64,000 nucleotides of DNA, from assembly GCF_000069785.1 (NCBI RefSeq), contig NC_010530.1, forward strand, positions 1,544,001-1,608,000. Direction: 5' to 3'. This document shows positions 1 to 64,000 of the stretch, in pieces (position 1 is the first letter of the stretch; each line of letters opens with the position of its first letter). The position numbers were made by a program, and so were the translations under genes. The DNA is from Cupriavidus taiwanensis LMG 19424 (lineage in GTDB: Bacteria; Pseudomonadota; Gammaproteobacteria; Burkholderiales; Burkholderiaceae). Under the pieces are notes generated by a model that worked only from the letters and a program-made list of their open reading frames with translations, did no database searches and was not told the DNA's origin.

Positions 1-197
1 AACGCGAAGGTCTCGCGGTTCCAGCCGCGCTCGGCAATGATGGGCAGCATGAACAGGCCTTGCACATGGCGCGCACCCAGCGCCATCCCCATCAGCACGC
101 CACCGGCAAGCACCAGCACCCACAGTTCCCGCCACCAGGGCGTGGGCAACCCGGCCGGGTTGCCGGTAGCGGACGAACTCTGCAGGTGGATGGTCAT
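1..197 (-). CDS. MFS transporter, N-terminal fragment (cut by window edge)
   Basis: The reverse strand from an ATG at 195-197 reads MTIHLQSSSATGNPAGL and continues into a hydrophobic helix (WVLVLAGGVLMGMALGARH) and a second amphipathic stretch ending at the window edge. About 65 residues are visible. The GARHVQGLFMLPI pattern is typical of the first helix and loop of major facilitator superfamily permeases; the substrate cannot be told. It is divergent from the LysR gene at 369 across a 171-bp gap, the usual arrangement for a LysR-controlled transporter. The family call is by residue pattern only. Confidence 0.6.
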   Translation of the reverse strand, partial: MTIHLQSSSATGNPAGLPTPWWRELWVLVLAGGVLMGMALGARHVQGLFMLPIIAERGWNRETFA

Positions 198-368
198 GAC
201 GGCCTCTTGTCGAACAATGGCGCCCGCAGGCGCGATGGTTCTATTGCACGCGGCGCCAGGCCTTGCTTCAACCGATCTTTCGGTCGTTCTGCCATGCACA
301 CCACGCATGCCATGAACATCGCGGTTCGTGCTGTAATGAGGTGCGCGCATCTTCCTGGAGCTCATTGC

Positions 369-1301
369 ATGTCCACCCCGCTGGTTCGCCTGGTCTCGCT
401 CGACCTGCTCAAGGGCTTCGTCGCCGTCGGCCGGCGCATGAGCATTACGCAGGCGGCGGACGACCTGTGCCTGACCCAGTCGGCGGTAAGCCGCCAGGTC
501 CATGCGCTGGAGGCGCAGTTGAAGGTGCAGCTGTTCGTGCGCAAGCATCGCGGCGTCGCCTTCACCGCCGAGGGCGAGCGCTTGTTTCGCAGCGCCGACA
601 GCGCGCTGCAGCAGTTGCAGGACGTGGTGGCCGAGGTGCGCCGCAGCGAGGGCCGGCAGCCGGTCACCGTCACCGCCAGCATCGGCGTGACCGGCCTGTG
701 GCTGCTGCCGCGGCTGGGCAGCCTGCAGAAAGCCCACCCGCACCTGGATGTCCGCCTGTCAGCCAGCAACCGTATCAGCGACCTGCGTGAAGAAGGCATC
801 GACCTCGCGGTGCGCTATTGCCGCGATGCCGCGGCGCCACCCGACGCCGTGCGCCTGTTCGGCGAGCACATCGGGCCGATCGCGCATCCGTCGCTGCTGG
901 CGGAGCTCGGGCCGCACGGCGATGCGCTGCTGCAGCTGCCGCTGCTGGAATTCGACGATCCGCGCCCGTGGCTGCAATGGCGCAGCTGGCTGGCCCCGCG
1001 CGACCTGCGCCAGGCCAGCCAGCGCGGCATGCTTCGCTTCAACCAGTATGACCAGGTCATCCAGGCGGCGCTGGCAGGCCAGGGCGTCGCGCTGGGGCGG
1101 CTCGAACTGGTGCGACCGCTGGTCGACGGCGGCCAGCTGGCGCTGGTGCCCACTGCGCGGCAAGCGCCGCCGAGCCCGAACGCCTACTGGCTGATCCAGG
1201 CCGCCGCGCAGCCGCGCGCCGACGTCAGGCGCGTGGCGCAGTGGATCTGCCAGGAAGCCGCGCGCACGGTCAAGACGCCCGTGCACCCCGCAGCCACCTG
1301 A
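369..1301 (+). CDS. LysR-family transcriptional regulator
   Basis: A 310-residue LysR-type regulator. The N-terminal winged helix-turn-helix is clear (MSITQAADDLCLTQSAVSRQ, about residues 20-42), followed by the linker helix and a substrate-binding effector domain with the GcvA-like pattern IDLAVRYCRD and a C-terminal GVALGRLELV stretch. An open frame extends upstream to 60, but the ATG at 369 puts the start in the usual place, about 20 residues before the DNA-binding helix. It is divergent from the MFS gene and probably controls it; a weak dyad (ACCGA-N4-TCGGT, 271-284) lies in the gap. Its last 32 bases overlap the convergent DUF2917 gene. Confidence 0.88.
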   Translation: MSTPLVRLVSLDLLKGFVAVGRRMSITQAADDLCLTQSAVSRQVHALEAQLKVQLFVRKHRGVAFTAEGERLFRSADSALQQLQDVVAEVRRSEGRQPVTVTASIGVTGLWLLPRLGSLQKAHPHLDVRLSASNRISDLREEGIDLAVRYCRDAAAPPDAVRLFGEHIGPIAHPSLLAELGPHGDALLQLPLLEFDDPRPWLQWRSWLAPRDLRQASQRGMLRFNQYDQVIQAALAGQGVALGRLELVRPLVDGGQLALVPTARQAPPSPNAYWLIQAAAQPRADVRRVAQWICQEAARTVKTPVHPAAT

Positions 1302-1557
1302 ACCGCAGCTGGCGGGCGCGGCGCGGTGGCGTTTCGATCCCGCACAGCGCCGGGCCCGCGCCGTGCAGCGCCGCGATGAACACCTCGGCGTCGGCTTGCA
1401 GCCGATGGCGCTCGCCCGGCGCCAGCAACACATCGGGCGACGGCCGTCCCGGCACCTCGAAGGTCAGCCACAGGTTGCCGCCGCGGCAGACCAGTTCCGT
1501 GCCGGCGCGCAGTTGCAGGCCGAGGCATTCCGCTTCCAGGGAAAAAGTGCGTGACAT
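1270..1557 (-). CDS. DUF2917 family protein
   Basis: A 95-residue protein of unknown function. The order of elements (SLEAECLGLQLRAGTELVCRGGNLWLTFE, then LLAPGERHRLQADAEVFIAAL) is that of DUF2917: a short cupin-like all-beta domain centred on a G-x-L-W-L/I-T motif. It has no signal peptide or membrane segment. It overlaps the convergent LysR 3' end by 32 bases and sits 105 bases downstream of the TolC-like gene on the same strand, so it could be the last gene of the secretion operon. A second DUF2917 protein is encoded at 52813. The biochemical role is unknown. Confidence 0.72.
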   Translation of the reverse strand: MSRTFSLEAECLGLQLRAGTELVCRGGNLWLTFEVPGRPSPDVLLAPGERHRLQADAEVFIAALHGAGPALCGIETPPRRARQLRFRWLRGARAS

Positions 1558-1662
1558 GAAAGGCTCCGGTTAGGGCCTTTTCATTGTGCGAAGCGGCGTC
1601 GCACGCTGCCATGAGCAATGCGTCGGCCAGCCATCCGCCAGCGGCATGCGAGGCCCGCATGT

Positions 1663-3009
1663 CTAGCGCTGCCCCGCGCGCGTCGCGCCCTGGGCCAGCG
1701 CCTCGCCGGGGGGCGCGACGTTGAGTGTCGCCAGCAACAGCCCCATGCCCGCCAGGATGCGGTACTGGCTGGCAAGTTCGGTGTACTGGCCCGTCACATA
1801 GGCGGTGCGGGCGCTGAAGTACTCGTTCTCGGCATTGAGCAGGTCCAGCAGGCTGCGTTGCCCGATGCGGAACTGCCTGCCGTAGCTGACCCGCGTGGCA
1901 TCGCTTGCCTGCACGTATTGCTGCAGGCTGGCCAGGCGGTCCTGCGCGGTACGGTTGGCGTTATACGCCAGCGACACGCTTTCCCGCACCTGCCGCCGCA
2001 GCCGCTCCAGGTTCTGCTCCGCTTCCTGGATCTGGAACCCAGCCTCGCTGATGCGGGCCTTGTCGGCATTGCCGCGGAACACGTTATAGCGCACGCGCAG
2101 CATCACCCGGCGCTCGTCGGTGGTACCCAGCACACGGTCGCGGTCGCGTGCCCCGCCCACTTCGAGTTCCAGCCTTGGCCACAACGCCGAGCGCGCCAGC
2201 GCGCGTGCGGCCTCGGCTTCGGCGATATCGGCCTGGCCTGCGGCCAGCGCAGGGTGGCTGGCACTGGCCACTTGCTGCGCCTCGCGCTCGGTCGCGGGCA
2301 GGACGGCGGCCAGCGATTCCGGCCGCGACAGGCGCTGCGGTGCCGTGCCGACCACGCGCACGAACGCCGCCTCGGCATCCTGCAGCGCGCCCTGCTCCGC
2401 CCGCAGGCTGGCCTGGGCCAGCGCCAGCCGGCTCTCGGCCTGGTAGAGGTCGGCGCGGCGCAGCACGCCGTTGTCGGCGCCAAGCCGGATCTGGTCATGG
2501 ATATGCTGGTGCGCCTCGAGGTTGGCGATGCCGATCGCCACCGTCTCCTGCCGGCGCAGCACCTCGACGTAGACGCCAACGGTGCGTAGCGCGATGTCCT
2601 CGGCGGTGACGCCGACCCGGTAGGCCGCGCCTTCGATCCGGGCGCCCTGGCGCTCGACGTCGCTGCTCACGCCGAAACCGTCGAACAGCATCTGCGTGAT
2701 GGTGACGTCGGCGGCATGGCGGCCATACGACGAGTCCGACAGCCCGCCCACGCGGCTGCTTTCGCTGTCCAGCCGCACGCGACCGGTGGCGCCGCCGATA
2801 TCGATCCGCGGCAGGTAGCCGGCACGCGCCTGCTTCAGCCCCTCGTCGGCAGCCAGGCGGCGGCTGCCCGCGGCCAGCACTTCTGGATTGCTGTGCACGG
2901 CCAGGTCGACCGCCTGGGGCAGCGCCTGGCCGCCCGCCTGCCGCGGCAGCGCGAGCGCGAGCGCTATCCATGGCAGCACGGGTGCCAGCCGGCACCATCT
3001 CGTCTTCAT
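1663..3009 (-). CDS. TolC-family outer membrane channel of a type I secretion system
   Basis: A 448-residue outer membrane efflux protein. It has a signal peptide (WIALALALPRQAGGQA), then the doubled TolC repeat: alpha-barrel helices with ALPQAVDLAVHSNPEVLAA near the N terminus and the second-repeat counterpart SLAYNANRTAQDRLASLQQYV, ending in GQRSLLDLLNAENEYFSARTAY, a motif of the AggA/LapE-type channels paired with LapB-type exporters. The ATG at 3007-3009 is preferred over one 21 bases upstream because AGGGGGAAGC directly precedes it. It is the last secretion gene of the operon running down from 11781 and completes the trans-envelope conduit for the RTX protein. Confidence 0.9.
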   Translation of the reverse strand: MKTRWCRLAPVLPWIALALALPRQAGGQALPQAVDLAVHSNPEVLAAGSRRLAADEGLKQARAGYLPRIDIGGATGRVRLDSESSRVGGLSDSSYGRHAADVTITQMLFDGFGVSSDVERQGARIEGAAYRVGVTAEDIALRTVGVYVEVLRRQETVAIGIANLEAHQHIHDQIRLGADNGVLRRADLYQAESRLALAQASLRAEQGALQDAEAAFVRVVGTAPQRLSRPESLAAVLPATEREAQQVASASHPALAAGQADIAEAEAARALARSALWPRLELEVGGARDRDRVLGTTDERRVMLRVRYNVFRGNADKARISEAGFQIQEAEQNLERLRRQVRESVSLAYNANRTAQDRLASLQQYVQASDATRVSYGRQFRIGQRSLLDLLNAENEYFSARTAYVTGQYTELASQYRILAGMGLLLATLNVAPPGEALAQGATRAGQR

Positions 3010-3185
3010 GCTTCCCCCTGCCGGGTACACCGCGCTCGCGCGCTGAACGCGTCCGAACGCGGTGCCCTACCCGCTTATTATGGTTTTGATACTGCCGGCA
3101 GCGGTGCTGCCGCCCTGCATCGCCGCTTGTCGCGGTCTCCTCCCCGTTCCCGCCTTGCCCGTTCTGCTCTGCCGTGTGGCTGGCC

Positions 3186-6100
3186 TCAAGCCGTATGGAT
3201 ATTGCCGTTGCTCAGTAGCGTATTCAGGTCCAGCCCCACCACGCCCTGCAGCACAGCGACATCCTGGAACCCGGTGGCGGCGCCACTGCCATCCCGGTCC
3301 AGGCTGACCACGGTATTGCCATCGACTTCCGCCAGCCGCACGAACTGCGCCGCATTGGCGCTGGTCACGCTGACGCCCGCGAGCAGGTCGGCAAGGTCCA
3401 GCACATCGCCTCCGGCAGCGGCGGGCGCGAGATCAAAGTCCGTGATCGTGTCGACCGAGGCGGCATCGGCGCGCAGAATGCGGAAGGTGTCGCTGCCGCT
3501 TCCGCCGGCGAGCGTGTCGGCGCCGGCGCCGCCGACCAGCAGGTCATTGCCGGCGCCGCCGCTCATGACGTCGTCGCCGGCGCCGCCACGCAGCACATCG
3601 TTGCCGGCCGAGCCGGCGAGCGTATCGTTGAAGGCCGACCCGATCACGCCCTCCATGCCACGATAGTTGTCTGTGCCGAGGTTCACGCTGCCCAGGTTGA
3701 CGGTAGTCGCGCTGCCGCTCTGTACCAGCGTGAAATTGATCGCCCCAGTGGCATCGGAGAAATCCAGCAGGTCGATGCCCGCGCCGCCATCGAGGGTGTC
3801 GTTGCCCATGCCGCCGCGCAGGATGTCATTGGCGCCGCTGCCGGTCAGCGAATCGTTGAACCGCGACCCGATCACGCCTTCCATGTTGCTGTAGTTATCG
3901 CTGCCAAGTCCAACGCCGGACAGGTTGACCAGCGTGCCGCTGCCCTGCGCCAGCGTAAATGCCAACCCGCTGCCGGCATCGGACAGGTCCAGCATGTCGA
4001 TGCCGGCGCCGCCATCGAGCGTATCATCGCCGGCGCCGCCTCGCAGCACATCATCGCCCGCGCCGCCGCGCAATGTGTCACTCGCTGCGCCACCGATGAA
4101 GAAATCGCTGGCCGCAGCTCCGTTCAGCTCATCGGTATTGCTGCCACCGTCGAGATAGGAAGCCTGGTAGGGCTGGCTTCCCAGCGTCACCGTGGCGCCG
4201 CCATTCGTCGACGAGACCTTGACCGTCACCGTCGCCGTGCTGCTGCCGCCCGCGCCATCGGAAACGGTATAGCTAAAGCTGCCCGACGTCGAGTTGTCGG
4301 AGTCGAACATGATGTAGCTGTTATTGGTGCCGGGCGCGAACTTCAGGTTACTGACCGCGCCCGTGGCGCCGCTCAGGCCGGTGATCGCCAGTGCCAGGCC
4401 ATCGACATCGCCGTCATTGGCGAGCAGGGCACTGACCGGTATCAGGATGCTGCCGGTGTTGTTCGACACATAGACCACGTCCGCGGCAGCCACCGGCGCA
4501 TCGTTGACCGGCTCGATGGCGATCGCCACGGCATCGATGTCGGCCGTGGCCCCGTCGCTGGTTTGCATCTGCAGCGACGCGGCGCCGGCATAGTCCTTGT
4601 CGCCGGCAAACTGCAGGCCGTCCAGCGCGGCGCGAATGGCCGCGTCACTGCCAGTGAAGGTCATGGTGCCGTCTGCGCTGCCATCGCCGGCAAGGAACTG
4701 CAGCCCGGCCGTGCCGTTCAGCGTAATCGTGCCCCCGCTCGCCGTCAGCGTCACCGTGTGGCTGCTGCCGTCCACATCGAAGAAGCCGAGCGCATTGCCG
4801 GTGGCAGTGCTGAACACCAGCGGCGCGTCTTCGTTGACTGACTGTGCGGCCGGAACGGTGTTGACGACCGCATCGTTGGTGCCAGTGATATTGACCGTGA
4901 TCGTCTGGCTCGCGGTCTGGTCGGCCGAGGACACTGTCAACGCATCGCTGACCTTCTGCCCGGCAGTCAGCGCATCGGCCTTGCTGTTGTCCAGCGTATA
5001 AGTCCAGGCGCCGGTGGTGCTGTTGAACGTGAACGTACCGTATTGCCCGACCAGGCTGTCCGGCGGCACTGTCGCGAAGTGAGCCTCGCCGCTGTCGACA
5101 TCCGCCACAGTCAGCATGCCACTGGCCGAGGCATCGCCTGTCGTGGCGTTCGCCACGCCGCCGGCTTCTGTCACGGCCGTGTCTTCGTTCGTCGATGCGG
5201 TGATGGTCGCCGCATCGTTGGTGCCGGTGATATTGACCGTGATGGTCTGGTTCGCCGTCTGGTCGGCCGATGACACGGTCAGCGCATCGCTGACCTTCTG
5301 CCCGGCAGTCAGCGCATCGGCCTTGCTGTTATCCAGCGTATAAGTCCAGGCGCCGGTGGTGCTGTTGAAGGTGAAGGTGCCGTATTGCCCAACCAGGCTG
5401 TCCGGCGGCACTGTCGCGAAGTGAGCCTCGCCGCTGTCGACATCCGCCACAGTCAGCGTGCCGCTGGCCGACGTGTCGCCTGAGGTGGCGTTTGCCACGC
5501 CGCCGGCTTCTGTCACCGCCGTATCTTCGTTCGTCGATGCGGTGATGGCCGCGGCGTCGTTGGTGCCGGTGATATTGACCGTGATGGTCTGGTTCGCCGT
5601 CTGGTCGGACGACCACACGGTCAGCGTATCGCTGACCTGTTGGCCGGCGATCAGCGCATCGGCCTTGCTGTTATCCAGCGTATAAGTCCAGGCGCCCGTG
5701 GTGGTGTTGAACGTGAACGTGCCGTATTGCCCGACCAGGCTGTCCGGCGGCACTGCAGCAAAATGGGCTTCGCCCGTGTCGACATCGCTCACCGTCAGCG
5801 TGCCGCTGGCCGAGGCATCGCCTGTCGTGGCGTTCGCCACGCCGCCGGCTTCCGTCACGGCCGTGTCTTCGCTCGCCGAAGCAGTGATGGCCGCGGCATC
5901 ATTGGTGCCGGTGATATTGACCGTGATGGTCTGGCTCGCGGTCTGGTCGGCCGATGACACCGTCAGCGCATCGCTGACCTTCTGCCCGGCGGTCAGCGCA
6001 TCGGCCTTGCTGTTATCCAGCGTATAGGTCCAGGCGCCCGTGGTGCTGTTGAACGTGAAGGTGCCGTATTGCCCGACCAGGCCGTCCGGCGGCACTGTCG

Positions 6101-8132
6101 CGAAGTGAGCCTCACCGCTGTCGACATCAGCGACAGTCAGCGTGCCGCTGGCCGAGGCATCGCCCGTCGTGGCGTTCGCCACGCCGCCGGCTTCCGTCAC
6201 GGCCGTATCTTCGTTCGTCGATGCGGTGATGGTCGCGGCGTCGTTGGTGCCGGTGATATTGACCGTGATGGTCTGGTTCGCCGTCTGGTCGGCCGATGAC
6301 ACGGTCAGCGCATCGCTGACCTTCTGCCCGGCAATCAGCGCATCGGCCTTGCTGTTATCCAGCGTATAAGTCCAGGCGCCCGTGGTGGTGTTGAACGTGA
6401 ACGTGCCGTATTGCCCGACCAGGCTGTCCGGCGGCACAGTCTCGAAGTGAGCCTCGCCGCTGTCGACATCAGCCACAGTCAGCGTGCCGCTAGCCGACGT
6501 GTCGCCTGAGGTGGCGTTTGCCACGCCGCCGGCTTCTGTCACCGCCGTATCTTCGTTCGTCGATGCGGTGATGGTCGCGGCATCGTTGGTGCCGGTGATA
6601 TTGACCGTGATGGTCTGGTTCGCGGTCTGGTCGGACGACCACACGGTCAGCGTATCGCTGGCCTGTTGGCCGGCGATCAGCGCATCGGCCTTGCTGTTAT
6701 CCAGCGTATAAGTCCAGGCGCCCGTGGCGGTGTTGAACGTGAACGTGCCGTATTGCCCGACCAGGCTGTCCGGCGGCACAGTCGCGAAGTGAGCCTCGCC
6801 GCTGTCGACATCCGCCACAGTCAGCGTGCCGCTGGCCGAGGCATCGCCTGTCGTGGTGTTCGCCACGCCGCCGGCTTCCGTCACGGCCGTGTCTTCGTTC
6901 GCCGATGCGGTGATGGTCGCGGCGTCGTTGGCCCCGTTGATCCGGATGCTCAGCGTCGATGCCGCCGAGGCCTGGCCATCCGTCACGCTATAGCCGAACG
7001 ACTCATCGACATGGTCGCCGAGGCGCAGCGACTGGACCAGCGGATTGCCGTTGTCCAGGGTGTAGCTGTAGCTGCCGTCGGCGTTGATCTGCAGCGTGCC
7101 GTACTGGCCGACATAGGTGCCGGGACTGGCTACGGCCAGTACATTGCCGGCATCGACGTCGCTGTCATTGCCCAGCACGTTGCCGGTAATCGGGTTCGGA
7201 TGATTGTCTTCGCCGATGGCGTTGGTATCGGCCGCGGCGGTAGGCGCATGGTTGTCGTAGCCGGCAAAATCAGATTTGGTCAGATCGTGCATGCCGTCGA
7301 GGCGAATCACCATTTCGGCCGTGGCCGGGTTGCCGTCGACATCGACGTAGACATAGGTGTTGCCGCCCGATTGCTGGTACCAGGCACCATGGGCGGTCGG
7401 CGTCAGGCCGCCCCACTGGAAGCCGGTGTCGCCCAGCACCGGGCGCAGGTCCAGGCGGTCCGTGCCGCGCTGGAAGTCGGTGATGACGTCCATGCCGGCC
7501 GCGGTGGAATCGGCGACAGCGTTGTAGACGAAGGTGTCGCGGCCGCTGCCGCCCCGCAGTGTGTCGCCACCGCCCCCGCCGGCGATGGTGTCGTTGCCGC
7601 CTTCGCCGTAGACCGTATCCCTGCCATTGCCGCCGGCGATGATGTCGTCGCCGCCGACGGCAGCGTCGTCGCCGTTGTCGCCGTAGATCAGGTCATCGCC
7701 GTTGCCGCCATGGATTCGGTCATTGCCGGGTCGGGCCGACTCATGGCCGCGTCCGAGCAGATAGTCGGCATAGCTGTCGTAGCCGTCGCCGTAGAGCGTA
7801 TCGCCGCCGTTGTCGCCGTTGTAAAGCGCCGACGCTCCGTCGGCGCTGCCGATCACATCGTCGCCGCTGCCGCCATAGACCGCGTCAGTGCCGTTGCCGC
7901 CGGACAGGCTGTCGTTGCCGCGCCCGCCGAACACCCGGTCCTTGCCGTTGGCCCCCAGCAGCGTGTCATTGCCATCGCCGCCCTCGACGATATCGTCGCC
8001 ATTGCCGGCGTCGACATAGTCGCTGCCATCGCCGGCGCTGACATAGTCGTTGCCGTTGCCGCTCAGGATGGTGTCGCTGCTTGCGGTGCCGATGAGGCTG
8101 TCGCTGCCATTGGTGCCAGTCACGGTTGCCAT
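3186..8132 (-). CDS. Giant secreted RTX/VCBS repeat protein, type I secretion substrate
   Basis: A 1,648-residue extracellular protein. Layout: N-terminal RTX nonapeptide repeats ([14 protein letters not shown] type, about residues 10-205) with a serralysin-type beta-roll ([14 protein letters not shown]); a divergent VCBS/cadherin-like domain (about 300-409); six near-identical 114-residue VCBS repeats (about 410-1093, each from [11 protein letters not shown] to VNITGTNDA); two more cadherin-like domains (about 1094-1320); a second RTX block (about 1325-1550, [20 protein letters not shown]); and a C-terminal tail typical of type I targets. There is no Sec signal and no N-terminal LapA-like retention module. 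GGAGAG precedes the ATG. The product is probably a calcium-stabilised adhesin or matrix protein; its ligand is unknown. Confidence 0.9.
4849..6900 (-). repeat. Six tandem 342-bp VCBS-encoding repeats, arranged as two copies of a three-unit block
   Basis: The repeats begin near 6900, 6558, 6216, 5874, 5532 and 5190 on the minus strand, exactly 342 bp apart. Marker differences recur with period three. Copies 1 and 4 carry [15 protein letters not shown], copies 2 and 5 carry [10 protein letters not shown] with SADQTANQ, and copies 3 and 6 carry SADQTASQ. The matching DNA markers are 1,026 bp apart (for example 5458 versus 6484). The array therefore looks like a duplicated three-repeat block. Confidence 0.88.
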
Positions 8133-8222
8133 GTTCGTTCTCTCTCCGTCCTGAATGCTGGCCTCGCGGCCACGCCTTGCTTGTTATCGTTGCAAAACGC
8201 CAGCGTGCCGGCGCGCCTTGTC

Positions 8223-9605
8223 CTACCGTTCACGGAACGCCATGTCCCGGGTCTTGATGATGGGCTTGAGCAGGTAATGGAGCACCGTCTTCTGGCCCGT
8301 CAGCACGTCCACCGTGGCGACCATGCCGGGCAGGATCGGCACCTGCACGGCGCTTCCGGCTGGCCGGTTGTCGCGCGTGCGCACCCGGACCAGGTAGTAG
8401 CTCTCGGGCCGCTCGCCGGGTCGCTCCGGCGTGAGCGTATCGGCGCTGATGTGTTCTACGGTGCCGGCAAAGCCGCCATAGACGGAGAAGTCGTAGGCGG
8501 ACAGCTTGACCACGGCGGGCTGCCCTGGCCGCAGGAAGGCGATGTCGGCCGGACGCACGCGCGCCTCGACCAGCAGCGTGTCTTCCAGCGGCACGATTTC
8601 CACCAGGTCCATGCCGGGCTGGACCACGCCACCCACGGTGTTGACCTTGAGTTGCTTGACAATGCCGGCCAGCGGCGCGCGCACCACGGTGCGATCGACC
8701 CGGTCCTGCAAGGCGGTGTTGGTGGCGCTCAGCGCTGCCTGCTCGGCCTTGGCCTGGTTGAGTTCGCGCATGGCCTCGGCGCGGAAATGGGCACTCGCCT
8801 CGTCGAGCTTCTGCTGGCTCTCGCGATAGGCCGCTTCGAGGCGTGGCATCGCCAGCCGCGACGCGTCGAGCTCGCCTCTGAGGTCATTGGTCTGCCGCTC
8901 CAACCGCAGCACATCGACATCGGAGACCACGCCCTGCGCCACCATCGGCCGCATCATCGCCAGCTCTTGCGCCACCAGGCGATGGCTCTGCCGCAGTTGC
9001 TGCTCGCGCGAACGCTTTTCGGCCAGCTCCTGCCGGCGCTGCTCCGACTGCTGGCGCAGCACGGCCAGGTTCGCGTCCAGCGCATGCTTGCGCGAGACAA
9101 ACAGCGAGCGTTCCTCGGCTACGAAACGGCGCGCATCGCCGTCGCCTTCCGCACTGGCGACGAAGTCGGTGCCGGCGGCTTCGGCGCTCAGGCGCGCAAT
9201 GCGTGCCACCAGCGCATCGTCCTTGGTACGGCCTTCCTGGTATGAGGCGGTAAAGCGCGTATCGTCGATGCGCATCAGCGGCTGGTCCTTGCTGACGACC
9301 TGCCCGGGCCGCACCAGGATCTGTGCCACGATCCCGCCTTCCAGGTTCTGCACCACCTGTACCTGGCTGGACGGAATCACCTTGCCCTCGCCCACCGTCA
9401 CCTCATCGACCCGTGCCAGCGCCGCCCAACCCAGCGCCACGATGACGAAGACCACGGCGCACCACAGAATCCAGTGCGCGAACCAGCGTGGCCGCGACAG
9501 CGCCGCCGCGTCGCGCGCATCCATGAATGCGGTGTCGTCGGCGTGCGGCCGCAGCGCGGCGGCCACGCGGCGCGCAAGGGTGCGGATCTCAGGCCGAGGC
9601 GACAT
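8223..9605 (-). CDS. HlyD-family periplasmic adaptor of the type I secretion system
   Basis: A 460-residue membrane fusion protein. A cytoplasmic N terminus of about 40 residues precedes one transmembrane helix (WILWCAVVFVIVALGWAALA). Then come a half lipoyl motif (GEGKVIPSSQVQVVQNLEGGIV), a long coiled-coil hairpin rich in Arg/Gln/Glu (about residues 130-290), the second lipoyl half (VVRAPLAGIVKQLKVNTVGGVVQPG) and a beta-barrel with a C-terminal PGMVATVDVLTGQKTVLHYLLKP signature. It bridges the ABC exporter and the TolC-like channel. Its start overlaps the exporter's end by 17 bases, which suggests translational coupling. Confidence 0.93.
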   Translation of the reverse strand: MSPRPEIRTLARRVAAALRPHADDTAFMDARDAAALSRPRWFAHWILWCAVVFVIVALGWAALARVDEVTVGEGKVIPSSQVQVVQNLEGGIVAQILVRPGQVVSKDQPLMRIDDTRFTASYQEGRTKDDALVARIARLSAEAAGTDFVASAEGDGDARRFVAEERSLFVSRKHALDANLAVLRQQSEQRRQELAEKRSREQQLRQSHRLVAQELAMMRPMVAQGVVSDVDVLRLERQTNDLRGELDASRLAMPRLEAAYRESQQKLDEASAHFRAEAMRELNQAKAEQAALSATNTALQDRVDRTVVRAPLAGIVKQLKVNTVGGVVQPGMDLVEIVPLEDTLLVEARVRPADIAFLRPGQPAVVKLSAYDFSVYGGFAGTVEHISADTLTPERPGERPESYYLVRVRTRDNRPAGSAVQVPILPGMVATVDVLTGQKTVLHYLLKPIIKTRDMAFRER

Positions 9606-11781
9606 GGAGCTTCCTCCCCGCTAGCGCGTTCAGCACCTCTGCCTTGGGCCCGTCCGCGACGATGCGGCCCTGGTCCATCACGATCAGGCGATCGACCAGG
9701 CTCAGCAGCGAGCCGCGGTGGGTCACCAGCAGCAGCGTGCGCTCGCCCAGCGCCGCGGCGAGCCGCGCCTTGAACTGCTCTTCGCTGCGGTTGTCCATGG
9801 CACTGCTGGGCTCGTCGAGCAGCAGCACCGGCGGCTGCAACAGCTCCGCGCGCGCGATCGCGATAGCCTGCCGCTGTCCACCCGAAAGCCCCTCGCCGCG
9901 CTCGCCCAGGCGCAGATCATAGCCCTCGGGCAGGCGCTCGATGAAATCGCTGACGCCGCCCAGGCGCGCGGCGCGCAGCACGGCGGCATCGTCGGCCCAG
10001 GGCGCGCCGATCACGATGTTGTCGCGCACGGTGCCGCTGAACAGCATCACATCCTGCGGCACATGGCCGATACCGCGCCGCAGCGCCGCCGGGTCGAGCT
10101 GGCGCACCTCGGCGCCGTCGACCAGCACCGAGCCGGCATCGGGCGGATACAGGCCCAGGATCAGCTTTTCGATGGTGGTCTTGCCCGAGCCGATGCGGCC
10201 GATCAGCCCGACCCGCTCGCCGCTGGCAATGCGGAACGACACACCGTCGAGCGCGGCGCTGTCGCGGCCGGGATAGCGGAAGCTGACCGCGCGGAATTCG
10301 ATCTCGCCGCGCAACGGCGGGCGGTGCAGGAAATGCTTGCCGGGCGGGCGCTCGACCGGCAGCGCCATGGTCCGCTCGATGCCGGCCAGCGCGGTGCGCG
10401 CCTGGTGATAGCGCGTGGTCAATCCGGCCATCTGCGACAGCGGCGCCAGCGCACGCCCGGCCAGGATGGTGCAGGCGATCAGGCCGCCCATGGTGAGGCG
10501 GTCGTCGGCAATCAGATAGACGCCAATCACGACCACCGCCAGCGTGGCGGCCTGCTGCGCGAACAGCGCCGCGTTGATGACGCACGCCGACAACCAGCGT
10601 GAGCGCAGCGCCAGCCTGGCCATCTGCCCGACCACCTGCTCCCATTGCCGCTGCGCGACCCCTTCCGCGCCGGTGGTCTTGATGGTCTCCAGCCCTACCA
10701 GCGTCTCCACCAGCGCCGCTTGCCGCTGTGCCGCGCAGGCACTGCTGGCCCGCACTGCGCGCGACAGCGGCCCCTGCAGCGCCAGGCTGAGGCCAAGCAC
10801 CAGCGGCACCGTCAGCAGCGGCACCCACGCGAGCGGGCCACCCACCCAGAACATCGCGGCGATGAAGACCGCGGCAAACGGCAGGTCGATCAGCGTGGTG
10901 ATGGTGGCTGAGGTCAGGAAATCGCGCACCGATTCGAATTCCTGCAGCTGGCTGCTGAGGCTGCCGACCGAGGCGGGCCGTGACTTCATCTCGATGCCCA
11001 GCACTTTCTCGAACACCGTGGCAGAGACCGTCACGTCGATGCGCTTGCCGGCCAGGTCGACAAAGTAGCCGCGCAGCATGCGCATGGCGAACTCGAACAG
11101 CAGCACCAGGCCGACGCCCACGGCAAGGGCCCACAAGGTCTCCAGCGCATGGTTCGGCACCACGCGGTCATAGACGTTCATGGTGAAGAGCGGCATCACC
11201 AGCGCAAACAGGCTCAGCAGCAGGGAAGCCACCAACACCTCGCCATAGACCGGCCAGCACTGCCGGATCACGCCCCAGAACCATGCCTGCGGCGCGTGAT
11301 CGGGCACAGCGTCGGGGCCAGCCCGGGCGGCATCCGCACGGTACGCGGGCCGTGCAAAGATGGCGTGTCCGGTGTAGCGCGCCAGCAGGTCTTCGGCCCG
11401 CACGGCCTGTTCGCCGTCTCCGAACTCGGGCAGCACCACCACCAGCATGCCCTCATCGGCGCGGCGCACCAGGATGCAGGCCTCGCCCTGGTCCAGCAGC
11501 AGCATCGCGGGCAGCACGCGGTCAGAGATCTCGTCGGGCTTGCGTCGCACCAGCCGCGCCGAAAGGCCCGCGCGCGCCGCGGCACGCGCGCACAACGCGG
11601 GGGTGAGGCGATGGCCCTCCAGCGGCAGCCCGGCCAGCAGGGCCTCGGCCGAGGCCGGCTGGTGGAAGTGCCGGGCCAGCCAGAGCAGGCAGTCCAGCAG
11701 CGCATCGGCGGGACGCGCGTCGTCGCAGGGACCCGGGGCGGCATGCCGGATCTCGCGCGCATGCGTGGCGGCTGCGTGCAT
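9589..11781 (-). CDS. Type I secretion ABC transporter (LapB-like permease/ATPase)
   Basis: A 730-residue inner-membrane exporter. Residues about 20-150 form a C39-peptidase-like domain that lacks the catalytic Cys, as in LapB/HlyB-type exporters of RTX proteins. Transmembrane helices follow (about 180-460), then an ATPase with Walker A GRIGSGKTT (Gly-Ser-Gly-Lys), signature LSGGQRQ, Walker B VLLLDEPSSAMD and switch His in LLVTHRG. The frame is open to 12210, but that would run into the divergent gene at 12144. The ATG at 11779-11781 gives a family-typical length, although no strong Shine-Dalgarno precedes it. First gene of the secretion operon. Confidence 0.92.
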   Translation of the reverse strand: MHAAATHAREIRHAAPGPCDDARPADALLDCLLWLARHFHQPASAEALLAGLPLEGHRLTPALCARAAARAGLSARLVRRKPDEISDRVLPAMLLLDQGEACILVRRADEGMLVVVLPEFGDGEQAVRAEDLLARYTGHAIFARPAYRADAARAGPDAVPDHAPQAWFWGVIRQCWPVYGEVLVASLLLSLFALVMPLFTMNVYDRVVPNHALETLWALAVGVGLVLLFEFAMRMLRGYFVDLAGKRIDVTVSATVFEKVLGIEMKSRPASVGSLSSQLQEFESVRDFLTSATITTLIDLPFAAVFIAAMFWVGGPLAWVPLLTVPLVLGLSLALQGPLSRAVRASSACAAQRQAALVETLVGLETIKTTGAEGVAQRQWEQVVGQMARLALRSRWLSACVINAALFAQQAATLAVVVIGVYLIADDRLTMGGLIACTILAGRALAPLSQMAGLTTRYHQARTALAGIERTMALPVERPPGKHFLHRPPLRGEIEFRAVSFRYPGRDSAALDGVSFRIASGERVGLIGRIGSGKTTIEKLILGLYPPDAGSVLVDGAEVRQLDPAALRRGIGHVPQDVMLFSGTVRDNIVIGAPWADDAAVLRAARLGGVSDFIERLPEGYDLRLGERGEGLSGGQRQAIAIARAELLQPPVLLLDEPSSAMDNRSEEQFKARLAAALGERTLLLVTHRGSLLSLVDRLIVMDQGRIVADGPKAEVLNALAGRKLHVASA

Positions 11782-12143
11782 GGCACAGGTCCGGGTGTCA
11801 GCGCGACGGTGGGCCAGCCAGCTGCCGGGCGATGGCCCGTGCCGCCATCGTCGTGCGCCTGCGATTGCTTGCTGCCATCGTGCCCCCCGTCCCGTTGCCC
11901 TGTCGTTTTTTGCAAGCGTAGGCGAGGCGCGCGCCGGCGCCCATCGTCCGAATGGCGCAACCGGCGCACCAGCACCGCCGCGGGTCTCATCCGTTTGGCG
12001 TTTCACCCATGCAACCGATGCGGCGGGGCGCGGCGCCGATCCTCGGAATTTGCTTATGACGACAATATCCTTCGCCCGACGCGGACTGGGGTATACCCTA
12101 GCGTCTTCGCCGGATTGCCGGCTGCTTTCCAGTTTCCTCCCGC
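11782..12143. other. Divergent intergenic region, 362 bp
   Basis: This gap separates the type I secretion operon from the amino-acid binding protein gene and should hold both promoters. A TATACC hexamer at about 12092 could be a -10 element for the rightward gene, but no convincing -35 pairs with it. I saw no conserved small ORF, no strong dyad and no RNA gene. Confidence 0.4.
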
Positions 12144-13082
12144 ATGACCGCCTTCGCCTTGCCTGCCCTGCCCGCCCGACTTTCGCGCGCCCGCCGCTCG
12201 TTCGCGGCACTCCTTCTCGCCGCCGGCTCTGCCGCCATGCTGGCGCCGGCGCAAGCCCGCGCCCAAAGCCCGGTGCTCGACAAGATCCGCGACGCCGGCA
12301 CCATCGTGCTGGGCTACCGCGAATCCGCGCTGCCGTTCTCGTTTGCCGACGACAAGGGCCAGCCGGCCGGGTATGCCGTCGACCTGTGCCTGCGCGCAGC
12401 GGAGGCGGCGCGCCAGAAGCTGGGCCTGAAGGACCTGAAGGTGCGCTGGATGCCGCTGACGCCGCAGAACCGCATCCCGGCCGTGGTGAACGGGCTGGTC
12501 GACCTGGATTGCGCGCCCAACACCAACTCGCTCGAGCGCCAGAAGCAGGTCGCGTTCAGCGTCTCGCACTATGTGTCGACGGTGCGCATGCTGGTGCGGG
12601 CCGACTCGGGCATCCGCTCCTTTGGCGACCTGCGCGGCAAGACGGTGGTCACCAGCGCAGGCTCGACCGGCGACCGCCACGTGCGCCGCTTCAAGGGTCA
12701 GTACGGCTACCACGATGTCTACGCCAAGGACCACGGCGAATCGTTCCTGCTGCTGGAATCGGGCCGCGCCCAGGCCTTCGTGATGGATGACGTGCTGCTG
12801 GCCGGCCTGCGCGCGCGTGCCAAGGATCCCTCGCAATATGTCATCGTCGGACCGGCCCTTTCCGTCGAGCAGAACGCACTGATGCTGTCCAAGGCCGATC
12901 CGGAATGGAAGCGCCTGGTCGACCAGACCCTGGCCACCACCTTTGCCGGCCCCGAGGTCGTGGCGCTGCAGCAGCGCTGGTTCCAGCAGCCCATCGGCAG
13001 CCGCGGCATCAACCTGGCCCTGGCGCCTTCGGGCGAGGTCCGCGCGGCCTGGAAGCATCCGTCCGACGCGGTCACCGAATAA
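12144..13082 (+). CDS. Periplasmic amino-acid ABC transporter substrate-binding protein (glutamate/aspartate type)
   Basis: A 312-residue SBP_bac_3 protein. It has a signal peptide (SFAALLLAAGSAAMLAPAQARAQS) and the family opening LDKIRDAGTIVLGYRESALPFSF. The ligand-binding core has LDCAPNTNSLERQKQVAFS, very like the ECGSTTNNxERQ segment of GltI, followed by LRGKTVVTSAGSTGDRH. This predicts capture of an acidic or related amino acid in the periplasm. No permease or ATPase gene is adjacent, so it is an orphan binding protein that must use components encoded elsewhere or act as a sensor. The ligand is not established. Confidence 0.87.
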   Translation: MTAFALPALPARLSRARRSFAALLLAAGSAAMLAPAQARAQSPVLDKIRDAGTIVLGYRESALPFSFADDKGQPAGYAVDLCLRAAEAARQKLGLKDLKVRWMPLTPQNRIPAVVNGLVDLDCAPNTNSLERQKQVAFSVSHYVSTVRMLVRADSGIRSFGDLRGKTVVTSAGSTGDRHVRRFKGQYGYHDVYAKDHGESFLLLESGRAQAFVMDDVLLAGLRARAKDPSQYVIVGPALSVEQNALMLSKADPEWKRLVDQTLATTFAGPEVVALQQRWFQQPIGSRGINLALAPSGEVRAAWKHPSDAVTE

Positions 13083-13201
13083 AGCGTACCGGCGGCGTGG
13101 AGCGCAACCGCGCTCGCGCCGCAATTCAGGGTTTCCATGAGGGACCGCGCCGGGCAAGCCCCAAGTTGACAGTCATGAACGATGTTGGCGACACTGGCCC
13201 G

Positions 13202-13225
13202 GGCCTGCCCTGTACAGGGCAGGCC
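13202..13225. promoter_or_regulatory. Perfect 24-bp palindrome
   Basis: The two 12-base arms (GGCCTGCCCTGT and its exact complement) meet with no spacer at 13213/13214. The site lies 43 bases before the small repeat-protein gene and 120 bases after the binding-protein gene. No T-tract follows, so it looks more like an operator or a cruciform-prone site than an intrinsic terminator. The binding factor is unknown. Confidence 0.55.
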
Positions 13226-13267
13226 AACGACTCGACCGCCCGACGGCGGCATATCTCAGGAGAAACC

Positions 13268-13591
13268 ATGAACAAGTTCGTCGCGACCGCGATCGCACTC
13301 TGCCTTGGCGCCGCATCGCTGGCCGTGCAGGCACAAACCGGCGGCAAGAAGCAGTTCGATCCGTATTCCCAGGGTGCCAAGTCCGGCGAGAAGTTCGACC
13401 CGTACAGCCAGGGCGCCAAGTCCGGCGACAAGTTCGATCCGTACAGCCAGGGCGCGAACAAGAGCACCCGCACCGACCTGACCGACGCTTCCGCGCCGGG
13501 GGCCGAGAAGAAGCCCGCCAAGCAGGCCACCAAGAAGAAGAGCAACAAGAACAGCAAGAAGAAAGCCGCTTCCGCACCGGCTGCCAGCTGA
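13268..13591 (+). CDS. Small exported protein with DPYSQGAKSG repeats and a Lys-rich tail
   Basis: A 107-residue protein preceded by AGGAGAAACC. Residues 1-22 are a signal peptide ending VQAQ. Three 13-residue repeats follow (FDPYSQGAKSGEK, FDPYSQGAKSGDK, FDPYSQGANKSTR), then a strongly basic tail (KKPAKQATKKKSNKNSKKKAAS). The repeats are 39 nt long and nearly identical. I know of no function. The DPYSQGAKS unit is close to DPFSDGARS in the protein encoded at 28682, so the two look like members of one family of small periplasmic or secreted proteins. The basic tail could bind polyanions such as LPS or DNA, but that is speculation. Confidence 0.8.
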   Translation: MNKFVATAIALCLGAASLAVQAQTGGKKQFDPYSQGAKSGEKFDPYSQGAKSGDKFDPYSQGANKSTRTDLTDASAPGAEKKPAKQATKKKSNKNSKKKAASAPAAS

Positions 13592-13612
13592 ACCACGTCT
13601 GCCGCCGGACAG

Positions 13613-13638
13613 AAAAACCCGCCTCGGCGGGTTTTTTT
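13613..13638 (+). terminator. Rho-independent terminator
   Basis: A GC stem (ACCCGCC / GGCGGGT) with a very short loop is flanked by an A-run and followed by seven T's, 22 bases after the stop of the small repeat-protein gene. Confidence 0.88.
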
Positions 13639-13683
13639 GTGTGCTCGCGGTCGAGGCGGTCATGGCCCCGGCGATGGCGCCGA

Positions 13684-14607
13684 CTATGGCGCCTGCGTAT
13701 CGCGCTCCAGCGCGGTGACGTCGACGCGCTGTACCTTGTCGTCCTGGCGCACCTCGGTGCGCAGTACGAAGGCCTCGGCCGGGCAGTACCAGTCAGTGAC
13801 GTGCATCACGGTCGGTTCGACCTGCACCAGTTCGCCGCCGATCAGCAGCGGCCCCAGCGAGGTGCGCTTGTCGTAGGAAATCGGCTGGCATTCCTTGCGC
13901 CCCATCAGCGTATCGACCATTTGCAGCTTGCCTACGTGGCGCGACCCGATATGGATGGTCGCGCGCTGCGCGTCCATGGTGCTGACAGCCTCATCGGATC
14001 CCAGCGGAAAGACCTTCAGCGAGACGCTGGAGCGGAACACTTCCCCCTCCAGCGTGGTGCCTTCGCGCAGGTCCAGGCCGGCGTAGTTGAACACCCCCTT
14101 GCCGTGGAAAGCCGCCTCGCCATACATGCGGGCATAGCGGGCGCGCGCGTTGATGATGGCATGCTGGCTCTCGATGCTGGTCTGCGCCTCGGGCGCACTG
14201 CGCTCGATCACCACCTCGTGGACCTGGTTGGTGATCACGGGCGGCCCCATCAGCGCGGACAGCGCCGACTTGGAATTGACCTCGAGCTGGGCACGGCACC
14301 CGGTCGGGCTGCGCACGACATCGCGCAAGGTCATGCGGATCGACATCGGCATCACGCCGTCGCCTTCCATCTGCACATGCGACCCTGAGCGGAACCACGG
14401 CGCATTGCACAGCACCGCCGCGGCGGCGGCCTGCGCCTGGCTCGCCGCGGCCTGGGCGACCCCGCCGGTGCCCGGCAATACCGCCATGCCCTGCGCGCTG
14501 GCCGGCTGTAGCGCGGAAAGCGCCGATAGCGCCGCGGCCAGCGCGGCCGTCACTGCCGTGCTTGCGACCAGGCCGGCCCGCCGGCTCTGCTGACCCTTTG
14601 TCTTCAC
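13684..14607 (-). CDS. Exported protein of unknown function
   Basis: A 307-residue protein starting at a GTG (14605-14607) preceded by GACGGGGATCGAT. It has a twin-Arg-containing N terminus (QQSRRAGLVA) and a signal peptide cleaved near QPASAQ, so it is probably periplasmic. The mature part is mostly polar with three cysteines (VLCNAPWF, PTGCRAQ, RKECQPI) and a fourth near the C terminus (DWYCPAEAF), which could form two disulphides. An Ala/Gln-rich segment (residues about 50-66) follows the signal. I do not recognise a domain. It is convergent with the small repeat-protein gene and separated from it by the terminator. Confidence 0.72.
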   Translation of the reverse strand: MKTKGQQSRRAGLVASTAVTAALAAALSALSALQPASAQGMAVLPGTGGVAQAAASQAQAAAAAVLCNAPWFRSGSHVQMEGDGVMPMSIRMTLRDVVRSPTGCRAQLEVNSKSALSALMGPPVITNQVHEVVIERSAPEAQTSIESQHAIINARARYARMYGEAAFHGKGVFNYAGLDLREGTTLEGEVFRSSVSLKVFPLGSDEAVSTMDAQRATIHIGSRHVGKLQMVDTLMGRKECQPISYDKRTSLGPLLIGGELVQVEPTVMHVTDWYCPAEAFVLRTEVRQDDKVQRVDVTALERDTQAP

Positions 14608-15059
14608 ATCGATCCCCGTCTGATGGTCCCGCTTCCCCCGGAATCAGTGCCGGCTGCGCCGGTGGCTGACTGACATCGCAATTATCGCGTTTTTGTTGCG
14701 TGTGTAACGGCCATTTCACGCCTGCGGCGGTCGGACGGACATGCCGACGGCGGTGCCAGACGCCATCAAGTGTTCACCTGGCTGGAAATGTGCCATACAT
14801 TACGTCTGTCGCGGACCTGGCGCGTCGGACACTTCTGGCGTCGGGCCGGAGTGACCTGGCCGCCGTGCTACCATTGCGCGCCTCGCGTTTTCCAGCGGTT
14901 GTGGCGTCCCAGGCGCCTGGCGGTCATGGTTTACCTGCAGTGCGTCGGCGCCGACGTCCGAGGCCCATGTCCACCGCCAGGCCTGGCTCTGCGTTGTGAT
15001 GGCTTCGCCTTCACCGCGCCGCGTCCGGGACCTTGCCCCCGCGCTTTTCCAGGAGATCC
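14608..15059. other. Intergenic region upstream of the arn operon, 452 bp
   Basis: This divergent gap should carry the arn operon promoter. An AGGAG at 15051-15055 is the ribosome site of the first arn gene. Short open frames are present in several phases but none has a start signal or family likeness. I could not find a PmrA-type direct repeat (two spaced CTTAA-like units). Confidence 0.4.
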
Positions 15060-16790
15060 ATGCGTAGTTCATCGACCCCGCGGGTTGCCGCGCCGTCCGT
15101 CGGAGCCGCCGCAAGCACCGTCATGCTGGTCAGCCTGCTGATCCTGCTGGTCTGGTTCGGTACCCTGGACATGCGCCACCTGCTTCGCTCCGATGAAGGC
15201 CGCTACGCCGAGATTGCCCGCGAGATGGTCGCCACCGGCGACTGGGTCACGATTCGCTACCACGAACTCAAGTATTTCGAGAAGCCGCCCTTCCACATGT
15301 GGGTGACGGCGCTGGCGTACACGCTGTTTGACGTCGGCGACTGGCAGGCGCGCCTGTGCGTGGCGTTGTCCGGCATACTCGGCATCGGCGCTTCGATGCT
15401 GGCCGCGGCCCGCTGGTACGGCTGCCGCGTGGCGGCGCTGACCGGGCTGGTGCTGGTGTCGGCGCCGATGTGGAATGCCGCCGGGCACTTCAATTCGCTG
15501 GACATGACGCTTTCCGGGGCCATGGCGTGCGTGCTCGCCTGCATGCTGCTGGCCCAGCATCCCGGCGCCACGCCGGCCGCGCGGCGCAACTGGATGCTGG
15601 CCTGCTGGGCGGCCATGGGCGTGGCGGTGCTGGTCAAGGGGCTGGTGGGGCTGGCCTTGCCGGGGCTGGTGCTGGTGGTCTATACACTGGCAACGCGCGA
15701 CTGGAAGCTGTGGCGCCGCCTGCATTTGCTGGCCGGCATCGCGGTGCTGCTGGCCGTCACGGTGCCGTGGTTCTGGCTGATTTCCGAGCGCAATCCCGAG
15801 TTCCTGCGTTTCTTCTTCATCCACGAGCACTGGCAGCGCTACACCTCCAACGTGCACCATCGCGAGGGCTCGATCTGGTTCTTCGTGCCCCTGCTGCTGG
15901 GCGGCTTCCTGCCATGGCTGGGCCTGGCTCCGCAGATGTGGCAGGCGGTGCGCGAGCGCGCCGGCGTGGCGCGCGGCAACGCGCCGCGGCCGTTCCAGCC
16001 CGCATTGCTGGCCGGGCTGTGGGCGGTGGCGATCTTTATCTTCTTCAGCCTGTCCGGCTCCAAGCTGCCGGGCTACATCGTGCCGGTTTTCCCGGCGCTG
16101 GCGCTGCTCGCCGGGGTGGCGCTGGACACCACCACGGAACGCGCGTGGCGCTGGCAGGTCAATGCCATGATCGCGCTCGGCGTGATCGGGCTGATCGCCA
16201 GCCCGTTCGTCGGCATGATGGAGAAGCCGGGCACGCCCAATGCGGTGTATCGTGAATTCGCCGAATGGCTCGCCATCGCCTTTGCCGTGATGCTGGGCGG
16301 CGCGCTGCTGGCGCGCCGGCTGCTGCGCACGCGCGGCGTGTTCCCCAGCGTGGTCGCCTATGCGCTGGCGATGTTCCTCTGCGCCACGGTCGGGCTGCGG
16401 GCCCACGAAGCCATGGGCCGGCCGAGTTCCGGCGCGGACCTGGCGCCGGCGATCCGTGCCGTGCTGAAGCCCGACATGCCGCTGTACAGCGTGCGGCTGC
16501 TGGACCACACGTTGCCGTTTTACCTGCGCCGCACGACGATCCTGGTCGAGCATCCGGACGAGCTCGAATTCGGCGTCAACCAGGAACCGCACAAGTGGAT
16601 CCCGACCGTCGACCAGTTCATCGCGCGCTGGCAGGACGGCCAGCGCGCGGTGGCGATCATGGCGCCCCAGACCTACGCCGCGCTGGCCGCGCGCGGCGTG
16701 CCGATGCACAAGATCGCCGGCGACCGCCGGCGCGTGGCGGTCGCCAATTTCGCCCTGCCCGAACAGCCGGTACAGACGCAAGCACAGTAA
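15060..16790 (+). CDS. arnT: ArnT-like glycosyltransferase (lipid A 4-amino-4-deoxy-L-arabinosyltransferase)
   Basis: A 576-residue GT39/GT83-type integral membrane transferase. The N-terminal catalytic loop after helix 1 reads LLRSDEGRYAEIAREMVATGDWV and is followed by KYFEKPPFHMWVTALAY, the ArnT/PMT signature containing the catalytic Asp. About a dozen hydrophobic helices follow, and a C-terminal periplasmic domain starts near residue 450. ArnT moves L-Ara4N from undecaprenyl phosphate to lipid A phosphates on the periplasmic face, lowering the negative charge and so binding of cationic peptides. It opens a seven-gene operon containing the rest of the pathway, which supports the specific call. 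Confidence 0.9.
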   Translation: MRSSSTPRVAAPSVGAAASTVMLVSLLILLVWFGTLDMRHLLRSDEGRYAEIAREMVATGDWVTIRYHELKYFEKPPFHMWVTALAYTLFDVGDWQARLCVALSGILGIGASMLAAARWYGCRVAALTGLVLVSAPMWNAAGHFNSLDMTLSGAMACVLACMLLAQHPGATPAARRNWMLACWAAMGVAVLVKGLVGLALPGLVLVVYTLATRDWKLWRRLHLLAGIAVLLAVTVPWFWLISERNPEFLRFFFIHEHWQRYTSNVHHREGSIWFFVPLLLGGFLPWLGLAPQMWQAVRERAGVARGNAPRPFQPALLAGLWAVAIFIFFSLSGSKLPGYIVPVFPALALLAGVALDTTTERAWRWQVNAMIALGVIGLIASPFVGMMEKPGTPNAVYREFAEWLAIAFAVMLGGALLARRLLRTRGVFPSVVAYALAMFLCATVGLRAHEAMGRPSSGADLAPAIRAVLKPDMPLYSVRLLDHTLPFYLRRTTILVEHPDELEFGVNQEPHKWIPTVDQFIARWQDGQRAVAIMAPQTYAALAARGVPMHKIAGDRRRVAVANFALPEQPVQTQAQ

Positions 16791-16808
16791 TCCGCCAACC
16801 GCCTTGCC

Positions 16809-17180
16809 ATGACGCTTTCCACTTTTGCTTTCATCCTGACCGGCGTGCTGCTCAATGCGGCGGCGCAGCTGTTGCTCAAGGCCGGCGTCAACGCCGTCGG
16901 CGCCATCACGCTGGATCGGGGCACGCTGCTGGTCACTGCGCTGCGCGTGCTGACGCAATGGCCGGTGCTTGCCGGGCTCACGCTGTACGTGGTCAGCGTG
17001 GGCGTATGGATCGTGGGCCTGTCGCGTGTGGATGTGTCGATCGCCTATCCGATGCTGTCGCTGGGCTATGTCGTGAACGCGCTGGCGGCCTGGTGGCTGT
17101 TCGGCGAGATCATCGGCCCCTTGCGCGTGGCAGGCATCCTCCTGATACTGGCGGGCGTTTTCCTGATCGCCCGCTCCTGA
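16809..17180 (+). CDS. Small EamA/SMR-type membrane protein (ArnE/ArnF-like flippase subunit)
   Basis: A 123-residue protein with four predicted helices. It has the SMR-like start (FILTGVLLNAAAQLLLKAG) and a second half with VDVSIAYPMLSLGYVVNALAAWWLFGE, the segment conserved in ArnE/ArnF and small multidrug-resistance-like EamA proteins. In enterobacteria ArnE and ArnF together flip undecaprenyl-phosphate-L-Ara4N across the inner membrane. Here there is only one such gene, 18 bases after arnT, so the flippase may be a homodimer. ArnE versus ArnF cannot be decided from the sequence. Confidence 0.82.
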   Translation: MTLSTFAFILTGVLLNAAAQLLLKAGVNAVGAITLDRGTLLVTALRVLTQWPVLAGLTLYVVSVGVWIVGLSRVDVSIAYPMLSLGYVVNALAAWWLFGEIIGPLRVAGILLILAGVFLIARS

Positions 17181-17232
17181 TGGCTGTCCACGCCTTCGCC
17201 AGGCCTGACCGCTGCCGCCTCCCTTGCTCGCC

Positions 17233-18405
17233 ATGACTGCATCCGCTGCCCCCTTCCTGCCCTTTGTCCGGCCCGATATCGACGCCGCCACCATTGCCGA
17301 GGTCGGCAAGGTGCTGGCCTCCGGCTGGATCACATCCGGACCGAAGATGCAGGCCTTCGAGGCCGCGCTGTCGGACCTGTTCGGCGGGCGCCCGGTGCGC
17401 ACCTTCGCCAACGGCTCGGCCACCATGGAGATCGCGCTGCGCATCGCCGGCATCGGTCCCGGCGATGAGGTCATCACCACGCCGATCACGTGGGTCGCCA
17501 CCGCCAACGTGGTGGTGGCCGTGGGCGCGAAGCCGGTGTTCGTCGACATCGACCCGCGCACGCGCAACCTGGATCTCGACGCGGTCGAGGCCGCCATCAC
17601 GCCGCGCACGCGCGCCATCATGCCGGTCTACCTGTCGGGCCTGCCGGTCGACATGGAGCGCCTCTATGCCATCGCCACCCGGCATGGGCTGCGCGTGATC
17701 GAAGACGCGGCCCAGGCGATCGACTCGCGCTGGCGCGGCCAGCGCATCGGCGCCTTCGGCGACCTGGTCAGCTTCAGCTTCCAGGCAAACAAGAACATCA
17801 CCACCATCGAAGGCGGCTGCCTGGTAATGAACACGCCCGAGGAAGCCGCGCGCGCCGAGCGCCTGCGGCTGCAGGGCGTGATCCGCACCGGCATGGACGG
17901 CATGGATGTCGAAGAGCCGGGGGGCAAGTTCAACCTGACCGACGTCAACGCCGCGGTCGGCCTGGCACAGCTGGAGCGCCTCGACGCCATCACCGCCCGC
18001 CGCGCCGAACTGGCCGACACCTATTTCCGCTGCGCCGCCGACAGCGGCCTGCAGGCCATGGGCATCGAGCTGCCGCAAGCGCTGGACCCGCAGGCGGCCA
18101 CTACCAACTGGCACATGTTCCAGGTGGTGCTGCCGACCGAGCGCATGCAGGGCGGGCCGGCGCAGGCGCGGCAGAAGCTTATGGAAGCCATGCGCGAGCG
18201 CGGCATCGGCACCGGCGTGCACTACCCGCCGGTCCATCTTTTCACTTACTACCGCTCACTCGGCTGGCGCGAAGGCATGCTGCCGCACGCCGAGCGCATC
18301 GGGCGCGGCATCGTCACGCTGCCGCTGTTCCCGGCGATGCAAGCCTCCGACGTAGAGCGGGTCTGCGCAATCCTCAGCGAAACATGCAAACGTCTTTCCC
18401 AATGA
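17233..18405 (+). CDS. arnB: UDP-4-amino-4-deoxy-L-arabinose aminotransferase (ArnB)
   Basis: A 390-residue DegT/DnrJ/EryC1-family PLP enzyme. The PLP-binding Lys is in SFSFQANKNITTIEGG (about K187), in the place of SFHAIKN in ArnB. Also present are VIEDAAQAID and GVHYPPVHLFTYYRSLG, the ArnB-type substrate loop. It transfers an amino group from glutamate to UDP-4-keto-arabinose, the product of the decarboxylase encoded at 20296. The ATG at 17233 is chosen over the TTG at 17224. Its stop overlaps the next gene. Confidence 0.93.
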   Translation: MTASAAPFLPFVRPDIDAATIAEVGKVLASGWITSGPKMQAFEAALSDLFGGRPVRTFANGSATMEIALRIAGIGPGDEVITTPITWVATANVVVAVGAKPVFVDIDPRTRNLDLDAVEAAITPRTRAIMPVYLSGLPVDMERLYAIATRHGLRVIEDAAQAIDSRWRGQRIGAFGDLVSFSFQANKNITTIEGGCLVMNTPEEAARAERLRLQGVIRTGMDGMDVEEPGGKFNLTDVNAAVGLAQLERLDAITARRAELADTYFRCAADSGLQAMGIELPQALDPQAATTNWHMFQVVLPTERMQGGPAQARQKLMEAMRERGIGTGVHYPPVHLFTYYRSLGWREGMLPHAERIGRGIVTLPLFPAMQASDVERVCAILSETCKRLSQ

Positions 18406-19361
18406 GCCCGGTCGAGGTCTCGGTCGTCATTCCGGTCTACAACGAAGAAGACGGGCTGCAAGCCCTGTTCGACCGCCTCTATCCGGCGCTGGATGGCCTC
18501 GGTGAATCGTACGAGGTCATCTTCATCAACGACGGCAGCGTCGACCGCTCGGCGCAGCTGCTGGCGGCGCAATTCCACAAGCGCCCGGACGTGACCCGGG
18601 TGGTGCTGTTCAACGGCAACTTCGGCCAGCACATGGCGATCCTGGCGGGCTTCGAGCACACCCGCGGCAAGATCGTGATCACGCTGGACGCCGACCTGCA
18701 AAACCCGCCCGAGGAAATCCCGCGGCTGGTCGAGACCATGCGCGCCGGCCACGACTATGTCGGCACCATCCGCCGCCAGCGCAACGACACGGCGTTCCGC
18801 CGTTATGCCTCGCGCGCGATGAACGGGCTGCGCGAGCGCATCACCAAGATCCGCATGACGGACCAGGGCTGCATGCTGCGCGCCTATGACCGCAACGTGA
18901 TCGACACCATCAACGCGTGCCGCGAGGTCAACACCTTCATTCCGGCGCTGGCGTACACCTTTGCCTCGAACCCGGTCGAGATCGAGGTCGGCCACGAGCA
19001 GCGCCACGCGGGCGAATCGAAGTACTCGGTGTACCAGCTGATCCGCCTGAACTTCGACCTGGTCACCGGCTTCTCGATCGTGCCTTTGCAGTGGTTCTCG
19101 GCCATCGGCACCGTGCTCTCGCTGCTGTCCGGGGTGCTGTTCGTGGTGCTGCTGGTGCGGCGCTTCGTGCTGGGCTCCGAAGTGCAGGGGGTGTTCACGC
19201 TGTTCGCCATGAATTTCTTCCTGATCGGCATCCTGCTGTTCGGCGTGGGCCTGCTGGGCGAATACGTCGGCCGCATCTACCAGGAAGTGCGCGACCGCCC
19301 GCGCTACCGCATCAAGGCCGTGCTGGAAGCCGACCCGGTCCGCACCGGCGTGGAGTCATGA
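18384..19361 (+). CDS. arnC: Undecaprenyl-phosphate 4-deoxy-4-formamido-L-arabinose transferase (ArnC)
   Basis: A 325-residue GT2 glycosyltransferase. The N-terminal GT-A domain starts VSVVIPVYNEEDGLQ, has the nucleotide site ITLDADLQNPPEEIPRLV (DAD motif) and RMTDQGCMLRAY. Two C-terminal transmembrane helices (about residues 235-260 and 270-295) anchor it in the inner membrane. It loads formylated L-Ara4N onto undecaprenyl phosphate. The ATG at 18384 gives an N terminus like that of E. coli ArnC; the ATG at 18402, which makes a 4-base ATGA overlap with arnB, is the alternative start. Confidence 0.92.
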   Translation: MQTSFPMSPVEVSVVIPVYNEEDGLQALFDRLYPALDGLGESYEVIFINDGSVDRSAQLLAAQFHKRPDVTRVVLFNGNFGQHMAILAGFEHTRGKIVITLDADLQNPPEEIPRLVETMRAGHDYVGTIRRQRNDTAFRRYASRAMNGLRERITKIRMTDQGCMLRAYDRNVIDTINACREVNTFIPALAYTFASNPVEIEVGHEQRHAGESKYSVYQLIRLNFDLVTGFSIVPLQWFSAIGTVLSLLSGVLFVVLLVRRFVLGSEVQGVFTLFAMNFFLIGILLFGVGLLGEYVGRIYQEVRDRPRYRIKAVLEADPVRTGVES

Positions 19362-20299
19362 TGCGCGCCGTAGTCTTTGCCTACCACAATGTCGGCGACC
19401 GCTGCCTGCGCGTGCTGCATGCGCGCGGCGTGGACGTGGCGCTGGTGATCACGCACCGCGACCGGCCCGACGAGAACATCTGGTTCCGCCGCGTGGCCGA
19501 CACCGCCACCGAACTGGGCGTCCCCTTCATCTTTGGCGAGGACCCGGCCGATCCCTCTGTCGAACAGGCGGTGCGCGACGCACGCCCGGATGTCATCTTC
19601 TCGTTCTACTATCGCGCCATGATCCCCGCCGGCGTGCTGGCGCTGGCACCGGGGGGCGCGTTCAACATGCATGGCTCGCTGCTGCCGAAATACCGCGGCC
19701 GCGTGCCGGTCAACTGGGCGGTGCTGCACGGCGAGACCGAGACCGGCGCCACGCTGCACGTGATGGAAGCCAGGCCCGACGCGGGCGATATCGTCGACCA
19801 GACCGCCGTGCCGATCCTGCCTGACGATACCGCCGGGGAGGTGTTCGAGAAGGTCACCGTGGCGGCCGAGCAGACGCTGTGGCGCGCCCTGCCCGCGATG
19901 ATGGCGGGACAGACGCCGCGCCGTCCGAACCGGCTGGCCGAAGGCAGCTACTACTCGGGGCGCAAGCCCGAGGACGGCCGCATCGACTGGAACCGCCCCG
20001 CCGCCGAGGTCTACAACCTGATCCGCGCGGTCGCGCCGCCCTATCCCGGCGCTTTCACGGAACTTGCCGGACAGCGCTTCATCGTGGCGCAGGCGCGCCG
20101 ACCGCTGCCGGGTGCGGCGCCGATGCCCGCCGGCACGCCAGCCGGCCTGCAGGTGCGCGACGGCCAGGTGGTCGGCGTGTGCGGCGACGGCGGTCTCATC
20201 ATCGTCACGCAACTGCTGGCACAGGATGGCACGGCCGTCACGCCGCAGGCGCTTGCCGGACATCTCCATACCGAACAGTCCAACGAGGAAAACCGATGA
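19358..20299 (+). CDS. arnA: UDP-L-Ara4N formyltransferase (stand-alone ArnA N-terminal domain)
   Basis: A 313-residue formyltransferase matching only the N-terminal half of enterobacterial ArnA. The catalytic triad of the Fmt/ArnA family is in place: Asn and His in FNMHGSLLPKYRGR (about N103 and H105) and Asp in PDAGDIVDQ (about D144). It transfers a formyl group from N10-formyl-tetrahydrofolate to UDP-L-Ara4N. In E. coli this domain is fused to the UDP-glucuronate decarboxylase; here that is the next gene, joined by a 4-base ATGA overlap. ATG codons at 19358 and 19361 are both possible starts. Confidence 0.92.
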   Translation: MMRAVVFAYHNVGDRCLRVLHARGVDVALVITHRDRPDENIWFRRVADTATELGVPFIFGEDPADPSVEQAVRDARPDVIFSFYYRAMIPAGVLALAPGGAFNMHGSLLPKYRGRVPVNWAVLHGETETGATLHVMEARPDAGDIVDQTAVPILPDDTAGEVFEKVTVAAEQTLWRALPAMMAGQTPRRPNRLAEGSYYSGRKPEDGRIDWNRPAAEVYNLIRAVAPPYPGAFTELAGQRFIVAQARRPLPGAAPMPAGTPAGLQVRDGQVVGVCGDGGLIIVTQLLAQDGTAVTPQALAGHLHTEQSNEENR

Positions 20300-21348
20300 A
20301 AAAGGTCCTGATTCTTGGCGTCAACGGCTTCATCGGCCACCACCTGACGCGCCGCATCCTGGAAACCACGTCGTGGGAAGTCTACGGCATGGACATGAAC
20401 ACGGACCGCCTCGGCGATCTCGTCGAGCATCCGCGCATGCACTTCTTCGAGGGCGACATCACCATCAACAAGGAGTGGATCGAGTACAACATCCGCAAGT
20501 GCGACGTGGTGCTGCCGCTGGTGGCCATCGCCACCCCGGCCACCTACGTGCGCCAGCCGCTGCGCGTGTTCGAGCTCGACTTCGAAGCCAACCTGCCGAT
20601 CGTGCGCGCCGCGGTCAAGTACGGCAAGCACCTGGTGTTCCCGTCGACCTCCGAGGTCTACGGCATGTGCAGCGACGAGGAGTTCGACCCCGACGCCTCG
20701 CCGCTGGTCTACGGCCCGATCAACAAGCCGCGCTGGATCTATGCCTGCTCCAAGCAGCTGATGGACCGCGTGATCCACGCCTACGGCATGGAACAGGGCC
20801 TGAACTACACGCTGTTCCGCCCCTTCAACTGGATCGGCGCGGGGCTGGACTCGATCTTCGAATCGAAGGAAGGCTCGTCGCGCGTGGTGACGCAGTTCCT
20901 CGGCCACATCGTGCGCGGCGAACCGATCAAACTGGTCGACGGCGGCGCGCAGCAACGCGCCTTCGCCGACATCGCCGACGGCATCAGCGCGCTGATGCGC
21001 ATCATCGAGAACCCGGGCGGCGTGGCCAGCGGCAAGATCTACAACATCGGCAACCCCGGCAATATCCACTCGGTGCGCGAGCTGGCCGAGATGATGCTGA
21101 AGATGGCCGCCGACTACCCGGAGTACGCGCAGCAGGCGCGCCTCACCAAAATCGTCGAGACCTCGTCGGGCGACTTCTACGGCAAGGGCTACCAGGACGT
21201 GCAGCACCGCGTGCCGAAGATCGACAACACCATCGAGGAACTGGGCTGGCGCCCGGAGATCGGCATGGAAGCGGCGCTGCGCCGCATCTTCGAGGCGTAC
21301 CGGAGCAAGGTGGTCGAGGCCCGTACCCTGGTCGGTTCCGGCAACTGA
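20296..21348 (+). CDS. UDP-glucuronate decarboxylase/dehydrogenase (stand-alone ArnA C-terminal domain)
   Basis: A 350-residue extended short-chain dehydrogenase. It has the Rossmann motif GVNGFIGHH at the N terminus, PSTSEVYGMC with the Ser/Glu pair typical of ArnA decarboxylases, the catalytic YACSK, and a C-terminal FNWIGAGLDSIFESKEGSSRVVTQF segment that is essentially ArnA. It oxidises UDP-glucuronate with NAD and decarboxylates it to UDP-4-keto-arabinose for ArnB. GAGGAA precedes the ATG, which overlaps the formyltransferase stop by 4 bases. No UDP-glucose dehydrogenase gene (ugd) is in the window; it must be elsewhere. Confidence 0.93.
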   Translation: MKKVLILGVNGFIGHHLTRRILETTSWEVYGMDMNTDRLGDLVEHPRMHFFEGDITINKEWIEYNIRKCDVVLPLVAIATPATYVRQPLRVFELDFEANLPIVRAAVKYGKHLVFPSTSEVYGMCSDEEFDPDASPLVYGPINKPRWIYACSKQLMDRVIHAYGMEQGLNYTLFRPFNWIGAGLDSIFESKEGSSRVVTQFLGHIVRGEPIKLVDGGAQQRAFADIADGISALMRIIENPGGVASGKIYNIGNPGNIHSVRELAEMMLKMAADYPEYAQQARLTKIVETSSGDFYGKGYQDVQHRVPKIDNTIEELGWRPEIGMEAALRRIFEAYRSKVVEARTLVGSGN

Positions 21349-21361
21349 GCGCGCAACGGAC

Positions 21362-22261
21362 ATGGCACGCATTGCCCTGAAGGTAGACGTCGACACGCTG
21401 CGCGGCACCCGCGAAGGCGTGCCCCGGTTGCTGTCGATGCTGGCGGCCGCGCAGGCACAGGCCACCTTCCTGTTCAGCCTGGGCCCGGACCATACCGGCT
21501 GGGCGCTGCGGCGCGTGTTCCGCCGCGGCTTCCTGCAGAAGGTGTCGCGCACCTCGGTGGTGTCGAACTACGGCTTGCGCACGCTGATGTACGGCGTGCT
21601 GCTGCCCGGCCCGGACATCGGCCGCAAGGGTGCCGCCGAGATGCGCGCGGCGCGCAGCGCCGGCCATGAATGCGGCATCCACACCTGGGACCACGTCTAC
21701 TGGCAGGACAATGTGCGCGGGCGCGATGCCGCCTGGACCCGCGACCAGATGCAGCGCGCCTTCGCGCGCTTTCGCGAGATCTTCGGCGAGCCCCCGGCCA
21801 CGCACGGCGCAGCCGGCTGGCAGATGAACGAGGCCGCGTTCCGCCAGATCGATATCTGGGGCATGGCGTACGCGTCCGACGGCCGCGGCAACGGGCCCTA
21901 TGTCCCCACCATCGGCGGCGTGCCGTGCCGGCACGTGCAGATGCCGACCACGCTGCCGACGCTGGATGAGCTGATCGGCACCGACGGCCTGACCGAGGAC
22001 ATCGTCCACACGGCGCTGCTGAAGCTGACCGAAGGCACGCGCGACCATGTGTTCACGCTGCATGCCGAACTGGAAGGCGGCAAGCTGGCGCCCGTGTTCG
22101 AACGGCTGCTGGCGGGCTGGCGTGCGCAGGGGCACGAGCTGGTGTCGATGGGCACGTGGTATCGCGGGCTGGACTGCGCGACACTGCCGCGCCTGCCGGT
22201 GACGTGGGGGGAGATTCCGGGGCGCAGCGGGGAGTTGATCGTGCAGCCGTCACCCGGCTGA
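21362..22261 (+). CDS. arnD: 4-deoxy-4-formamido-L-arabinose-phosphoundecaprenol deformylase (ArnD)
   Basis: A 299-residue polysaccharide-deacetylase-fold (CE4/NodB-like) protein. The metal-binding Asp is in the opening ALKVDVDTLRGTREGVPRLL, the ATFLFSLGPDHTG segment is diagnostic for ArnD, and HECGIHTWDHVYWQD holds the two metal-ligand His residues. The catalytic His lies in the C-terminal DHVFTLHAELEGG. It removes the formyl group from undecaprenyl-phosphate-linked Ara4N before flipping. It is the last gene of the arn operon, 13 bases after the decarboxylase. Confidence 0.93.
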   Translation: MARIALKVDVDTLRGTREGVPRLLSMLAAAQAQATFLFSLGPDHTGWALRRVFRRGFLQKVSRTSVVSNYGLRTLMYGVLLPGPDIGRKGAAEMRAARSAGHECGIHTWDHVYWQDNVRGRDAAWTRDQMQRAFARFREIFGEPPATHGAAGWQMNEAAFRQIDIWGMAYASDGRGNGPYVPTIGGVPCRHVQMPTTLPTLDELIGTDGLTEDIVHTALLKLTEGTRDHVFTLHAELEGGKLAPVFERLLAGWRAQGHELVSMGTWYRGLDCATLPRLPVTWGEIPGRSGELIVQPSPG

Positions 22262-22290
22262 CGAGCGGTCGCACCAAGCTATGGGGTACT

Positions 22291-22315
22291 CCTTCTCTCG
22301 CTTGCGGGAGGGAAG
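22291..22315. repeat. Imperfect hairpin resembling a dispersed intergenic repeat
   Basis: CTTCTCTCGC-TT-GCGGGAGGGAAG forms an imperfect stem between the converging arnD and P-type ATPase genes. It resembles the perfect hairpin at 48480 and may be a REP-like element or a shared terminator. Confidence 0.4.
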
Positions 22316-22332
22316 CAAACCGTCAGCAAGGA

Positions 22333-24681
22333 TCACCCCCCGCGCCGCGCCCCCACCCGCAGCCCGTTGAACACCACCAGCAGGCTCGCCCCCATGTCGG
22401 CGAACACTGCCATCCACATCGTGCCCATCCCCAGCACCGTCAGCACCAGGAACACCGCCTTGATGCCCAGCGCCAGCGCGATGTTCTGCCTGAGGATGGT
22501 GGCGGTGCGGCGCGACAGCCGCACGAACGCCGGGATCTTGCGCAGGTCGTCGTCCATCAGCGCCACGTCGGCGGTCTCGATGGCGGTGTCGGTGCCTGCG
22601 GCGCCCATGGCGAAGCCGACATCGGCACGCGCCAGCGCCGGGGCGTCGTTGATGCCGTCGCCGACCATGCCGATGCGGCCGCCGCGGGCGTGGGCCGCGC
22701 CGGCCAGCGCGGCAATGGCATCGGCCTTGTCCTGCGGCAGCTGATTGCCGCGCGCTTCGTCGATGCCGACCTGCGCCGCGATCGCCTGCGCGGTGTGCGG
22801 GTTATCGCCGGACAGCATCAGCGTCTTGACGCCCAGCGCATGCAGTTCGGCAATCGCCTGGCGGCTGGTGTCGCGCACGGTGTCGGCCACCGCGAACAGC
22901 GCCAGCGCCGTGGCCGCGCCCTGGTCATTGACCCGCGCCAGCAGCACCACAGTCTTGCCCTCGCGCTCCAGCGCTTCCAGCCGCGCTTCCAGCGCCGGCG
23001 AGCACGCGCCCATCTCATGCACCAGCCGGTGGTTGCCAAGCCGGTATTCCACGCCCTGCACCGTGCCGCGCGTGCCGCGCCCCGCCAGCGCCTCGAACGC
23101 CTCCACCGGCAGCGTGTCGATCCCGTCGGCCCGCGCCGCCGCGGCCACCGCGCGCGAAACCGGGTGGTCGGAGCGCGCCGCCAGGCTGGCGGCAATGGCG
23201 CGCGCGTGCGGGACATCGTCGGCAAGCAGCGCATGGTCGGTCTGCGCGGGCTTGCCGTGCGTGATGGTGCCGGTCTTGTCCAGCGCCACCCAGGCCAGTT
23301 CGCGGCCCTGCTCCAGGTAGACCCCGCCCTTGACCAGGATGCCGCGCCGCGCGGCCGCGGCCAGCCCGCTGACGATGGTGACCGGGGTGGAAATCACCAG
23401 CGCGCACGGGCACGCGATCACCAGCAGCACCAGCGCCTTGTAGATCCAGTCCACCCAGCCGCCGCCGGCCACCAGCGGGGGCACCACTGCCACCGCCAGC
23501 GCGATCGCGAACACCGTGGGCGTGTAGATGCGCGCGAACTGGTCGACAAAGCGCTGCGTGGGCGCGCGGCTGCCCTGCGCGGCTTCCACCGCGTGGATGA
23601 TGCGCGCCAGCGTCGAATCGCTGGCCGGCGCGGTCACGGTGTACTCCAGCTCGCCGGACTGGTTGATCGAGCCCGCGTATAGCGCATCCCCTTCGGCCTT
23701 GTCGACCGGCACGCTTTCGCCGGTGATGGGCGCCTGGTCCAGCGCCGACTGGCCGCGCACGACCTTGCCGTCAAGGGCCACGCGCTCGCCCGGGCGCAGG
23801 CGCACCAGCGTGCCGACGGCCACGCCGGCGGCCGGCACGGTCTCCCATCTGCCATCGGCGCGGCGCACCGTGGCTTGTTCCGGCGCCATCGCCATCAGGC
23901 CGCGGATGGCATTGCGGGCCCGGTCCAGCGACGTCGCCTCGATGCGCTCGGCCAGCGCGAACAGCACCATGACCATCGCCGCTTCCGGCCACTGGCGCAG
24001 CAGCAGCGCGCCGGTGACGGCGATGCTCATCAGCGCGTTGATGTTCAGGTTGGCGTTGCGCAGCGCGATCCAGCCCTTGCGGTAGGTGATCAGCCCGCCC
24101 AGCGCGACCGCGGCAAGTGCCAGCACCGCCGGCAGCCACGGCAAACCCAGGCCCAGCCATTCCGTCGCCTCGGCCCCCAGCGCGGCGACACCGGCCATCG
24201 CCAGCGGCCACCACGGCTTGCGTCCGGCGGTTTCGGGCAGCACTTGCTGCGCCGCTTCGGCGCCAAGCGGCACCGGCCGCATGCCCAGGCTTTCGATGGC
24301 CCTGGCCACCGGCTCCGCCGACGGCAGCGTATGGTGCACCGTCAGCACGCGCTGGATCAGGTTGAATTCGAGCGCGGCGATGCCGGCCATGCCGCCCAGC
24401 TTGTTGCGGATCAGCGTTTCCTCGGTCGGGCAGTCCATGGCGTCGATGCGCCAGGCCGCGGTGCTGGCGCCGGCAGGAACCTCGACCCGTGCCCGCTCCG
24501 TCAGCGCGACGGTGGACGCGCAGCCGCCGCCGCAGCACGCGGCAGGCGCCGGGTCAGGAGCATGAGCATGGGCATGGGCATGGGCATGGGCGTGATCATG
24601 CCCATGACAGGCGCCATGTGGCCCGTCGTGCCGGGTGGCGTGATCGTGAGGAAGAGCGTCTTCAGGTGACGTGCGAGCCAT
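22333..24681 (-). CDS. P1B-type heavy metal ATPase (Zn2+/Cd2+/Pb2+ efflux)
   Basis: A 782-residue metal-exporting ATPase. The N terminus is unusual: a run of alternating His-Ala (HDHAHAHAHAHAHA) and CCGGGC before a heavy-metal-associated domain whose site reads MDCPTEE (Asp-Cys...Glu-Glu), the ZntA/CadA type for divalent Zn/Cd/Pb. Eight helices carry the CPC motif (VIACPCALVIS), phosphorylation Asp in DKTGT (about D468), TGES actuator loop, HP motif (SDHPVS) and GDGINDAPAL hinge. The His/Ala codons form a GCATGG-like microrepeat near 24560-24605. It exports excess divalent metal from the cytoplasm. A MerR-type promoter sits just upstream. Confidence 0.94.
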   Translation of the reverse strand: MARTSPEDALPHDHATRHDGPHGACHGHDHAHAHAHAHAHAPDPAPAACCGGGCASTVALTERARVEVPAGASTAAWRIDAMDCPTEETLIRNKLGGMAGIAALEFNLIQRVLTVHHTLPSAEPVARAIESLGMRPVPLGAEAAQQVLPETAGRKPWWPLAMAGVAALGAEATEWLGLGLPWLPAVLALAAVALGGLITYRKGWIALRNANLNINALMSIAVTGALLLRQWPEAAMVMVLFALAERIEATSLDRARNAIRGLMAMAPEQATVRRADGRWETVPAAGVAVGTLVRLRPGERVALDGKVVRGQSALDQAPITGESVPVDKAEGDALYAGSINQSGELEYTVTAPASDSTLARIIHAVEAAQGSRAPTQRFVDQFARIYTPTVFAIALAVAVVPPLVAGGGWVDWIYKALVLLVIACPCALVISTPVTIVSGLAAAARRGILVKGGVYLEQGRELAWVALDKTGTITHGKPAQTDHALLADDVPHARAIAASLAARSDHPVSRAVAAAARADGIDTLPVEAFEALAGRGTRGTVQGVEYRLGNHRLVHEMGACSPALEARLEALEREGKTVVLLARVNDQGAATALALFAVADTVRDTSRQAIAELHALGVKTLMLSGDNPHTAQAIAAQVGIDEARGNQLPQDKADAIAALAGAAHARGGRIGMVGDGINDAPALARADVGFAMGAAGTDTAIETADVALMDDDLRKIPAFVRLSRRTATILRQNIALALGIKAVFLVLTVLGMGTMWMAVFADMGASLLVVFNGLRVGARRGG

Positions 24682-24714
24682 GTCTTGTTGTTGCCGCTGG
24701 TTTGACCTGATGAC

Positions 24715-24745
24715 ATTGAAGACCCTGTAGTGGCTACAGAGTCAA
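24715..24745 (-). promoter_or_regulatory. MerR-family (CadR/PbrR/ZntR-type) promoter of the metal ATPase
   Basis: On the minus strand, TTGACT (-35, 24740-24745) and TTCAAT (-10, 24715-24720) are separated by an overlong 19-bp spacer that contains the dyad CTGTAG-N3-CTACAG (24725-24739). The overlong spacer with an internal dyad is the hallmark of promoters activated by MerR-family metal sensors through DNA twisting. No merR-type gene is in the window. Confidence 0.9.
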
Positions 24746-24787
24746 GCGGCATGGCGGTCGCGATGCCGGCCATGCCGCGGCGAGCCG

Positions 24788-25198
24788 CTAGTGCTCGCAG
24801 TTGACCATCCACGACATGCCGAAACGGTCCACCAGCATGCCGAAGCCTTCGGCCCAGAAGGTCTTCTGGTATGGCACCACCACCTGTCCGCCTTCGCTCA
24901 GCCCTTCGAAGATACGCTGGCCTTCGTCACGGCCGACTCCGCCCACCGACAGGCTGAAGCCACTGAACGCAGGGCGTTCGCCCGGACGGCCATCGGAAGC
25001 CATCACCTGGTTCTCGCCGATCTGCAGGTTGGCGTGCATCACCTTGTCTTTCCAGTCCTCGGGCACCGCCATGCCCTGCTCCTGCGGCGCCTCCTTGTAG
25101 CGCATCGCAAACGTGACCTGCGCCCCCAGCACCTTGCCGTAAAAGGCCACGGCTTCGTCGAAACGGCCGCCGAAATCCAGATAGGGTTGCACCTGCAT
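24788..25198 (-). CDS. VOC-family protein (PhnB/glyoxalase-like)
   Basis: A 136-residue vicinal-oxygen-chelate fold protein. It opens QPYLDFGGRFDEAVAFYGKVLGAQV, the standard first beta-alpha-beta unit of PhnB-like proteins, and ends with FWAEGFGMLVDRFGMSWMVNCEH, the family's C terminus. These proteins are usually small cytoplasmic domains of unknown substrate, sometimes annotated as ubiquinone methyltransferase-like in error. The ATG at 25196-25198 has AGGAG six bases upstream; the 28-codon extension in the open frame is not needed. The MerR-type promoter lies 3' of this gene, so the ATPase need not be co-transcribed with it. Confidence 0.85.
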   Translation of the reverse strand: MQVQPYLDFGGRFDEAVAFYGKVLGAQVTFAMRYKEAPQEQGMAVPEDWKDKVMHANLQIGENQVMASDGRPGERPAFSGFSLSVGGVGRDEGQRIFEGLSEGGQVVVPYQKTFWAEGFGMLVDRFGMSWMVNCEH

Positions 25199-25316
25199 GT
25201 TGCTCTCCTGGTTGTCCATCGGTTTGCATGACATGAGACCGGCCGGGCGCTGCGGGTCGAGCGCGGCCGGCACGCGCGCCATTATGCGCGCGCGCCGGGC
25301 CAGTGCAAGTGCGGGT

Positions 25317-26774
25317 TCAGGCGACGGCGGCAGGGGCGGCAGCCGCAGGCATCGGCACCGGCTCGGCCGGGAACTGCAGCGTGAACACGGTCAGTCCGTC
25401 GACGCTGCGCACCGTCACGCTGCCGCCATGCAGCCGCATGATGGTATCGACGATGGCCAGCCCCAGCCCCGTCGACGCCGCCGAGTTGCGCCGCGACGGA
25501 TCGGCGCGGTAAAAGCGGCCGAAGATATGCGGCAGCGTCTCCGGCGGAATCGCCGGGCCCGGGTTGCTGACGCGGATGCTGGTGCCGGTGCCGGTGCCCG
25601 TGGCGGTGGGCGCGCGGGCGACATCGACCCGCACCGTGCTGCCCGCCGGAGCATGGCGCAGGGCATTGTCCAGCAGGTTGGTCACCGCGCGCCGCAGCAG
25701 CGTCTGGTCGGCCTGTACGGGGGCGGAGCCGGTGACCGACAGCACCACCTCGCGGTCCGCCGCCACGGCTTCGAAGTACTCGGCCATCTTGTCGAGCTCT
25801 TCGCGCGCGTCCAGCGTGCGCACGTCCAGCGCCACCTGTGCATGGTCGGCGCGCGCCAGGAACAGCATGTTCTCGATCATCCGCGCCAGGCGCTCGTATT
25901 CCTCCAGGTTGGACTCGAGCAGCGCTTCATACTCGGCCGTCTTGCGGCTTTGCGCCAGCGTGACCTGGGTCTGGCCGATCAGGTTGCTGATCGGCGTGCG
26001 GAAGTCATGGGCGAGGTCGGCCGAAAACTCGGACAGCCGCGAAAAGCTGTCCTGCAGCCGCGCCAGCATGTCGTTGAGCGCCGCCGCCAGCTCGCGCAAC
26101 TCCGCCGGCGCGCTGCCCACGTCGAGCCGCGTGGCCAGGCGGCTGGTGGTCACCGCGGCGGCGTCGGCGGCCATGCGCCGCAGCGGCCGCAGCGCGCGCC
26201 GCGCCAGCGCAAAGCCCAGCCCGGCCGCCACCGCCGCGCCGCACAGCGTGGCCCACAGCAGCTGGTGGCGATATTCGCGGATCAGCGCGACGCGATAGCC
26301 GGCATCGCGCAGCACCACGATTTCCACGGCCTTGTCCGAATCGCCCAGCTGGCCCAGCGCGGCAATGCCGCGCGACGGCACGCCGTTCTTCGGCCGCCAG
26401 GTCTGCAGCATGGCCTTGTCGGGTTGCGTGGTGGCGGGCAGCACGCGCAGCGGCGGCAGGGTCTCGTTGCGCGGGTTCAGCGTGACCAGCGGCTCGCCCT
26501 GGCGCGTGCGCACCACCAGGATCAGGCCTTCGTGGCCCATCGCGATATCGGCAAAGCGGTGGGTATCGGCGCGGATCTCGGCTTCGCTGCGCACCTCGCG
26601 CAGCAGGTGGCGCACCAGCAGCACCTCGCCCACCAGTTCGCTTTCATCGCGTCCTTCCAGCTGGGCCGACAGCGCGCTCGACAGGTACGCCGCCACGCTG
26701 GCGAGGATTGCCGCCGTGGCCAGGCCGTATGCCAGCGCCAGCCGCGTGGTGAGCGAAGACGGCAGCCGCATCAT
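25317..26774 (-). CDS. Heavy-metal-type sensor histidine kinase (CzcS/CopS/IrlS-like)
   Basis: A 485-residue inner-membrane kinase. Helix 1 is at about residues 10-33, a periplasmic sensor loop runs to about 168, helix 2 at about 170-192, then HAMP, HisKA with H256 in [16 protein letters not shown], and HATPase (N box LLDNALRH, G box STGLGLAIV). The CzcS/CopS family normally has HELRTP; DFRTP is a small deviation. It starts with a 4-base ATGA overlap with the response regulator. The nearby Zn/Cd ATPase supports a metal signal, but the periplasmic loop shows no obvious His/Cys cluster, so the ligand is inferred. Confidence 0.9.
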
Positions 26775-27460
26775 GCGTCTTGCACCCGGTCATCGCCGTC
26801 GTCCAGCACATAGCCCATGCCGCGGCGCGTATGGATCAGCTTGCGCGGGAACGGGTCGTCGACCTTGGCGCGCAGGCGCCGGATCGACACGTCGACCACA
26901 TTGGTGTTGCTGTCGAAATTGACATCCCACACCTGCGAAGCGATCAGCGAGCGCGACAGCACCTCGCCGCGCCGGCGCGCCAGCAGGTACAGCAGCGCAA
27001 ACTCCTTGGAGGTCAGGTCGATCTTCTGGCCGGCGCGCACCACGCGGCGGCGGATGGCGTCGATCTGCAGGTCGGCCACTTCGATGAACTCGCTCTCGCG
27101 CAGCGGGCCGCGGCGCAGGATGGTGCGGATGCGCAGCACCAGCTCGGCAAAGGCAAAGGGCTTGACCATGTAGTCGTCCGCGCCGAGCTCAAGGCCCTTG
27201 AGGCGGTCCGACAGCTCGTCGCGCGCGGTCAGGAACAGCACCGGCGTGTCGCGCTCGCGGCGCAGCTCGCGCAGCACCTCCCAGCCGTCCAGCCCGGGCA
27301 GCATCACGTCCAGCACGATCAGGTCATAAGGATGCTCGCGCGCGTGGGCCAGGCCGTCCGCGCCGTCGCGCGCCAGGTCCACCACGAAGCCGGATTCGGT
27401 CAGGCCCTTGTGCAGGTAGTCGCCTGCCTTGGGTTCGTCCTCGACAATCAGGATACGCAT
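26771..27460 (-). CDS. OmpR-family response regulator (CzcR/CopR/IrlR-like)
   Basis: A 229-residue two-component regulator. The receiver domain has the acidic pocket (VEDEP), phosphoacceptor D51 in [17 protein letters not shown] in LFLTARD and K in DDYMVKPF. The C-terminal winged helix has the heavy-metal-family sequence [54 protein letters not shown], ending RGMGYVL. It pairs with the kinase encoded immediately downstream. The promoter should lie in 27461-27665, shared with the divergent exported protein gene. Confidence 0.93.
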
Positions 27461-27665
27461 GATTCAGTCACTTTCCGGCGGCCCAGTGCCGCCATGGCGT
27501 AACGCTAGCCGAGGATGGCGGCAAATGGGTAAAGATTGCAGAAATGTCATCGCCATGCCAACGCAATGCCACGGCATGGCCGCGCAAAACACCGGTAGAA
27601 TGCGCGCTCACCGCCCTTGCGCGACTGGCCCGCGCATCTTCCTCCATTCTGCCGGTTTCCCTGCG

Positions 27666-28106
27666 ATGAAATGCCTGCCTAGCTCCTTGCTGCTGTCTCT
27701 TGCCCTGCTCGCGCTGCCTGCCGCGGGCGCCACGGCGGCGGACGCCAGGGTGTCCGGCGTGGTGCAGGCGGCCGGCCTGTCGCTGCCGGACCGGCATGTC
27801 GCGGCCAAGCTGGCAGCGGAAGCGTCGCTCGACGGCGGCGCCGGCGCGGGTTGCGGCGGCGCGGTCCGCGTGATGGCCGAGCCGGCCGGCAGCGGCGCGC
27901 CGTTGCAGCTGGGCGAGCCCGATGCTCCCGAGGAGATCGCCCCGGATACCGCTTTGCAGACTGCCGCGGCTGCGGAAATGCTGCGCGAACTGCCCGCCGA
28001 GGTCTTCGTGCACCGCGCGCATGTGGCGCCCATGGCCACGTCGGCGGCATTCACAGGCATCCTGCCCATGCTGCCCGTCCTGCGACTGGTGCCCCCGCAC
28101 TGCTGA
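27666..28106 (+). CDS. Small exported protein of unknown function, divergent from the metal two-component system
   Basis: A 146-residue protein with a signal peptide (SSLLLSLALLALPAAGATAA). The mature part is Ala-rich and acidic with one internal Cys (GAGCGGAV) and a C-terminal Cys (VPPHC), and a hydrophobic C-terminal stretch (FTGILPMLPVLRLV). I do not recognise a family. Its position, back to back with CzcR/CzcS-like genes, is where periplasmic metal-responsive proteins such as CzcI or CopX-like products often lie, but it has no His-rich segment. The start ATG at 27666 is the first that gives a complete signal peptide. Confidence 0.6.
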   Translation: MKCLPSSLLLSLALLALPAAGATAADARVSGVVQAAGLSLPDRHVAAKLAAEASLDGGAGAGCGGAVRVMAEPAGSGAPLQLGEPDAPEEIAPDTALQTAAAAEMLRELPAEVFVHRAHVAPMATSAAFTGILPMLPVLRLVPPHC

Positions 28107-28127
28107 GCGCGGGGCCCGGCAAAACAC

Positions 28128-28430
28128 TTAATCGACGCGGAAGAATTCGATCGACTGCCCGGCGTTGACCGCCCGCTGCAGCCAGTCAGGATACTCGCCC
28201 TGCCCGTCCCAGCTCTGGCCAAGGGCATTGCGGTACAGCGGACGCGCGCCCGCGGCCTTCGGCGCGGCCGTGGCCGGCGACGGCGCCGCCTCGCCGGCGC
28301 CTGCCGACGCCTCCGGAACGTTGTCGAAGCATCCGGCCTCGACGAGATCGTCGAGGCTCAGGGCATGACGGTCCATTTGCTCGCGGATCCACGCCACCGC
28401 AGCGAGTTTGGCTGAATCAGACTCGGACAT
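28128..28430 (-). CDS. H-NS-like small nucleoid protein with divergent DNA-binding motif
   Basis: A 100-residue protein whose C terminus (LYRNALGQSWDGQGEYPDWLQRAVNAGQSIEFFRV) aligns with the H-NS/histone-like C-terminal domain common in Burkholderiaceae, where the usual core is Y-x-(D/N)-x-x-G-x-x-W-(S/D)-G-R-G-R-x-P-x-W-L. Here GRGRxP is replaced by GQGEYP, losing both arginines that normally sit in the minor groove. The N-terminal half (AKLAAVAWIREQMDRHALSLDDLVEAG) could be the oligomerisation part and is followed by an Ala/Pro linker. It could be a weak DNA binder or an H-NS antagonist. The ATG at 28428-28430 is preferred over the upstream extension. Confidence 0.72.
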   Translation of the reverse strand: MSESDSAKLAAVAWIREQMDRHALSLDDLVEAGCFDNVPEASAGAGEAAPSPATAAPKAAGARPLYRNALGQSWDGQGEYPDWLQRAVNAGQSIEFFRVD

Positions 28431-28681
28431 GACTTTTGTGAGAGGCCCGCTGCAATTCCGCGGGCAATGAAAAACCGGCGATGGAACCACAGGCCGGTCG
28501 GACAGCCATGATTCTACAGCCTTTGCCCGGCGACAGCTCCTGCGGCGTGGATGCGGTGCCGCTTACGGCGCGCCGGATGACGGCAATGTCATGTTGCGGT
28601 CATGCTCGTGTGGGTAGCCGCCACCTAGACTAGCCACACCGCCGCCCATTCCGGGCCGGCAACCTTACGGAGAAGCGATCC

Positions 28682-28957
28682 ATGCATGCACTCAGGCAAG
28701 TCTTTGTCGCCACCGCCCTTATTGCCGGCGTTGCCGGCGCCGCGCAAGCCGCGCCACGCAGCGCCGATCCGTTCAGCGACGGCGCGCGCAGCGTCACCAG
28801 CACGCGCAGCCCGTTCACCGACGGAGCCCACACCGCCACCGGCACCCGCAGCAGCTTTACCGACGGCGAACACACCGCGACCGGCGCGCGCAACCCGTTT
28901 GCCGACGGTGCCCACAACCCGAACGCCCCGCGCGACAGCTTCACCGACGGCGCCTGA
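28682..28957 (+). CDS. Small exported protein with 14-residue PFTDGA repeats
   Basis: A 91-residue protein, signal peptide cleaved near AAQAAP. The entire mature part is a 14-residue tandem repeat: PFSDGARSVTSTRS, PFTDGAHTATGTRS, SFTDGEHTATGARN, PFADGAHNPNAPRD, then SFTDGA at the C terminus. Period 42 nt. CGGAGAAGCGATCC precedes the ATG. No known function. The repeat core D/S-P-F-S/T-D-G-A is close to DPYSQGA of the protein encoded at 13268, so these are likely relatives. The regular spacing of Asp and aromatic residues could support metal or polysaccharide contact, but this is untested. Confidence 0.78.
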   Translation: MHALRQVFVATALIAGVAGAAQAAPRSADPFSDGARSVTSTRSPFTDGAHTATGTRSSFTDGEHTATGARNPFADGAHNPNAPRDSFTDGA

Positions 28958-28981
28958 CGGCGCCTTGCCCGCGCGCGCGCC

Positions 28982-29866
28982 TCAGCGCAACTCGCCGTAG
29001 ATCCGGCGGGCATCGGCCGCATCCGCGATTGGCCGGCCCAGCGTCAGCCCGCCCTGCACCGCCTGCGCCACCAGCGCATGGTTGCCGGGCGCAAGGCTGC
29101 CGTCGCGCAACAGCAGGTTGTTCTCGAATCCCACCCGCACATGGCCGCCAAACGCGGCGGCCGCCGTCACGCAGGCATTCTCCTCGCGCCCGAACGCGCA
29201 GATGGCCCACGGCAGCGCCTCGCCGCCCTCGGCCGCGGCCTGCAGGAATGGCAGCAGGTCGTGCGGCGACGACACCTGTCCCGCCGAATAGCGTCCCAGC
29301 ACATACAGCACCGACCACGCGCCCGGCGGCACCATGCCGCGCTCGCGCATGCGCTGCCAGCGCCGGACGTCGGCTGCGTCATACAAGATCACCTGCGTCA
29401 TCACGCGCTCGCGCGCCAGCCAGGCGAAGAAAGCCGCCAGTTCGCTGTCCGCGATCTCAGGCACCGCCACTTCGCGCAGGCCCACCGAGACCGCCTCGGG
29501 ACGCAATGCGCGCACCATCGCCATCTGCTCGGCAGCCTGGTACACGCCGGCGGCCTCGCTGGTCACCTGCACCAGCAGCGCGTCACCGACCGCCTGCCTG
29601 ACCGCCGCCAGCGCGTCGCGGTAGGTCTGCACATCGAGCGAATGGCGGCCCTCGGCGTCGCGCACGTGCATGTGCATCATGGCGGCGCCGGCATCGAGGC
29701 AGGCACGCGCTTCCGCCGCCAGCGCCGCCGCGGTCAGCGGTACCGCGGGATGGTCGCTGGCGCGCTTGTAGGCACCGTTGGGCGCCACGGTGACGATCAG
29801 CGGCGATTCGGCCAGCGCGGCGCGCTGGGCGGCAGGCTGGGCGGCCTGGGATGGAGTGTGGGTCAT
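28982..29866 (-). CDS. Beta-keto acid cleavage enzyme (BKACE, DUF849)
   Basis: A 294-residue TIM-barrel enzyme. It opens with LIVTVAPNGAYKRASDHPAVPLTA, then AGAAMMHMHVRDAEGRHSLD, the zinc-binding HxHxR motif of BKACE, and has GFENNLLLRDGSLAPGNHALV near the end. BKACEs condense a beta-keto acid with acetyl-CoA and release acetoacetyl-CoA plus a new acid or amine product. Next to a 3-hydroxyacyl-CoA dehydrogenase it suggests oxidation of a 3-hydroxy acid followed by cleavage, as for L-carnitine (3-dehydrocarnitine to glycine betaine). No betainyl-CoA thioesterase is adjacent, so the substrate is open. It overlaps the dehydrogenase by 4 bases. Confidence 0.88.
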   Translation of the reverse strand: MTHTPSQAAQPAAQRAALAESPLIVTVAPNGAYKRASDHPAVPLTAAALAAEARACLDAGAAMMHMHVRDAEGRHSLDVQTYRDALAAVRQAVGDALLVQVTSEAAGVYQAAEQMAMVRALRPEAVSVGLREVAVPEIADSELAAFFAWLARERVMTQVILYDAADVRRWQRMRERGMVPPGAWSVLYVLGRYSAGQVSSPHDLLPFLQAAAEGGEALPWAICAFGREENACVTAAAAFGGHVRVGFENNLLLRDGSLAPGNHALVAQAVQGGLTLGRPIADAADARRIYGELR

Positions 29867-30846
29867 GGCTGGATCTCGGGCAGTTCGGGCGCGATCAGCG
29901 CCAGGCCGGCGCGCAGCAGGTGGTCATAGCGCGCGCGCTCGGCGGCGATGGTGTCAGGCGTCCACGCATAGAAGCCCTCGCCGCGCTTCATGCCGTGCCG
30001 GCCGTCGGCGGCGCGCTCGGACAGGCAGCGCGCGGGATGGTCGTCGTTGCAGAAGGTCGGGTACATGGTGGCGCCGGCGGCCGCATGCACGTCGATGCCG
30101 GCGTGGTCGCGCTGCAGCACCGGCCCTGCGGCCAGGAAGCGGAAGCCGAAGCCGAAGCGCACGGCCGCATCGACGTCCTCGGGCGAGGCAATGCCACGGT
30201 CGATCAGGCTGAAGGCCTCGCGCGACAGCGCATGCTGCAGCCGGTTGGCGAGGAAGCCGGGCAGGTCCTTGCGTACCTTCACTGGCACCATGCCGCAGCG
30301 GCGCATAAAGGCCGCCAGCGCGTCCGCGCAACTTTCGTCGCTGGCATCGCCCATCACCACCTCCACCAGCGGCACCAGGTGCGCCGGCATGAAGAAATGC
30401 AGGCCAAGCATGCGCGCACGCGTGTCCAGGCCAGCGCCGATCGCGCTGATCGGGAAACTGGAGCTGTTGCTGGCCAGCAGCGTATGCGGGCGCGCACGCG
30501 CCACCAGCTCGGCAAACAGCACCTGCTTCAGCGCCAGGTCCTCGGGAATGCATTCGATCACCAGGTCGACCGATGCCCAGTCGACGGCGTCGAGCGTCGC
30601 CGCCACCGCGAGGCGTTCCGCACCCGCTTCGCGGCCGATCGCGGCGAGGTTGGCGCGCACCCGCGCGGGCAGCGCGCCGGCACGTCCGGCATCGGGTTCG
30701 ACGATGGTGGTGCGGCACAGCGCGCGGGTCAGCACCACGGCGACATCGGCGCCCATGGTGCCGCCACCCACCACTACGGCATGGGCGGCGCCGGGCCGGC
30801 TCAGTATCGATGGCGTGGGCAGGGGTGCGGGGCTGGGGTTCGGCAT
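29863..30846 (-). CDS. 3-hydroxyacyl-CoA dehydrogenase family protein (L-carnitine dehydrogenase-like)
   Basis: A 327-residue NAD-dependent dehydrogenase. The Rossmann motif AVVVGGGTMGADVAVVL leads, the catalytic region has SNSSSFPISAIG and ARMLGLHFFMPAHLVPLVEVV (HFF-P motif), and the C-terminal 3HCDH domain includes GFLANRLQHALSREAFSLIDRGIAS. Short-chain L-carnitine dehydrogenases have this form. It would make the beta-keto substrate for the BKACE. The ATG at 30844-30846 (AGGA seven bases upstream) is chosen over the one at 30861. Confidence 0.83.
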   Translation of the reverse strand: MPNPSPAPLPTPSILSRPGAAHAVVVGGGTMGADVAVVLTRALCRTTIVEPDAGRAGALPARVRANLAAIGREAGAERLAVAATLDAVDWASVDLVIECIPEDLALKQVLFAELVARARPHTLLASNSSSFPISAIGAGLDTRARMLGLHFFMPAHLVPLVEVVMGDASDESCADALAAFMRRCGMVPVKVRKDLPGFLANRLQHALSREAFSLIDRGIASPEDVDAAVRFGFGFRFLAAGPVLQRDHAGIDVHAAAGATMYPTFCNDDHPARCLSERAADGRHGMKRGEGFYAWTPDTIAAERARYDHLLRAGLALIAPELPEIQP

Positions 30847-30906
30847 GATTGGTCCTGGCATCCCGCCAGTGTAGAGATCCCGCTTTGATAGAAGAAGTCG
30901 ATTTTC

Positions 30907-30935
30907 TGGATAAAATGATCTGCAAACCAGATCAA
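30907..30935. promoter_or_regulatory. LysR box overlapping the promoter of the BKACE operon
   Basis: The dyad GATCTG-CAAAC-CAGATC (30917-30933) contains the LysR consensus T-N11-A. On the minus strand it overlaps a good sigma-70 promoter: TTGATC (30930-30935), 17-bp spacer, TATCCA (30907-30912). The adjacent divergent LysR gene at 30977 is the obvious regulator. Confidence 0.75.
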
Positions 30936-30976
30936 TCGCTTTCCGTCCGGCCACGCATGCGTGCCGGACCGCCGCC

Positions 30977-31915
30977 ATGCACATCAACCTGTCGATGCGC
31001 GACATCGAGACCACGCTGGTGCTGGGCCGCACGCTGAACTTCCGCCAGGCCGCCAGCCAGCTTCACCTGTCGCAATCCGCCCTGTCCACGCAAATCCTGC
31101 GCATCGAGGAAGCGCTAGGCGTGCGCCTGTTCGACCGCACCACCCGCACCGTGCGCCTGACCGCGGCGGGCCAGGTCTTCATGCAGCAGGCCGCGCTGCT
31201 GCAGGCGGCGTTCCGCGGCGCCATCGACGCCGTGACCGGCATCGCCAGCGCCGAGCGCGGCCAGGTGGCGGTGGCCGCGCTGCCCTCGCTGGCGGCGCGG
31301 GTGCTGCCGCGCGTGCTAATGGCCTACCACCAGGCCCGCCCCGAAGTGGCGCTGAAGGTGTTCGACACCCTGTCCGGCCCGGCCTTCGACCTGGTCCGCG
31401 CCGGCGATGTCGATTTCGCGCTGACCGCCGCCGATCCGCAGCAGGCGGACCTGCACTATGAGCCGCTGCTGTCGGACCGCTTCGTGCTGCTGATCCCGTC
31501 GGCGCACCCGCTGGCACGCAGCCCCGGACCGCTGCGCTGGGCGGATACCGCCGACGCGCCGCATGTGTCGATGACCCATCCCAGCAGCGTGCGCCAGTAC
31601 GCGGAATGGGCCTTCCTGCAGAACCGCATCCGCTTCCAGCCGGTGTTCGAGGCCGAACGCCTGGCCACCATCGCGGCCATGGTCGAATGCGGCTTTGGCG
31701 TGGCCGCGCTGCCGGAGATCGCCGCGGGCACCGTGCGCCAGCCCGGGATTGTCGAACGGCTGCTGACCGCGCCGGTCACCGAGCGCTCGATCGGCCTGGT
31801 TACCGCGCGCAACCGCAGCCTGTCGCCGGCCGCGGCAGAGCTGGCGGCGGCCGTGCGCGCGCGCCTGGCAAGCCCGCCACTGCCCGCCGCGGCCGACACG
31901 GAGGCCGGCGCATGA
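30977..31915 (+). CDS. LysR-family regulator of the divergent BKACE operon
   Basis: A 312-residue LysR protein. The helix-turn-helix is NFRQAASQLHLSQSALSTQILRIEEALGVRLFDRTTRTVRLTAAG, and the effector domain begins at about residue 90 (GQVAVAALPSLAARVLPRVL). The CynR/CbbR-like pattern FDFA-type strand (GDVDFALTA) and the hinge (ECGFGVAALPEIAA) are present. It is divergent from the dehydrogenase-BKACE pair with a LysR box between them, so it probably activates that operon in response to the pathway substrate. Its stop overlaps the antiporter start by 4 bases, so the antiporter is probably co-transcribed. Confidence 0.9.
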   Translation: MHINLSMRDIETTLVLGRTLNFRQAASQLHLSQSALSTQILRIEEALGVRLFDRTTRTVRLTAAGQVFMQQAALLQAAFRGAIDAVTGIASAERGQVAVAALPSLAARVLPRVLMAYHQARPEVALKVFDTLSGPAFDLVRAGDVDFALTAADPQQADLHYEPLLSDRFVLLIPSAHPLARSPGPLRWADTADAPHVSMTHPSSVRQYAEWAFLQNRIRFQPVFEAERLATIAAMVECGFGVAALPEIAAGTVRQPGIVERLLTAPVTERSIGLVTARNRSLSPAAAELAAAVRARLASPPLPAAADTEAGA

Positions 31916-34149
31916 GCATCATCGTCGATATCCTGATCCTGGCCGGCGTGCTGCTGGCCATCGTCGCCGTGGTGCAGGTGGCCGCGGCGCGGCTGGTGCT
32001 GCCGGAATCCACGCTGCTGTCGGCCATCGGCATCGCCATCGGCGCCGGCTATGTCGCCATCGACGCCGCCCACCCGGACTTCGCCCGCCACTTCCTGCAT
32101 CCGCTGATCGACCCGGCCTTGCCGCCCGAGGCCTACCTGTGGATTTTCCTGCCGCCGCTGCTGTTCCACGCCGCACTGACCGCCGACGTGCGCGGCATGT
32201 TGCCCGACGCGGCGCCGATCCTGCTGCTGGCGGTGATAGCGGTGGTAGTGGCCACCGGTGTCATCGGCGTGGCCACCGCGGCGGCCAGCGGCATGCCGCT
32301 GGCGGTGTGCCTGCTGCTGGGGGCGGTGGTGGCCACCACCGATCCGGCCGCGGTGATCGCGATCTTCCGCGACGTGGGCGCGCCGGCGCGGCTGATCCGG
32401 CTGGTGGAAGGCGAAAGCCTGCTCAACGACGCCGCCGCGATCGCCATCGTCGGCGTGCTGGTGGCCATGCTGACGGGTCATGGCGCGCAGGCAACGCTGG
32501 CGGCGGGCCTGCGCGAACTGGCGTGGGCCTTTGCCGGCGGGGTGTTGTGCGGCGCGCTGGCCGGCCGGCTGGTGTCCGACCTGCTGCCCCGGCTGGCCGG
32601 GCTGGCCATGGCGGAAAGCGCGCTGACCCTGGCGCTGCCCTACCCGCTCTATCTGCTGGCCGAGCAATTGCTGGGCGTATCGGGCGTGGTCGCGGTGGTC
32701 TGCGCCGGGCTGATGGTCAGCGCGCTCGGTCCCACGCGGCTGGCGCCGCCCAACTGGCGGCACCTGCGCATGATGTGGGAGCAGTTCGCCGGGATTGCCG
32801 GCGCCGTGGTGTTCCTGCTGGCCGCCGTACGCGTGCCTTCGATGCTGGCGGGCGTCACCGGCCATCATGGCTGGCTGTTGCTGGCGCTGGTGCTCGCGGC
32901 GCTGGCGGCGCGCCTGGTGACGCTGTTCGGGCTGCTGCCACTGCTGTCGTGGCTGCGGCTGAGCGCGCCGATCGATGGCGCCTTCAAGCTGGCCATCGCC
33001 TGGGGCGGGCTGCGCGGCGCGGTCACGCTGGTACTGGCGCTGGGCATCGCCGAGAACAGCGACCTGCCCTATGAAACGCGGCATTTCGTCGCCATCCTGG
33101 CCACCGGGTTCGTGCTGGTCAGCCTGCTGCTCAACGGCACCACGCTGCGGGGCCTGATCCACCGGCTGGGCCTGGACCAGCTTTCGCCGCAGGAGCGGGC
33201 GCTGCAGCTGCAGGCAATCCGCCTGTCCACCGAAGAAGTCGAAGCGATGCTGGCGCGCGTGGCCGAATCGTTCGACCTGCCACCCGCGATCGCGCGCGAG
33301 GCGGCGCAGAAGTACCGGCACGGCATCGAGCTGGGCTCGGCGGAATTCGACTTCGACACGGCCCTGTCCGAGCGCGACCGCCTGAGCATCGGCCTGGTCA
33401 CGCTGGCCACGCGCGAGCGCGAGCTGATTCCCGAATACGGCGACGGCGTGATCTCGGTGGCCAACCTCGACGCGATGATGCGCAACACCGCGCAGATGAT
33501 CGACGCGGCGCGCGAACACGGGCGCATCGGCTACAACCGCGCCGCGCGGCATATCCTGGACTATCACCTGGGCTTCAAGGTGGCGCTGTTCCTGCATCGC
33601 CGGCTGGGCTTCGACCGGCCGCTGGCGCGCGCGCTGGCCGACCGCTTTGAATTGCTGATCTGCCGCCAGACCGTGCTGGACCGGCTGCGCCGCTACAACC
33701 GCTCGATGCTGACGCCGGTGTTCGGCGCGCGCATGGCGACGGTGCTCGACGGCGTGCTGGAAGACCGCTCGCGCGCCGCCGCCGAAGGCCTGGCCGACAT
33801 GCGCGGCAAGTTCGGCGCCTATACCGTGGCGCTGGAGCGGCGCCTGCTGATGCTGTTCGCGCTGCGAAAGGGCAGGCTGTCGCTGGAAGCGATGCGCGAA
33901 GAGGCGGTGATTTCCAAGCAAGCGTTCAACCAGATCGCCCAGGTGATCCAGCAGGCGTGGCATGCCAATCTTCAGCGCCCGCCCTTGCGCGGCGTGACGG
34001 ACTACGCGGGCGGGCCCGGCGCGGCGCCGGGCCCGCGGCCGTCAGGAGGGATCCTTGGTGCGGGTACGCGAAACGGCGGCCATGATGCCGATGCCGAGCA
34101 CAATCAGGCAGGCAATGCCGATATAGACCGGCGCCAGCCCGGCCGTTGA
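31912..34149 (+). CDS. CPA1-family Na+/H+ (K+/H+) antiporter with long cytoplasmic tail
   Basis: A 745-residue monovalent cation:proton antiporter. About 12 helices span residues 1-410 with the CPA1 signatures DPAAVIAIFRDVG and EGESLLNDAAAIAIVGVL (ion-binding Asp) and FKLAIAWGGLRGAVTLVLALG. The roughly 330-residue cytoplasmic tail is mostly helical (RLSTEEVEAMLARVAESF...) and may sense pH or regulate the carrier. It starts with an ATGA overlap on the LysR stop. The last 36 codons overlap the oppositely oriented small membrane protein gene and are low complexity (GGPGAAPGPRPSGG), so the true functional end may be earlier. Confidence 0.88.
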   Translation: MSIIVDILILAGVLLAIVAVVQVAAARLVLPESTLLSAIGIAIGAGYVAIDAAHPDFARHFLHPLIDPALPPEAYLWIFLPPLLFHAALTADVRGMLPDAAPILLLAVIAVVVATGVIGVATAAASGMPLAVCLLLGAVVATTDPAAVIAIFRDVGAPARLIRLVEGESLLNDAAAIAIVGVLVAMLTGHGAQATLAAGLRELAWAFAGGVLCGALAGRLVSDLLPRLAGLAMAESALTLALPYPLYLLAEQLLGVSGVVAVVCAGLMVSALGPTRLAPPNWRHLRMMWEQFAGIAGAVVFLLAAVRVPSMLAGVTGHHGWLLLALVLAALAARLVTLFGLLPLLSWLRLSAPIDGAFKLAIAWGGLRGAVTLVLALGIAENSDLPYETRHFVAILATGFVLVSLLLNGTTLRGLIHRLGLDQLSPQERALQLQAIRLSTEEVEAMLARVAESFDLPPAIAREAAQKYRHGIELGSAEFDFDTALSERDRLSIGLVTLATRERELIPEYGDGVISVANLDAMMRNTAQMIDAAREHGRIGYNRAARHILDYHLGFKVALFLHRRLGFDRPLARALADRFELLICRQTVLDRLRRYNRSMLTPVFGARMATVLDGVLEDRSRAAAEGLADMRGKFGAYTVALERRLLMLFALRKGRLSLEAMREEAVISKQAFNQIAQVIQQAWHANLQRPPLRGVTDYAGGPGAAPGPRPSGGILGAGTRNGGHDADAEHNQAGNADIDRRQPGR

Positions 34150-34212
34150 CAGGCCCCAGGCAATGCCGCCCACCAGAACCAGCAGGCCGATGATGTATAG
34201 CGCGAATGACAT
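34042..34212 (-). CDS. Small two-helix membrane protein
   Basis: A 56-residue protein, MSFALYIIGLLVLVGG to RTRTKDPS, with two transmembrane helices (about residues 3-22 and 28-48) and a basic C terminus. AAGGAG precedes the ATG at 34210-34212, so I take it as real despite its overlap with the antiporter's last 108 bases on the other strand. The family is not recognised. It may be a stress-induced membrane peptide. Confidence 0.7.
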   Translation of the reverse strand: MSFALYIIGLLVLVGGIAWGLSTAGLAPVYIGIACLIVLGIGIMAAVSRTRTKDPS

Positions 34213-34504
34213 GAGTCGGCTCCTTCGGAGGTGCAACCTGTGTTCAATGTAGGCAGCGTGCGCGGCGCGAGGGATAGGACAAGGACGGATGCTGGCGTAG
34301 GCGGGTTCTGACCCGCTTGTGACCTGGCCTGAGAATTTGCGTGACTTGTCAGGTCCTTTGCCGCCGGCGCCTCCGGCCCGCTGTCATGCCCGGCGGCGCG
34401 CGCCTCTGTATCTGTCCGGGTCGCCAGCCGCCTCGTATACTCGCGGGACCGGCGCCGCCGCGCCTCACCGATCCCGAACATCAAACAAGCAACGGAGCAG
34501 CAGC

Positions 34505-35383
34505 ATGCGTGTCGCATTCCTCGGACTGGGCGTCATGGGTTTCCATATGGCCGGGCACCTGGTTGCCAGGGGCCACGAGGTCACCGTCTATAACCGCACC
34601 GCCGCCAGGGCCCAGGCCTGGGTGGACCGGTTCGGCGGCAAATCCGCCGCCACCCCCGCGCAGGCCGTGCGCGATGCGCAGGTGGCCTGCTCCTGCGTCG
34701 GCAACGACGACGACCTGCGCGCGGTGCTGACCGGGCGCGACGGCGCCTTCTTCGGCGCGCCCAGCGGTTGCATCTTTGTCGACCACACTACCGCCAGCGC
34801 CAACGTCGCGCGCGAGCTCTACACGGCGGCCGGCGAACGCGGCCTGCACTTTGTCGACGGCCCGGTCTCGGGCGGCGAAGTGGGCGCGGAAAAAGGCATC
34901 CTGACCATCATGTGCGGCGGCGACGCCGAGGCCTTTGCGCGGGCCGAGCCGGTCATCGCCGCCTACGCGCGCGCCGTGACCCGCATCGGCGAATCCGGTG
35001 CCGGGCAGCTGGCCAAGATGGTCAACCAGATCAGCATCGCCGGCCTGATCCAGGGCCTGTCCGAGGCCATTGCCTTCGGCGAGCGCGCGGGCCTGGACAT
35101 GCGCCTGGTGCTGGACGTCATCAGCAAGGGCGCGGCCGGTTCCTGGCAGCTGGAGAATCGCGGCCCCACCATGATCGACAACAAGTTCGACTTTGGCTTC
35201 GCGGTGGACTGGATGCGCAAGGACCTTGGCCTGTGCCTGGACGAAGCCCGCCGCAACGGCGCCAGCGTGCCGGTCACCGCGCTGGTGGACCAGTTCTACG
35301 CCGACCTGCAGCAGATGGGCTGTGGCCGCGCCGACACCTCATCGCTGATCAAGCGGCTGCGCCAGCACAGCGATAAGGCGTGA
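34505..35383 (+). CDS. 3-hydroxyisobutyrate dehydrogenase-family NAD(P)-dependent oxidoreductase
   Basis: A 292-residue beta-hydroxyacid dehydrogenase. The dinucleotide fold is FLGLGVMGFHMAGHL, then VDHTTASANVARELY, the substrate loop DGPVSGGEVGAEKGILTIMCGG and the catalytic Lys in GAGQLAKMVNQ. The C-terminal all-alpha domain has WQLENRGPTMI and FAVDWMRKDLGLCLDEA. The family includes 3-hydroxyisobutyrate, tartronate semialdehyde and glyoxylate/succinic semialdehyde reductases; which one cannot be decided from the sequence. It stands alone, with no valine- or glycolate-pathway neighbours. Confidence 0.88.
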   Translation: MRVAFLGLGVMGFHMAGHLVARGHEVTVYNRTAARAQAWVDRFGGKSAATPAQAVRDAQVACSCVGNDDDLRAVLTGRDGAFFGAPSGCIFVDHTTASANVARELYTAAGERGLHFVDGPVSGGEVGAEKGILTIMCGGDAEAFARAEPVIAAYARAVTRIGESGAGQLAKMVNQISIAGLIQGLSEAIAFGERAGLDMRLVLDVISKGAAGSWQLENRGPTMIDNKFDFGFAVDWMRKDLGLCLDEARRNGASVPVTALVDQFYADLQQMGCGRADTSSLIKRLRQHSDKA

Positions 35384-35532
35384 GGGCCACGCGCACGCCA
35401 CCCCGCCGTCGTCCGATTCCTACAGGGCAATCGGCGCCGTACGGAAGGGCCGCGCCGCGCCACAAGCGTAAAGTGGACGCATGAGGGCCGCGCCGCTGGT
35501 GTCGCGCGGCCGGCCCGGCAACGGAGACCATC

Positions 35533-35709
35533 ATGTGGAAACTCGCAGGCGCGCTTCTGGTAGGCGCAAGCATGGCGCTGGCCGGCTGTACGGCGGCGGG
35601 CGCGGTAGCCGGCGGTGTCGCCGGGCATGAACTGACCGACGGCAGCACCGCCGGCACCGTCGGCGGCGCCGTGGTGGGTGGCGTGATCGGCCACGAGCTG
35701 GGCAAGTGA
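35533..35709 (+). CDS. Small glycine-zipper lipoprotein (OsmB-like)
   Basis: A 58-residue lipoprotein. The signal peptide ends in the lipobox LAGC (Cys 19), followed by a glycine-zipper repeat (GAVAGGVAGHE, GTVGGAVVGGVIGHELGK) of the kind found in OsmB/SlyB-like 2TM proteins. It is probably anchored in the outer membrane and may respond to envelope or osmotic stress. ACGGAGACC precedes the ATG. A strong terminator follows at 35728. Confidence 0.78.
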   Translation: MWKLAGALLVGASMALAGCTAAGAVAGGVAGHELTDGSTAGTVGGAVVGGVIGHELGK

Positions 35710-35727
35710 CAGCCGGTACGGCGCCAG

Positions 35728-35765
35728 AAAGCATCCAGGCCGCTGCGTGCGGCCTGGATGCTTTT
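35728..35765. terminator. Strong bidirectional terminator
   Basis: A perfect 16-bp stem, AAAGCATCCAGGCCGC and its exact complement, encloses the loop TGCGT and ends in TTTT on the plus strand and AAA on the other. It lies between the converging lipoprotein and glycosyltransferase genes and can serve both. Confidence 0.92.
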
Positions 35766-35774
35766 GCTTGCGAG

Positions 35775-36608
35775 CTAAGTGGTGTGGCCTGACGCGGGCC
35801 CGCCCGAAGACCGGCGCAAGCGCCGCCACAGCAGCGCCGGCAAGCGCACCACGAAGCCGGCCAGCAGGCGCAGGTGCATGCCGGTCAGCAGCAGGTTGTC
35901 GCGCAGGTAGCGGAAGTGCGAGACCCCACCCTCGCGCCGGTCGAAGTAGCGCACCGGGGCGTCCAGGTTGAGCGGACGCACGCCGCGCCAGCACAGCCGC
36001 ACGGCCACCTCCGGATCGAAATCGAAGCGCCGCATCCAGCGGCTGTCCTGCATCACCGCACGCAGCGGCGCGATCGGGTAGACGCGGAAGCCAAACAGCG
36101 AATCGCCGATGCCGGCCCACAGCGTCTCCACGTCCACCCACAAATTCGACATGCGCCGCCAGTAGACCCGTTCGCGCGGGGCACTGGCGTCGAAGCGCGG
36201 GCGGCCCAGCACCATCGCGTTGGGATTGCGCCGCGACACCGCCATGAAGTCCGGAATGAGTTGCGCAGGATGCTGGCCGTCGGAATCCATCACCAGCACA
36301 TGGGTGTAACCCGCCGCCTCGGCCCGCTCGATGCCATGCAGCACCGCGGCGCCCTTGCCCTGGTTGCTCGGCAGCACCAGCACCTGCAGCCCGGGATCGG
36401 CGGCGGCCTGCGCCTGCAGCCACTCGGTGCTGCCATCGGTGCTGCCGTCGACCACCACCCATACCGGAGTCCAGGCCGCGCGCGCGCCGCGCAGCACCTC
36501 GTGCAGGCGCACGCCGGGGTTATAGCTGGGGATCAGCACCAGGTGGGTGGCCGAAGGCTCGGCGCCGCCTGCCACCAGCGCCGGCGCGGGCGTGGCTTGC
36601 TGCGGCAT
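35775..36608 (-). CDS. GT2 glycosyltransferase of the aryl-polyene-like locus
   Basis: A 277-residue family 2 glycosyltransferase. The GT-A core has HLVLIPSYNPG, the DxD-like VLVMDSDGQHPAQLI, and a C-terminal acceptor region (RYFDRREGGVSHFRYLRDN). Aryl polyene loci encode a similar GT, often fused to the acyltransferase that here is a separate gene at 39674. It would glycosylate the polyketide product or its lipid anchor. It is 39 bases downstream of the ACP gene in a two-gene leftward operon, divergent from the rest of the locus. The sugar donor is unknown. Confidence 0.85.
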   Translation of the reverse strand: MPQQATPAPALVAGGAEPSATHLVLIPSYNPGVRLHEVLRGARAAWTPVWVVVDGSTDGSTEWLQAQAAADPGLQVLVLPSNQGKGAAVLHGIERAEAAGYTHVLVMDSDGQHPAQLIPDFMAVSRRNPNAMVLGRPRFDASAPRERVYWRRMSNLWVDVETLWAGIGDSLFGFRVYPIAPLRAVMQDSRWMRRFDFDPEVAVRLCWRGVRPLNLDAPVRYFDRREGGVSHFRYLRDNLLLTGMHLRLLAGFVVRLPALLWRRLRRSSGGPASGHTT

Positions 36609-36647
36609 GTCGTGGTCCTGTCCGTGCTGAAGGAAATGGTGACCGGG

Positions 36648-36908
36648 CTAGCGCGTGCGATGTTCCGCCAGGTAGGCGGCCAGGCTGCCCAGTGAAGTGA
36701 AGATGGTCTTGTTGTCCGGGTTGTCCGAGCGCAGCTCGACGCCGTACTTGCGCGATACCAGCAGGGCGATCTCGAGGATGTCGATGGAATCGAGCCCGAA
36801 GCCTTCCCCATAGAGCGGCGTGGCGGCGTCGATGTCCTCCAGCCGCAGTTCGGCGATGTCGAGTTCGTCGAGGATCAGGCGGGCAAGTTCGGTTTCGAGT
36901 TCGGTCAT
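36648..36908 (-). CDS. Acyl carrier protein of the aryl-polyene-like locus
   Basis: An 86-residue ACP. The phosphopantetheine site is GEGFGLDSIDILEIALLV, with Ser 41. Strongly acidic helices surround it. The sequence around the Ser (GLDSIDILE) is typical of ACPs of aryl polyene and xanthomonadin systems rather than of housekeeping AcpP (GADSLDTVE). The upstream extension of the open frame (to 37046) lacks a start signal and would be atypical, so the ATG at 36906-36908 is used. Aryl polyene systems usually have two ACPs; only this one is present here. Confidence 0.88.
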   Translation of the reverse strand: MTELETELARLILDELDIAELRLEDIDAATPLYGEGFGLDSIDILEIALLVSRKYGVELRSDNPDNKTIFTSLGSLAAYLAEHRTR

Positions 36909-37173
36909 GTTGCAAAATGGCTGAAACGCCGCTGCGCCGGCCGTGCCGGGCAGTTCAAATCCCGGTGCGGACGTCGGGCACCCGAATGCTATCAAACGGG
37001 GCATTCCCGGGCCAGTCGAGAGAAGTTTAGTAACAACATCAATCACCTATTCGGGAATCATCATCGCGCCCTGAGGGTCTTTTGGGGTATAAAGCGTTCG
37101 CTTCGCGTGCCGCCGGGCCATTATCCGGCGCGGCCCGCGCTAAGCGACTTACGCAACACACCAACTCCCACCG

Positions 37174-37908
37174 ATGCCTTCGAGCCAGCCCGTTGACCGC
37201 TTTTCTCCGCCCGCCCCAGGGGCTTTGACCGCGCCGGACGCCGCAGTCCCGTCGTGGCGGCGCCATGCCTGGATCGGCGCGGTGGCGGGTTTCGTGGTCT
37301 ACGAATCGGCGCTGCATCGCGCGGCCCATCACCCGGGGGCCGAGGTGACCGCGCTGGCGCTTGGCGCGGCGCCGTTCCTGCTGATCGGCTTCGTCGCCTG
37401 CCGCCGCCTGGCGGGTCGCGTCCCGGCGCTGCTGGCGCTGCTGGCCGCATGCGCCGCGCTGTGGTTCTGGCGCGCACCGCTGGCCAGTCATTTCGGCTGG
37501 ACCTACTACCTGCAGCATGTGGGCGCCAATGCCGCGCTGGGCGCGATGTTCGCGCTCAGCCTGCGCCGCGGCCGGACCCCGCTCTGCACGCAGATCGCCA
37601 CGGTCATCCATGGCACGCTGTCGGCGGCGCATGCGCGCTATACCGTGCGCGTGACCCAGGCCTGGACCCTGTTCTTCGCCGCCATGGCGGGCGTCTCGAC
37701 CCTGCTGTTCGTGCTCGCGCCGGTGGCGGCGTGGTCCAGTTTCGCCAACCTCGCCACGCCGCTGCTGATCGCGCTGATGTTCGCGGGCGAGGCCGTGTAC
37801 CGCCGCATCGCCTTTCCGGCCATGCGCCACGGCGGCCTGCTCGACGCGGTGCATGGCTATCGCGCGCTCATGACGGACCGTGCGGCCCGGCCCGGGCTGC
37901 CGCGCTGA
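37174..37908 (+). CDS. Integral membrane protein of the aryl-polyene-like locus (COG4648-like)
   Basis: A 244-residue membrane protein with about six hydrophobic helices after a Pro-rich cytoplasmic N terminus (WIGAVAGFVVYESAL; FLLIGFVAC; LLALLAACAALWFW; TLFFAAMAGVSTLLFVLAPVAA; LLIALMFAGEAVYR). Aryl polyene loci carry a protein of this design (ApeG-like, COG4648) directly before the AMP ligase, as here. The molecular role is not established; it may act in membrane assembly of the synthase or in export. It starts the rightward operon. Confidence 0.75.
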   Translation: MPSSQPVDRFSPPAPGALTAPDAAVPSWRRHAWIGAVAGFVVYESALHRAAHHPGAEVTALALGAAPFLLIGFVACRRLAGRVPALLALLAACAALWFWRAPLASHFGWTYYLQHVGANAALGAMFALSLRRGRTPLCTQIATVIHGTLSAAHARYTVRVTQAWTLFFAAMAGVSTLLFVLAPVAAWSSFANLATPLLIALMFAGEAVYRRIAFPAMRHGGLLDAVHGYRALMTDRAARPGLPR

Positions 37909-37958
37909 GGCGCCGGCATCCTCTCCCCGGCACCGCGACCCGCGCACAGGTTCCGTCC

Positions 37959-39680
37959 ATGTCCACGCTTCCCCTCGTCGCCCACGCCACGCCCGACGAT
38001 CTCATCGCCTGGGCGCACGGACGGCCTGTCACCGTGCGGCAATTCTTGGCCGATGCAACCCGCCTCGCGGCCGCGCTGCCGGCTGGCGGCCATGTATTCA
38101 ACGCCTGCGCCGACCGCTACCGCTTCACCGTCGGGCTGTGCGCGGCGCTGCTGGCGGGCAAGCCGACGCTGTTGCCGCCTTCGCACACGCCCGAGACGGT
38201 GCGCCAGCTGCTTGCCTTCGCGCCCGACGCCTTCTGCCTGCACGACCAGCCCGATGCGGCCTTCGACATGCCGGCGATGCAGTACCAGGATGTCCCGGCG
38301 GCCACAGCGGCGCCCGGCCCGGTCGAGATCCCGCGGATTCCGGCGGCGCAGGTCATGGCCTACGTGTTTACGTCCGGATCCACCGGCACGCCGGTGCCGC
38401 ACCGCAAGACCTGGGGCGCCATGGCCGGCTGCGCACGCGCCGCGGCGCAACGGCTCGGCCTGCTCGACGGCAGGACGTGGACGCTGGCCGGCACGGTGCC
38501 ACCGCAGCACATGTTCGGCCTCGAAGCCACCGTCATGCTGGCGCTGCAGGGACGCGCGGCGCTGGTGGCCGCGCCGGCGTTCTATCCGGCCGATGTCAGT
38601 GCCGCACTGGCGGCGGTGCCGGCGCCGCGCGCGCTGGTCAGCTCGCCGGTGCACCTGCGCACGCTGGTGCAGTCCGGCCTGGCCATGCCTGCGGCCGACC
38701 TGGTGCTGTGCGCCACCGCGCCGCTGGGCCGCGAGCTGGCCGCCGATGCCGAGGCACTGTTCGCCGCGCCGCTGTGCGAGATCTACGGCAGCACCGAGAC
38801 CGGACAACTGGCCACCCGCCGCACCGCCCGGGAAGACGCCTGGACCCTGGTGCCAGGGGTACGGCTGCAGGCCCGCCCCAACGCCGCCGGCGACGATACC
38901 GAAACCTGGGCAGAAGGCGGCCATATCGAGCAGCCGGTGCCGCTGGGCGACGCGATCGCGCCGCTCGACGCGCAGCGCTTCCTGCTCCATGGGCGCAAGG
39001 CCGACCTGCTCAACATCGCCGGCAAGCGGACTTCGCTGGGCTACCTGAATCACCAGCTCACCGCGATAGACGGTGTGCGCGACGGCGCGTTCTTCATGCC
39101 GGATGACGCGCATGAAGGCGACGCGCATGGGCACGTGGTGCGCCTGGTGGCCGTGGTGGTCGCCCCGGGCCTGACGCCGGCCCGCTTGCAGCAGGCGCTG
39201 CGCGAGCGGATCGACCCGGCCTTCATGCCGCGCCCGCTGTACTTTGCCGACCACCTGCCGCGCAATGCCGCGGGCAAGCTGCCGCGCGAAGCGCTCGCCG
39301 CGCTGGTGGCAAGGCTGTCCGCCCCGCGGCCGCGCCATCCCGCGCCTGCGCCGGACTTTGTCATCGACACTGGCCACCCTGCCATGGCCGGTCACTTCCC
39401 GGGCCGCCCGATCGTGCCGGGCGTGGTGCTGCTGGACCATGCGGTGCTGGCGCTTGGGGCCGCGCGGGGCCGCCCGCTTGCCGTCGCGCAGGCAAGCATG
39501 CTGAAGTTCCTGAGCCCGGTGCGCCCGGGCGAACGTGTCGAGGTGCTGCACCAGTCCGAGGCGGCAGGCGATGGCGGCGAGACCATCCGCTTCACGCTGC
39601 GCAGCGCCGGGCGCGATGTCGCCAGCGGCACGCTGCAGGTACGCGCCAACGTGCCGCAAGCCGGAGCGTTGCCATGCTGA
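37959..39680 (+). CDS. AMP-dependent acyl/aryl-ACP ligase fused to a FabZ-like dehydratase
   Basis: A 573-residue fusion. Residues 1 to about 450 are an adenylate-forming enzyme with P-loop FTSGSTGTPVPHRKTW, the A5-type EIYGSTETG and the A8/A10 region LLHGRKADLLNIAGKRTSLGYL and NAAGKLPRE. Residues about 460-573 are a hotdog dehydratase with DTGHPAMAGHFPGRPIVPGVVLLDHAVL; the catalytic His is kept, and the usual Glu is Asp. In aryl polyene systems the ligase (ApeH-like) loads an aromatic starter acid on ACP and the dehydratase (ApeI-like) acts on hydroxyacyl-ACP; these are normally two genes. The ATG at 37959 follows the membrane protein by 50 bases. Confidence 0.9.
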   Translation: MSTLPLVAHATPDDLIAWAHGRPVTVRQFLADATRLAAALPAGGHVFNACADRYRFTVGLCAALLAGKPTLLPPSHTPETVRQLLAFAPDAFCLHDQPDAAFDMPAMQYQDVPAATAAPGPVEIPRIPAAQVMAYVFTSGSTGTPVPHRKTWGAMAGCARAAAQRLGLLDGRTWTLAGTVPPQHMFGLEATVMLALQGRAALVAAPAFYPADVSAALAAVPAPRALVSSPVHLRTLVQSGLAMPAADLVLCATAPLGRELAADAEALFAAPLCEIYGSTETGQLATRRTAREDAWTLVPGVRLQARPNAAGDDTETWAEGGHIEQPVPLGDAIAPLDAQRFLLHGRKADLLNIAGKRTSLGYLNHQLTAIDGVRDGAFFMPDDAHEGDAHGHVVRLVAVVVAPGLTPARLQQALRERIDPAFMPRPLYFADHLPRNAAGKLPREALAALVARLSAPRPRHPAPAPDFVIDTGHPAMAGHFPGRPIVPGVVLLDHAVLALGAARGRPLAVAQASMLKFLSPVRPGERVEVLHQSEAAGDGGETIRFTLRSAGRDVASGTLQVRANVPQAGALPC

Positions 39681-40648
39681 GCTGGCTGTGGCGGCGCCAG
39701 GCGCCGCTGGATGCGGAATGGTCCAGCCGCGAAGAGCGCGGCAGCATCACGCTGCTGCGCGTCATGACGTGGATCTCGCTGGCGCTGGGCCGGCCCGCCG
39801 GGCGCGTGGTGCTGCGGGCCATTGCCGCCTACTTCATGCTGTTCGCGCCGGCGGCACGCCATGCGTCGCGCGCGTACCTGGACCGCGTGCTGGGACGCCA
39901 GGCCGGCTGGAGCGACGGCTACCGCCATGTGTTTACCTTCGCCTCGACCATCCACGACCGCATCTACCTGCTCAACGGCCGCTTCGACCTGTTCGACATC
40001 CGCCTGCATGGCGAGCAGCAGCTCGAAGCCGCGATGGCGCGCGGCCGCGGCGCCATCCTGCTGGGCGCGCACCTGGGCAGTTTCGAGGTGGTGCGCGCGC
40101 TCGGCCGGCGCCACCCCGAGATGGAGGTGGCGATCACCATGTACGAAGAAAACGCGCACAAGCTCAACGACGTGCTGCAGTCGATCAATCCGGCGATGCG
40201 CCAGGACGTGATCGCGCTGGGCCGCTTCGACACCATGCTGCGCGTGCGCGACTACCTGGACCGCGGCTACATGATCGGCATGCTGGCCGACCGCACGCTG
40301 TCGCAGCGCGCCACCGACCCGGTGCAGCAGTGCGATTTCCTCGGCGCGCCGACGGGCTTCCCCACCGGCCCGCTGCGCATGGCGGCCATGCTGCGGCGGC
40401 CGGTGTTCTTTATCACCGGCCTGTACCGCGGCGGCAACCGCTACGACGTCCATTTCGTGCCGCTGGCGGACTTCACCGACACCGCGCGCGGCCAGCGCGA
40501 AACCGCGGTGCAGGCTGCGCTGGCGGACTACGTGCGGCTGCTGGAGCGGTTCAGCCGCAGCGCCCCGTACAACTGGTTCAACTTCTATGACTTCTGGCAC
40601 GCCGGCCCGCCGCTGTCCGAGCAGCCGCCGCCTGGCAACGAGCCCTAA
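39674..40648 (+). CDS. Lipid A acyltransferase-like protein (LpxL/HtrB superfamily) of the aryl-polyene-like locus
   Basis: A 324-residue acyltransferase. It has the H-x4-E motif in ILLGAHLGSFEVVRAL and the second family block YMIGMLADRTLSQRATDPVQ, with an N-terminal membrane anchor (LGRPAGRVVLRAIAAYFMLFAP). In aryl polyene loci this domain is often the partner or fusion of the GT2 and is thought to transfer the polyene acyl chain onto a lipid or sugar carrier. It overlaps the ligase-dehydratase by 7 bases, so tight coupling is expected. The acceptor is unknown. Confidence 0.88.
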   Translation: MLSWLWRRQAPLDAEWSSREERGSITLLRVMTWISLALGRPAGRVVLRAIAAYFMLFAPAARHASRAYLDRVLGRQAGWSDGYRHVFTFASTIHDRIYLLNGRFDLFDIRLHGEQQLEAAMARGRGAILLGAHLGSFEVVRALGRRHPEMEVAITMYEENAHKLNDVLQSINPAMRQDVIALGRFDTMLRVRDYLDRGYMIGMLADRTLSQRATDPVQQCDFLGAPTGFPTGPLRMAAMLRRPVFFITGLYRGGNRYDVHFVPLADFTDTARGQRETAVQAALADYVRLLERFSRSAPYNWFNFYDFWHAGPPLSEQPPPGNEP

Positions 40649-40665
40649 CCCGTGAGCCGCCACTG

Positions 40666-41292
40666 ATGTTTTTCTTTGCGCGCCCTTTCCGCTATCTGTC
40701 GTCGACCCTGCTGGCGAGCGCCCTGCTTGCGCTGGCGCCGCTGACGGCCAAGGCCGCACCCGCTGCGCCGGCCGCCAACGCCGCGTTCGGCGTCGACCAG
40801 CTGATGTCCACGCTGGCCCAGCGCAAGTCCGGGCGCGTGCTGTTTACCGAGACCAAGTACCTGGCACTGCTCGACAAGCCGGTGCAGTCCTCGGGCGAAC
40901 TGCGCTTCACCGCGCCCGACCACCTCGAAAAGCGCACCCTCTCTCCCAAGGCGGAAAACCTGGTGCTGGACGGCGACATGCTGACCGTCGAGCGCGACGG
41001 CAAGCGCTACACCATGCCGCTGCAAAACTACCCGGAGATCGCGGCCTTTATCGAGAGCATCCGCGCCACGCTGGCCGGCAACCGCGATGCGCTGGAGCGC
41101 TACTACAAGCTGGGCGTGGAAGGCCGTGCCAGCCGCTGGACGCTGACGCTGACGCCGGCGGATTCGCGCATGGCCGCGGCCGTCAGCCAGGTGCGTATCG
41201 AAGGCAGGCAGGATGTGCTGGACCAGGTCGAGATCCGGCAGGCCGACGGTGACCGTTCGGTGATGAAGATCCGGCCGGCCGCGAACCGATGA
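40666..41292 (+). CDS. LolA-like outer membrane lipoprotein carrier protein of the locus
   Basis: A 208-residue periplasmic protein with a signal peptide (LLASALLALAPLTAKAAP) and the LolA-like fold signature (LMSTLAQRKSGRVLFTETKYLALLDKPVQSSGELRFTAPDHLEK, then LVLDGDMLTVE). LolA relatives in polyene and xanthomonadin loci are thought to ferry the lipid-like product across the periplasm to the outer membrane, working with the MMPL exporter encoded next. It overlaps that gene by 4 bases (ATGA). Confidence 0.86.
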   Translation: MFFFARPFRYLSSTLLASALLALAPLTAKAAPAAPAANAAFGVDQLMSTLAQRKSGRVLFTETKYLALLDKPVQSSGELRFTAPDHLEKRTLSPKAENLVLDGDMLTVERDGKRYTMPLQNYPEIAAFIESIRATLAGNRDALERYYKLGVEGRASRWTLTLTPADSRMAAAVSQVRIEGRQDVLDQVEIRQADGDRSVMKIRPAANR

Positions 41293-43703
41293 GCGCGGCA
41301 CCGCGCCGCCTGGCGCTGGCGCTGTGGGTGATGGCGCTGCTGGCTTGCGCCGCGGTCGTCAGCCGCACCACCTTCACCGCCGACCTGTCGGCCTTCCTGC
41401 CGCGATTGCCCAGCGCCGAGCAGCAGTTGCTGGTGGACCAGCTGCGCGACGGGCTGGTATCGCGCCTGATCCTGGTCGGCATCGAGGGCGGCGATGCCGA
41501 GGGCCGCGCCCGGGTCTCGCGCGCGATGGCGGCGCAACTGCGCGGCGACCGCCGCTTCGCCTCGGTGCAGAACGGCGAGCCGGTCAACCAGGCGGCGGAC
41601 CGCGAATACGTGTTCGCGCACCGCTACCTGCTCAGCCCCGAGGTCACGCCGGAGCGTTTCACCGAACACGGGCTAGCGCGGGCGGTGAATGATTCGTTCG
41701 CGCTGCTGGCCTCTTCCGCCGGGCTCTTCACCAAGTCATTGCTGCCGCGCGATCCCACCGGCGAGGTCGCGGCGATGCTGGCGCAGCTCGATGCCGGCCA
41801 GCGCGTGCCGATGCATGCGGGCGCGTGGGCATCGCGCGACGGCAAGCGCGCGCTGCTGCTGGCGCAGACCGCCAGCGCCGGCTCGGATACCGATGCGCAG
41901 GCAGAGGCGATGGCCGCCGTGCAGCAAGCCTTTGCCACCGCCAACGCGGGCGGCCCCTACCAGCTGGTGATGACGGGACCCGGCGTGTTCTCGGTCAAGG
42001 CGCGCGACACCATCCGGCACGATGTCGAGCGGCTCTCGACCATCGGGCTGGCCATCATCGTCACGCTGCTGCTGGCGGTGTACCGCTCGGTACCGCTGCT
42101 GGTGCTTGGGCTGGTCCCGGTGCTCAGCGGCGCGCTGGCGGGCATCGCCGCGGTCAGCCTGGGTTTTGGCGGTGCGGTGCATGGCCTGACGCTGGGCTTC
42201 GGCACCACGCTGATCGGCGAGGCGGTGGACTATTCGATTTACCTGTTCGTGCAGTCCGCGCAATACACGCGCAACGGCCAGCGCGACGAACGCGCCTGGC
42301 TGGGCGGCTTCTGGCCGACGGTGCGCCTGGGGGTGCTGACTTCGGTCTGCGGCTTTGCGTCGCTGCTGCTGTCGGGCTTTCCGGGACTGGCGCAGCTGGG
42401 CCTCTATTCGATCGCGGGACTCGCCACCGCCGCGCTGGTCACGCGCTTCGTGCTGCCGCAGCTGGTCCCGGCCACGCTGCATCTGCGCGACGTCGCGCCG
42501 CTCGGCCGCAAGCTGCAATGGCTGACGCTGCGGGCGCCCCGTCTGCGCTGGCTAGTCGTGCTGCTGGTGGCGGGCGCCTGCGTGGTGCTGGCCCAGCACC
42601 GCGGCACGCTGTGGGGCCGGGAACTGCAGGCGCTGAGCCCGGTATCGGCGAGCGACCAGGCGTTGGATACCTCGCTGCGCGAAAACCTGGGCGCCCCGGA
42701 CGTGCGCTACCTGGTGGTGGTGTCGGGGCCGGACCAGGAATCCGTGCTGCAGGGCGCGGAACGCGTGGCGCATGAACTGGAACCGCTGGTGGCGCAAAAC
42801 TTTATCGGCGGCTACGAGAGTCCGGCCCGCTATCTGCCCAGCGCGGCCACCCAGCGCGAACGCCAGGCCAGCCTGCCGCCGCCCGACGTGCTGGCACAGC
42901 GCCTGCATGCCGCCATCGCCACGCAGCCGGTGCGCGCATCGGTGTTCGCCCCCTTCCTGGCACAGGCCGAAGCGGCCCGCACCGGGCCCCTGCTGCAGCG
43001 CGAGAGCCTGCGCGGCACGTCGATGGCACTGGCGGTCGACGCCCTGCTGGTGCAGCGCACCGGGCGCTGGAGCGCCACGCTGCCACTGCGCGCGCCGGTG
43101 CATGCGCAAAACCATGCCGGCGCGGCCGACGGCGTCGACAGCGCCGCGGTGCGTGCCGCGATCCAGCGCGCCGGCGTGCCCGAGACCCTGTTCGTGGATC
43201 TGAAGGGCGAATCGGACCGGCTCTATGCCGGCTACCTGCGCGAGGCCTTGCTGCTGTCGCTGGCCGGACTGCTGGCCATCATCGCCCTGCTGGCCGTGGC
43301 TTTGCGCTCGCCGCGGCGGGTGGTGGCGACGGTGCTGCCGCTGGCCGCCGCCGCGGTGGTGGTGCTGGGCGGGCTGGCGGCGCTGGGACAGCCGCTGACG
43401 CTGCTGCACCTGGTGGGCCTGCTGCTGCTGGCAGCGGTCGGCTCCAACTACGCACTATTCTTTAATGGCCCGGCAGCGGACGGCCAGGCGGCCGGCGCTT
43501 CACCGCATACGCTGGTGTCGCTGCTGCTGGCCAACCTGACCACGGTGGCCGCGTTCGGCCTGCTGGCGCTGTCGAGCCTGCCGCTGCTGAAGGCATTCGG
43601 CCTGACAGTCGGCCCCGGCGCCGTGCTGGCGCTGTGGTTTTCGGCCATCCTCGCGCCCGCGGCCTCGCCCGCGGCAGCGGCGAAGGCCGGGAGTGCAACA
43701 TGA
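41289..43703 (+). CDS. MMPL/RND-superfamily exporter of the locus
   Basis: An 804-residue transporter with two repeats. Helix 1 (LALALWVMALLACAAVV) is followed by a large periplasmic loop, then a helix bundle with GFGTTLIGEAVDYSIYLFVQSAQ, which carries an acidic residue in the proton-relay position. The second half repeats this (LLLLAAVGSNYALFFNG) with a clearly degenerate relay site. MMPL proteins export lipidic products; in this locus it should move the polyene lipid to the periplasmic LolA-like carrier. Start and stop overlap both neighbours by 4 bases. Confidence 0.88.
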   Translation: MSAAPRRLALALWVMALLACAAVVSRTTFTADLSAFLPRLPSAEQQLLVDQLRDGLVSRLILVGIEGGDAEGRARVSRAMAAQLRGDRRFASVQNGEPVNQAADREYVFAHRYLLSPEVTPERFTEHGLARAVNDSFALLASSAGLFTKSLLPRDPTGEVAAMLAQLDAGQRVPMHAGAWASRDGKRALLLAQTASAGSDTDAQAEAMAAVQQAFATANAGGPYQLVMTGPGVFSVKARDTIRHDVERLSTIGLAIIVTLLLAVYRSVPLLVLGLVPVLSGALAGIAAVSLGFGGAVHGLTLGFGTTLIGEAVDYSIYLFVQSAQYTRNGQRDERAWLGGFWPTVRLGVLTSVCGFASLLLSGFPGLAQLGLYSIAGLATAALVTRFVLPQLVPATLHLRDVAPLGRKLQWLTLRAPRLRWLVVLLVAGACVVLAQHRGTLWGRELQALSPVSASDQALDTSLRENLGAPDVRYLVVVSGPDQESVLQGAERVAHELEPLVAQNFIGGYESPARYLPSAATQRERQASLPPPDVLAQRLHAAIATQPVRASVFAPFLAQAEAARTGPLLQRESLRGTSMALAVDALLVQRTGRWSATLPLRAPVHAQNHAGAADGVDSAAVRAAIQRAGVPETLFVDLKGESDRLYAGYLREALLLSLAGLLAIIALLAVALRSPRRVVATVLPLAAAAVVVLGGLAALGQPLTLLHLVGLLLLAAVGSNYALFFNGPAADGQAAGASPHTLVSLLLANLTTVAAFGLLALSSLPLLKAFGLTVGPGAVLALWFSAILAPAASPAAAAKAGSAT

Positions 43704-44548
43704 AGCCGCTATTCGCACCGGGCGTTGCCGTGCCCGGGCGCCCTCCCAGCCGCCCATGGCGGCCCACCCCGCTGCTCTATGGCGCCGCCGCGGTGCATGT
43801 GGGCGCCGTCGGCGCGATGCTCGCTTATCCGCAAGGCCTGGGCTGGGGCCTGGCCGGCATCGGCGCATCCCATGTCGCGATGTGCGCGGCCGGCCTGTGG
43901 CCGCGCAGCACCTGGCTCGGCCCCAACCTGCTGCGCCTGCCGCCATCCGCCGAGGGCTGCGTGGCGCTGACCTTCGACGATGGCCCCAACCCGGACCTGA
44001 CGCCGCAGGTGCTCGACCTGCTCGACCAGCACGGCGCCAGCGCGACGTTTTTCTGCATCGGCGAGCGCGCCGCGGCGCATCCCGAACTGGTGCGCGAGAT
44101 CGTGCGCCGCGGCCACGCCGTGGAAAACCACAGCATGTACCACCGGCTGCACTTCTCCACGTTCGGGCCCGGCCGCATGCAGCGCGACATCGCCGCCGCG
44201 CAGCAGGTGCTGGCGGAGATCACCGGCGAGGCGCCGCGCTTCTTCCGCGCTCCGGCGGGGCTGCGCAACCCCTTCCTGGAGCCGGTCCTGTGCCGCCTCG
44301 GGCTGCAACTGGCGGCCTGGACCCGGCGCGGCTTCGATACCCTGAACGGCAACAACGCCGCGCGCGTGGCGCGGCGCCTGTACGGCACGCTGGCCGCGCG
44401 CGACATCCTGCTGCTGCATGACGGCAACCCCGGCCTGGACCCTGCCGGCCAGCCCCATTGCACCACCGTGCTGCCGGGCCTGCTCGCCGCCATCGACCGC
44501 GCCGGCCTGCGCTGCGTGACGCTGCGCGCAGCGGTGCCGCCGGCCTGA
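43700..44548 (+). CDS. Polysaccharide deacetylase-family protein (CE4/NodB domain) with N-terminal helices
   Basis: A 282-residue protein. Residues 30-85 hold two hydrophobic helices (LLYGAAAVHVGAVGAMLAYP and GWGLAGIGASHVAMCAAGLW), then a CE4 domain with VALTFDDGPNPDLTP (metal Asp pair), HAVENHSMYHRLHFST (metal His residues), RFFRAPAGLRNPF (catalytic Arg/Pro loop) and ILLLHDGN with the active-site His. It is a complete, probably active deacetylase, facing the periplasm or cytoplasm depending on topology. CE4 enzymes are not a standard part of the aryl polyene loci I know; it could deacetylate the sugar added by the locus's GT2. Confidence 0.86.
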   Translation: MKPLFAPGVAVPGRPPSRPWRPTPLLYGAAAVHVGAVGAMLAYPQGLGWGLAGIGASHVAMCAAGLWPRSTWLGPNLLRLPPSAEGCVALTFDDGPNPDLTPQVLDLLDQHGASATFFCIGERAAAHPELVREIVRRGHAVENHSMYHRLHFSTFGPGRMQRDIAAAQQVLAEITGEAPRFFRAPAGLRNPFLEPVLCRLGLQLAAWTRRGFDTLNGNNAARVARRLYGTLAARDILLLHDGNPGLDPAGQPHCTTVLPGLLAAIDRAGLRCVTLRAAVPPA

Positions 44549-44613
44549 GCCGGCGCCGCTTGTTACAATTGGCGCTGCCTTCCGAGAATCCTTCCATTCG
44601 CCTCACCGAAGCT

Positions 44614-45816
44614 GTGTCCCCGCTCCTGTTCTCGCATTTCACCGCCACCAGCTGCCTCGGCGCCGGCATCGACGCCACGCTGGCCGCGCTGCGCGCGCAG
44701 CGCGGCGGCCTGGCGCCGTGCCAGTTCGGCGATGTCGCCCTCGATACCTTCGTCGGCGAAGTTGACGGCCTCGACGCCGTCACGCTGCCAGCCGGGCTGT
44801 CAGAGTTCGACTGCCGCAACAACCGGCTGGCGCAGCTGGCCCTGGAGCAGGACGGCTTTGCCGCACGGGTACGCGAGGCGGCGGCGCGCTACGGCGCCCA
44901 CCGCATCGGTGTCTTTCTCGGCACCAGCACCGCGGGCGTGCTGCAGACGGAACTGGGCTATCGCCAGCGCGATCCGGCCAGCGGCGCGCTGCCGCCGGAC
45001 TTCCACTATGGCGGCACGCACAACCCCTATTCGCTGCCGGCGTTCCTGCGGCAGCAGCTGGGCCTGTCAGGGCCGGCCGCGGCGGTATCGTCGGCGTGTT
45101 CGTCGGGGGCCAAGGTGTTCAGCTCGGCCCGGCGCATGCTGGAGGCCGGGCTGATCGACGCGGCCGTGGTGGGTGGCGTGGATTCGCTGTGCCACACCAC
45201 GCTGTACGGCTTCAATGCGCTGGAGTTGTTGTCGCGGCAGCCGTGCCGGCCCTACGACGTGGCGCGCAACGGCATCTCGATCGGCGAAGGCGCGGCGTTC
45301 GGCCTGCTCGAACGCGTGACCGGCCCGGTGGCGGACGATGCCATCCTGCTCGCGGGCATCGGCGAATCGAGCGACGCGCACCATATGTCGACGCCGCACC
45401 CGCAAGGGCTGGGGGCGCGCATGGCGATGGCGCAGGCACTGGCCGGCGCTGGCATCGCGCCGGCGCAGGTCGGCTACGTCAACCTGCACGGCACCGCCAC
45501 GCGCAGCAACGACGCTGCCGAAGCCCTGGCCATGGCGGCGGTGCTGCCCGGCACGCCGTGCAGCTCGACCAAGGGCGCCACCGGCCATGCGCTCGGCGCG
45601 GCCGGCGCGCTCGAGGCGGTGATCTGCGCGCTGGCGCTGCGCCATGGCCTGGTGCCGGCCGGCATCAACACCGCGCAGGTCGACCCCGCGCTCGACGTGA
45701 ACTACCAGCTCGCCAACCGGGACACGCCCTTGCGCTACGCCATGAGCAATGCGTTCGGCTTCGGCGGATCCAACTGCAGCCTGCTGTTCGCCCGTGCGGA
45801 CGCGGTTGCTCACTGA
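44614..45816 (+). CDS. Beta-ketoacyl-ACP synthase (KAS II type) of the locus
   Basis: A 400-residue ketosynthase. The catalytic triad is complete: Cys in AAVSSACSSGAKVF (about C162), His in YVNLHGTATRSND and His in STKGATGHALGAAG. The start is taken as the GTG at 44614 (SPLLFSHFTATSCLGAG), because the only ATG in frame (44458) lies inside the deacetylase gene and adds a charged, unlike-family N terminus. No clear Shine-Dalgarno is seen, so the start is uncertain. It extends the aryl or acyl starter with malonyl-ACP units together with the chain length factor encoded next. Confidence 0.9.
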   Translation: MSPLLFSHFTATSCLGAGIDATLAALRAQRGGLAPCQFGDVALDTFVGEVDGLDAVTLPAGLSEFDCRNNRLAQLALEQDGFAARVREAAARYGAHRIGVFLGTSTAGVLQTELGYRQRDPASGALPPDFHYGGTHNPYSLPAFLRQQLGLSGPAAAVSSACSSGAKVFSSARRMLEAGLIDAAVVGGVDSLCHTTLYGFNALELLSRQPCRPYDVARNGISIGEGAAFGLLERVTGPVADDAILLAGIGESSDAHHMSTPHPQGLGARMAMAQALAGAGIAPAQVGYVNLHGTATRSNDAAEALAMAAVLPGTPCSSTKGATGHALGAAGALEAVICALALRHGLVPAGINTAQVDPALDVNYQLANRDTPLRYAMSNAFGFGGSNCSLLFARADAVAH

Positions 45817-45825
45817 GCCAGCGCC

Positions 45826-46638
45826 ATGTCGCAGCCCGTTTATATCGAAAGCATCGGCCTGCTCGGCCCTGGCCTGACCGGCTGGCAGCAAGCCAGCGCC
45901 GTGCTCGCGGGGCGCACGCCCCACGCGCACGCGGCCACCGAGCTGCCGCTGCCCGCCGGCCTGCCGCCGGCCGAGCGACGCCGCACCGGCCCGACCGTCC
46001 GGCTGGCGCTGGGCGTGGGCCAGCAGGCGGTGGCAGCGAGTGGCCGCGATGCCGCGACGCTGCCGACGATCTTTACCTCATCCAGCAGCGATGGCCATAA
46101 CTTCCATGCCATCTGCGAAGCGATGGCGCAGCCCGAGCCGCTGATGTCGCCCACGCGCTTCCACAACTCGGTGCACAACGCGACCGCCGGCTACTGGTCG
46201 ATCGCCGCCGGCGCGATGCGCGCCTCGAACGTGCTGTGCGCGATGGACGGCAGCTTTGGCGCGGGGCTGCTGGAAGGCACGCTGCAGGTGGCCGCCGACG
46301 ACGAGCCCTGCCTGCTGATCGCCTATGACACCGGCTATCCGGAGCCGCTGCATAGTTGTCGGCCGATTCCCGATCCGTTTGGCGTGGCCCTGCTGCTGAC
46401 GCCGCAACCGAGCGCGCGCGCGCTGGCGCGCATCGCCGTGACGCTGACGCAGGCGCCAGCCAGCACGATGCCAGACGCCGCGCTGGAAGCGCTGCGCAAG
46501 TCGGCCCCGGCCGCGCGCGTGCTGCCGCTGCTGGCGGCCATCGCCCGCGGCGAGACCGGCACGGTGGTACTGGATTATCTGGACACGCTGAGGATCGAAG
46601 CCGACGTGGCCAGCCTGGGCAGCCACGCGCATGCCTGA
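45826..46638 (+). CDS. Ketosynthase-like chain length factor
   Basis: A 270-residue, shortened KAS-like protein. The segment corresponding to the catalytic Cys reads NATAGYWSIAAGAMRASNVL with no Cys, and the C-terminal half of the thiolase fold is reduced. This matches the beta-ketoacyl synthase chain length factor family (ApeC-like), which forms a heterodimer with the active KS and sets chain length. It follows the KS gene by 10 bases and overlaps the dehydratase gene by 8. The call rests on family resemblance, length and position. Confidence 0.86.
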   Translation: MSQPVYIESIGLLGPGLTGWQQASAVLAGRTPHAHAATELPLPAGLPPAERRRTGPTVRLALGVGQQAVAASGRDAATLPTIFTSSSSDGHNFHAICEAMAQPEPLMSPTRFHNSVHNATAGYWSIAAGAMRASNVLCAMDGSFGAGLLEGTLQVAADDEPCLLIAYDTGYPEPLHSCRPIPDPFGVALLLTPQPSARALARIAVTLTQAPASTMPDAALEALRKSAPAARVLPLLAAIARGETGTVVLDYLDTLRIEADVASLGSHAHA

Positions 46639-47110
46639 ACAGATCAGGGACCGCGCCTGGATCGCGGCGCGCATTCCGCATCAAGGCAGCATGTGCCTGC
46701 TCGACGCGGTGGTGGCATGGGATGCGGCATCGGTGCGCTGCACGGCAACCAGCCATACGCACGCGGATAACCCCTTGCGCGCGCAGGGCCGGCTGGCAGC
46801 GGTGTGCGGTATCGAATATGCCGCGCAGGCCATGGCCGTGCATGGCGCCCTGCTGGCCGAGGCCGAGCCGGAATGCGGCGCGCCGCAGCGCCCGCGCACG
46901 GGCTACCTTGCCAGCGTGCGCAAGCTGGTGGTGCAGGCAGAGCGGCTCGACGATATCGCGGCGCCGCTGGAGGTCGCGGCCGAGCGCCTCAGCGGGGAAG
47001 GCGCCACCGTGCTCTACGCTTTTGTTGTCAGCGCCGCCGGGCGTACGCTGCTGTCGGGCCGCGCGGCGGTCATCCTCGATGCCGCCGCGCTTGGGGATGA
47101 CGCCGGCTGA
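46631..47110 (+). CDS. ApeP-like hotdog 3-hydroxyacyl-ACP dehydratase
   Basis: A 159-residue hotdog-fold protein. The family start RIPHQGSMCLLDAVVAWDAASVRC and the central helix GIEYAAQAMAVHGALLA carry the catalytic His and Glu/Gln positions seen in ApeP/FabZ-like dehydratases of aryl polyene systems. With the dehydratase fused to the ligase, the locus has two dehydratases, as in E. coli ape. It is the last gene before the converging fumarylacetoacetase gene. No 3-ketoacyl reductase gene follows, although loci of this type normally have one in this position. Confidence 0.84.
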   Translation: MPEQIRDRAWIAARIPHQGSMCLLDAVVAWDAASVRCTATSHTHADNPLRAQGRLAAVCGIEYAAQAMAVHGALLAEAEPECGAPQRPRTGYLASVRKLVVQAERLDDIAAPLEVAAERLSGEGATVLYAFVVSAAGRTLLSGRAAVILDAAALGDDAG

Positions 47111-47134
47111 AGCGCCCCGGCCAGCGCCCTGGCT

Positions 47135-48397
47135 TCAACGCGCCGGCAGGATCTTGCCCGACACCGTACCGAAGCCGACGCGATAGCCATCGCCCTGGCA
47201 GTAACCGGTCATGATTACCGCATCGCCATCCTGCAGGAAGCTACGCTGGCTGCCATCGGCCAGGGTCAGCGGCTCGGCGCCGTTGCGGGTGAGTTCGAGC
47301 AGGCTGCCGTAAGAGTCCGGCGTGGTGCCGCTGATCGTGCCCGAGCCCATCAGGTCACCCACGCGCACGTTGCAGCCCGACACCGTGTGGTGCGCCAGCT
47401 GCTGTGCCATGGTCCAGTACATCGCCTTGAAGTTGGTGCGGCAGATGGTGCTGGGGGCGGCTGCGCCTTCGGGCTGCAGCGCGACTTCCAGCGCGATGTC
47501 ATAGGCGTTCTGGCCCTGTTGCTGCAGGTAAGGCAGCGGCTCGGGCGATTGCGCGGGATTGTCGCGGCGGAACGGCTCCAGCGCTTCCATGGTGACCACC
47601 CACGGCGAGATCGAGGTACCGAAGCCCTTGCTGTTGAACGGCCCCAGCGGCACGTATTCCCATTGCTGGATATCGCGCGCGCTCCAGTCATTGAGCAGCA
47701 CCATGCCGAACATATGCGCCGGCGCGTCGGCGGTGCTGACGGGCTCGCCCAGGGCCGAGGGCTTGCCGACGATAAAGCCCATCTCCAGCTCGAAATCCAG
47801 CTTGCGGCAGGCGCTGAAGACCGGGCGCGCCTCGTTCGGCAGCTTGATCTGGCCGTTGGGGCGATGCAGCGGCGTGCCGCTCACCACCACCGAGCTGGCG
47901 CGGCCGTTGTAGCCGATGGGGATTTCCAGCCAGTTCGGCAGCAGCGCATTGTCCGGATCGCGGAACATGCGGCCGACGTTGGTGGCGTGCTCCTTCGACG
48001 AATAGAAATCGGTGTAGCCCGGGATCTCGACCGGCAGGTGCAGGGTCGCGGCCGACATCGGCACCAGCGCCCGGTCGCGCAAGGCGGCATTGTCGCGCAA
48101 CGCGGCGTCCGCACCCGACAGCAGTGCCGTCAGGCGCCGGCGCGTTTCGCTCCAGACTGGCTGGCCCAGCGCGATAAAGCGGTTCAGGCTGGCCGCGGCG
48201 AAGGTGCCCCTGGCCGCTTCAGGCAGCAGGCCAGCCTGGTCGAGCGCGGCGAGATCCACGATCTGGTCGCCGATGGCGACACCGACACGGGGCGTCTGGC
48301 CTTGAGTGGAAAACACGCCGTAGGGCAGGTTTTGCAACGAAAAATGGGTGTTGCCGTCGTTGGCGCTGTCGATCCAGCTGGCTTGGGGGGCGGTCAT
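47135..48397 (-). CDS. fahA: Fumarylacetoacetase
   Basis: A 420-residue FAH-family hydrolase, full length. It has the N-terminal SH3-like domain (THFSLQNLPYGVFS), the FAH substrate and metal residues in YTDFYSSKEHATNVGRMFRD and FELEMGFIVGKPSALG, and the Lys/Thr/Glu active-site region (NDWSARDIQQWEYVPLGPFNSKGFGTSISPW). It splits fumarylacetoacetate to fumarate and acetoacetate, the last step of phenylalanine/tyrosine breakdown through homogentisate. It is downstream of hmgA with a 133-bp gap, probably the same operon. No maleylacetoacetate isomerase gene is adjacent. Confidence 0.96.
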   Translation of the reverse strand: MTAPQASWIDSANDGNTHFSLQNLPYGVFSTQGQTPRVGVAIGDQIVDLAALDQAGLLPEAARGTFAAASLNRFIALGQPVWSETRRRLTALLSGADAALRDNAALRDRALVPMSAATLHLPVEIPGYTDFYSSKEHATNVGRMFRDPDNALLPNWLEIPIGYNGRASSVVVSGTPLHRPNGQIKLPNEARPVFSACRKLDFELEMGFIVGKPSALGEPVSTADAPAHMFGMVLLNDWSARDIQQWEYVPLGPFNSKGFGTSISPWVVTMEALEPFRRDNPAQSPEPLPYLQQQGQNAYDIALEVALQPEGAAAPSTICRTNFKAMYWTMAQQLAHHTVSGCNVRVGDLMGSGTISGTTPDSYGSLLELTRNGAEPLTLADGSQRSFLQDGDAVIMTGYCQGDGYRVGFGTVSGKILPAR

Positions 48398-48479
48398 CGG
48401 GATACTCCGGAAATTTTGGTGGCACTGGTCGCGTGCGATGACGCGTCATGCTTGCTGAGCGGCTGCCCTCCCCCGGCCA

Positions 48480-48499
48480 CTCTCCCGCGAGCGGGAGAG
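48480..48499. repeat. Perfect hairpin, possible dispersed repeat
   Basis: CTCTCCCGC-GA-GCGGGAGAG is a perfect 9-bp stem in the hmgA-fahA gap. A related but imperfect hairpin is at 22291. It could be a REP-like element or a processing site between the two genes. Confidence 0.6.
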
Positions 48500-48530
48500 C
48501 GGAGAAACCGGGCGGGCCAGGCGCCCGCGA

Positions 48531-49850
48531 TTAGCGGGTGTTCGGGTTGAAATGCTTCTTCAGTCCCTGCCAGCAGGTGTAGTACTCCTGCTGCAGCGAC
48601 GCCGACTGCGCGGCGTACGGCGTTGGCCGGATCACGCCCGGCGTTTCGAACATGAACGCCATGGTGTTTTCGATATGGTGCGGCGTCGAGGTGTCGGCGA
48701 CGCTGGCCTTCTCGAAGGTCTCCGCATCCGGGCCGTGGCCGCTCATGCAGTTGTGCAGGCTGGCGCCGCCGGGCGCGAAGCCTTCGGCCTTGGCGTCATA
48801 GACGCCCGAGATCAGGCCCATGAACTCGCTGGCGATATTGCGGTGGAACCAGGGCGGGCGGAACGAGTCCTGCATGGCCAGCCAGCGCGGCCCGAAGATA
48901 ACGAAGTCGATGGTGTCGACGCCCGGCGTATCCGACGGCGACTGCAGCACCAGGAAGATCGACGGGTCAGGATGGTCGTAGCTGATCGAGCCGATGGTGT
49001 TGAAGCGGCGCAGGTCGTACTTGTACGGCGCGTAGTTGCCATGCCAGGCCACCACGTCGAGCGGCGAGTGGCCGATGTCGGCGCGCCACAAGTTGCCCTG
49101 GAACTTGGCGACCAGTTCGAATGCACCTTCGCGGTCTTCGTAGCTTGCCACCGGGGTCAGGAAATCACGCGGGTTGGCCAGCCCGTTCGAGCCGATCACG
49201 CCCAGGTCCGGCAGCCGGAACAGCGCGCCGTAGTTCTCGCAGATATAGCCGCGCGCCTCGCCATCGGGCAACTCCACGCGGAAGCGCACGCCGCGCGGGA
49301 TCACCACGATCTCGTGCGGCTCGACAGCCAGGCGGCCCAGCTCGGTCACCATCAGCAACCGGCCCTGCTGCGGCACGATCAGCATCTCGCCGTCGGCGTT
49401 GTAGAAAAAGCGGTCCTGCATCGACCGGTTGGCCAGGTACAGGTGGATGCCGCAGCCGGTCATCGCCTCCGGGCCGCCATTGCCGGCCATGGTGACGATG
49501 CCGTCGACAAAGTCGGTCGGCACGGATGGCATCGCCGGCGGGCTCCAGCGCATCTGGTTCGGCGACGGCGGCACCTGGTCGAAGCGGCTCAGGAAACGCG
49601 ACTGTTCGATCAGCGTGAACGGCTTGTGCATTGCCGCCGGGCGGATCCGGTACAGCCACGAGCGGCGGTTGTGCGCGCGCGGCGCCGTGAACGCCGTGCC
49701 CGACAACTGCTCGGCATACAGGCCATAGGGCGCGCGCTGGGGCGAGTTCTGACCCACCGGCAGCGCGCCGGGCAGTGCCTCGGTGGCGAATTCGTTGGCG
49801 AAGCCGGACATATAGCCGTGCTCGGCAAGCTGGGTATGCGTGAGGTCCAT
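48531..49850 (-). CDS. hmgA: Homogentisate 1,2-dioxygenase
   Basis: A 439-residue cupin dioxygenase, full length. It opens [42 protein letters not shown], the family hallmark, and near the C terminus has [23 protein letters not shown] and [12 protein letters not shown], which hold the Fe-binding His/Glu residues. It opens the aromatic ring of homogentisate to maleylacetoacetate. An in-frame ATG at 49901 would add 17 unlike-family residues; the ATG at 49848-49850 matches known starts. It leads the hmgA-fahA operon; the AT-rich dyad at 49911-49946 is a likely control site. Confidence 0.96.
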
Positions 49851-50279
49851 GGTGTTGTCTTGCGTCTCCGGGTGGGTCCACCAGCGCAGCGCTGGCCGCA
49901 CGGCGCGTGAATTACGTATTGTTGAATGAATTTACCATATCGTAATCATCGGGGCGTGGCGTGTCAAACCGCGGATGCGCGCGGGTAGCACGCGGCGCAC
50001 TTGCGGCTCTTGCAGTTGTAGGTGGCGAATCGGGAAATGGGCAGGATGCCGCTGACGGATGCACCAGGCGCGGCAGAAACACAGAAAAGCAGTAAGCGCC
50101 GGCTCAGGCAGTCAGGCCTGCGGCGTCGTGGCAGTCCATGGCCAGGACCGGGACCGGGTCAAGGGACAAAAGTGGCTCGGCGCGCGCCGGGAGGCACGCG
50201 CCGCTTGCTTAGGGTGGCCTGGAGGCCCGCTACCACGAACCAGCCCGCAAAGCATTGGGCTGGCCAGGCAGAAGGCGCA
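49851..50279. other. Intergenic region upstream of hmgA, 429 bp
   Basis: The hmgA-proximal 100 bases hold the AT-rich promoter region. The rest (about 49960-50279) is GC-rich with scattered short frames, none with a start signal or family likeness, and no dyad or RNA gene that I can see. It lies between two minus-strand genes, so it should also contain the end of the XRE regulator transcript. Confidence 0.4.
49911..49946. promoter_or_regulatory. AT-rich dyad in the hmgA promoter region
   Basis: ATTACG (49911-49916) and CGTAAT (49941-49946) form a perfect inverted repeat 24 bp apart inside an AT-rich patch of otherwise GC-rich DNA, 61-96 bases before hmgA. The spacing puts the arms about three turns apart, suiting a dimeric or tetrameric regulator such as an IclR or MarR protein. 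The regulator gene is not adjacent. Confidence 0.55.
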
Positions 50280-50663
50280 TCAGACCGGTTTGTGGCCCTC
50301 GCCGGTACCCGGGCCGAAACCGCCGCCGGATGCCGGTGTCGAGGCTGGTGCCGGCGCGCTGCCCGCGGGCTGGCCGGCCATCGAGGCAGCGGTCACGCCG
50401 CCGTTGCGGCTGGCTATGAAAGCGTTGACGTCGGCGGCGAGGTGCTGCGGCGCCAGCACGACTTCCAGGCCCAGCGCCTCGCAGGCCGCCAGGAAGGTCG
50501 ACATGCGGGGGTCGGCCTGGCCTGATTCCGCCCTGAGGTAGGCTTCCCGTGAAATGCCCGCCTTGCGGGCAACGTCCTCCTGCTTGAGCTTGCGCGCGCG
50601 GCGCAGCGCCCGCAATTGCCGGAACGGTTCGCTAGCGCCTCTCGGCACGGCTGTACTGTTCAT
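50280..50663 (-). CDS. XRE-family helix-turn-helix regulator
   Basis: A 127-residue protein. Residues 12-70 are a Cro/C1-type helix-turn-helix (FRQLRALRRARKLKQEDVARKAGISREAYLRAESGQADPRMSTFLAACEALGLEVVLAP) resembling HipB-type antitoxins. The C-terminal part is Ala/Gly/Pro-rich and disordered. TGGAGACC precedes the ATG. No hipA or other toxin gene is adjacent, so it stands alone. A spaced dyad at 50724-50758 in its upstream region could be its own operator. Confidence 0.83.
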   Translation of the reverse strand: MNSTAVPRGASEPFRQLRALRRARKLKQEDVARKAGISREAYLRAESGQADPRMSTFLAACEALGLEVVLAPQHLAADVNAFIASRNGGVTAASMAGQPAGSAPAPASTPASGGGFGPGTGEGHKPV

Positions 50664-50723
50664 GTCGGTCTCCAGTCACCAGTGAAAAAAAGTGCGCGGA
50701 CGTGCATTCGAGTATAGAGCACG

Positions 50724-50758
50724 CAAAGCGTTCCGTATGTAACCGCAGGAACACTTTG
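50724..50758. promoter_or_regulatory. Inverted repeat upstream of the XRE regulator
   Basis: CAAAGCGTTCC (50724-50734) and GGAACACTTTG (50748-50758) are complementary at 10 of 11 positions with a 13-bp spacer. It lies 61-95 bases before the XRE gene, in a 338-bp divergent gap that also holds the tetR promoter; I see no further gene in that gap. It is a candidate autoregulatory operator. Confidence 0.55.
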
Positions 50759-50973
50759 TGCAGATTTCTTGCTGGCCCGTCATCTTGCGCCGGCGTGTGC
50801 CGGCAGGCGTGCCTCCAGGCGGCGGGCAATGCACAACGCCTTCGCGCCGCCTTGTCAGTAACGGGCCCCCTCAATTTGCGTTGACGTCACATGCAGAGCT
50901 GTATGACGTTATGGCCTCGCGAACACAACAACGCAAGTCGGGGCAACTACCATGCATCCGGTTTCGTTGACAA

Positions 50974-50988
50974 ACCGACCGGTCGTGC
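50974..50988. promoter_or_regulatory. TetR operator, copy 1 (before tetR)
   Basis: ACCGACCGGTCGTGC contains the palindrome CGACCGGTCG and ends 13 bases before the tetR start. It matches the site at 51687-51701, in opposite orientation, at 14 of 15 positions. Confidence 0.78.
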
Positions 50989-51001
50989 TATTCTTCGCTC
51001 C

Positions 51002-51616
51002 ATGCAGAAAGGACACCTCACCCGCAAAGCCATCATCGAACAGGCCCTGGACGCCGCGGCCAAGGTCGGCTTCGAGCAGTTGTCGCTGGCGACGCTGGCG
51101 GCCGACACCAATATGTCCAAGAGCGGCCTGTATGCGCACTTCAAGTCGAAGGAGGTGCTGCAGCAGGCGGTGCTGGACCTGGCGGTGGAGCGTTTCGGCG
51201 ACATCGTGGTCCGGCCGGCGATGCGCCAGCCGCGCGGCCTGCCGCGCTTGCAAGCCTTGTTCGAAGGCTACCTGGAATGGCTGGGCGGCACGGTGACGCA
51301 GGGGCGATGCCTGTTTACGGCGCTGGGGCAGGAATACCGCGACCGGCCGGGTTCGATTCGCGACCTCGTGGTGCAGTCGCTGAAGGACTGGCACAGCACC
51401 ATTGCGCGCGTTGTCGGCGATGCCATCGAAGAAGGCCAGTTCGGGCCGCATGTCGACCCGCGCCAGTTTGCCTTCGAGCTCTCCGGCATCGGCATGGCGT
51501 TCCAGCAGTCGTTCAAGCTGCTGGGACGGCAGGACGCGGAAGCGATGGCACGGCACGCCTTTGCGGCATTGGTCGCGCGTGCCACCGCAGGTGCGACCCA
51601 CCCTGCCGGGTCATGA
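51002..51616 (+). CDS. TetR-family transcriptional regulator
   Basis: A 204-residue TetR/AcrR protein. The helix-turn-helix is TRKAIIEQALDAAAKVGFEQLSLATLAADTNMSKSGLYAHFKSKEVLQQAVLDL, near the N terminus, and the C-terminal ligand domain is a helical bundle (GGTVTQGRCLFTALGQEYRDRPG). The open frame extends upstream to 50891, but the ATG at 51002 gives the standard start and puts the operator at 50974-50988 in the promoter. It probably represses itself and the alpha/beta hydrolase operon that begins 166 bases downstream. The inducer is unknown. Confidence 0.9.
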   Translation: MQKGHLTRKAIIEQALDAAAKVGFEQLSLATLAADTNMSKSGLYAHFKSKEVLQQAVLDLAVERFGDIVVRPAMRQPRGLPRLQALFEGYLEWLGGTVTQGRCLFTALGQEYRDRPGSIRDLVVQSLKDWHSTIARVVGDAIEEGQFGPHVDPRQFAFELSGIGMAFQQSFKLLGRQDAEAMARHAFAALVARATAGATHPAGS

Positions 51617-51634
51617 CATCGGCGCCGGCGCTAC

Positions 51635-51674
51635 CCCGCCGGCGGGCAGCAAACCGCTCCGGCGGGCTTTTTTT
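51635..51674 (+). terminator. Rho-independent terminator after tetR
   Basis: CCCGCCGG (51635-51642) pairs with CCGGCGGG (51659-51666), followed by C and seven T's. It separates tetR from the hydrolase operon, so the second operator at 51687 serves a separate promoter. Confidence 0.85.
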
Positions 51675-51686
51675 GTACTGAAAAAA

Positions 51687-51701
51687 GCACGACTGGTCGG
51701 T
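51687..51701. promoter_or_regulatory. TetR operator, copy 2 (before the hydrolase operon)
   Basis: The reverse complement ACCGACCAGTCGTGC differs from copy 1 at a single position. It lies 81 bases before the hydrolase start, directly after the tetR terminator, so the same repressor should control the downstream operon. Confidence 0.75.
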
Positions 51702-51781
51702 CGTTAAGAAGCGCGAGACGCCTCCGGCCCGCCCGGTTCCGATGACGCCGCGCAATCCAGAATCCATTGGAGGTGCAGGTC

Positions 51782-52798
51782 GTGACGCAAGCAGTCTCTT
51801 CTCCTACCCCGGTTTCCCCTTCTCCCGCCGCCGCGGTGACGGCATCGCGCACCACCGATGCGTCGCCATCCGCCGGCACCGACGGCGCCTTCCGGCGCGT
51901 GCTGATGGGCTTGCAGCGCCTGCGCTGGCAAGCCGGCAGCATGGTGATGCCCGCAGCGACGGCACGCCGGCTCGAGCGCATCTGGTTCAGCCCGCCGCGC
52001 GCCGCCGCCACGTCCGCGGCACGGCACGCGCTCGACCGGGCGCGGGCCGACTGGGCCCTGGTCACCGGCCATGGCCCCAGCCGGCGCGTGCGGGTCTACC
52101 GCTGGGGCCATGCCGGCCCGGTGGTGCTGCTCGCCCACGGGTGGGGCGGCCATGCGGGCCAGTGGCATGCAGTGATCGATGGCCTGCTGGCAGCCGGCAT
52201 GCGTGTCGTCGCGTTCGATGCGCTTTCCCACGGCGCCTCCGATGCCGGCGCGCGCGGCGCCGCGCAGACCTCCGTGCTGGAAATGTCGCGCGCCTTGCTG
52301 GCGGCAGCGTGGCATGCCGGCCCGGTCCATGCCGTGGTGGGACATTCCCTGGGCGGCGCGGCGGTAGCCCTCGCATTGCGCGAGGGCCTGCCCGCAAGCG
52401 CCGCGGTGCTGCTGGGCGCGCCCGCCGACATGGGCGCGGCATGCGCGGCGCTGGCATGGCAACTTGGCGTGACGCCAGCCGTGCTGGGCCGCATGCAGCG
52501 CCACAGCGAGCGCTGGCTGGGCATGCCATGGTCCGCCTTCAATGTGCCGGACCTGGGCCGCGTCCGCCCGGTGCCGCCGACGCTGGTAATCCATGACCGC
52601 GACGACAAGGAAGTGCGCTGGGAAGATGGCGCGGCCATCGCCGGCGCCTGGCCGGGTGCACGGCTGGAGACCACCACCGGCCTCGGCCATCGCCGCATCC
52701 TGCGCGATCCTGCGGTGATCCAGCGCCTCGCCGATTTCGTACGGCCGCCATCCGGGCCGCGCCAGGTGCCGGTATCCGGCGGCCTGGCCGTGGCCTGA
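51782..52798 (+). CDS. Alpha/beta hydrolase
   Basis: A 338-residue hydrolase starting at a GTG (51782) preceded by GGAGGTGCAGGTC. An N-terminal low-complexity region of about 40 residues (Ser/Pro/Ala-rich) has no clear signal peptide. The alpha/beta core has oxyanion HGWGGHAGQW, the nucleophile elbow VVGHSLGGAAVAL (Ser), the acid Asp in VIHDRDDKEVRWEDG and the catalytic His in TTGLGHRRILRDP. Substrate unknown; the fold covers esterases, lipases and C-C hydrolases. It is under a TetR operator and followed 14 bases later by a DUF2917 gene. Confidence 0.88.
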   Translation: MTQAVSSPTPVSPSPAAAVTASRTTDASPSAGTDGAFRRVLMGLQRLRWQAGSMVMPAATARRLERIWFSPPRAAATSAARHALDRARADWALVTGHGPSRRVRVYRWGHAGPVVLLAHGWGGHAGQWHAVIDGLLAAGMRVVAFDALSHGASDAGARGAAQTSVLEMSRALLAAAWHAGPVHAVVGHSLGGAAVALALREGLPASAAVLLGAPADMGAACAALAWQLGVTPAVLGRMQRHSERWLGMPWSAFNVPDLGRVRPVPPTLVIHDRDDKEVRWEDGAAIAGAWPGARLETTTGLGHRRILRDPAVIQRLADFVRPPSGPRQVPVSGGLAVA

Positions 52799-52812
52799 AC
52801 CGGGAGACCATC

Positions 52813-53145
52813 ATGTACCTGGTCAGTAACGACATGACCGCCACCCTGCCCGCCCGCAGCTCGCTGCGGCTGGTCGCCGGGCCTGGCGAACAGGTTGCGG
52901 TGCGCTGCACCGCTGGCGAACTGTGGCTGATCCGCGATGGCGATCCCAAGGACACGGCGCTGACGGCAAGCGAATGCTTCACCTTGTCCGACGCCGGCCA
53001 TGTCGAGTTGTATGCGATCACCGCCGCCTCGCTGCACGTGACCCGCCGCAAGTCCGTCGCCCATCACGCCCGCGGCGCATGGCGGCACCGGCTGTGGCGC
53101 TGGCTGGCCCCGCGCAGACACGGCTATCCCGGTGCAGGCCGTTGA
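52813..53145 (+). CDS. DUF2917 family protein (second copy)
   Basis: A 110-residue protein with the DUF2917 pattern LPARSSLRLVAGPGEQVAVRCTAGELWLIRDGDPKDTALTASECFTLSDAGHVELYAITAASLHV and a basic C-terminal tail (RRKSVAHHARGAWRHRLWRWLAPRR) that could bind membranes or nucleic acid. GGGAGACCATC precedes the ATG. It is 14 bases after the hydrolase gene and probably in the same TetR-controlled operon. Compared with the copy at 1270 it shares the G-x-L-W-L/I core but has an extended basic tail. Function unknown. Confidence 0.78.
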   Translation: MYLVSNDMTATLPARSSLRLVAGPGEQVAVRCTAGELWLIRDGDPKDTALTASECFTLSDAGHVELYAITAASLHVTRRKSVAHHARGAWRHRLWRWLAPRRHGYPGAGR

Positions 53146-53244
53146 CGCACCCCGCCCACCACTACTTTCCGCCACCACCCTTGGTGGCTTGCCGCGCCCG
53201 CGCGTTGGCGGGCGCGTTCGGGTCATGGCGGTTAATTGCGCAAT

Positions 53245-54894
53245 TTAGATAAAGCCCGCATCGCCCACCAGCATCTCGCGCAGCCGGAACTTCTGGATCT
53301 TGCCGGCGGGCGTGGCTGGCAGCGCATCCCGCACCACCAGTTTCTCGGGAATGTATTGCAGCGCCATCTTCTGCTGTTTGAGCCAGTCGACCATGCCGTC
53401 CAGGTCGATGGACTGCCCCGCCCGCGGCACCACGAAGGCGCACGCACGCTCGCCGAGGCGCGCATCGGGATAGGCCACGATCGCCACCTGCGCCACCGCG
53501 GGATGCCGGTACAGCAGGGTCTCGATCTCCAGCACGGGAATGTTCTCGCCGCCGCGGATGATCACGTCCTTGCTGCGGCCGGCGATGCGAAGGTAACCGT
53601 CCGCGTCCAGCCGGGCCAGGTCGCCGGTGTCGAACCAGCCGTCGGCATCGGTGCCGTTCAGCTGCGGGCGCTTCAGGTAGCCGCCGAAGTTGGAGCAGGC
53701 GCGCACCAGCAGCCGGCCGGTTTCGCCGACGGGCACGTCCGTGTCGGTGCCATCGACCACCCGGATCGCCACGCCGGGCAGCGGGCAACCGTCGGTGGTC
53801 GACGCGCGTTCGTCGCTGTCTTCCGGCAGCGTCGTGGTGACCGCGCCGTTCTCGGTCATGCCCCACGCGGATACGATCTTCGCGCCCAGCGCCTGCCGTG
53901 CCTGCTCGACCAGCGCGCCCGGAATCGGTGCGCCCGCGCACAGGAAGATCCGCAGGCTCGGCACCGGCACACCGGAGTCGGCCACCACGCGCGCCAGGTC
54001 GGTCAGGAATGGCGTGGAACCCATGGTAAAGGTCACACCCTCGTCGCGGATCAGCGCGGCGGCGCGGACCGGGTCCCAGATGTCCTGCAGCACCGCATGC
54101 GCGCCCAGCATCACCGGCATCATCAGGCCGTACATGAAGCCGGTCTGGTGTGCCATCGGCGATGCCATCAGCACCACGTCGTCGCCGCCGAGATGCAGCC
54201 GGCCGGCATAGGCAACGATGTTGGAGAACAGCGTGTTCGCGGTATGCATCACGCCCTTGGGCTCGCCTGTGGTGCCGGAGGTGTAGATCAGCTGCGTGAC
54301 GTCGTCCGGACCGGTGCGGCTGCGCTGCAGGATGGCAGCGGCATCGGCGCCGTCTTCCCAGTGCGGGCCGCTCAGCAGCGCCTCGAAGCTGTCGTCGCCA
54401 TCGCCATCGACCACGACGACATGACGCAGCGCGGGCAACGCATCGCGCAAACCCCGCAGCATCTGCGCATGGTCGAAGCCGCGGAACAGCTTCGGCACCA
54501 CCACCACCTTGCTTTGCGCGTGCGCCAGCATGAACGACAGCTCGCGCTCGCGGAAGATCGGCATCACCGGGTTGAGCACCGCGCCCAGGCGCGCGCAGGC
54601 CAGGTACAGCACGCTCAGGTGCCAGCCGTTGGGCAGCTGGCATGAGACCACGTCGCCGGCCGCGATGCCGAGGCGGGAAAGACCCACCGCCACGCGGTCG
54701 GCCATGCGCGCGAGTTCCCGCCGGGTGAAGCGCGTCACGTGCTGACGGTCGATGCTGAGCGCTGTCAGCGCGGGCGCGTCGGGCCGGTCACGCACGCAGG
54801 CGGCAAGATAGTCGTGGATGGTACGGTCCTGCCAGTGCCCGGCGGCAATGCTGGCGGCACGGCGCGGCGCGATCAATACGGCGTCGAAATCCAT
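53245..54894 (-). CDS. aliA: Cyclohexanecarboxylate-CoA ligase (AliA-like acyl-CoA synthetase)
   Basis: A 549-residue adenylate-forming ligase. The P-loop is LIYTSGTTGEPKGVMHT, followed by A5 SAWGMTENG, A7 WFDTGDLARLDADGYLRIAGRSKDVIIRGGENI and A10 PATPAGKIQKFRLRE. GAGGAGACC precedes the ATG. Many fatty or aromatic acids use such ligases; the neighbours (an AliB-like dehydrogenase, a BadI-like ring hydrolase and a BadH-like dehydrogenase) point to cyclohexanecarboxylate or a substituted alicyclic acid. It is the last gene of the leftward operon from 57702. Confidence 0.85.
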   Translation of the reverse strand: MDFDAVLIAPRRAASIAAGHWQDRTIHDYLAACVRDRPDAPALTALSIDRQHVTRFTRRELARMADRVAVGLSRLGIAAGDVVSCQLPNGWHLSVLYLACARLGAVLNPVMPIFRERELSFMLAHAQSKVVVVPKLFRGFDHAQMLRGLRDALPALRHVVVVDGDGDDSFEALLSGPHWEDGADAAAILQRSRTGPDDVTQLIYTSGTTGEPKGVMHTANTLFSNIVAYAGRLHLGGDDVVLMASPMAHQTGFMYGLMMPVMLGAHAVLQDIWDPVRAAALIRDEGVTFTMGSTPFLTDLARVVADSGVPVPSLRIFLCAGAPIPGALVEQARQALGAKIVSAWGMTENGAVTTTLPEDSDERASTTDGCPLPGVAIRVVDGTDTDVPVGETGRLLVRACSNFGGYLKRPQLNGTDADGWFDTGDLARLDADGYLRIAGRSKDVIIRGGENIPVLEIETLLYRHPAVAQVAIVAYPDARLGERACAFVVPRAGQSIDLDGMVDWLKQQKMALQYIPEKLVVRDALPATPAGKIQKFRLREMLVGDAGFI

Positions 54895-54945
54895 GGCGGT
54901 CTCCTCGTTGTTGTGTGCTGCCAGTCGGTGCGTCGGGCGCGCGCG

Positions 54946-56097
54946 TCAGGCCGGTACCGCTTCGCGCCCCGCGCGGGTGCGCGCGATGATGGTCTTCATG
55001 ATCTGCGCGGTGCCGTCGCCGATCTGGAAGCCGAGCACGTCGCGCAGGCGCTGCTCCATCACGCCGCGGTCATAGCCGCCGTGGCCGAACGACAGCAGGC
55101 ACTGGTGCACCACGTCGTACGCCAGCTTGGGCGCCCACCACTTGCACATCGCGGCTTCGGCGGTATGCGGCAGGCCGCGGTCCTTCAGCCACAGCGTCTG
55201 CAGGCACAGCAGGCGCGCGCCCTGCACCTGGGTCTCGAAGTCGGCCAGCGGGTGCGACACGCCCTGGAACGCCGACAGCGGCTTGCCGAAGGCCTGGCGC
55301 CCGGCCACGTACTCCCAGGTCTCGTCCAGCGCCGCCTGTGCCACGGCCAGCACCTGCAGGCCGATCAGCGCGCGCGAGAAATCGAAACCCTGCATCACCT
55401 GCACGAAGCCTTCGCCCTCCTTGCCGAGCAGATGGCTGGCCGGCACGCGCACGTTCTCGAAGAAGATCGAGCCGCGCCCGATGGCGCGCTGGCCATGGCA
55501 GTCGAAGCGGTTGCGCGTAATGCCGGGCAGGTCCATCGGCACCAGCAGCGCCGACACGCCGCGCGCGCCCGCCTCGACCGAACCGCTGCGCGCGAACACC
55601 ACCGCGGCATCGGCCTGGTCTGCGGCGGAGATCGAAGTCTTCTCGCCGTTGAGCACATAGTGGTCGCCATCGCGCTCCATGCGCAGGCGCAGGCTGGCCG
55701 CGTCCGAGCCGCCGCGCGGCTCGGTCAGCGCGATCGCCAGCAGCGCTTCGCCGCGCGTCAGGCGCTGCAGCCACGGGCCGGCGATCTCCGGCCGCGCGTG
55801 GTGCGCCAGGATCTGCCCGTTCAGCGAGGCCAGCAGGTTGATGTACGACAGGCTCAGGTCGGCGCGCGCCACCGCTTCGTGGATCACGCCTGCCGCGAGC
55901 GAGCCCATGCCCTGCCCGCCGTAGTGTTCCGGCAACTCGGGCGCAATAAAGCCCATCTCGCCCATCTCGCGCATCAGCGCGCGGTCGAGCACGCGGGTAC
56001 GGTCTCGCTCCAGGTAGCCGGATGCGACACGGGCGTCGGCAAAGCGACGGGCATGTTCGGCCAGCGCCGACAGGTCTTCGTCAAGGTAGGGATTCAT
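54946..56097 (-). CDS. aliB: Cyclohexanecarboxyl-CoA dehydrogenase (AliB-like acyl-CoA dehydrogenase)
   Basis: A 383-residue FAD-dependent acyl-CoA dehydrogenase. It shows ALTEPRGGSDAASLRLRMERDGDHYVLNGEKTSISAADQADAAVVFARS, the FAD and substrate site, and C-terminal FGHGGYDRGVMEQRLRDVLGFQIGDGTAQIMKTIIAR. AliB oxidises cyclohexanecarboxyl-CoA to cyclohex-1-enecarboxyl-CoA, passing electrons to ETF. It lies between the BadI-like hydrolase gene and the ligase gene. Confidence 0.86.
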   Translation of the reverse strand: MNPYLDEDLSALAEHARRFADARVASGYLERDRTRVLDRALMREMGEMGFIAPELPEHYGGQGMGSLAAGVIHEAVARADLSLSYINLLASLNGQILAHHARPEIAGPWLQRLTRGEALLAIALTEPRGGSDAASLRLRMERDGDHYVLNGEKTSISAADQADAAVVFARSGSVEAGARGVSALLVPMDLPGITRNRFDCHGQRAIGRGSIFFENVRVPASHLLGKEGEGFVQVMQGFDFSRALIGLQVLAVAQAALDETWEYVAGRQAFGKPLSAFQGVSHPLADFETQVQGARLLCLQTLWLKDRGLPHTAEAAMCKWWAPKLAYDVVHQCLLSFGHGGYDRGVMEQRLRDVLGFQIGDGTAQIMKTIIARTRAGREAVPA

Positions 56098-56118
56098 GGC
56101 TGTCTCCGCTGGCTCCTT

Positions 56119-56901
56119 TCACTTCGCGTACTTGCGGAAGTCCGGCTTGCGCTTTTCCTGGAAGGCACGCACGCCCTCGCGCGATTCCTCCGTGTCGTAG
56201 TAGAGCTTGAGCGCATACATGCCCATGCCGGCGATGCCGCCCTGGTGTGCGGTGTCCATGTTGAACGAGCGCTTGGCAATGGCGATCGCGGTCGGGCTCT
56301 TGTCCAGGATCTCGTCGCACCACTTCTGCACTTCGGCGTCGAGCTGCTCGTGCGGCACCACGGCGTTGACCAGCCCCATCGCCAGCGCCTCGGCGGCGGG
56401 ATAGCGGCGGCACAGGTACCAGATTTCGCGCGCCTTCTTCTCGCCGACCACGCGAGCCAGGAACGCAGTGCCATAGCCGGGATCCACCGAGCCGACCCGC
56501 GGGCCGACCTGGCCGAACACGGCCTTGTCCGAAGCGATGGTGAAATCGCAGATCGTGCACAGCACGTTGCCGCCGCCGATGGCATAGCCCTGCACGCGCG
56601 CGATCACCGGCTTGGGCACGTCGCGGATGGCGTTGTGCAGTTCTTCCATCGGCAGCCCGATGGTGCCGCGGCCGTCGTACTGGCCTTCGTGCGCGGACTG
56701 GTCGCCGCCGGTGCAGAAGGCCTTCTCGCCGGCGCCGGCCAGCACGATGGCGCCGATCTCGCGGTCATAGCCTGCGCGGTTGATGGCGTGGATCAGTTCG
56801 TCGCAGGTGCGGCCGCGGAAGGCGTTCATCTTTTCCGGGCGGTTGATGATGATCCAGGCCGCGCCGTTGCGCACCTCATAGCGGATATCTTCGTATTGCA
56901 T
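56119..56901 (-). CDS. badI: 2-ketocyclohexanecarboxyl-CoA hydrolase (BadI-like, crotonase fold)
   Basis: A 260-residue crotonase-superfamily enzyme. The sequence MNAFRGRTCDELIHAINRAGYD, FCTGGDQSAHEGQYDGRGTIGLPMEELHNAIRDVPKPVIARVQGYAIGGGNVL and GQVGPRVGSVDPGYGTAFLARVVGEKKAREIWYLCRRY is MenB/BadI-like rather than a simple hydratase. BadI opens the alicyclic ring of 2-ketocyclohexanecarboxyl-CoA to pimeloyl-CoA. The hydratase expected before BadH (BadK-like) is not adjacent. A MenB role is unlikely, because no other menaquinone genes are here and the operon is alicyclic acid-specific. Confidence 0.84.
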   Translation of the reverse strand: MQYEDIRYEVRNGAAWIIINRPEKMNAFRGRTCDELIHAINRAGYDREIGAIVLAGAGEKAFCTGGDQSAHEGQYDGRGTIGLPMEELHNAIRDVPKPVIARVQGYAIGGGNVLCTICDFTIASDKAVFGQVGPRVGSVDPGYGTAFLARVVGEKKAREIWYLCRRYPAAEALAMGLVNAVVPHEQLDAEVQKWCDEILDKSPTAIAIAKRSFNMDTAHQGGIAGMGMYALKLYYDTEESREGVRAFQEKRKPDFRKYAK

Positions 56902-56934
56902 GGTCGTCTCCGTTGTCAGTTGGATGGCTTGCGC

Positions 56935-57702
56935 TCAGCCGTTCATGGTCAGGCCGCCCGACACGCTCAATACCTGGCCGGTGATGAAGGCCGCATCGTC
57001 GCCGGCGAAGAACAGCACCGCGCCGGGCAGGTCGTCGGGCTGGCCGATGCGGCCCAGCGGGATCGAGCGGGTGAAGGCTTCCACCAGCTTCTCGGGGTTG
57101 CCCGCGCCCTGCTTGTAGTCTTCGAACAGCGCGGTCTCGGTCGGCCCCGGGCACACCACGTTCACGGTGATGCCGTGGCGCGCATGCTCGCGCGCGATGG
57201 TCTTGGAGAACGACACCAGCCCGCCCTTGCACGCGGCATACACCGCTTCGCCGGAAGACCCCACGCGGGCGGCATCCGAAGCGATATTGACGATGCGCCC
57301 GCGCTTGCGCGCCACCATGCCGGGCAGCACCGCGTGGTGCATATGCAGTGCGCCGGTCAGGTTGATGGCGATCAGCCGCTCCCACTGCGCCGGCTCGGTC
57401 TTGACGAACGGACGGAACACGTCCCAGCCGGCGTTGTTGACGAGCACGTCGACAGGGCCCAGTCCCTGCTCCACCGCCGCGACTGCCGCATCGACGCTGG
57501 AGCGATCGGTGATGTCGCAGCGCACCGCCAACGCGCGGCCGCCGGCATCGCGGATCTGCGCCGCCACGCGCTCGCCCGCCTCCGGATTCAAATCGAGCAC
57601 GCCCACCGCCGCGCCCGCACGCGCAAAGCGCAAACAGGTTGCGCCGCCGATACCGCCACCACCGCCGGTCACGATGACCGCCTTGCCTTCGAGTCCTTGC
57701 AC
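56935..57702 (-). CDS. badH: 2-hydroxycyclohexanecarboxyl-CoA dehydrogenase (BadH-like SDR)
   Basis: A 255-residue classical short-chain dehydrogenase. It has TGGGGGIGGATCLRFA, DITDRSSVDAAV, NNAGWDVF and the catalytic Ser/Tyr/Lys in IASDAARVGSSGEAVYAACKGG. The start is a GTG (57700-57702) preceded by AAGGAG. BadH oxidises 2-hydroxycyclohexanecarboxyl-CoA to the 2-keto compound, the substrate of BadI, which is encoded next. It opens the operon and faces the MarR gene across the palindromic operator at 57770. SDR substrates are hard to read from sequence; the call rests mainly on context. Confidence 0.83.
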   Translation of the reverse strand: MQGLEGKAVIVTGGGGGIGGATCLRFARAGAAVGVLDLNPEAGERVAAQIRDAGGRALAVRCDITDRSSVDAAVAAVEQGLGPVDVLVNNAGWDVFRPFVKTEPAQWERLIAINLTGALHMHHAVLPGMVARKRGRIVNIASDAARVGSSGEAVYAACKGGLVSFSKTIAREHARHGITVNVVCPGPTETALFEDYKQGAGNPEKLVEAFTRSIPLGRIGQPDDLPGAVLFFAGDDAAFITGQVLSVSGGLTMNG

Positions 57703-57769
57703 AGCCGTTCTCCTTTCAGGGTTCCGGTGCTATCGTGCCGGCGGTGTCGCCGCCACATGCACCTTTATT

Positions 57770-57789
57770 TACGTCAATATATTGACGTA
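57770..57789. promoter_or_regulatory. Perfect 20-bp palindrome, likely BadR/MarR operator
   Basis: TACGTCAATATATTGACGTA is a perfect palindrome in an AT-rich patch of the divergent badH-marR gap. A TATACT hexamer (57788-57793) overlapping its right end could be the -10 of the MarR gene, so binding would block that promoter and probably the leftward one. Confidence 0.88.
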
Positions 57790-57835
57790 TACTAGGCGCG
57801 ACAGACAGCGCGCGCAAGGCCGCTATCCTTTGGAA

Positions 57836-58363
57836 ATGACTATGGTTAACCCGGAAAACGGAGACGAACTCCCTACCACTGCGCGCATGGAACTGGCCAA
57901 CCGGCTGTTCTTCCGCCTGTACCAATGCGCAAATATGTTGCATAAAACGGGCTCGCGCGCCGTCGAAGCGGAAGGCCTGACGACACAGCAATGGGCCGTG
58001 CTGGGTGCGCTGTCGCGGCCACAAGCCGCTGATGGCATGAGCGTCGGCGACCTGGCACGCTACCTGATGGTGAGCCGCCAGAACCTGTCCGGGCTGGTCA
58101 GCCGGATGGAACGGGACGGCCACGTCACGCTGGCGCCAGACGGGCGCGATCGCCGCTCGCGGCTGGTGCGGATGAGCGAGCCGGGCCGCGAGGTATGGCT
58201 GCACCAGGCGCAGCCGAAGATCCGGCAGTACTACGAGCAGGCGCTGGACGGGTTCTCCACCAACGACCTGACGCACACGCTGCATTACCTGCTGAAATTG
58301 CTGGACAACATGCGCGCGCTCGATACGCCGGAAGGCAGCGACAGCGGGCCGGCACAGGACTGA
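57836..58363 (+). CDS. badR: MarR-family regulator (BadR-like)
   Basis: A 175-residue MarR protein. The winged helix is LTTQQWAVLGALSRPQAADGMSVGDLARYLMVSRQNLSGLVSRMERDGHVTLAPDGRDRRSRLVRMSEPGREVW, followed by a C-terminal dimerisation helix (YEQALDGFSTNDLTHTLHYLLKLLDNM). In Rhodopseudomonas palustris, BadR is a MarR-type repressor of cyclohexanecarboxylate genes. Here the regulator is divergent from the same set of genes with a perfect operator between, so the role is well supported. The ATG at 57842 is a second possible start. The true effector (a CoA ester) is inferred. Confidence 0.85.
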   Translation: MTMVNPENGDELPTTARMELANRLFFRLYQCANMLHKTGSRAVEAEGLTTQQWAVLGALSRPQAADGMSVGDLARYLMVSRQNLSGLVSRMERDGHVTLAPDGRDRRSRLVRMSEPGREVWLHQAQPKIRQYYEQALDGFSTNDLTHTLHYLLKLLDNMRALDTPEGSDSGPAQD

Positions 58364-58374
58364 GGCGAGCCTGC

Positions 58375-58392
58375 TGTATCAGAACTGATACA
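58375..58392. promoter_or_regulatory. Inverted repeat between badR and the GYD gene
   Basis: TGTATCAG-AA-CTGATACA has perfect 8-bp arms around a 2-bp centre, 11 bases after the badR stop and 213 bases before the GYD gene. No T-tract follows, so an operator is more likely than a terminator. Its factor is unknown. Confidence 0.5.
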
Positions 58393-58605
58393 CAGCGCGC
58401 TGCGGCGCGATGGCATGCACCGCGGCACCTGCCGCAGCGCGGCGCGCCACGCCGGCTGGCGCGCGATATGCGTCGGTGTGGGGTTGCTCAGGGGGCCCCA
58501 GGCGCTGCGCCGGGACGCCCTGAACCACTGCCCCGGCTTGCTGCGACCGGTCGCGTGCGCGCAGCCGGGACGGCGTTCGATCGATCCTTTACCGGAGATC
58601 CCGCC

Positions 58606-58899
58606 ATGACCCGCTATATCGTGCTAGCCAGTTTCACCGACCAGGGCATCCGCGCCGTCAAGGACACCACCAAGCGCGCCGCCGCGGTGCGCGAGATGGG
58701 GGCGCGCTTTGGGGTGCAGATGAAAGACATCTACTGGACCCTGGGCAAATACGACATCGTGCTGACCGTCGAGGCGCAGGATGACGCCAGCATGACCGCA
58801 TTCGGCCTCGCGGTCGGCGCGCTGGGCAACGTGCGCACGCAAACGCTGCGCGCCTTCAACGTCGACGAGATGCAAGGGATTATCGACAAGATGCGCTGA
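58606..58899 (+). CDS. GYD-domain protein
   Basis: A 97-residue protein of the GYD family, opening TRYIVLASFTDQGIRAVKDTTKRAAAVREMGARFGVQMKDIYWTLGKYDIVLTVEAQDD; the GKYDIV segment is the family's GxYD motif. GGAGATCCCGCC precedes the ATG. GYD proteins are small ferredoxin-like alpha-beta domains with no assigned activity. Frames that cover the upstream 242 bases have no start signal or family likeness. It stands alone, with a hairpin terminator at 58930. Confidence 0.88.
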   Translation: MTRYIVLASFTDQGIRAVKDTTKRAAAVREMGARFGVQMKDIYWTLGKYDIVLTVEAQDDASMTAFGLAVGALGNVRTQTLRAFNVDEMQGIIDKMR

Positions 58900-58929
58900 G
58901 CGGCGCGGCACTCTGTCCTTGTCATGAAG

Positions 58930-58958
58930 AACGCCCGCCATGGCGCCTGGCGGGCGTT
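58930..58958 (+). terminator. Hairpin after the GYD gene
   Basis: AACGCCCGCCA (58930-58940) and its exact complement (58948-58958) form an 11-bp stem with a 7-base loop. No T-tract follows, so it is a weak or Rho-assisted terminator candidate. Confidence 0.6.
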
Positions 58959-59076
58959 GCCGCCGCCGGATGGCTGTGCCTTCTTTCCGGATATCCGACG
59001 GCCTTGTCAGACGGCGTCCGATACCTCGGCAACGGCACAGCGCTGACACTCTTACTGCCAACTTCCGGAGAGCGCC

Positions 59077-59301
59077 ATGCCTGGCAAGAATATCCATGTC
59101 GTGCCGACCCATAACGGCTGGGCCGTCGAAGCGGAAGGCCGCTCCGGCAACCAGCAGCGATTCACGTCGCTGGATCATGCGATCGCTACCGGCATGGAAA
59201 AAGCCAGGCGTGCAAAGGTCGAGCTGCTGATCCATGGAAAAGATCACCAGATCATGGAGCGCAACGCCTTCGGCAACGCTCCCGCTGACGCCGACGGGTA
59301 A
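59077..59301 (+). CDS. DUF2188 family protein
   Basis: A 74-residue protein with the DUF2188 pattern KNIHVVPTHNGWAVEAEGRSGNQQRFTSLDHAIATGMEKARRAKVELLIHGKDHQIMERNAFGN. CCGGAGAGCGCC precedes the ATG. The domain is a small alpha-beta fold found alone in many soil proteobacteria; its activity is unknown. It lies 70 bases before the AI-2E-family gene on the same strand, possibly in one transcript. Confidence 0.85.
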   Translation: MPGKNIHVVPTHNGWAVEAEGRSGNQQRFTSLDHAIATGMEKARRAKVELLIHGKDHQIMERNAFGNAPADADG

Positions 59302-59370
59302 TGGAAGGGAAAACCTCGTGCAGGGCATCATCGGCATCGTGCCTGGACGACTCTATTCGCGGACTACCCG

Positions 59371-60417
59371 ATGCGCAATTTGAAAGGTTTTTACATCCTT
59401 CTGGTCGCCGTCACCATTGCGTTTATCTGGATACTGCTGCCCTTCTACAGCGCGATCCTGTGGGGCACCATCCTGGCCATCCTGTTTCACCCCATGCACC
59501 GCAAGCTGACGGTGCGATTCGGCAACCGCGAAAATCTCGCCGCGCTGGCTACGCTGCTGGTCTGCGTGCTGATGGCCATTATTCCGGTGTTCCTGATGAT
59601 TGCCACGCTCGCGCAGGAAGCGGCCTTTGCCTACCAGCAGATCCGGACCGGCAAATGGGACTTCGGGCAATACTTCCAGACCGCCGTGCAGGCCCTGCCG
59701 GCTTCGGTCGAAGCCTGGCTGAATGAGATGGGACTCGCCGACGTAGCCGGGTTGCAGGCAAAGCTGACCGAAGGTGCTGCCCGCATCAGCCAGTTCATGG
59801 CGGCCCAGGCCGTAGCCATCGGCCAGAACACGCTGCAGTTCGCCGTCGGCCTCGGCGTCATGCTGTACCTGGTGTTTTTCCTGCTGCGCGACGGCGCGAT
59901 GATTTCCCATCGCTTCCGCGAGGCCATGCCGCTGAGCGACGCGCACACGCGCCGGCTGGTCGGCCGCTTCACCACCGTGGTCCGCGCCACGGTCAAGGGC
60001 AACGTGGTGGTGGCGGCGGTGCAGGGGATACTGGGCGGCCTGGCGTTCCTGCTGCTGGGCATCAATGGCGCGCTGCTGTGGGGCACGCTGATGGCGTTCC
60101 TGTCGCTGCTGCCGGCGGTTGGCGCCGCGCTGGTCTGGGGCCCTGCCGCGATTTATTTCCTGCTGGCCGGCCCGGCCTGGAAGGGTATCGCGCTGATCGC
60201 CATCGGTACCCTGGTGATTGGCGCGGTCGACAACGTGCTGCGCCCGATTCTCGTCGGCAAGGACACCAAGCTGCCGGACTGGGTCGTGCTGATCTCCACC
60301 CTGGGCGGCATGTCCGTGTTCGGCATCAACGGCTTCGTGATAGGTCCGCTGATTGCCGCGCTGTTTATGTCCTGCTGGCATATGTCGGTGATCGAGGATC
60401 GCGACGACACCATGTGA
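59371..60417 (+). CDS. AI-2E/PerM-family membrane protein
   Basis: A 348-residue protein with about seven or eight helices (FYILLVAVTIAFIWILLPFYSAILWGTILAILF; LATLLVCVLMAIIPVFLMIA; LQFAVGLGVMLYLVFFLLRDG; GNVVVAAVQGILGGLAFLLLGINGALLWGTLMAFLSLLPAVGAALVWGPAAI; GIALIAIGTLVIGAVDNVLRPILVG; FGINGFVIGPLIAALF). The NxxxxP-type C-terminal motif (DNVLRPILVG) is typical of the AI-2E transporter family, whose members export AI-2 or act as Na+/H+ antiporters or permeases of unknown substrate. The substrate cannot be told from the sequence. Confidence 0.86.
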   Translation: MRNLKGFYILLVAVTIAFIWILLPFYSAILWGTILAILFHPMHRKLTVRFGNRENLAALATLLVCVLMAIIPVFLMIATLAQEAAFAYQQIRTGKWDFGQYFQTAVQALPASVEAWLNEMGLADVAGLQAKLTEGAARISQFMAAQAVAIGQNTLQFAVGLGVMLYLVFFLLRDGAMISHRFREAMPLSDAHTRRLVGRFTTVVRATVKGNVVVAAVQGILGGLAFLLLGINGALLWGTLMAFLSLLPAVGAALVWGPAAIYFLLAGPAWKGIALIAIGTLVIGAVDNVLRPILVGKDTKLPDWVVLISTLGGMSVFGINGFVIGPLIAALFMSCWHMSVIEDRDDTM

Positions 60418-60526
60418 GCGCGGCCGCGCTGCCATTTCGCGATTCGGCATTTTGCCATTTCGCCATTTCGCCGGTATTCCGCATGTTGACGAAGCAACCG
60501 TGCCTGCGTCGATAAAATCCTAGGAA

Positions 60527-60541
60527 CAAGAATTATTCTCA
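60527..60541. promoter_or_regulatory. Fur box upstream of the siderophore receptor
   Basis: CAAGAATTATTCTCA is a near-perfect 7-1-7 inverted repeat (compare TGATAATnATTATCA) in an AT-rich patch ending 40 bases before the receptor start. Iron-dependent repression by Fur is expected. Confidence 0.78.
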
Positions 60542-60581
60542 TTTATTATTCGGCCTTTCTTTGCTTTCGCACCGGGCCGTC

Positions 60582-62681
60582 ATGCTTTTCCGCCGTCTTG
60601 CCATCCCTGCAGCCGCTAGTTCCCTGCTGCTGCCAGCCGTTGCCTCCCACGCCGCCGAAGACGTTGCCACGCTGCCATCCGTGACGGTGAGTGCCGCCGG
60701 TGACGGACAGGCCGACATCGGTTTCGCCACGCGGCGCGCCGCTGGCGTGACCAAGTCGGGGGAATCGGCGGCCGACGCCGCGCAATCGATCACCGTGATC
60801 ACGCGCGACCTGCTCGACAGCCAGCAGGCACAAAACCTCAGCGACGCGCTGCAGAATTCCGCCGGCGTGGTCACCAATACCTTCGGCCGGCGCGGCTGGG
60901 ACGACTTCATCATCCGCGGCCAGCGCGCCTCGGAATCGATCTTTGCCGACGGGCTGCTGGTCGACAGCAACAACCGCGTGGCGCAGCAGTTGTTCGGCGT
61001 GGAGCGCGTGGAAGTCCTCAAGGGGCCGGCCTCGATCCTGTTCGGCGCGGTACAGCCCGGCGGCCTGGTCAACATGGTCAGCAAGCGCCCGCGCGCGGAA
61101 CTGTTCGGCGAACTGGGCCTCACCGTCGGCAACTACGGCTTCCGGCAGATGACGGTCGACGTGGGCGCGCCGCTGGCCAGGGACAGCAAGGCGGCGTTCC
61201 GCCTGAACGGGCTGGTGATGAACAGCGACGATCCGACCGACTTTGTCTGGTATCGCAACCGCTGGCTCGCGCCGTCGCTGACGCTGGACCTTGGCGCGCG
61301 CACCGACTTCACCATCCTGGCCAGCCACAACCAGCGCAACTACGTGCGCCAGCAGGGCCTGCCCGTGAACGGCACGCTGGTGCCGAACCGCAATGGCGTG
61401 GTGCCGGCCAACCGCTTTATCGGCGAACCCAATGCGCCGTCCTATGACGGCGAGCAGAACCGCATCGGCTACGCGCTGACGCATCGCTTCGACTCCGGCT
61501 GGACCCTGAACCAGAACCTGCGCTACCAGACCTCGTCGCTGACCGGCACGCTGGTATCGGCCGGCACCATGGCCCTCAACAGCCAGTCGATGAACCGCAG
61601 CGGCACGCAGCAGAGCTTTTCCGGCGATTCGTTCGGCGTCGACACCAACGTGCAGCGTACCTTTGCGTTCACCGGGCATGCCCACAGCGTGACCTTCGGC
61701 GTCGACTACCGACACACCAAGGAAGACCGCCTGCAGAAGACCTGCCGCGTCGCGGCGCTGAACGTCTACAACCCGGTCTACGGCGCCAGCATCAACTGCC
61801 CGTCCGCCTATAGCCTGGATGCGACCGATACCCTGGATGCGCTGGGGCTTTACCTGCGCGACCAGGTCCGCGTGGGGGAGCGCTGGACCGTGACCGGCGG
61901 CGTGCGCTACGAATCCGCGCGGACGGGCACAACGGACCGGCTGGCGTCGTCGCGTACCGACAATGACAGCAACGCCGTCACCGGCAGCGCGGGCGTGATG
62001 TACGACCTGACGCACTGGGCGCGGCCGTACGCAAGCTTCGCCACGTCGTTCCTGCCGAATGCCGGCACCGATGCCAGCGGCGCGACCTTCAAGCCCGAGA
62101 AGGGCCGCCAGTACGAGGTAGGCGTCAAGTTCGACATGCCGGGCAAGACCGGCCTGCTGACGCTGGCCGCGTTCGACCTGACGCGCGCCAATGTGCTCAG
62201 CAGCGATCCGGTCAATACCGGTTTCAGCGTGGCCGTCGGCGAACAGCGCTCGCGCGGGCTGGAACTTGAGCTGACGCAGGATCTCGGCAATGGCCTGAGC
62301 GTGTCGGCGGCCTATGCCTATATCGCCAGCGAAGTCACCGAGGACACCACCGCCGCCAACGTCGGCAAGCCGCTGAACAGCGTCCCGCGGCACAGCTTTT
62401 CGGTCTGGAGCCAGTATCGCCTGCGTGGCGCGCTGGCCGGCTGGTACGTCGGCGCCGGCGTGCGGGGCGAGAGCGCCAAGCGCGGCTACAGCTTCAACTA
62501 CACCGTGCCGGGCTATGCCGTCGCCGATCTTGCCGTCGGCTACGTGGCCTCGCACTGGCGTGCGGCATTCAACGTCAAGAACGTGTTCGACAAGATGTAC
62601 TACGCAGGCGGCCTGAACAACAACGTGCTGCCAGTCGGCAATCCGCGCGTCGCCATGCTTAACGTGACGATGAATTATTGA
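60582..62681 (+). CDS. TonB-dependent siderophore receptor
   Basis: A 699-residue outer membrane receptor. The signal peptide ends near ASHAAEDV and a TonB-box-like LPSVTVSA follows. The plug domain has TKSGESAADAAQSITVITRDLLDSQQAQNLSDALQNSAGVV, RGQRASESIFADGLLVD and VERVEVLKGPASILFGAVQPGGLVNMVSKRP. The 22-strand barrel ends with VGNPRVAMLNVTMNY, with the C-terminal aromatic residue for BAM insertion. The pattern is that of hydroxamate/ferrichrome- or schizokinen-type receptors; the ligand is not determined. The ATG at 60582 is used instead of a TTG at 60561. A Fur box precedes it. No siderophore synthesis genes are adjacent. Confidence 0.92.
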   Translation: MLFRRLAIPAAASSLLLPAVASHAAEDVATLPSVTVSAAGDGQADIGFATRRAAGVTKSGESAADAAQSITVITRDLLDSQQAQNLSDALQNSAGVVTNTFGRRGWDDFIIRGQRASESIFADGLLVDSNNRVAQQLFGVERVEVLKGPASILFGAVQPGGLVNMVSKRPRAELFGELGLTVGNYGFRQMTVDVGAPLARDSKAAFRLNGLVMNSDDPTDFVWYRNRWLAPSLTLDLGARTDFTILASHNQRNYVRQQGLPVNGTLVPNRNGVVPANRFIGEPNAPSYDGEQNRIGYALTHRFDSGWTLNQNLRYQTSSLTGTLVSAGTMALNSQSMNRSGTQQSFSGDSFGVDTNVQRTFAFTGHAHSVTFGVDYRHTKEDRLQKTCRVAALNVYNPVYGASINCPSAYSLDATDTLDALGLYLRDQVRVGERWTVTGGVRYESARTGTTDRLASSRTDNDSNAVTGSAGVMYDLTHWARPYASFATSFLPNAGTDASGATFKPEKGRQYEVGVKFDMPGKTGLLTLAAFDLTRANVLSSDPVNTGFSVAVGEQRSRGLELELTQDLGNGLSVSAAYAYIASEVTEDTTAANVGKPLNSVPRHSFSVWSQYRLRGALAGWYVGAGVRGESAKRGYSFNYTVPGYAVADLAVGYVASHWRAAFNVKNVFDKMYYAGGLNNNVLPVGNPRVAMLNVTMNY

Positions 62682-62731
62682 GGCTCAGGTGGTGTCCCGC
62701 CTGCGATGCGAAACACCACCGGTCCTTGCGG

Positions 62732-64000
62732 CTAGGCTGAAGCGGGCTCAAGGATCTGCCCGCCGCCATAGCTGGACTGCACCGGCACCTCGCCGCCCAC
62801 CGTCATCCTGATCGCGCAATACTTGAACTCGGGAATCTTGCCGAACGGGTCCAGCGCCGCGTTGGTCAGCTTGTTGATCGCCGCCTCGTAGTAGCAGAAC
62901 GGCACGAACACGGCGCCGCGCGGCGTGCCGGCATCGGCGCGCGCATAAAGCGTGACCTCGCCGCGCCGCGACGACAGCGTGACCACGCCGCCGGGCGTGC
63001 CGCCGAGCGCGTCGAGGTCCAGCGGATGCACCAGCGCCACCGGATCGGGTTCGATCGCGTCCAGCACGCCGGCGCGGCGCGTCATGCTGCCGGTATGCCA
63101 GTGCTCGAGCTGGCGCCCGGTAATCAGCACCATCGGGTAGTCGGCGTCGGGCCGCTCCGCCGCCGGAATGATATCGGCGGGCACGAAGCGTCCCCGGCCC
63201 GTCGCGGTCGGGAAGCTGTCGGTGAAGATCACCGGCTCGCCCGGATCGCCCTCTTCCTTGCACGGATACGTCACCGCGTGTTCGCGTTCCAGCCGCTCCC
63301 AGGTCACGCCGCCGATGCTCGGCATCGCCTGCCGCATCTCGTTGAACACGTCCTCGACGCTGTCGTAGTGCCAGTCCAGCCCGAGCTGCGCCGCCATCTG
63401 CTGGATGATCCACAGGTCCTGCCGCGCCTGCCCCGGCGGATTCAGCGCCTGCCGGCCGAGCTGCACGGTGCGGTCGGTGTTGGTGAAGGTGCCGGTCTTT
63501 TCGGGGAAGGCCGAGGCTGGCAGCACTACGTCCGCCAGGTACGCCGTCTCGGTCAGGAAGATGTCCTGCACCACCAGGTGGTCGAGCGACGCCAGCGCCT
63601 CGCGCGCATGCTCGGCGTCGGGGTCGGACATCGCCGGGTTCTCGCCCATGATGTACATGCCGCGCACCTCGCCGCGCTCGATCGCCTGCATCACCTCGAC
63701 CACGGTCAGGCCCGGCTGGCGGTCCAGCGGCATGCCCCACAGCGCCTCGAAGCTGGCGATCGCCAGCGGATCGTCGACGCGCCGGTAGTCCGGGTACATC
63801 ATCGGGATCAGCCCCGCGTCGGAAGCGCCCTGCACGTTGTTCTGGCCGCGCAGCGGATGCAGGCCGGTGCCGGGGCGGCCGATCTGCCCGGTCATCAGCG
63901 CCAGCGCGATCAGGCAGCGTGCATTGTCGGTGCCGTGCACGTGCTGCGAAACCCCCATGCCCCAAAGGATCATCGAAGCCTTCGAGGCGGCATAGACGCG
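62732..64000 (-). CDS. Formate dehydrogenase alpha subunit (molybdopterin), C-terminal part
   Basis: About 423 codons are visible to the stop; the 5' part lies beyond the window. The molybdopterin-binding domains are clear: SMILWGMGVSQHVHGTDNARCLIALALMTGQIGRPGTGLHPLRGQNNVQGASDAG, DYRR, MGENPAMSDPDAEHA, VVQDIFLTETAYLADVVLPASAFPEKTGTFTNTDRTVQL and LITGRQLEHWHTGSMTRRAGVLDA with VFVPFCYYEAAINKLTNAALDP. These are features of NAD-linked FdsA/FdhF-type formate dehydrogenases, which oxidise formate to CO2. The catalytic Cys/Sec region and N-terminal iron-sulphur domains are outside the window. Confidence 0.93.
   Translation of the reverse strand, partial: RVYAASKASMILWGMGVSQHVHGTDNARCLIALALMTGQIGRPGTGLHPLRGQNNVQGASDAGLIPMMYPDYRRVDDPLAIASFEALWGMPLDRQPGLTVVEVMQAIERGEVRGMYIMGENPAMSDPDAEHAREALASLDHLVVQDIFLTETAYLADVVLPASAFPEKTGTFTNTDRTVQLGRQALNPPGQARQDLWIIQQMAAQLGLDWHYDSVEDVFNEMRQAMPSIGGVTWERLEREHAVTYPCKEEGDPGEPVIFTDSFPTATGRGRFVPADIIPAAERPDADYPMVLITGRQLEHWHTGSMTRRAGVLDAIEPDPVALVHPLDLDALGGTPGGVVTLSSRRGEVTLYARADAGTPRGAVFVPFCYYEAAINKLTNAALDPFGKIPEFKYCAIRMTVGGEVPVQSSYGGGQILEPASA

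Follow-up and report, generated by a model that had tools for sequence, protein, structure and literature searches.

A xanthomonadin/arcuflavin-type aryl-polyene locus of Cupriavidus that lacks its own ketoreductase, and a distant ApeQ-type gene that may serve it

Gene content and the closest described clusters

The arcuflavin (arc) genes of Azoarcus sp. BH72 provide, as does the locus analysed here, an acyl carrier protein (ACP), arcU, a ligase, a dehydratase, an acyltransferase and a LolA protein, together with an exporter, a polysaccharide (PS) deacetylase, a ketosynthase (KS), an N-terminal KS protein, another dehydratase and a glycosyltransferase (GT) (PMC3949708). Table 1 of that paper lists a single ACP, one KS alongside one N-terminal-KS protein, the PS-deacetylase and no thioesterase. 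Unlike our locus, arc includes a ketoreductase (KR; arcH), a chorismatase, a halogenase and a methyltransferase, and it is split over two loci and combined with a DAR cluster (PMC3949708). Like the locus, the xanthomonadin (pig/xan) cluster has a single pigment ACP, and so does a pig-like cluster of Ralstonia solanacearum, the acpP2 cluster; R. solanacearum AcpP2 complements xanC, with no xanB2 homolog reported for this species in that account (PMC9542644). A second ACP is described as absent from xanthomonadin clusters (PMC8253772).

The window, a stretch of 64,000 nucleotides (C3:1544001-1608000), belongs to the second large replicon of the Cupriavidus genome G000 and carries the locus at positions 35775-47110. 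All 11 open reading frames (ORFs) are open; from 36909-37173, two run outward on the minus strand and nine on the plus strand. This confirms the eleven genes in two divergent groups of the first-pass annotation, the names of which hold by profile and BLAST searches. The minus strand encodes an arcE-like GT2 glycosyltransferase (35775-36608; PF00535, 67 bits; 67% identity to the GT2 of an Azospirillum cluster) and a single arcV/xanC-like ACP (36648-36908; PRK09184, 136 bits, cut-off 70) with an LDS phosphopantetheine motif, which also aligned with the Azospirillum ACP (52%) and A. baumannii ApeE (41%). The plus strand begins with a COG4648-like membrane protein in the ApeG/arcU position (37174-37908), 41% identical over 117 aa to an Azospirillum protein and weakly matching A. 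baumannii ApeG (27%, E 3e-7). It is followed by an AMP-dependent aryl-acid ligase fused to a hotdog dehydratase (37959-39680; PF00501, PF13193). This fusion corresponds to arcT plus arcS, resembles ApeH plus ApeI, carries a GHFPGRPIVPG motif in the alignment, and is 48% identical to the Azospirillum ligase and 45% to the separate Azospirillum dehydratase. Further along are an arcR-like lipid A-type acyltransferase (39674-40648; PF03279, Lip_A_acyltrans), an arcQ-like LolA-like periplasmic carrier (40666-41292; PF19574, LolA_3), an arcP-like MMPL exporter (41289-43703; PF03176) and an arcN-like CE4 polysaccharide deacetylase (43700-44548; PF01522, Polysacc_deac_1, 112 bits; 49% to Azospirillum). 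The ApeO/arcK-like KS has a GTG start (44614-45816; PRK09185, 545 bits, cut-off 407); its active-site Cys and two His aligned, and its best solved structures, 7f28_B and 6qsp_A, are ApeO-ApeC complexes. For the truncated ApeC/arcJ-like chain length factor (45826-46638; PF13723), 6qsp_B and 7f28_A were the only PDB matches at E 0.01. The last gene encodes an ApeP/arcI-like dehydratase (46631-47110), which aligned with an Azospirillum protein at 56% identity. The COG4648-like and ApeP-like proteins matched no Pfam model at E 0.001 and are named by similarity.

Judged by its genes, the locus is a xanthomonadin/arcuflavin-type aryl-polyene cluster without its own KR, and its predicted product is an aryl-polyene pigment. 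It has the KS with truncated chain length factor, one ACP, the ligase, two dehydratases, the GT, acyltransferase, LolA protein, exporter and PS-deacetylase, and it has no second KS and no thioesterase. The dedicated KR of the type is not in the cluster; instead, an ApeQ-type KR lies 0.84 Mb away. As for canonical ape features, no ApeR (second KS) was found in G000 at E 1e-110, the fab-cluster KS and the window KS being far ahead among PF00109 matches (next match E 7e-8), and ApeF (second ACP) and ApeK (thioesterase) were matched neither inside the locus nor in the roughly 5 kb on each side of it.

The first-pass annotation had listed a KR, second KS, second ACP and thioesterase as expected but absent. 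Searches with A. baumannii, Azospirillum and Cedecea queries (E 1e-4) likewise found none of the four within the locus or its flanks of about 5 kb, but the expectation itself stands for the KR only. Because clusters of this type have one ACP and a KS plus truncated chain length factor, and lack a thioesterase, the other three were never to be expected. We rejected the idea that they were lost, since the compared xan-type clusters, including arc as described in PMC3949708, are without them. Nor is this an undescribed biosynthetic system, as had been proposed: apart from the KR and tailoring genes, the characterised arcuflavin gene set as given in PMC3949708 is close.

The absent ketoreductase

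The KR is truly missing from the locus. In relatives it sits between the ACP and GT2 genes, and in the window, compared with L076 and L046, this junction is 39 bp long (36609-36647, minus strand). A misread boundary hiding the KR was rejected. The flanks are fahA/hmgA on one side and genes for a 58-aa lipoprotein and a hydroxyisobutyrate-dehydrogenase-like protein on the other, and neither a KR nor a second KS was found about 5 kb either side. The locus thus contains no source of hydroxyacyl substrates for its two conserved dehydratases and needs an outside supplier, as the first-pass annotation had recognised. The KR-less enzymes could instead make a non-polyene product that retains keto groups, as the lack of a KR gene in the locus would allow. 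We consider this extremely unlikely given that both dehydratases need hydroxyacyl substrates and that ApeQ is encoded in the genome.

A second possibility is that the locus is decaying and makes no product, KR loss being the first step. An Azospirillum-type methyltransferase also had no match in the window locus. By contrast, the 11 ORFs are open and have dN/dS values of 0.065-0.31 against five Cupriavidus genomes, KR-less loci form clades of several genomes on a KS tree, and the full core set (KS, chain length factor, ApeP, ligase, acyltransferase, LolA, MMPL and CE4) was matched in all 31 that were read of the 39 KR-less loci. These observations make decay very improbable. The dN/dS values, with a KS of this type in 118 of 299 family genomes, also argue that the locus is not a chance assembly.

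The hydroxyisobutyrate-dehydrogenase-like neighbour may be a substitute reductase. It lies beside the locus in KR-less L042, L043, L044, L073 and L075. It was unmatched in KR-less L045, L047 and L048, and also in KR-bearing L046, L074 and L076, stretches that may end too soon. When all 112 candidates in G000 were scored, no xan-type KR was found elsewhere, and the best of 47 short-chain dehydrogenase/reductase (SDR) matches was 48% identical. This best match is an ApeQ ortholog that passed the FabG2 model (379 bits, cut-off 339). The next-nearest SDR, at C1:1855267 (48% to xan KR), was rejected as it fits an acetoacetyl-CoA reductase model (355, cut-off 302) and has F148 and Y185. Another, at window 56950-57684 (41%), was rejected on the basis of the BadH model (475 bits, cut-off 431). 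R148 or a Leu/Ile/Val at 185 is absent from both.

Position 148 and position 185 also bear on whether housekeeping FabG, which G000 encodes, does the reduction, with ApeQ incidental. ApeQ and the lost KR type have in common R148 and an aliphatic residue at 185; the G000 ApeQ has the Arg patch and Leu185, whereas in FabG of G000 these two positions are Pro and Phe. The substitutions L185F, R148A and R174A lowered A. baumannii ApeQ activity; with A. baumannii FabG hardly any polyene was formed, and this enzyme failed to bind holo-ACP1 in vitro (PMC8041823). Counting against ApeQ as the supplier, R130 and R174 are common to FabG and ApeQ, and the NADPH-site Arg12 of ApeQ is Gly in xan KR. Outside the family, 6 of 42 genomes with this KS type had neither KR type at the thresholds used (KS E 1e-95, xan KR E 1e-62, ApeQ E 1e-55, chosen by us; up to the best 64 KR candidates per genome scored), and their loci had no KR within about 8-10 kb, so that something other than xan KR or ApeQ must reduce there and another reductase can apparently serve. 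The first-pass suggestion of FabG as supplier is possible, but the ApeQ-type KR kept elsewhere on this replicon is a stronger candidate. We regard FabG as an unlikely answer for G000, and it leaves unexplained the persistence of ApeQ after loss of the ape cluster described below.

A distant ApeQ gene and its co-occurrence with KR-less loci

The ApeQ-type gene is at C3:2427000-2427728, 0.84 Mb from the locus, and adjoins a halogenase-like FAD gene. Its identity to A. baumannii ApeQ is 62%, rising to 93% and 92% for the ApeQ proteins of sister genomes G237 and G255, where a complete ape cluster occupies the same site. The two kinds of site share PIP (and GST in G255) on one side and 86-87% identical DNA on the other. 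These shared flanks point to decay of an ape cluster in place, and ApeQ and its FAD partner appear to be its last remnants. Against two other holders of the relic, ApeQ had dN/dS values of 0.026 and 0.047. The form of the relic varies by lineage: FAD-ApeQ, ApeQ-FAD, ApeQ alone, or an ApeG-like remnant with FAD-ApeQ. In L097, some 5 kb from the relic, a 78-aa ApeR-like match (33%, E 1e-5) lies antisense to a regulator-like ORF, and L101 has a similar match; we took this for chance rather than an ApeR remnant.

We surveyed the 299 family genomes for these genes. A KS counted as xan-type when it matched the window KS at E <= 2.7e-142 (at least 61% identity); G079 (76% over 235 residues) was added. 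Thresholds, chosen by us, were E 1e-72 for xan KR and ApeQ and E 1e-110 for ApeR, with the best 9 KR and best 6 KS candidates per genome scored, so weak homologs could be missed. On this scoring, the locus KR was absent from 39 of the 118 KS-bearing genomes and present in 79, and ApeQ occurred in 38 of the 39 compared with 34 of the 79. Among genomes without ApeR, best-candidate scoring found ApeQ in 26 of 27 that lacked the KR and in none of the 45 that had it. The KR-less exception, G158, is a draft of 290 contigs in which no ApeQ was found among the candidates scored (the best 9 in one search, up to 64 in another). Outside the 118, ApeQ without ApeR was counted in 5 of 181 genomes (G039, G050, G054, G149, G179). 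Genus g24, inferred to be Ralstonia, was KR-less like the window in 14 of 15 surveyed genomes.

The Fisher tests on these counts ignore kinship, and the 26 cases include many closely related genomes. A quick KS tree was built from 65 of the 118 genomes, including all 39 KR-less ones, plus Azospirillum; it carries a long-branch warning for G251 and Azospirillum. On this tree KR state changes 7 times, 5 of them forced by starred branches. Starred branches gave 4 independent contrasts. All four were concordant in 182 of 200 pairings, and three of the four in the remaining 18. The sign test gave p 0.125 at best; the contrasts are too few for significance with kinship allowed for. Shared ancestry is also what would link the FAD-ApeQ pair, which lies apart from the locus, to KR-less loci if the pair were kept for a different pathway. 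That no KR-bearing, ApeR-less genome of 45 has a relic ApeQ speaks against this, as do the recurrent KR absence and the relic forms differing between lineages, and we consider a different pathway quite unlikely.

Proposed pathway and comparison with known systems

We think it probable that the locus makes a xanthomonadin/arcuflavin-type aryl-polyene lipid with keto-reduction supplied in trans by ApeQ, which with its FAD partner would be the last remnant of the ape cluster. On the roles and order suggested by the named families, the ligase would load an aryl acid onto the single ACP, and the KS and chain length factor would extend this starter with malonyl units. In each cycle the ApeQ-type KR would reduce the keto group in trans and the two dehydratases would form double bonds. 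Linkage of the chain to a (glyco)lipid would fall to the acyltransferase, GT2 and deacetylase, and outward transport to LolA and MMPL. As to the starter, PF21168 (XanB2-type chorismatase) was silent in G000, but the control genomes were silent too; UbiC is present. An aromatic lyase of G000 was rejected as a tyrosine lyase, its model being histidine ammonia-lyase. We infer that ApeQ acts on the locus ACP. As a comparison, a Xanthomonas xanC mutant regained xanthomonadin when given AcpP4, an ape-type ACP of R. solanacearum (PMC9542644).

It also seems likely that two co-resident pigment clusters came to share one KR, and that loss of the locus KR led to dependence on ApeQ and its retention through ape decay several times in the family. 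Once a xan-type locus depends on ApeQ, this gene, in many cases together with that of the FAD enzyme, would be the one part of the ape cluster that decay has to spare. If so, an apparently broken cluster is complete at the genome level and an orphan reductase has a job, recurrent natural cross-talk limits the ways in which either of two biosynthetic clusters can decay, and orphan enzyme genes remain that cluster-by-cluster genome mining leaves unconnected to a pathway. When an aryl-polyene cluster is compact or lacks a KR, a search of the remaining genome should come before any claim of new chemistry. We found no published report of KR sharing or a relic ApeQ in a search that lacked most subscription journals and preprints.

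The ape clusters of E. coli CFT073, A. baumannii and X. doucetiae have, like the locus, a KS:chain length factor pair, a ligase, two dehydratases, LolA and MMPL, but as described they differ in having ApeR, a second ACP, a thioesterase and an in-cluster KR, ApeQ (PMC8253772, PMC8041823, PMC8358021). CE4 had no match in L082, L085 and L088 and lies just past the chain length factor in ape stretches L067 and L069. The Azospirillum ramasamyi plasmid cluster (L083) has the ACP-to-ApeP gene order of the locus, CE4 and a KS that is 59% identical; unlike the locus, it has a FabG-type KR directly after ApeP, a methyltransferase and a halogenase-like FAD gene. Together, these comparisons place the locus in a cluster type that is already known; what is new is the distant ApeQ relic and its co-occurrence with KR-less loci.

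The locus and its missing ketoreductase

The genome of C. taiwanensis LMG 19424 is 6.48 Mb in three contigs, of which C3 (2.5 Mb) contains the window. All eleven genes that the first-pass annotation assigned to an aryl-polyene-type block at 35775-47110 are open reading frames. Those for an acyl carrier protein (ACP) and a GT2 share one strand. The other nine lie on the opposite strand and encode a COG4648-like protein, a ligase-dehydratase fusion, an acyltransferase, LolA, MMPL, a CE4 deacetylase, a ketosynthase (KS), a chain length factor, and an ApeP-like dehydratase. The KS has 96% identity to proteins named C. taiwanensis, C. nantongensis, and C. alkaliphilus, and the closest solved structures to the KS and chain length factor are the ApeO-ApeC complexes 7f28 and 6qsp. 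When aligned, motifs of the KS, ACP, both dehydratases, and deacetylase line up with proteins of canonical aryl-polyene (ape) clusters and of Azospirillum; the catalytic roles we assign to these motifs are presumed.

Between the end of the GT2 gene and a hydroxyisobutyrate-dehydrogenase-like gene is a putative glycine-rich lipoprotein of 58 aa (35533-35709). The dehydrogenase-like gene (34319-35383) is convergent with GT2 and also adjoins the locus in five other stretches (L042, L043, L044, L073, and L075). At 32860-32956 ARAGORN called a tRNA-Ala of 97 bases within a Na/H exchanger reading frame, which is probably a false call.

Relatives in the Burkholderiaceae carry a ketoreductase (KR) between ACP and GT2 (e.g. 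L046, L076, L051, L054, L058, and L133-L136). In the window this gap is 39 bp, and the KR, whose absence from the locus was originally proposed, is cleanly missing at this position both here and in close kin. No KR of this type (xan KR) was found in the genome, where 112 of 112 candidates were scored and the best of 47 short-chain dehydrogenase/reductase (SDR) matches had 48% identity. A separate SDR at 56950-57684 passes the model for BadH (2-hydroxycyclohexanecarboxyl-CoA dehydrogenase).

A relic ApeQ as candidate reductase

The best SDR match is an ApeQ, encoded on C3 at 0.84 Mb from the locus, that passed the FabG2 model. It has 62% identity to A. baumannii ApeQ and four PDB matches at E 1e-60, among them 7caw and 7czc; we take 7caw and 7cax to be ApeQ structures. 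Ahead of it, outside the window, is an FAD gene (L097:8656-9906) with 56% identity to its FAD counterpart in the A. baumannii ape cluster and a Trp_halogenase match of 89 bits (cut-off 21). Its product carries WYWTIP, which we assume to be typical of flavin halogenases; a possible role is halogenation or hydroxylation of the aryl head group. No further ape genes were found within about 10 kb of this pair at E 1e-6; a weak ApeR-like match nearby (78 aa, E 1e-5) was taken as chance.

Alignment of 14 reductases showed that ApeQ and the lost KR type have R148, R174, and, at position 185, an aliphatic residue (Leu; Ile or Val) in common. They also agree in R130, apart from a single relic that has Lys there (G017). 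The FabG of C. taiwanensis has R130 and R174, but Pro148 and Phe185. Position 12 is Gly in xan KRs versus an NADPH-site Arg in most ApeQs. According to the available excerpt of PMC8041823, L185F, R148A, and R174A lower the activity of A. baumannii ApeQ, and FabG of that species showed no holo-ACP1 binding and gave no appreciable polyene. In Xanthomonas, an ape-type ACP is able to stand in for XanC (PMC9542644, excerpt). Because of the residue alignment, these mutants and FabG results, and the ACP exchange, it is plausible that ApeQ may serve as reductase for the xan-type ACP. We infer that the starter is 4-hydroxybenzoate from UbiC. A chorismatase search gave no match in C. taiwanensis, and control genomes also gave none; the only aromatic lyase of this genome is a histidase by model.

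Two genomes lacking the xan KR (G237 and G255) each have the ape cluster in full, with FAD and ApeQ genes that show 92-93% identity to the relic pair. The flanks are also common to relic and clusters, with PIP (plus GST in G255) behind and matching DNA on the opposite side. ApeO and ApeP stand between FAD and ApeQ in these clusters; therefore, if this site originally held a complete cluster, three separate stretches would have been deleted, sparing exactly FAD and ApeQ. In the best-fitting order of events, the xan KR would have been lost with the ape cluster intact, followed by decay of that cluster with ApeQ retained. In genus g24, the flanks of the relic in G043 and of a full cluster in G121 (L105 compared with L179, L183, and L184) are collinear with 96-97% identity but ApeQ has only 81% identity, which suggests that ape clusters at the relic site were also gained and lost by recombination. 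One genome (G123) has both an eroded FAD-ApeQ pair (L118) and, on another contig, an ApeR-bearing ape cluster (L181).

Co-occurrence of KR loss and ApeQ

A xan-type KS occurs in 118 of 299 family genomes, with the xan KR present in 79 and absent in 39. KR-less genomes number 17/24 in the window's genus, 14/15 in g24, 4/17 in g20, 3/3 in g16, 1/1 in g17, and 0/58 in other genera. ApeQ was found in 38/39 KR-less versus 34/79 KR-bearing genomes, and ApeR, the second KS and marker of canonical ape clusters, in 12/39 versus 34/79. ApeQ without ApeR occurs in 26/39 KR-less and 0/79 KR-bearing genomes, and in 5/181 family genomes lacking a xan-type KS. Among ApeR-less genomes, ApeQ is present in 26/27 KR-less versus 0/45 KR-bearing (Fisher p 1e-18, kinship ignored). 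The KR-less exception (G158) has no ApeQ at E 1e-55 in a draft of 290 contigs that is 97% complete; its nearest KS-tree rows carry the relic.

We read 31 of the 39 KR-less loci and 17 of the 26 relic ApeQ loci. No xan KR was seen in the 31, two of which (L047 and L077) do contain different SDRs (33-39% identical). KS, chain length factor, ApeP, ligase, acyltransferase, LolA, MMPL, and CE4 were matched in all 31; ACP was unmatched in L078 and L121 (an incomplete stretch) and the COG4648-like gene in L047, L048, and L073. The FAD gene adjoins ApeQ in nine of the 17 relic loci, one of which (G098) also has an ApeG-like match (41%). The remaining ape-gene matches in the 17 were only a 31% aromatic-lyase (L115) and a 32% SDR (L114).

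In the KS tree of 66 rows (INDEPENDENCE), KR state changes 7 times, 5 of them forced by starred branches. The 41 ApeR-less rows give 4 independent contrasts on starred branches and 5 on all branches, numbers with which a sign test cannot reach 0.05. All 4 agree in 182 of 200 random pairings; in the other 18, three agree and one is without difference, and none opposes. Over all 66 rows, a mean of 3.1 out of 5 contrasts show agreement between KR absence and mere ApeQ presence; a few of the 200 pairings contain opposite pairs.

Among 260 genomes of the order, the KS match reached E 1e-95 or better in 45, of which 42 belong to other families. A xan-type KR was found in 36 of the 42 (54-68% identity, E 1e-62 or better). 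In none of the 42 did an ApeQ match exceed 51%, and what the ApeQ search matched were the same xan KRs. The other six (G307, G319, G332, G428, G456, and G502) had neither xan KR nor ApeQ, and no KR within about 8-10 kb of the locus. In these six, another reductase must act or the product must differ.

The dN/dS of the eleven locus genes against five Cupriavidus genomes was 0.065-0.31. That of the relic ApeQ was 0.026 and 0.047 against G249 and G045, 0.105 against G281, and 0.144-0.157 against full-cluster copies. Judged from sequence, locus and relic are both maintained. What is unusual is that the locus likely depends on the relic of another cluster. This predicted dependence is well supported within the family by co-occurrence and synteny, and is not universal outside it.

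Relation to known pigment clusters

Canonical ape clusters (L066-L071 and L085) are a separate type, with ApeR in 105 of 299 family genomes. A third, smaller type (L061, L064, and L080) has only ACP, dehydratase, KS (48-51%), chain length factor, ApeP, and KR; neither an AMP-ligase nor an exporter was matched nearby. A KS on a Variovorax paradoxus VAI-C plasmid (L084:11001-12173) has 52% identity to the window KS; the annotation shows no pigment genes in its neighbourhood.

An Azospirillum plasmid relative (L083) has the same gene order from ACP to ApeP as the locus. It has a single ACP, a single KS, and a deacetylase, and its annotation includes no thioesterase. Azoarcus arcuflavin clusters share this gene set, and mutants in KS and in ligase are colourless (PMC3949708, excerpt). 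As excerpted in PMC8253772, xanthomonadin clusters are without a second ACP, and deletion of the thioesterase gene lowers pigment in part only. ApeO-ApeC alone gives fully elongated polyene, and ApeR increases throughput (PMC8358021, excerpt). Because of these comparisons, the lack of a second KS, second ACP, and thioesterase, at first regarded as anomalous, is ordinary here. Rather than the undescribed biosynthetic system once suggested, the locus is in itself ordinary and belongs to the xanthomonadin/arcuflavin type of cluster, which is widespread across the family.
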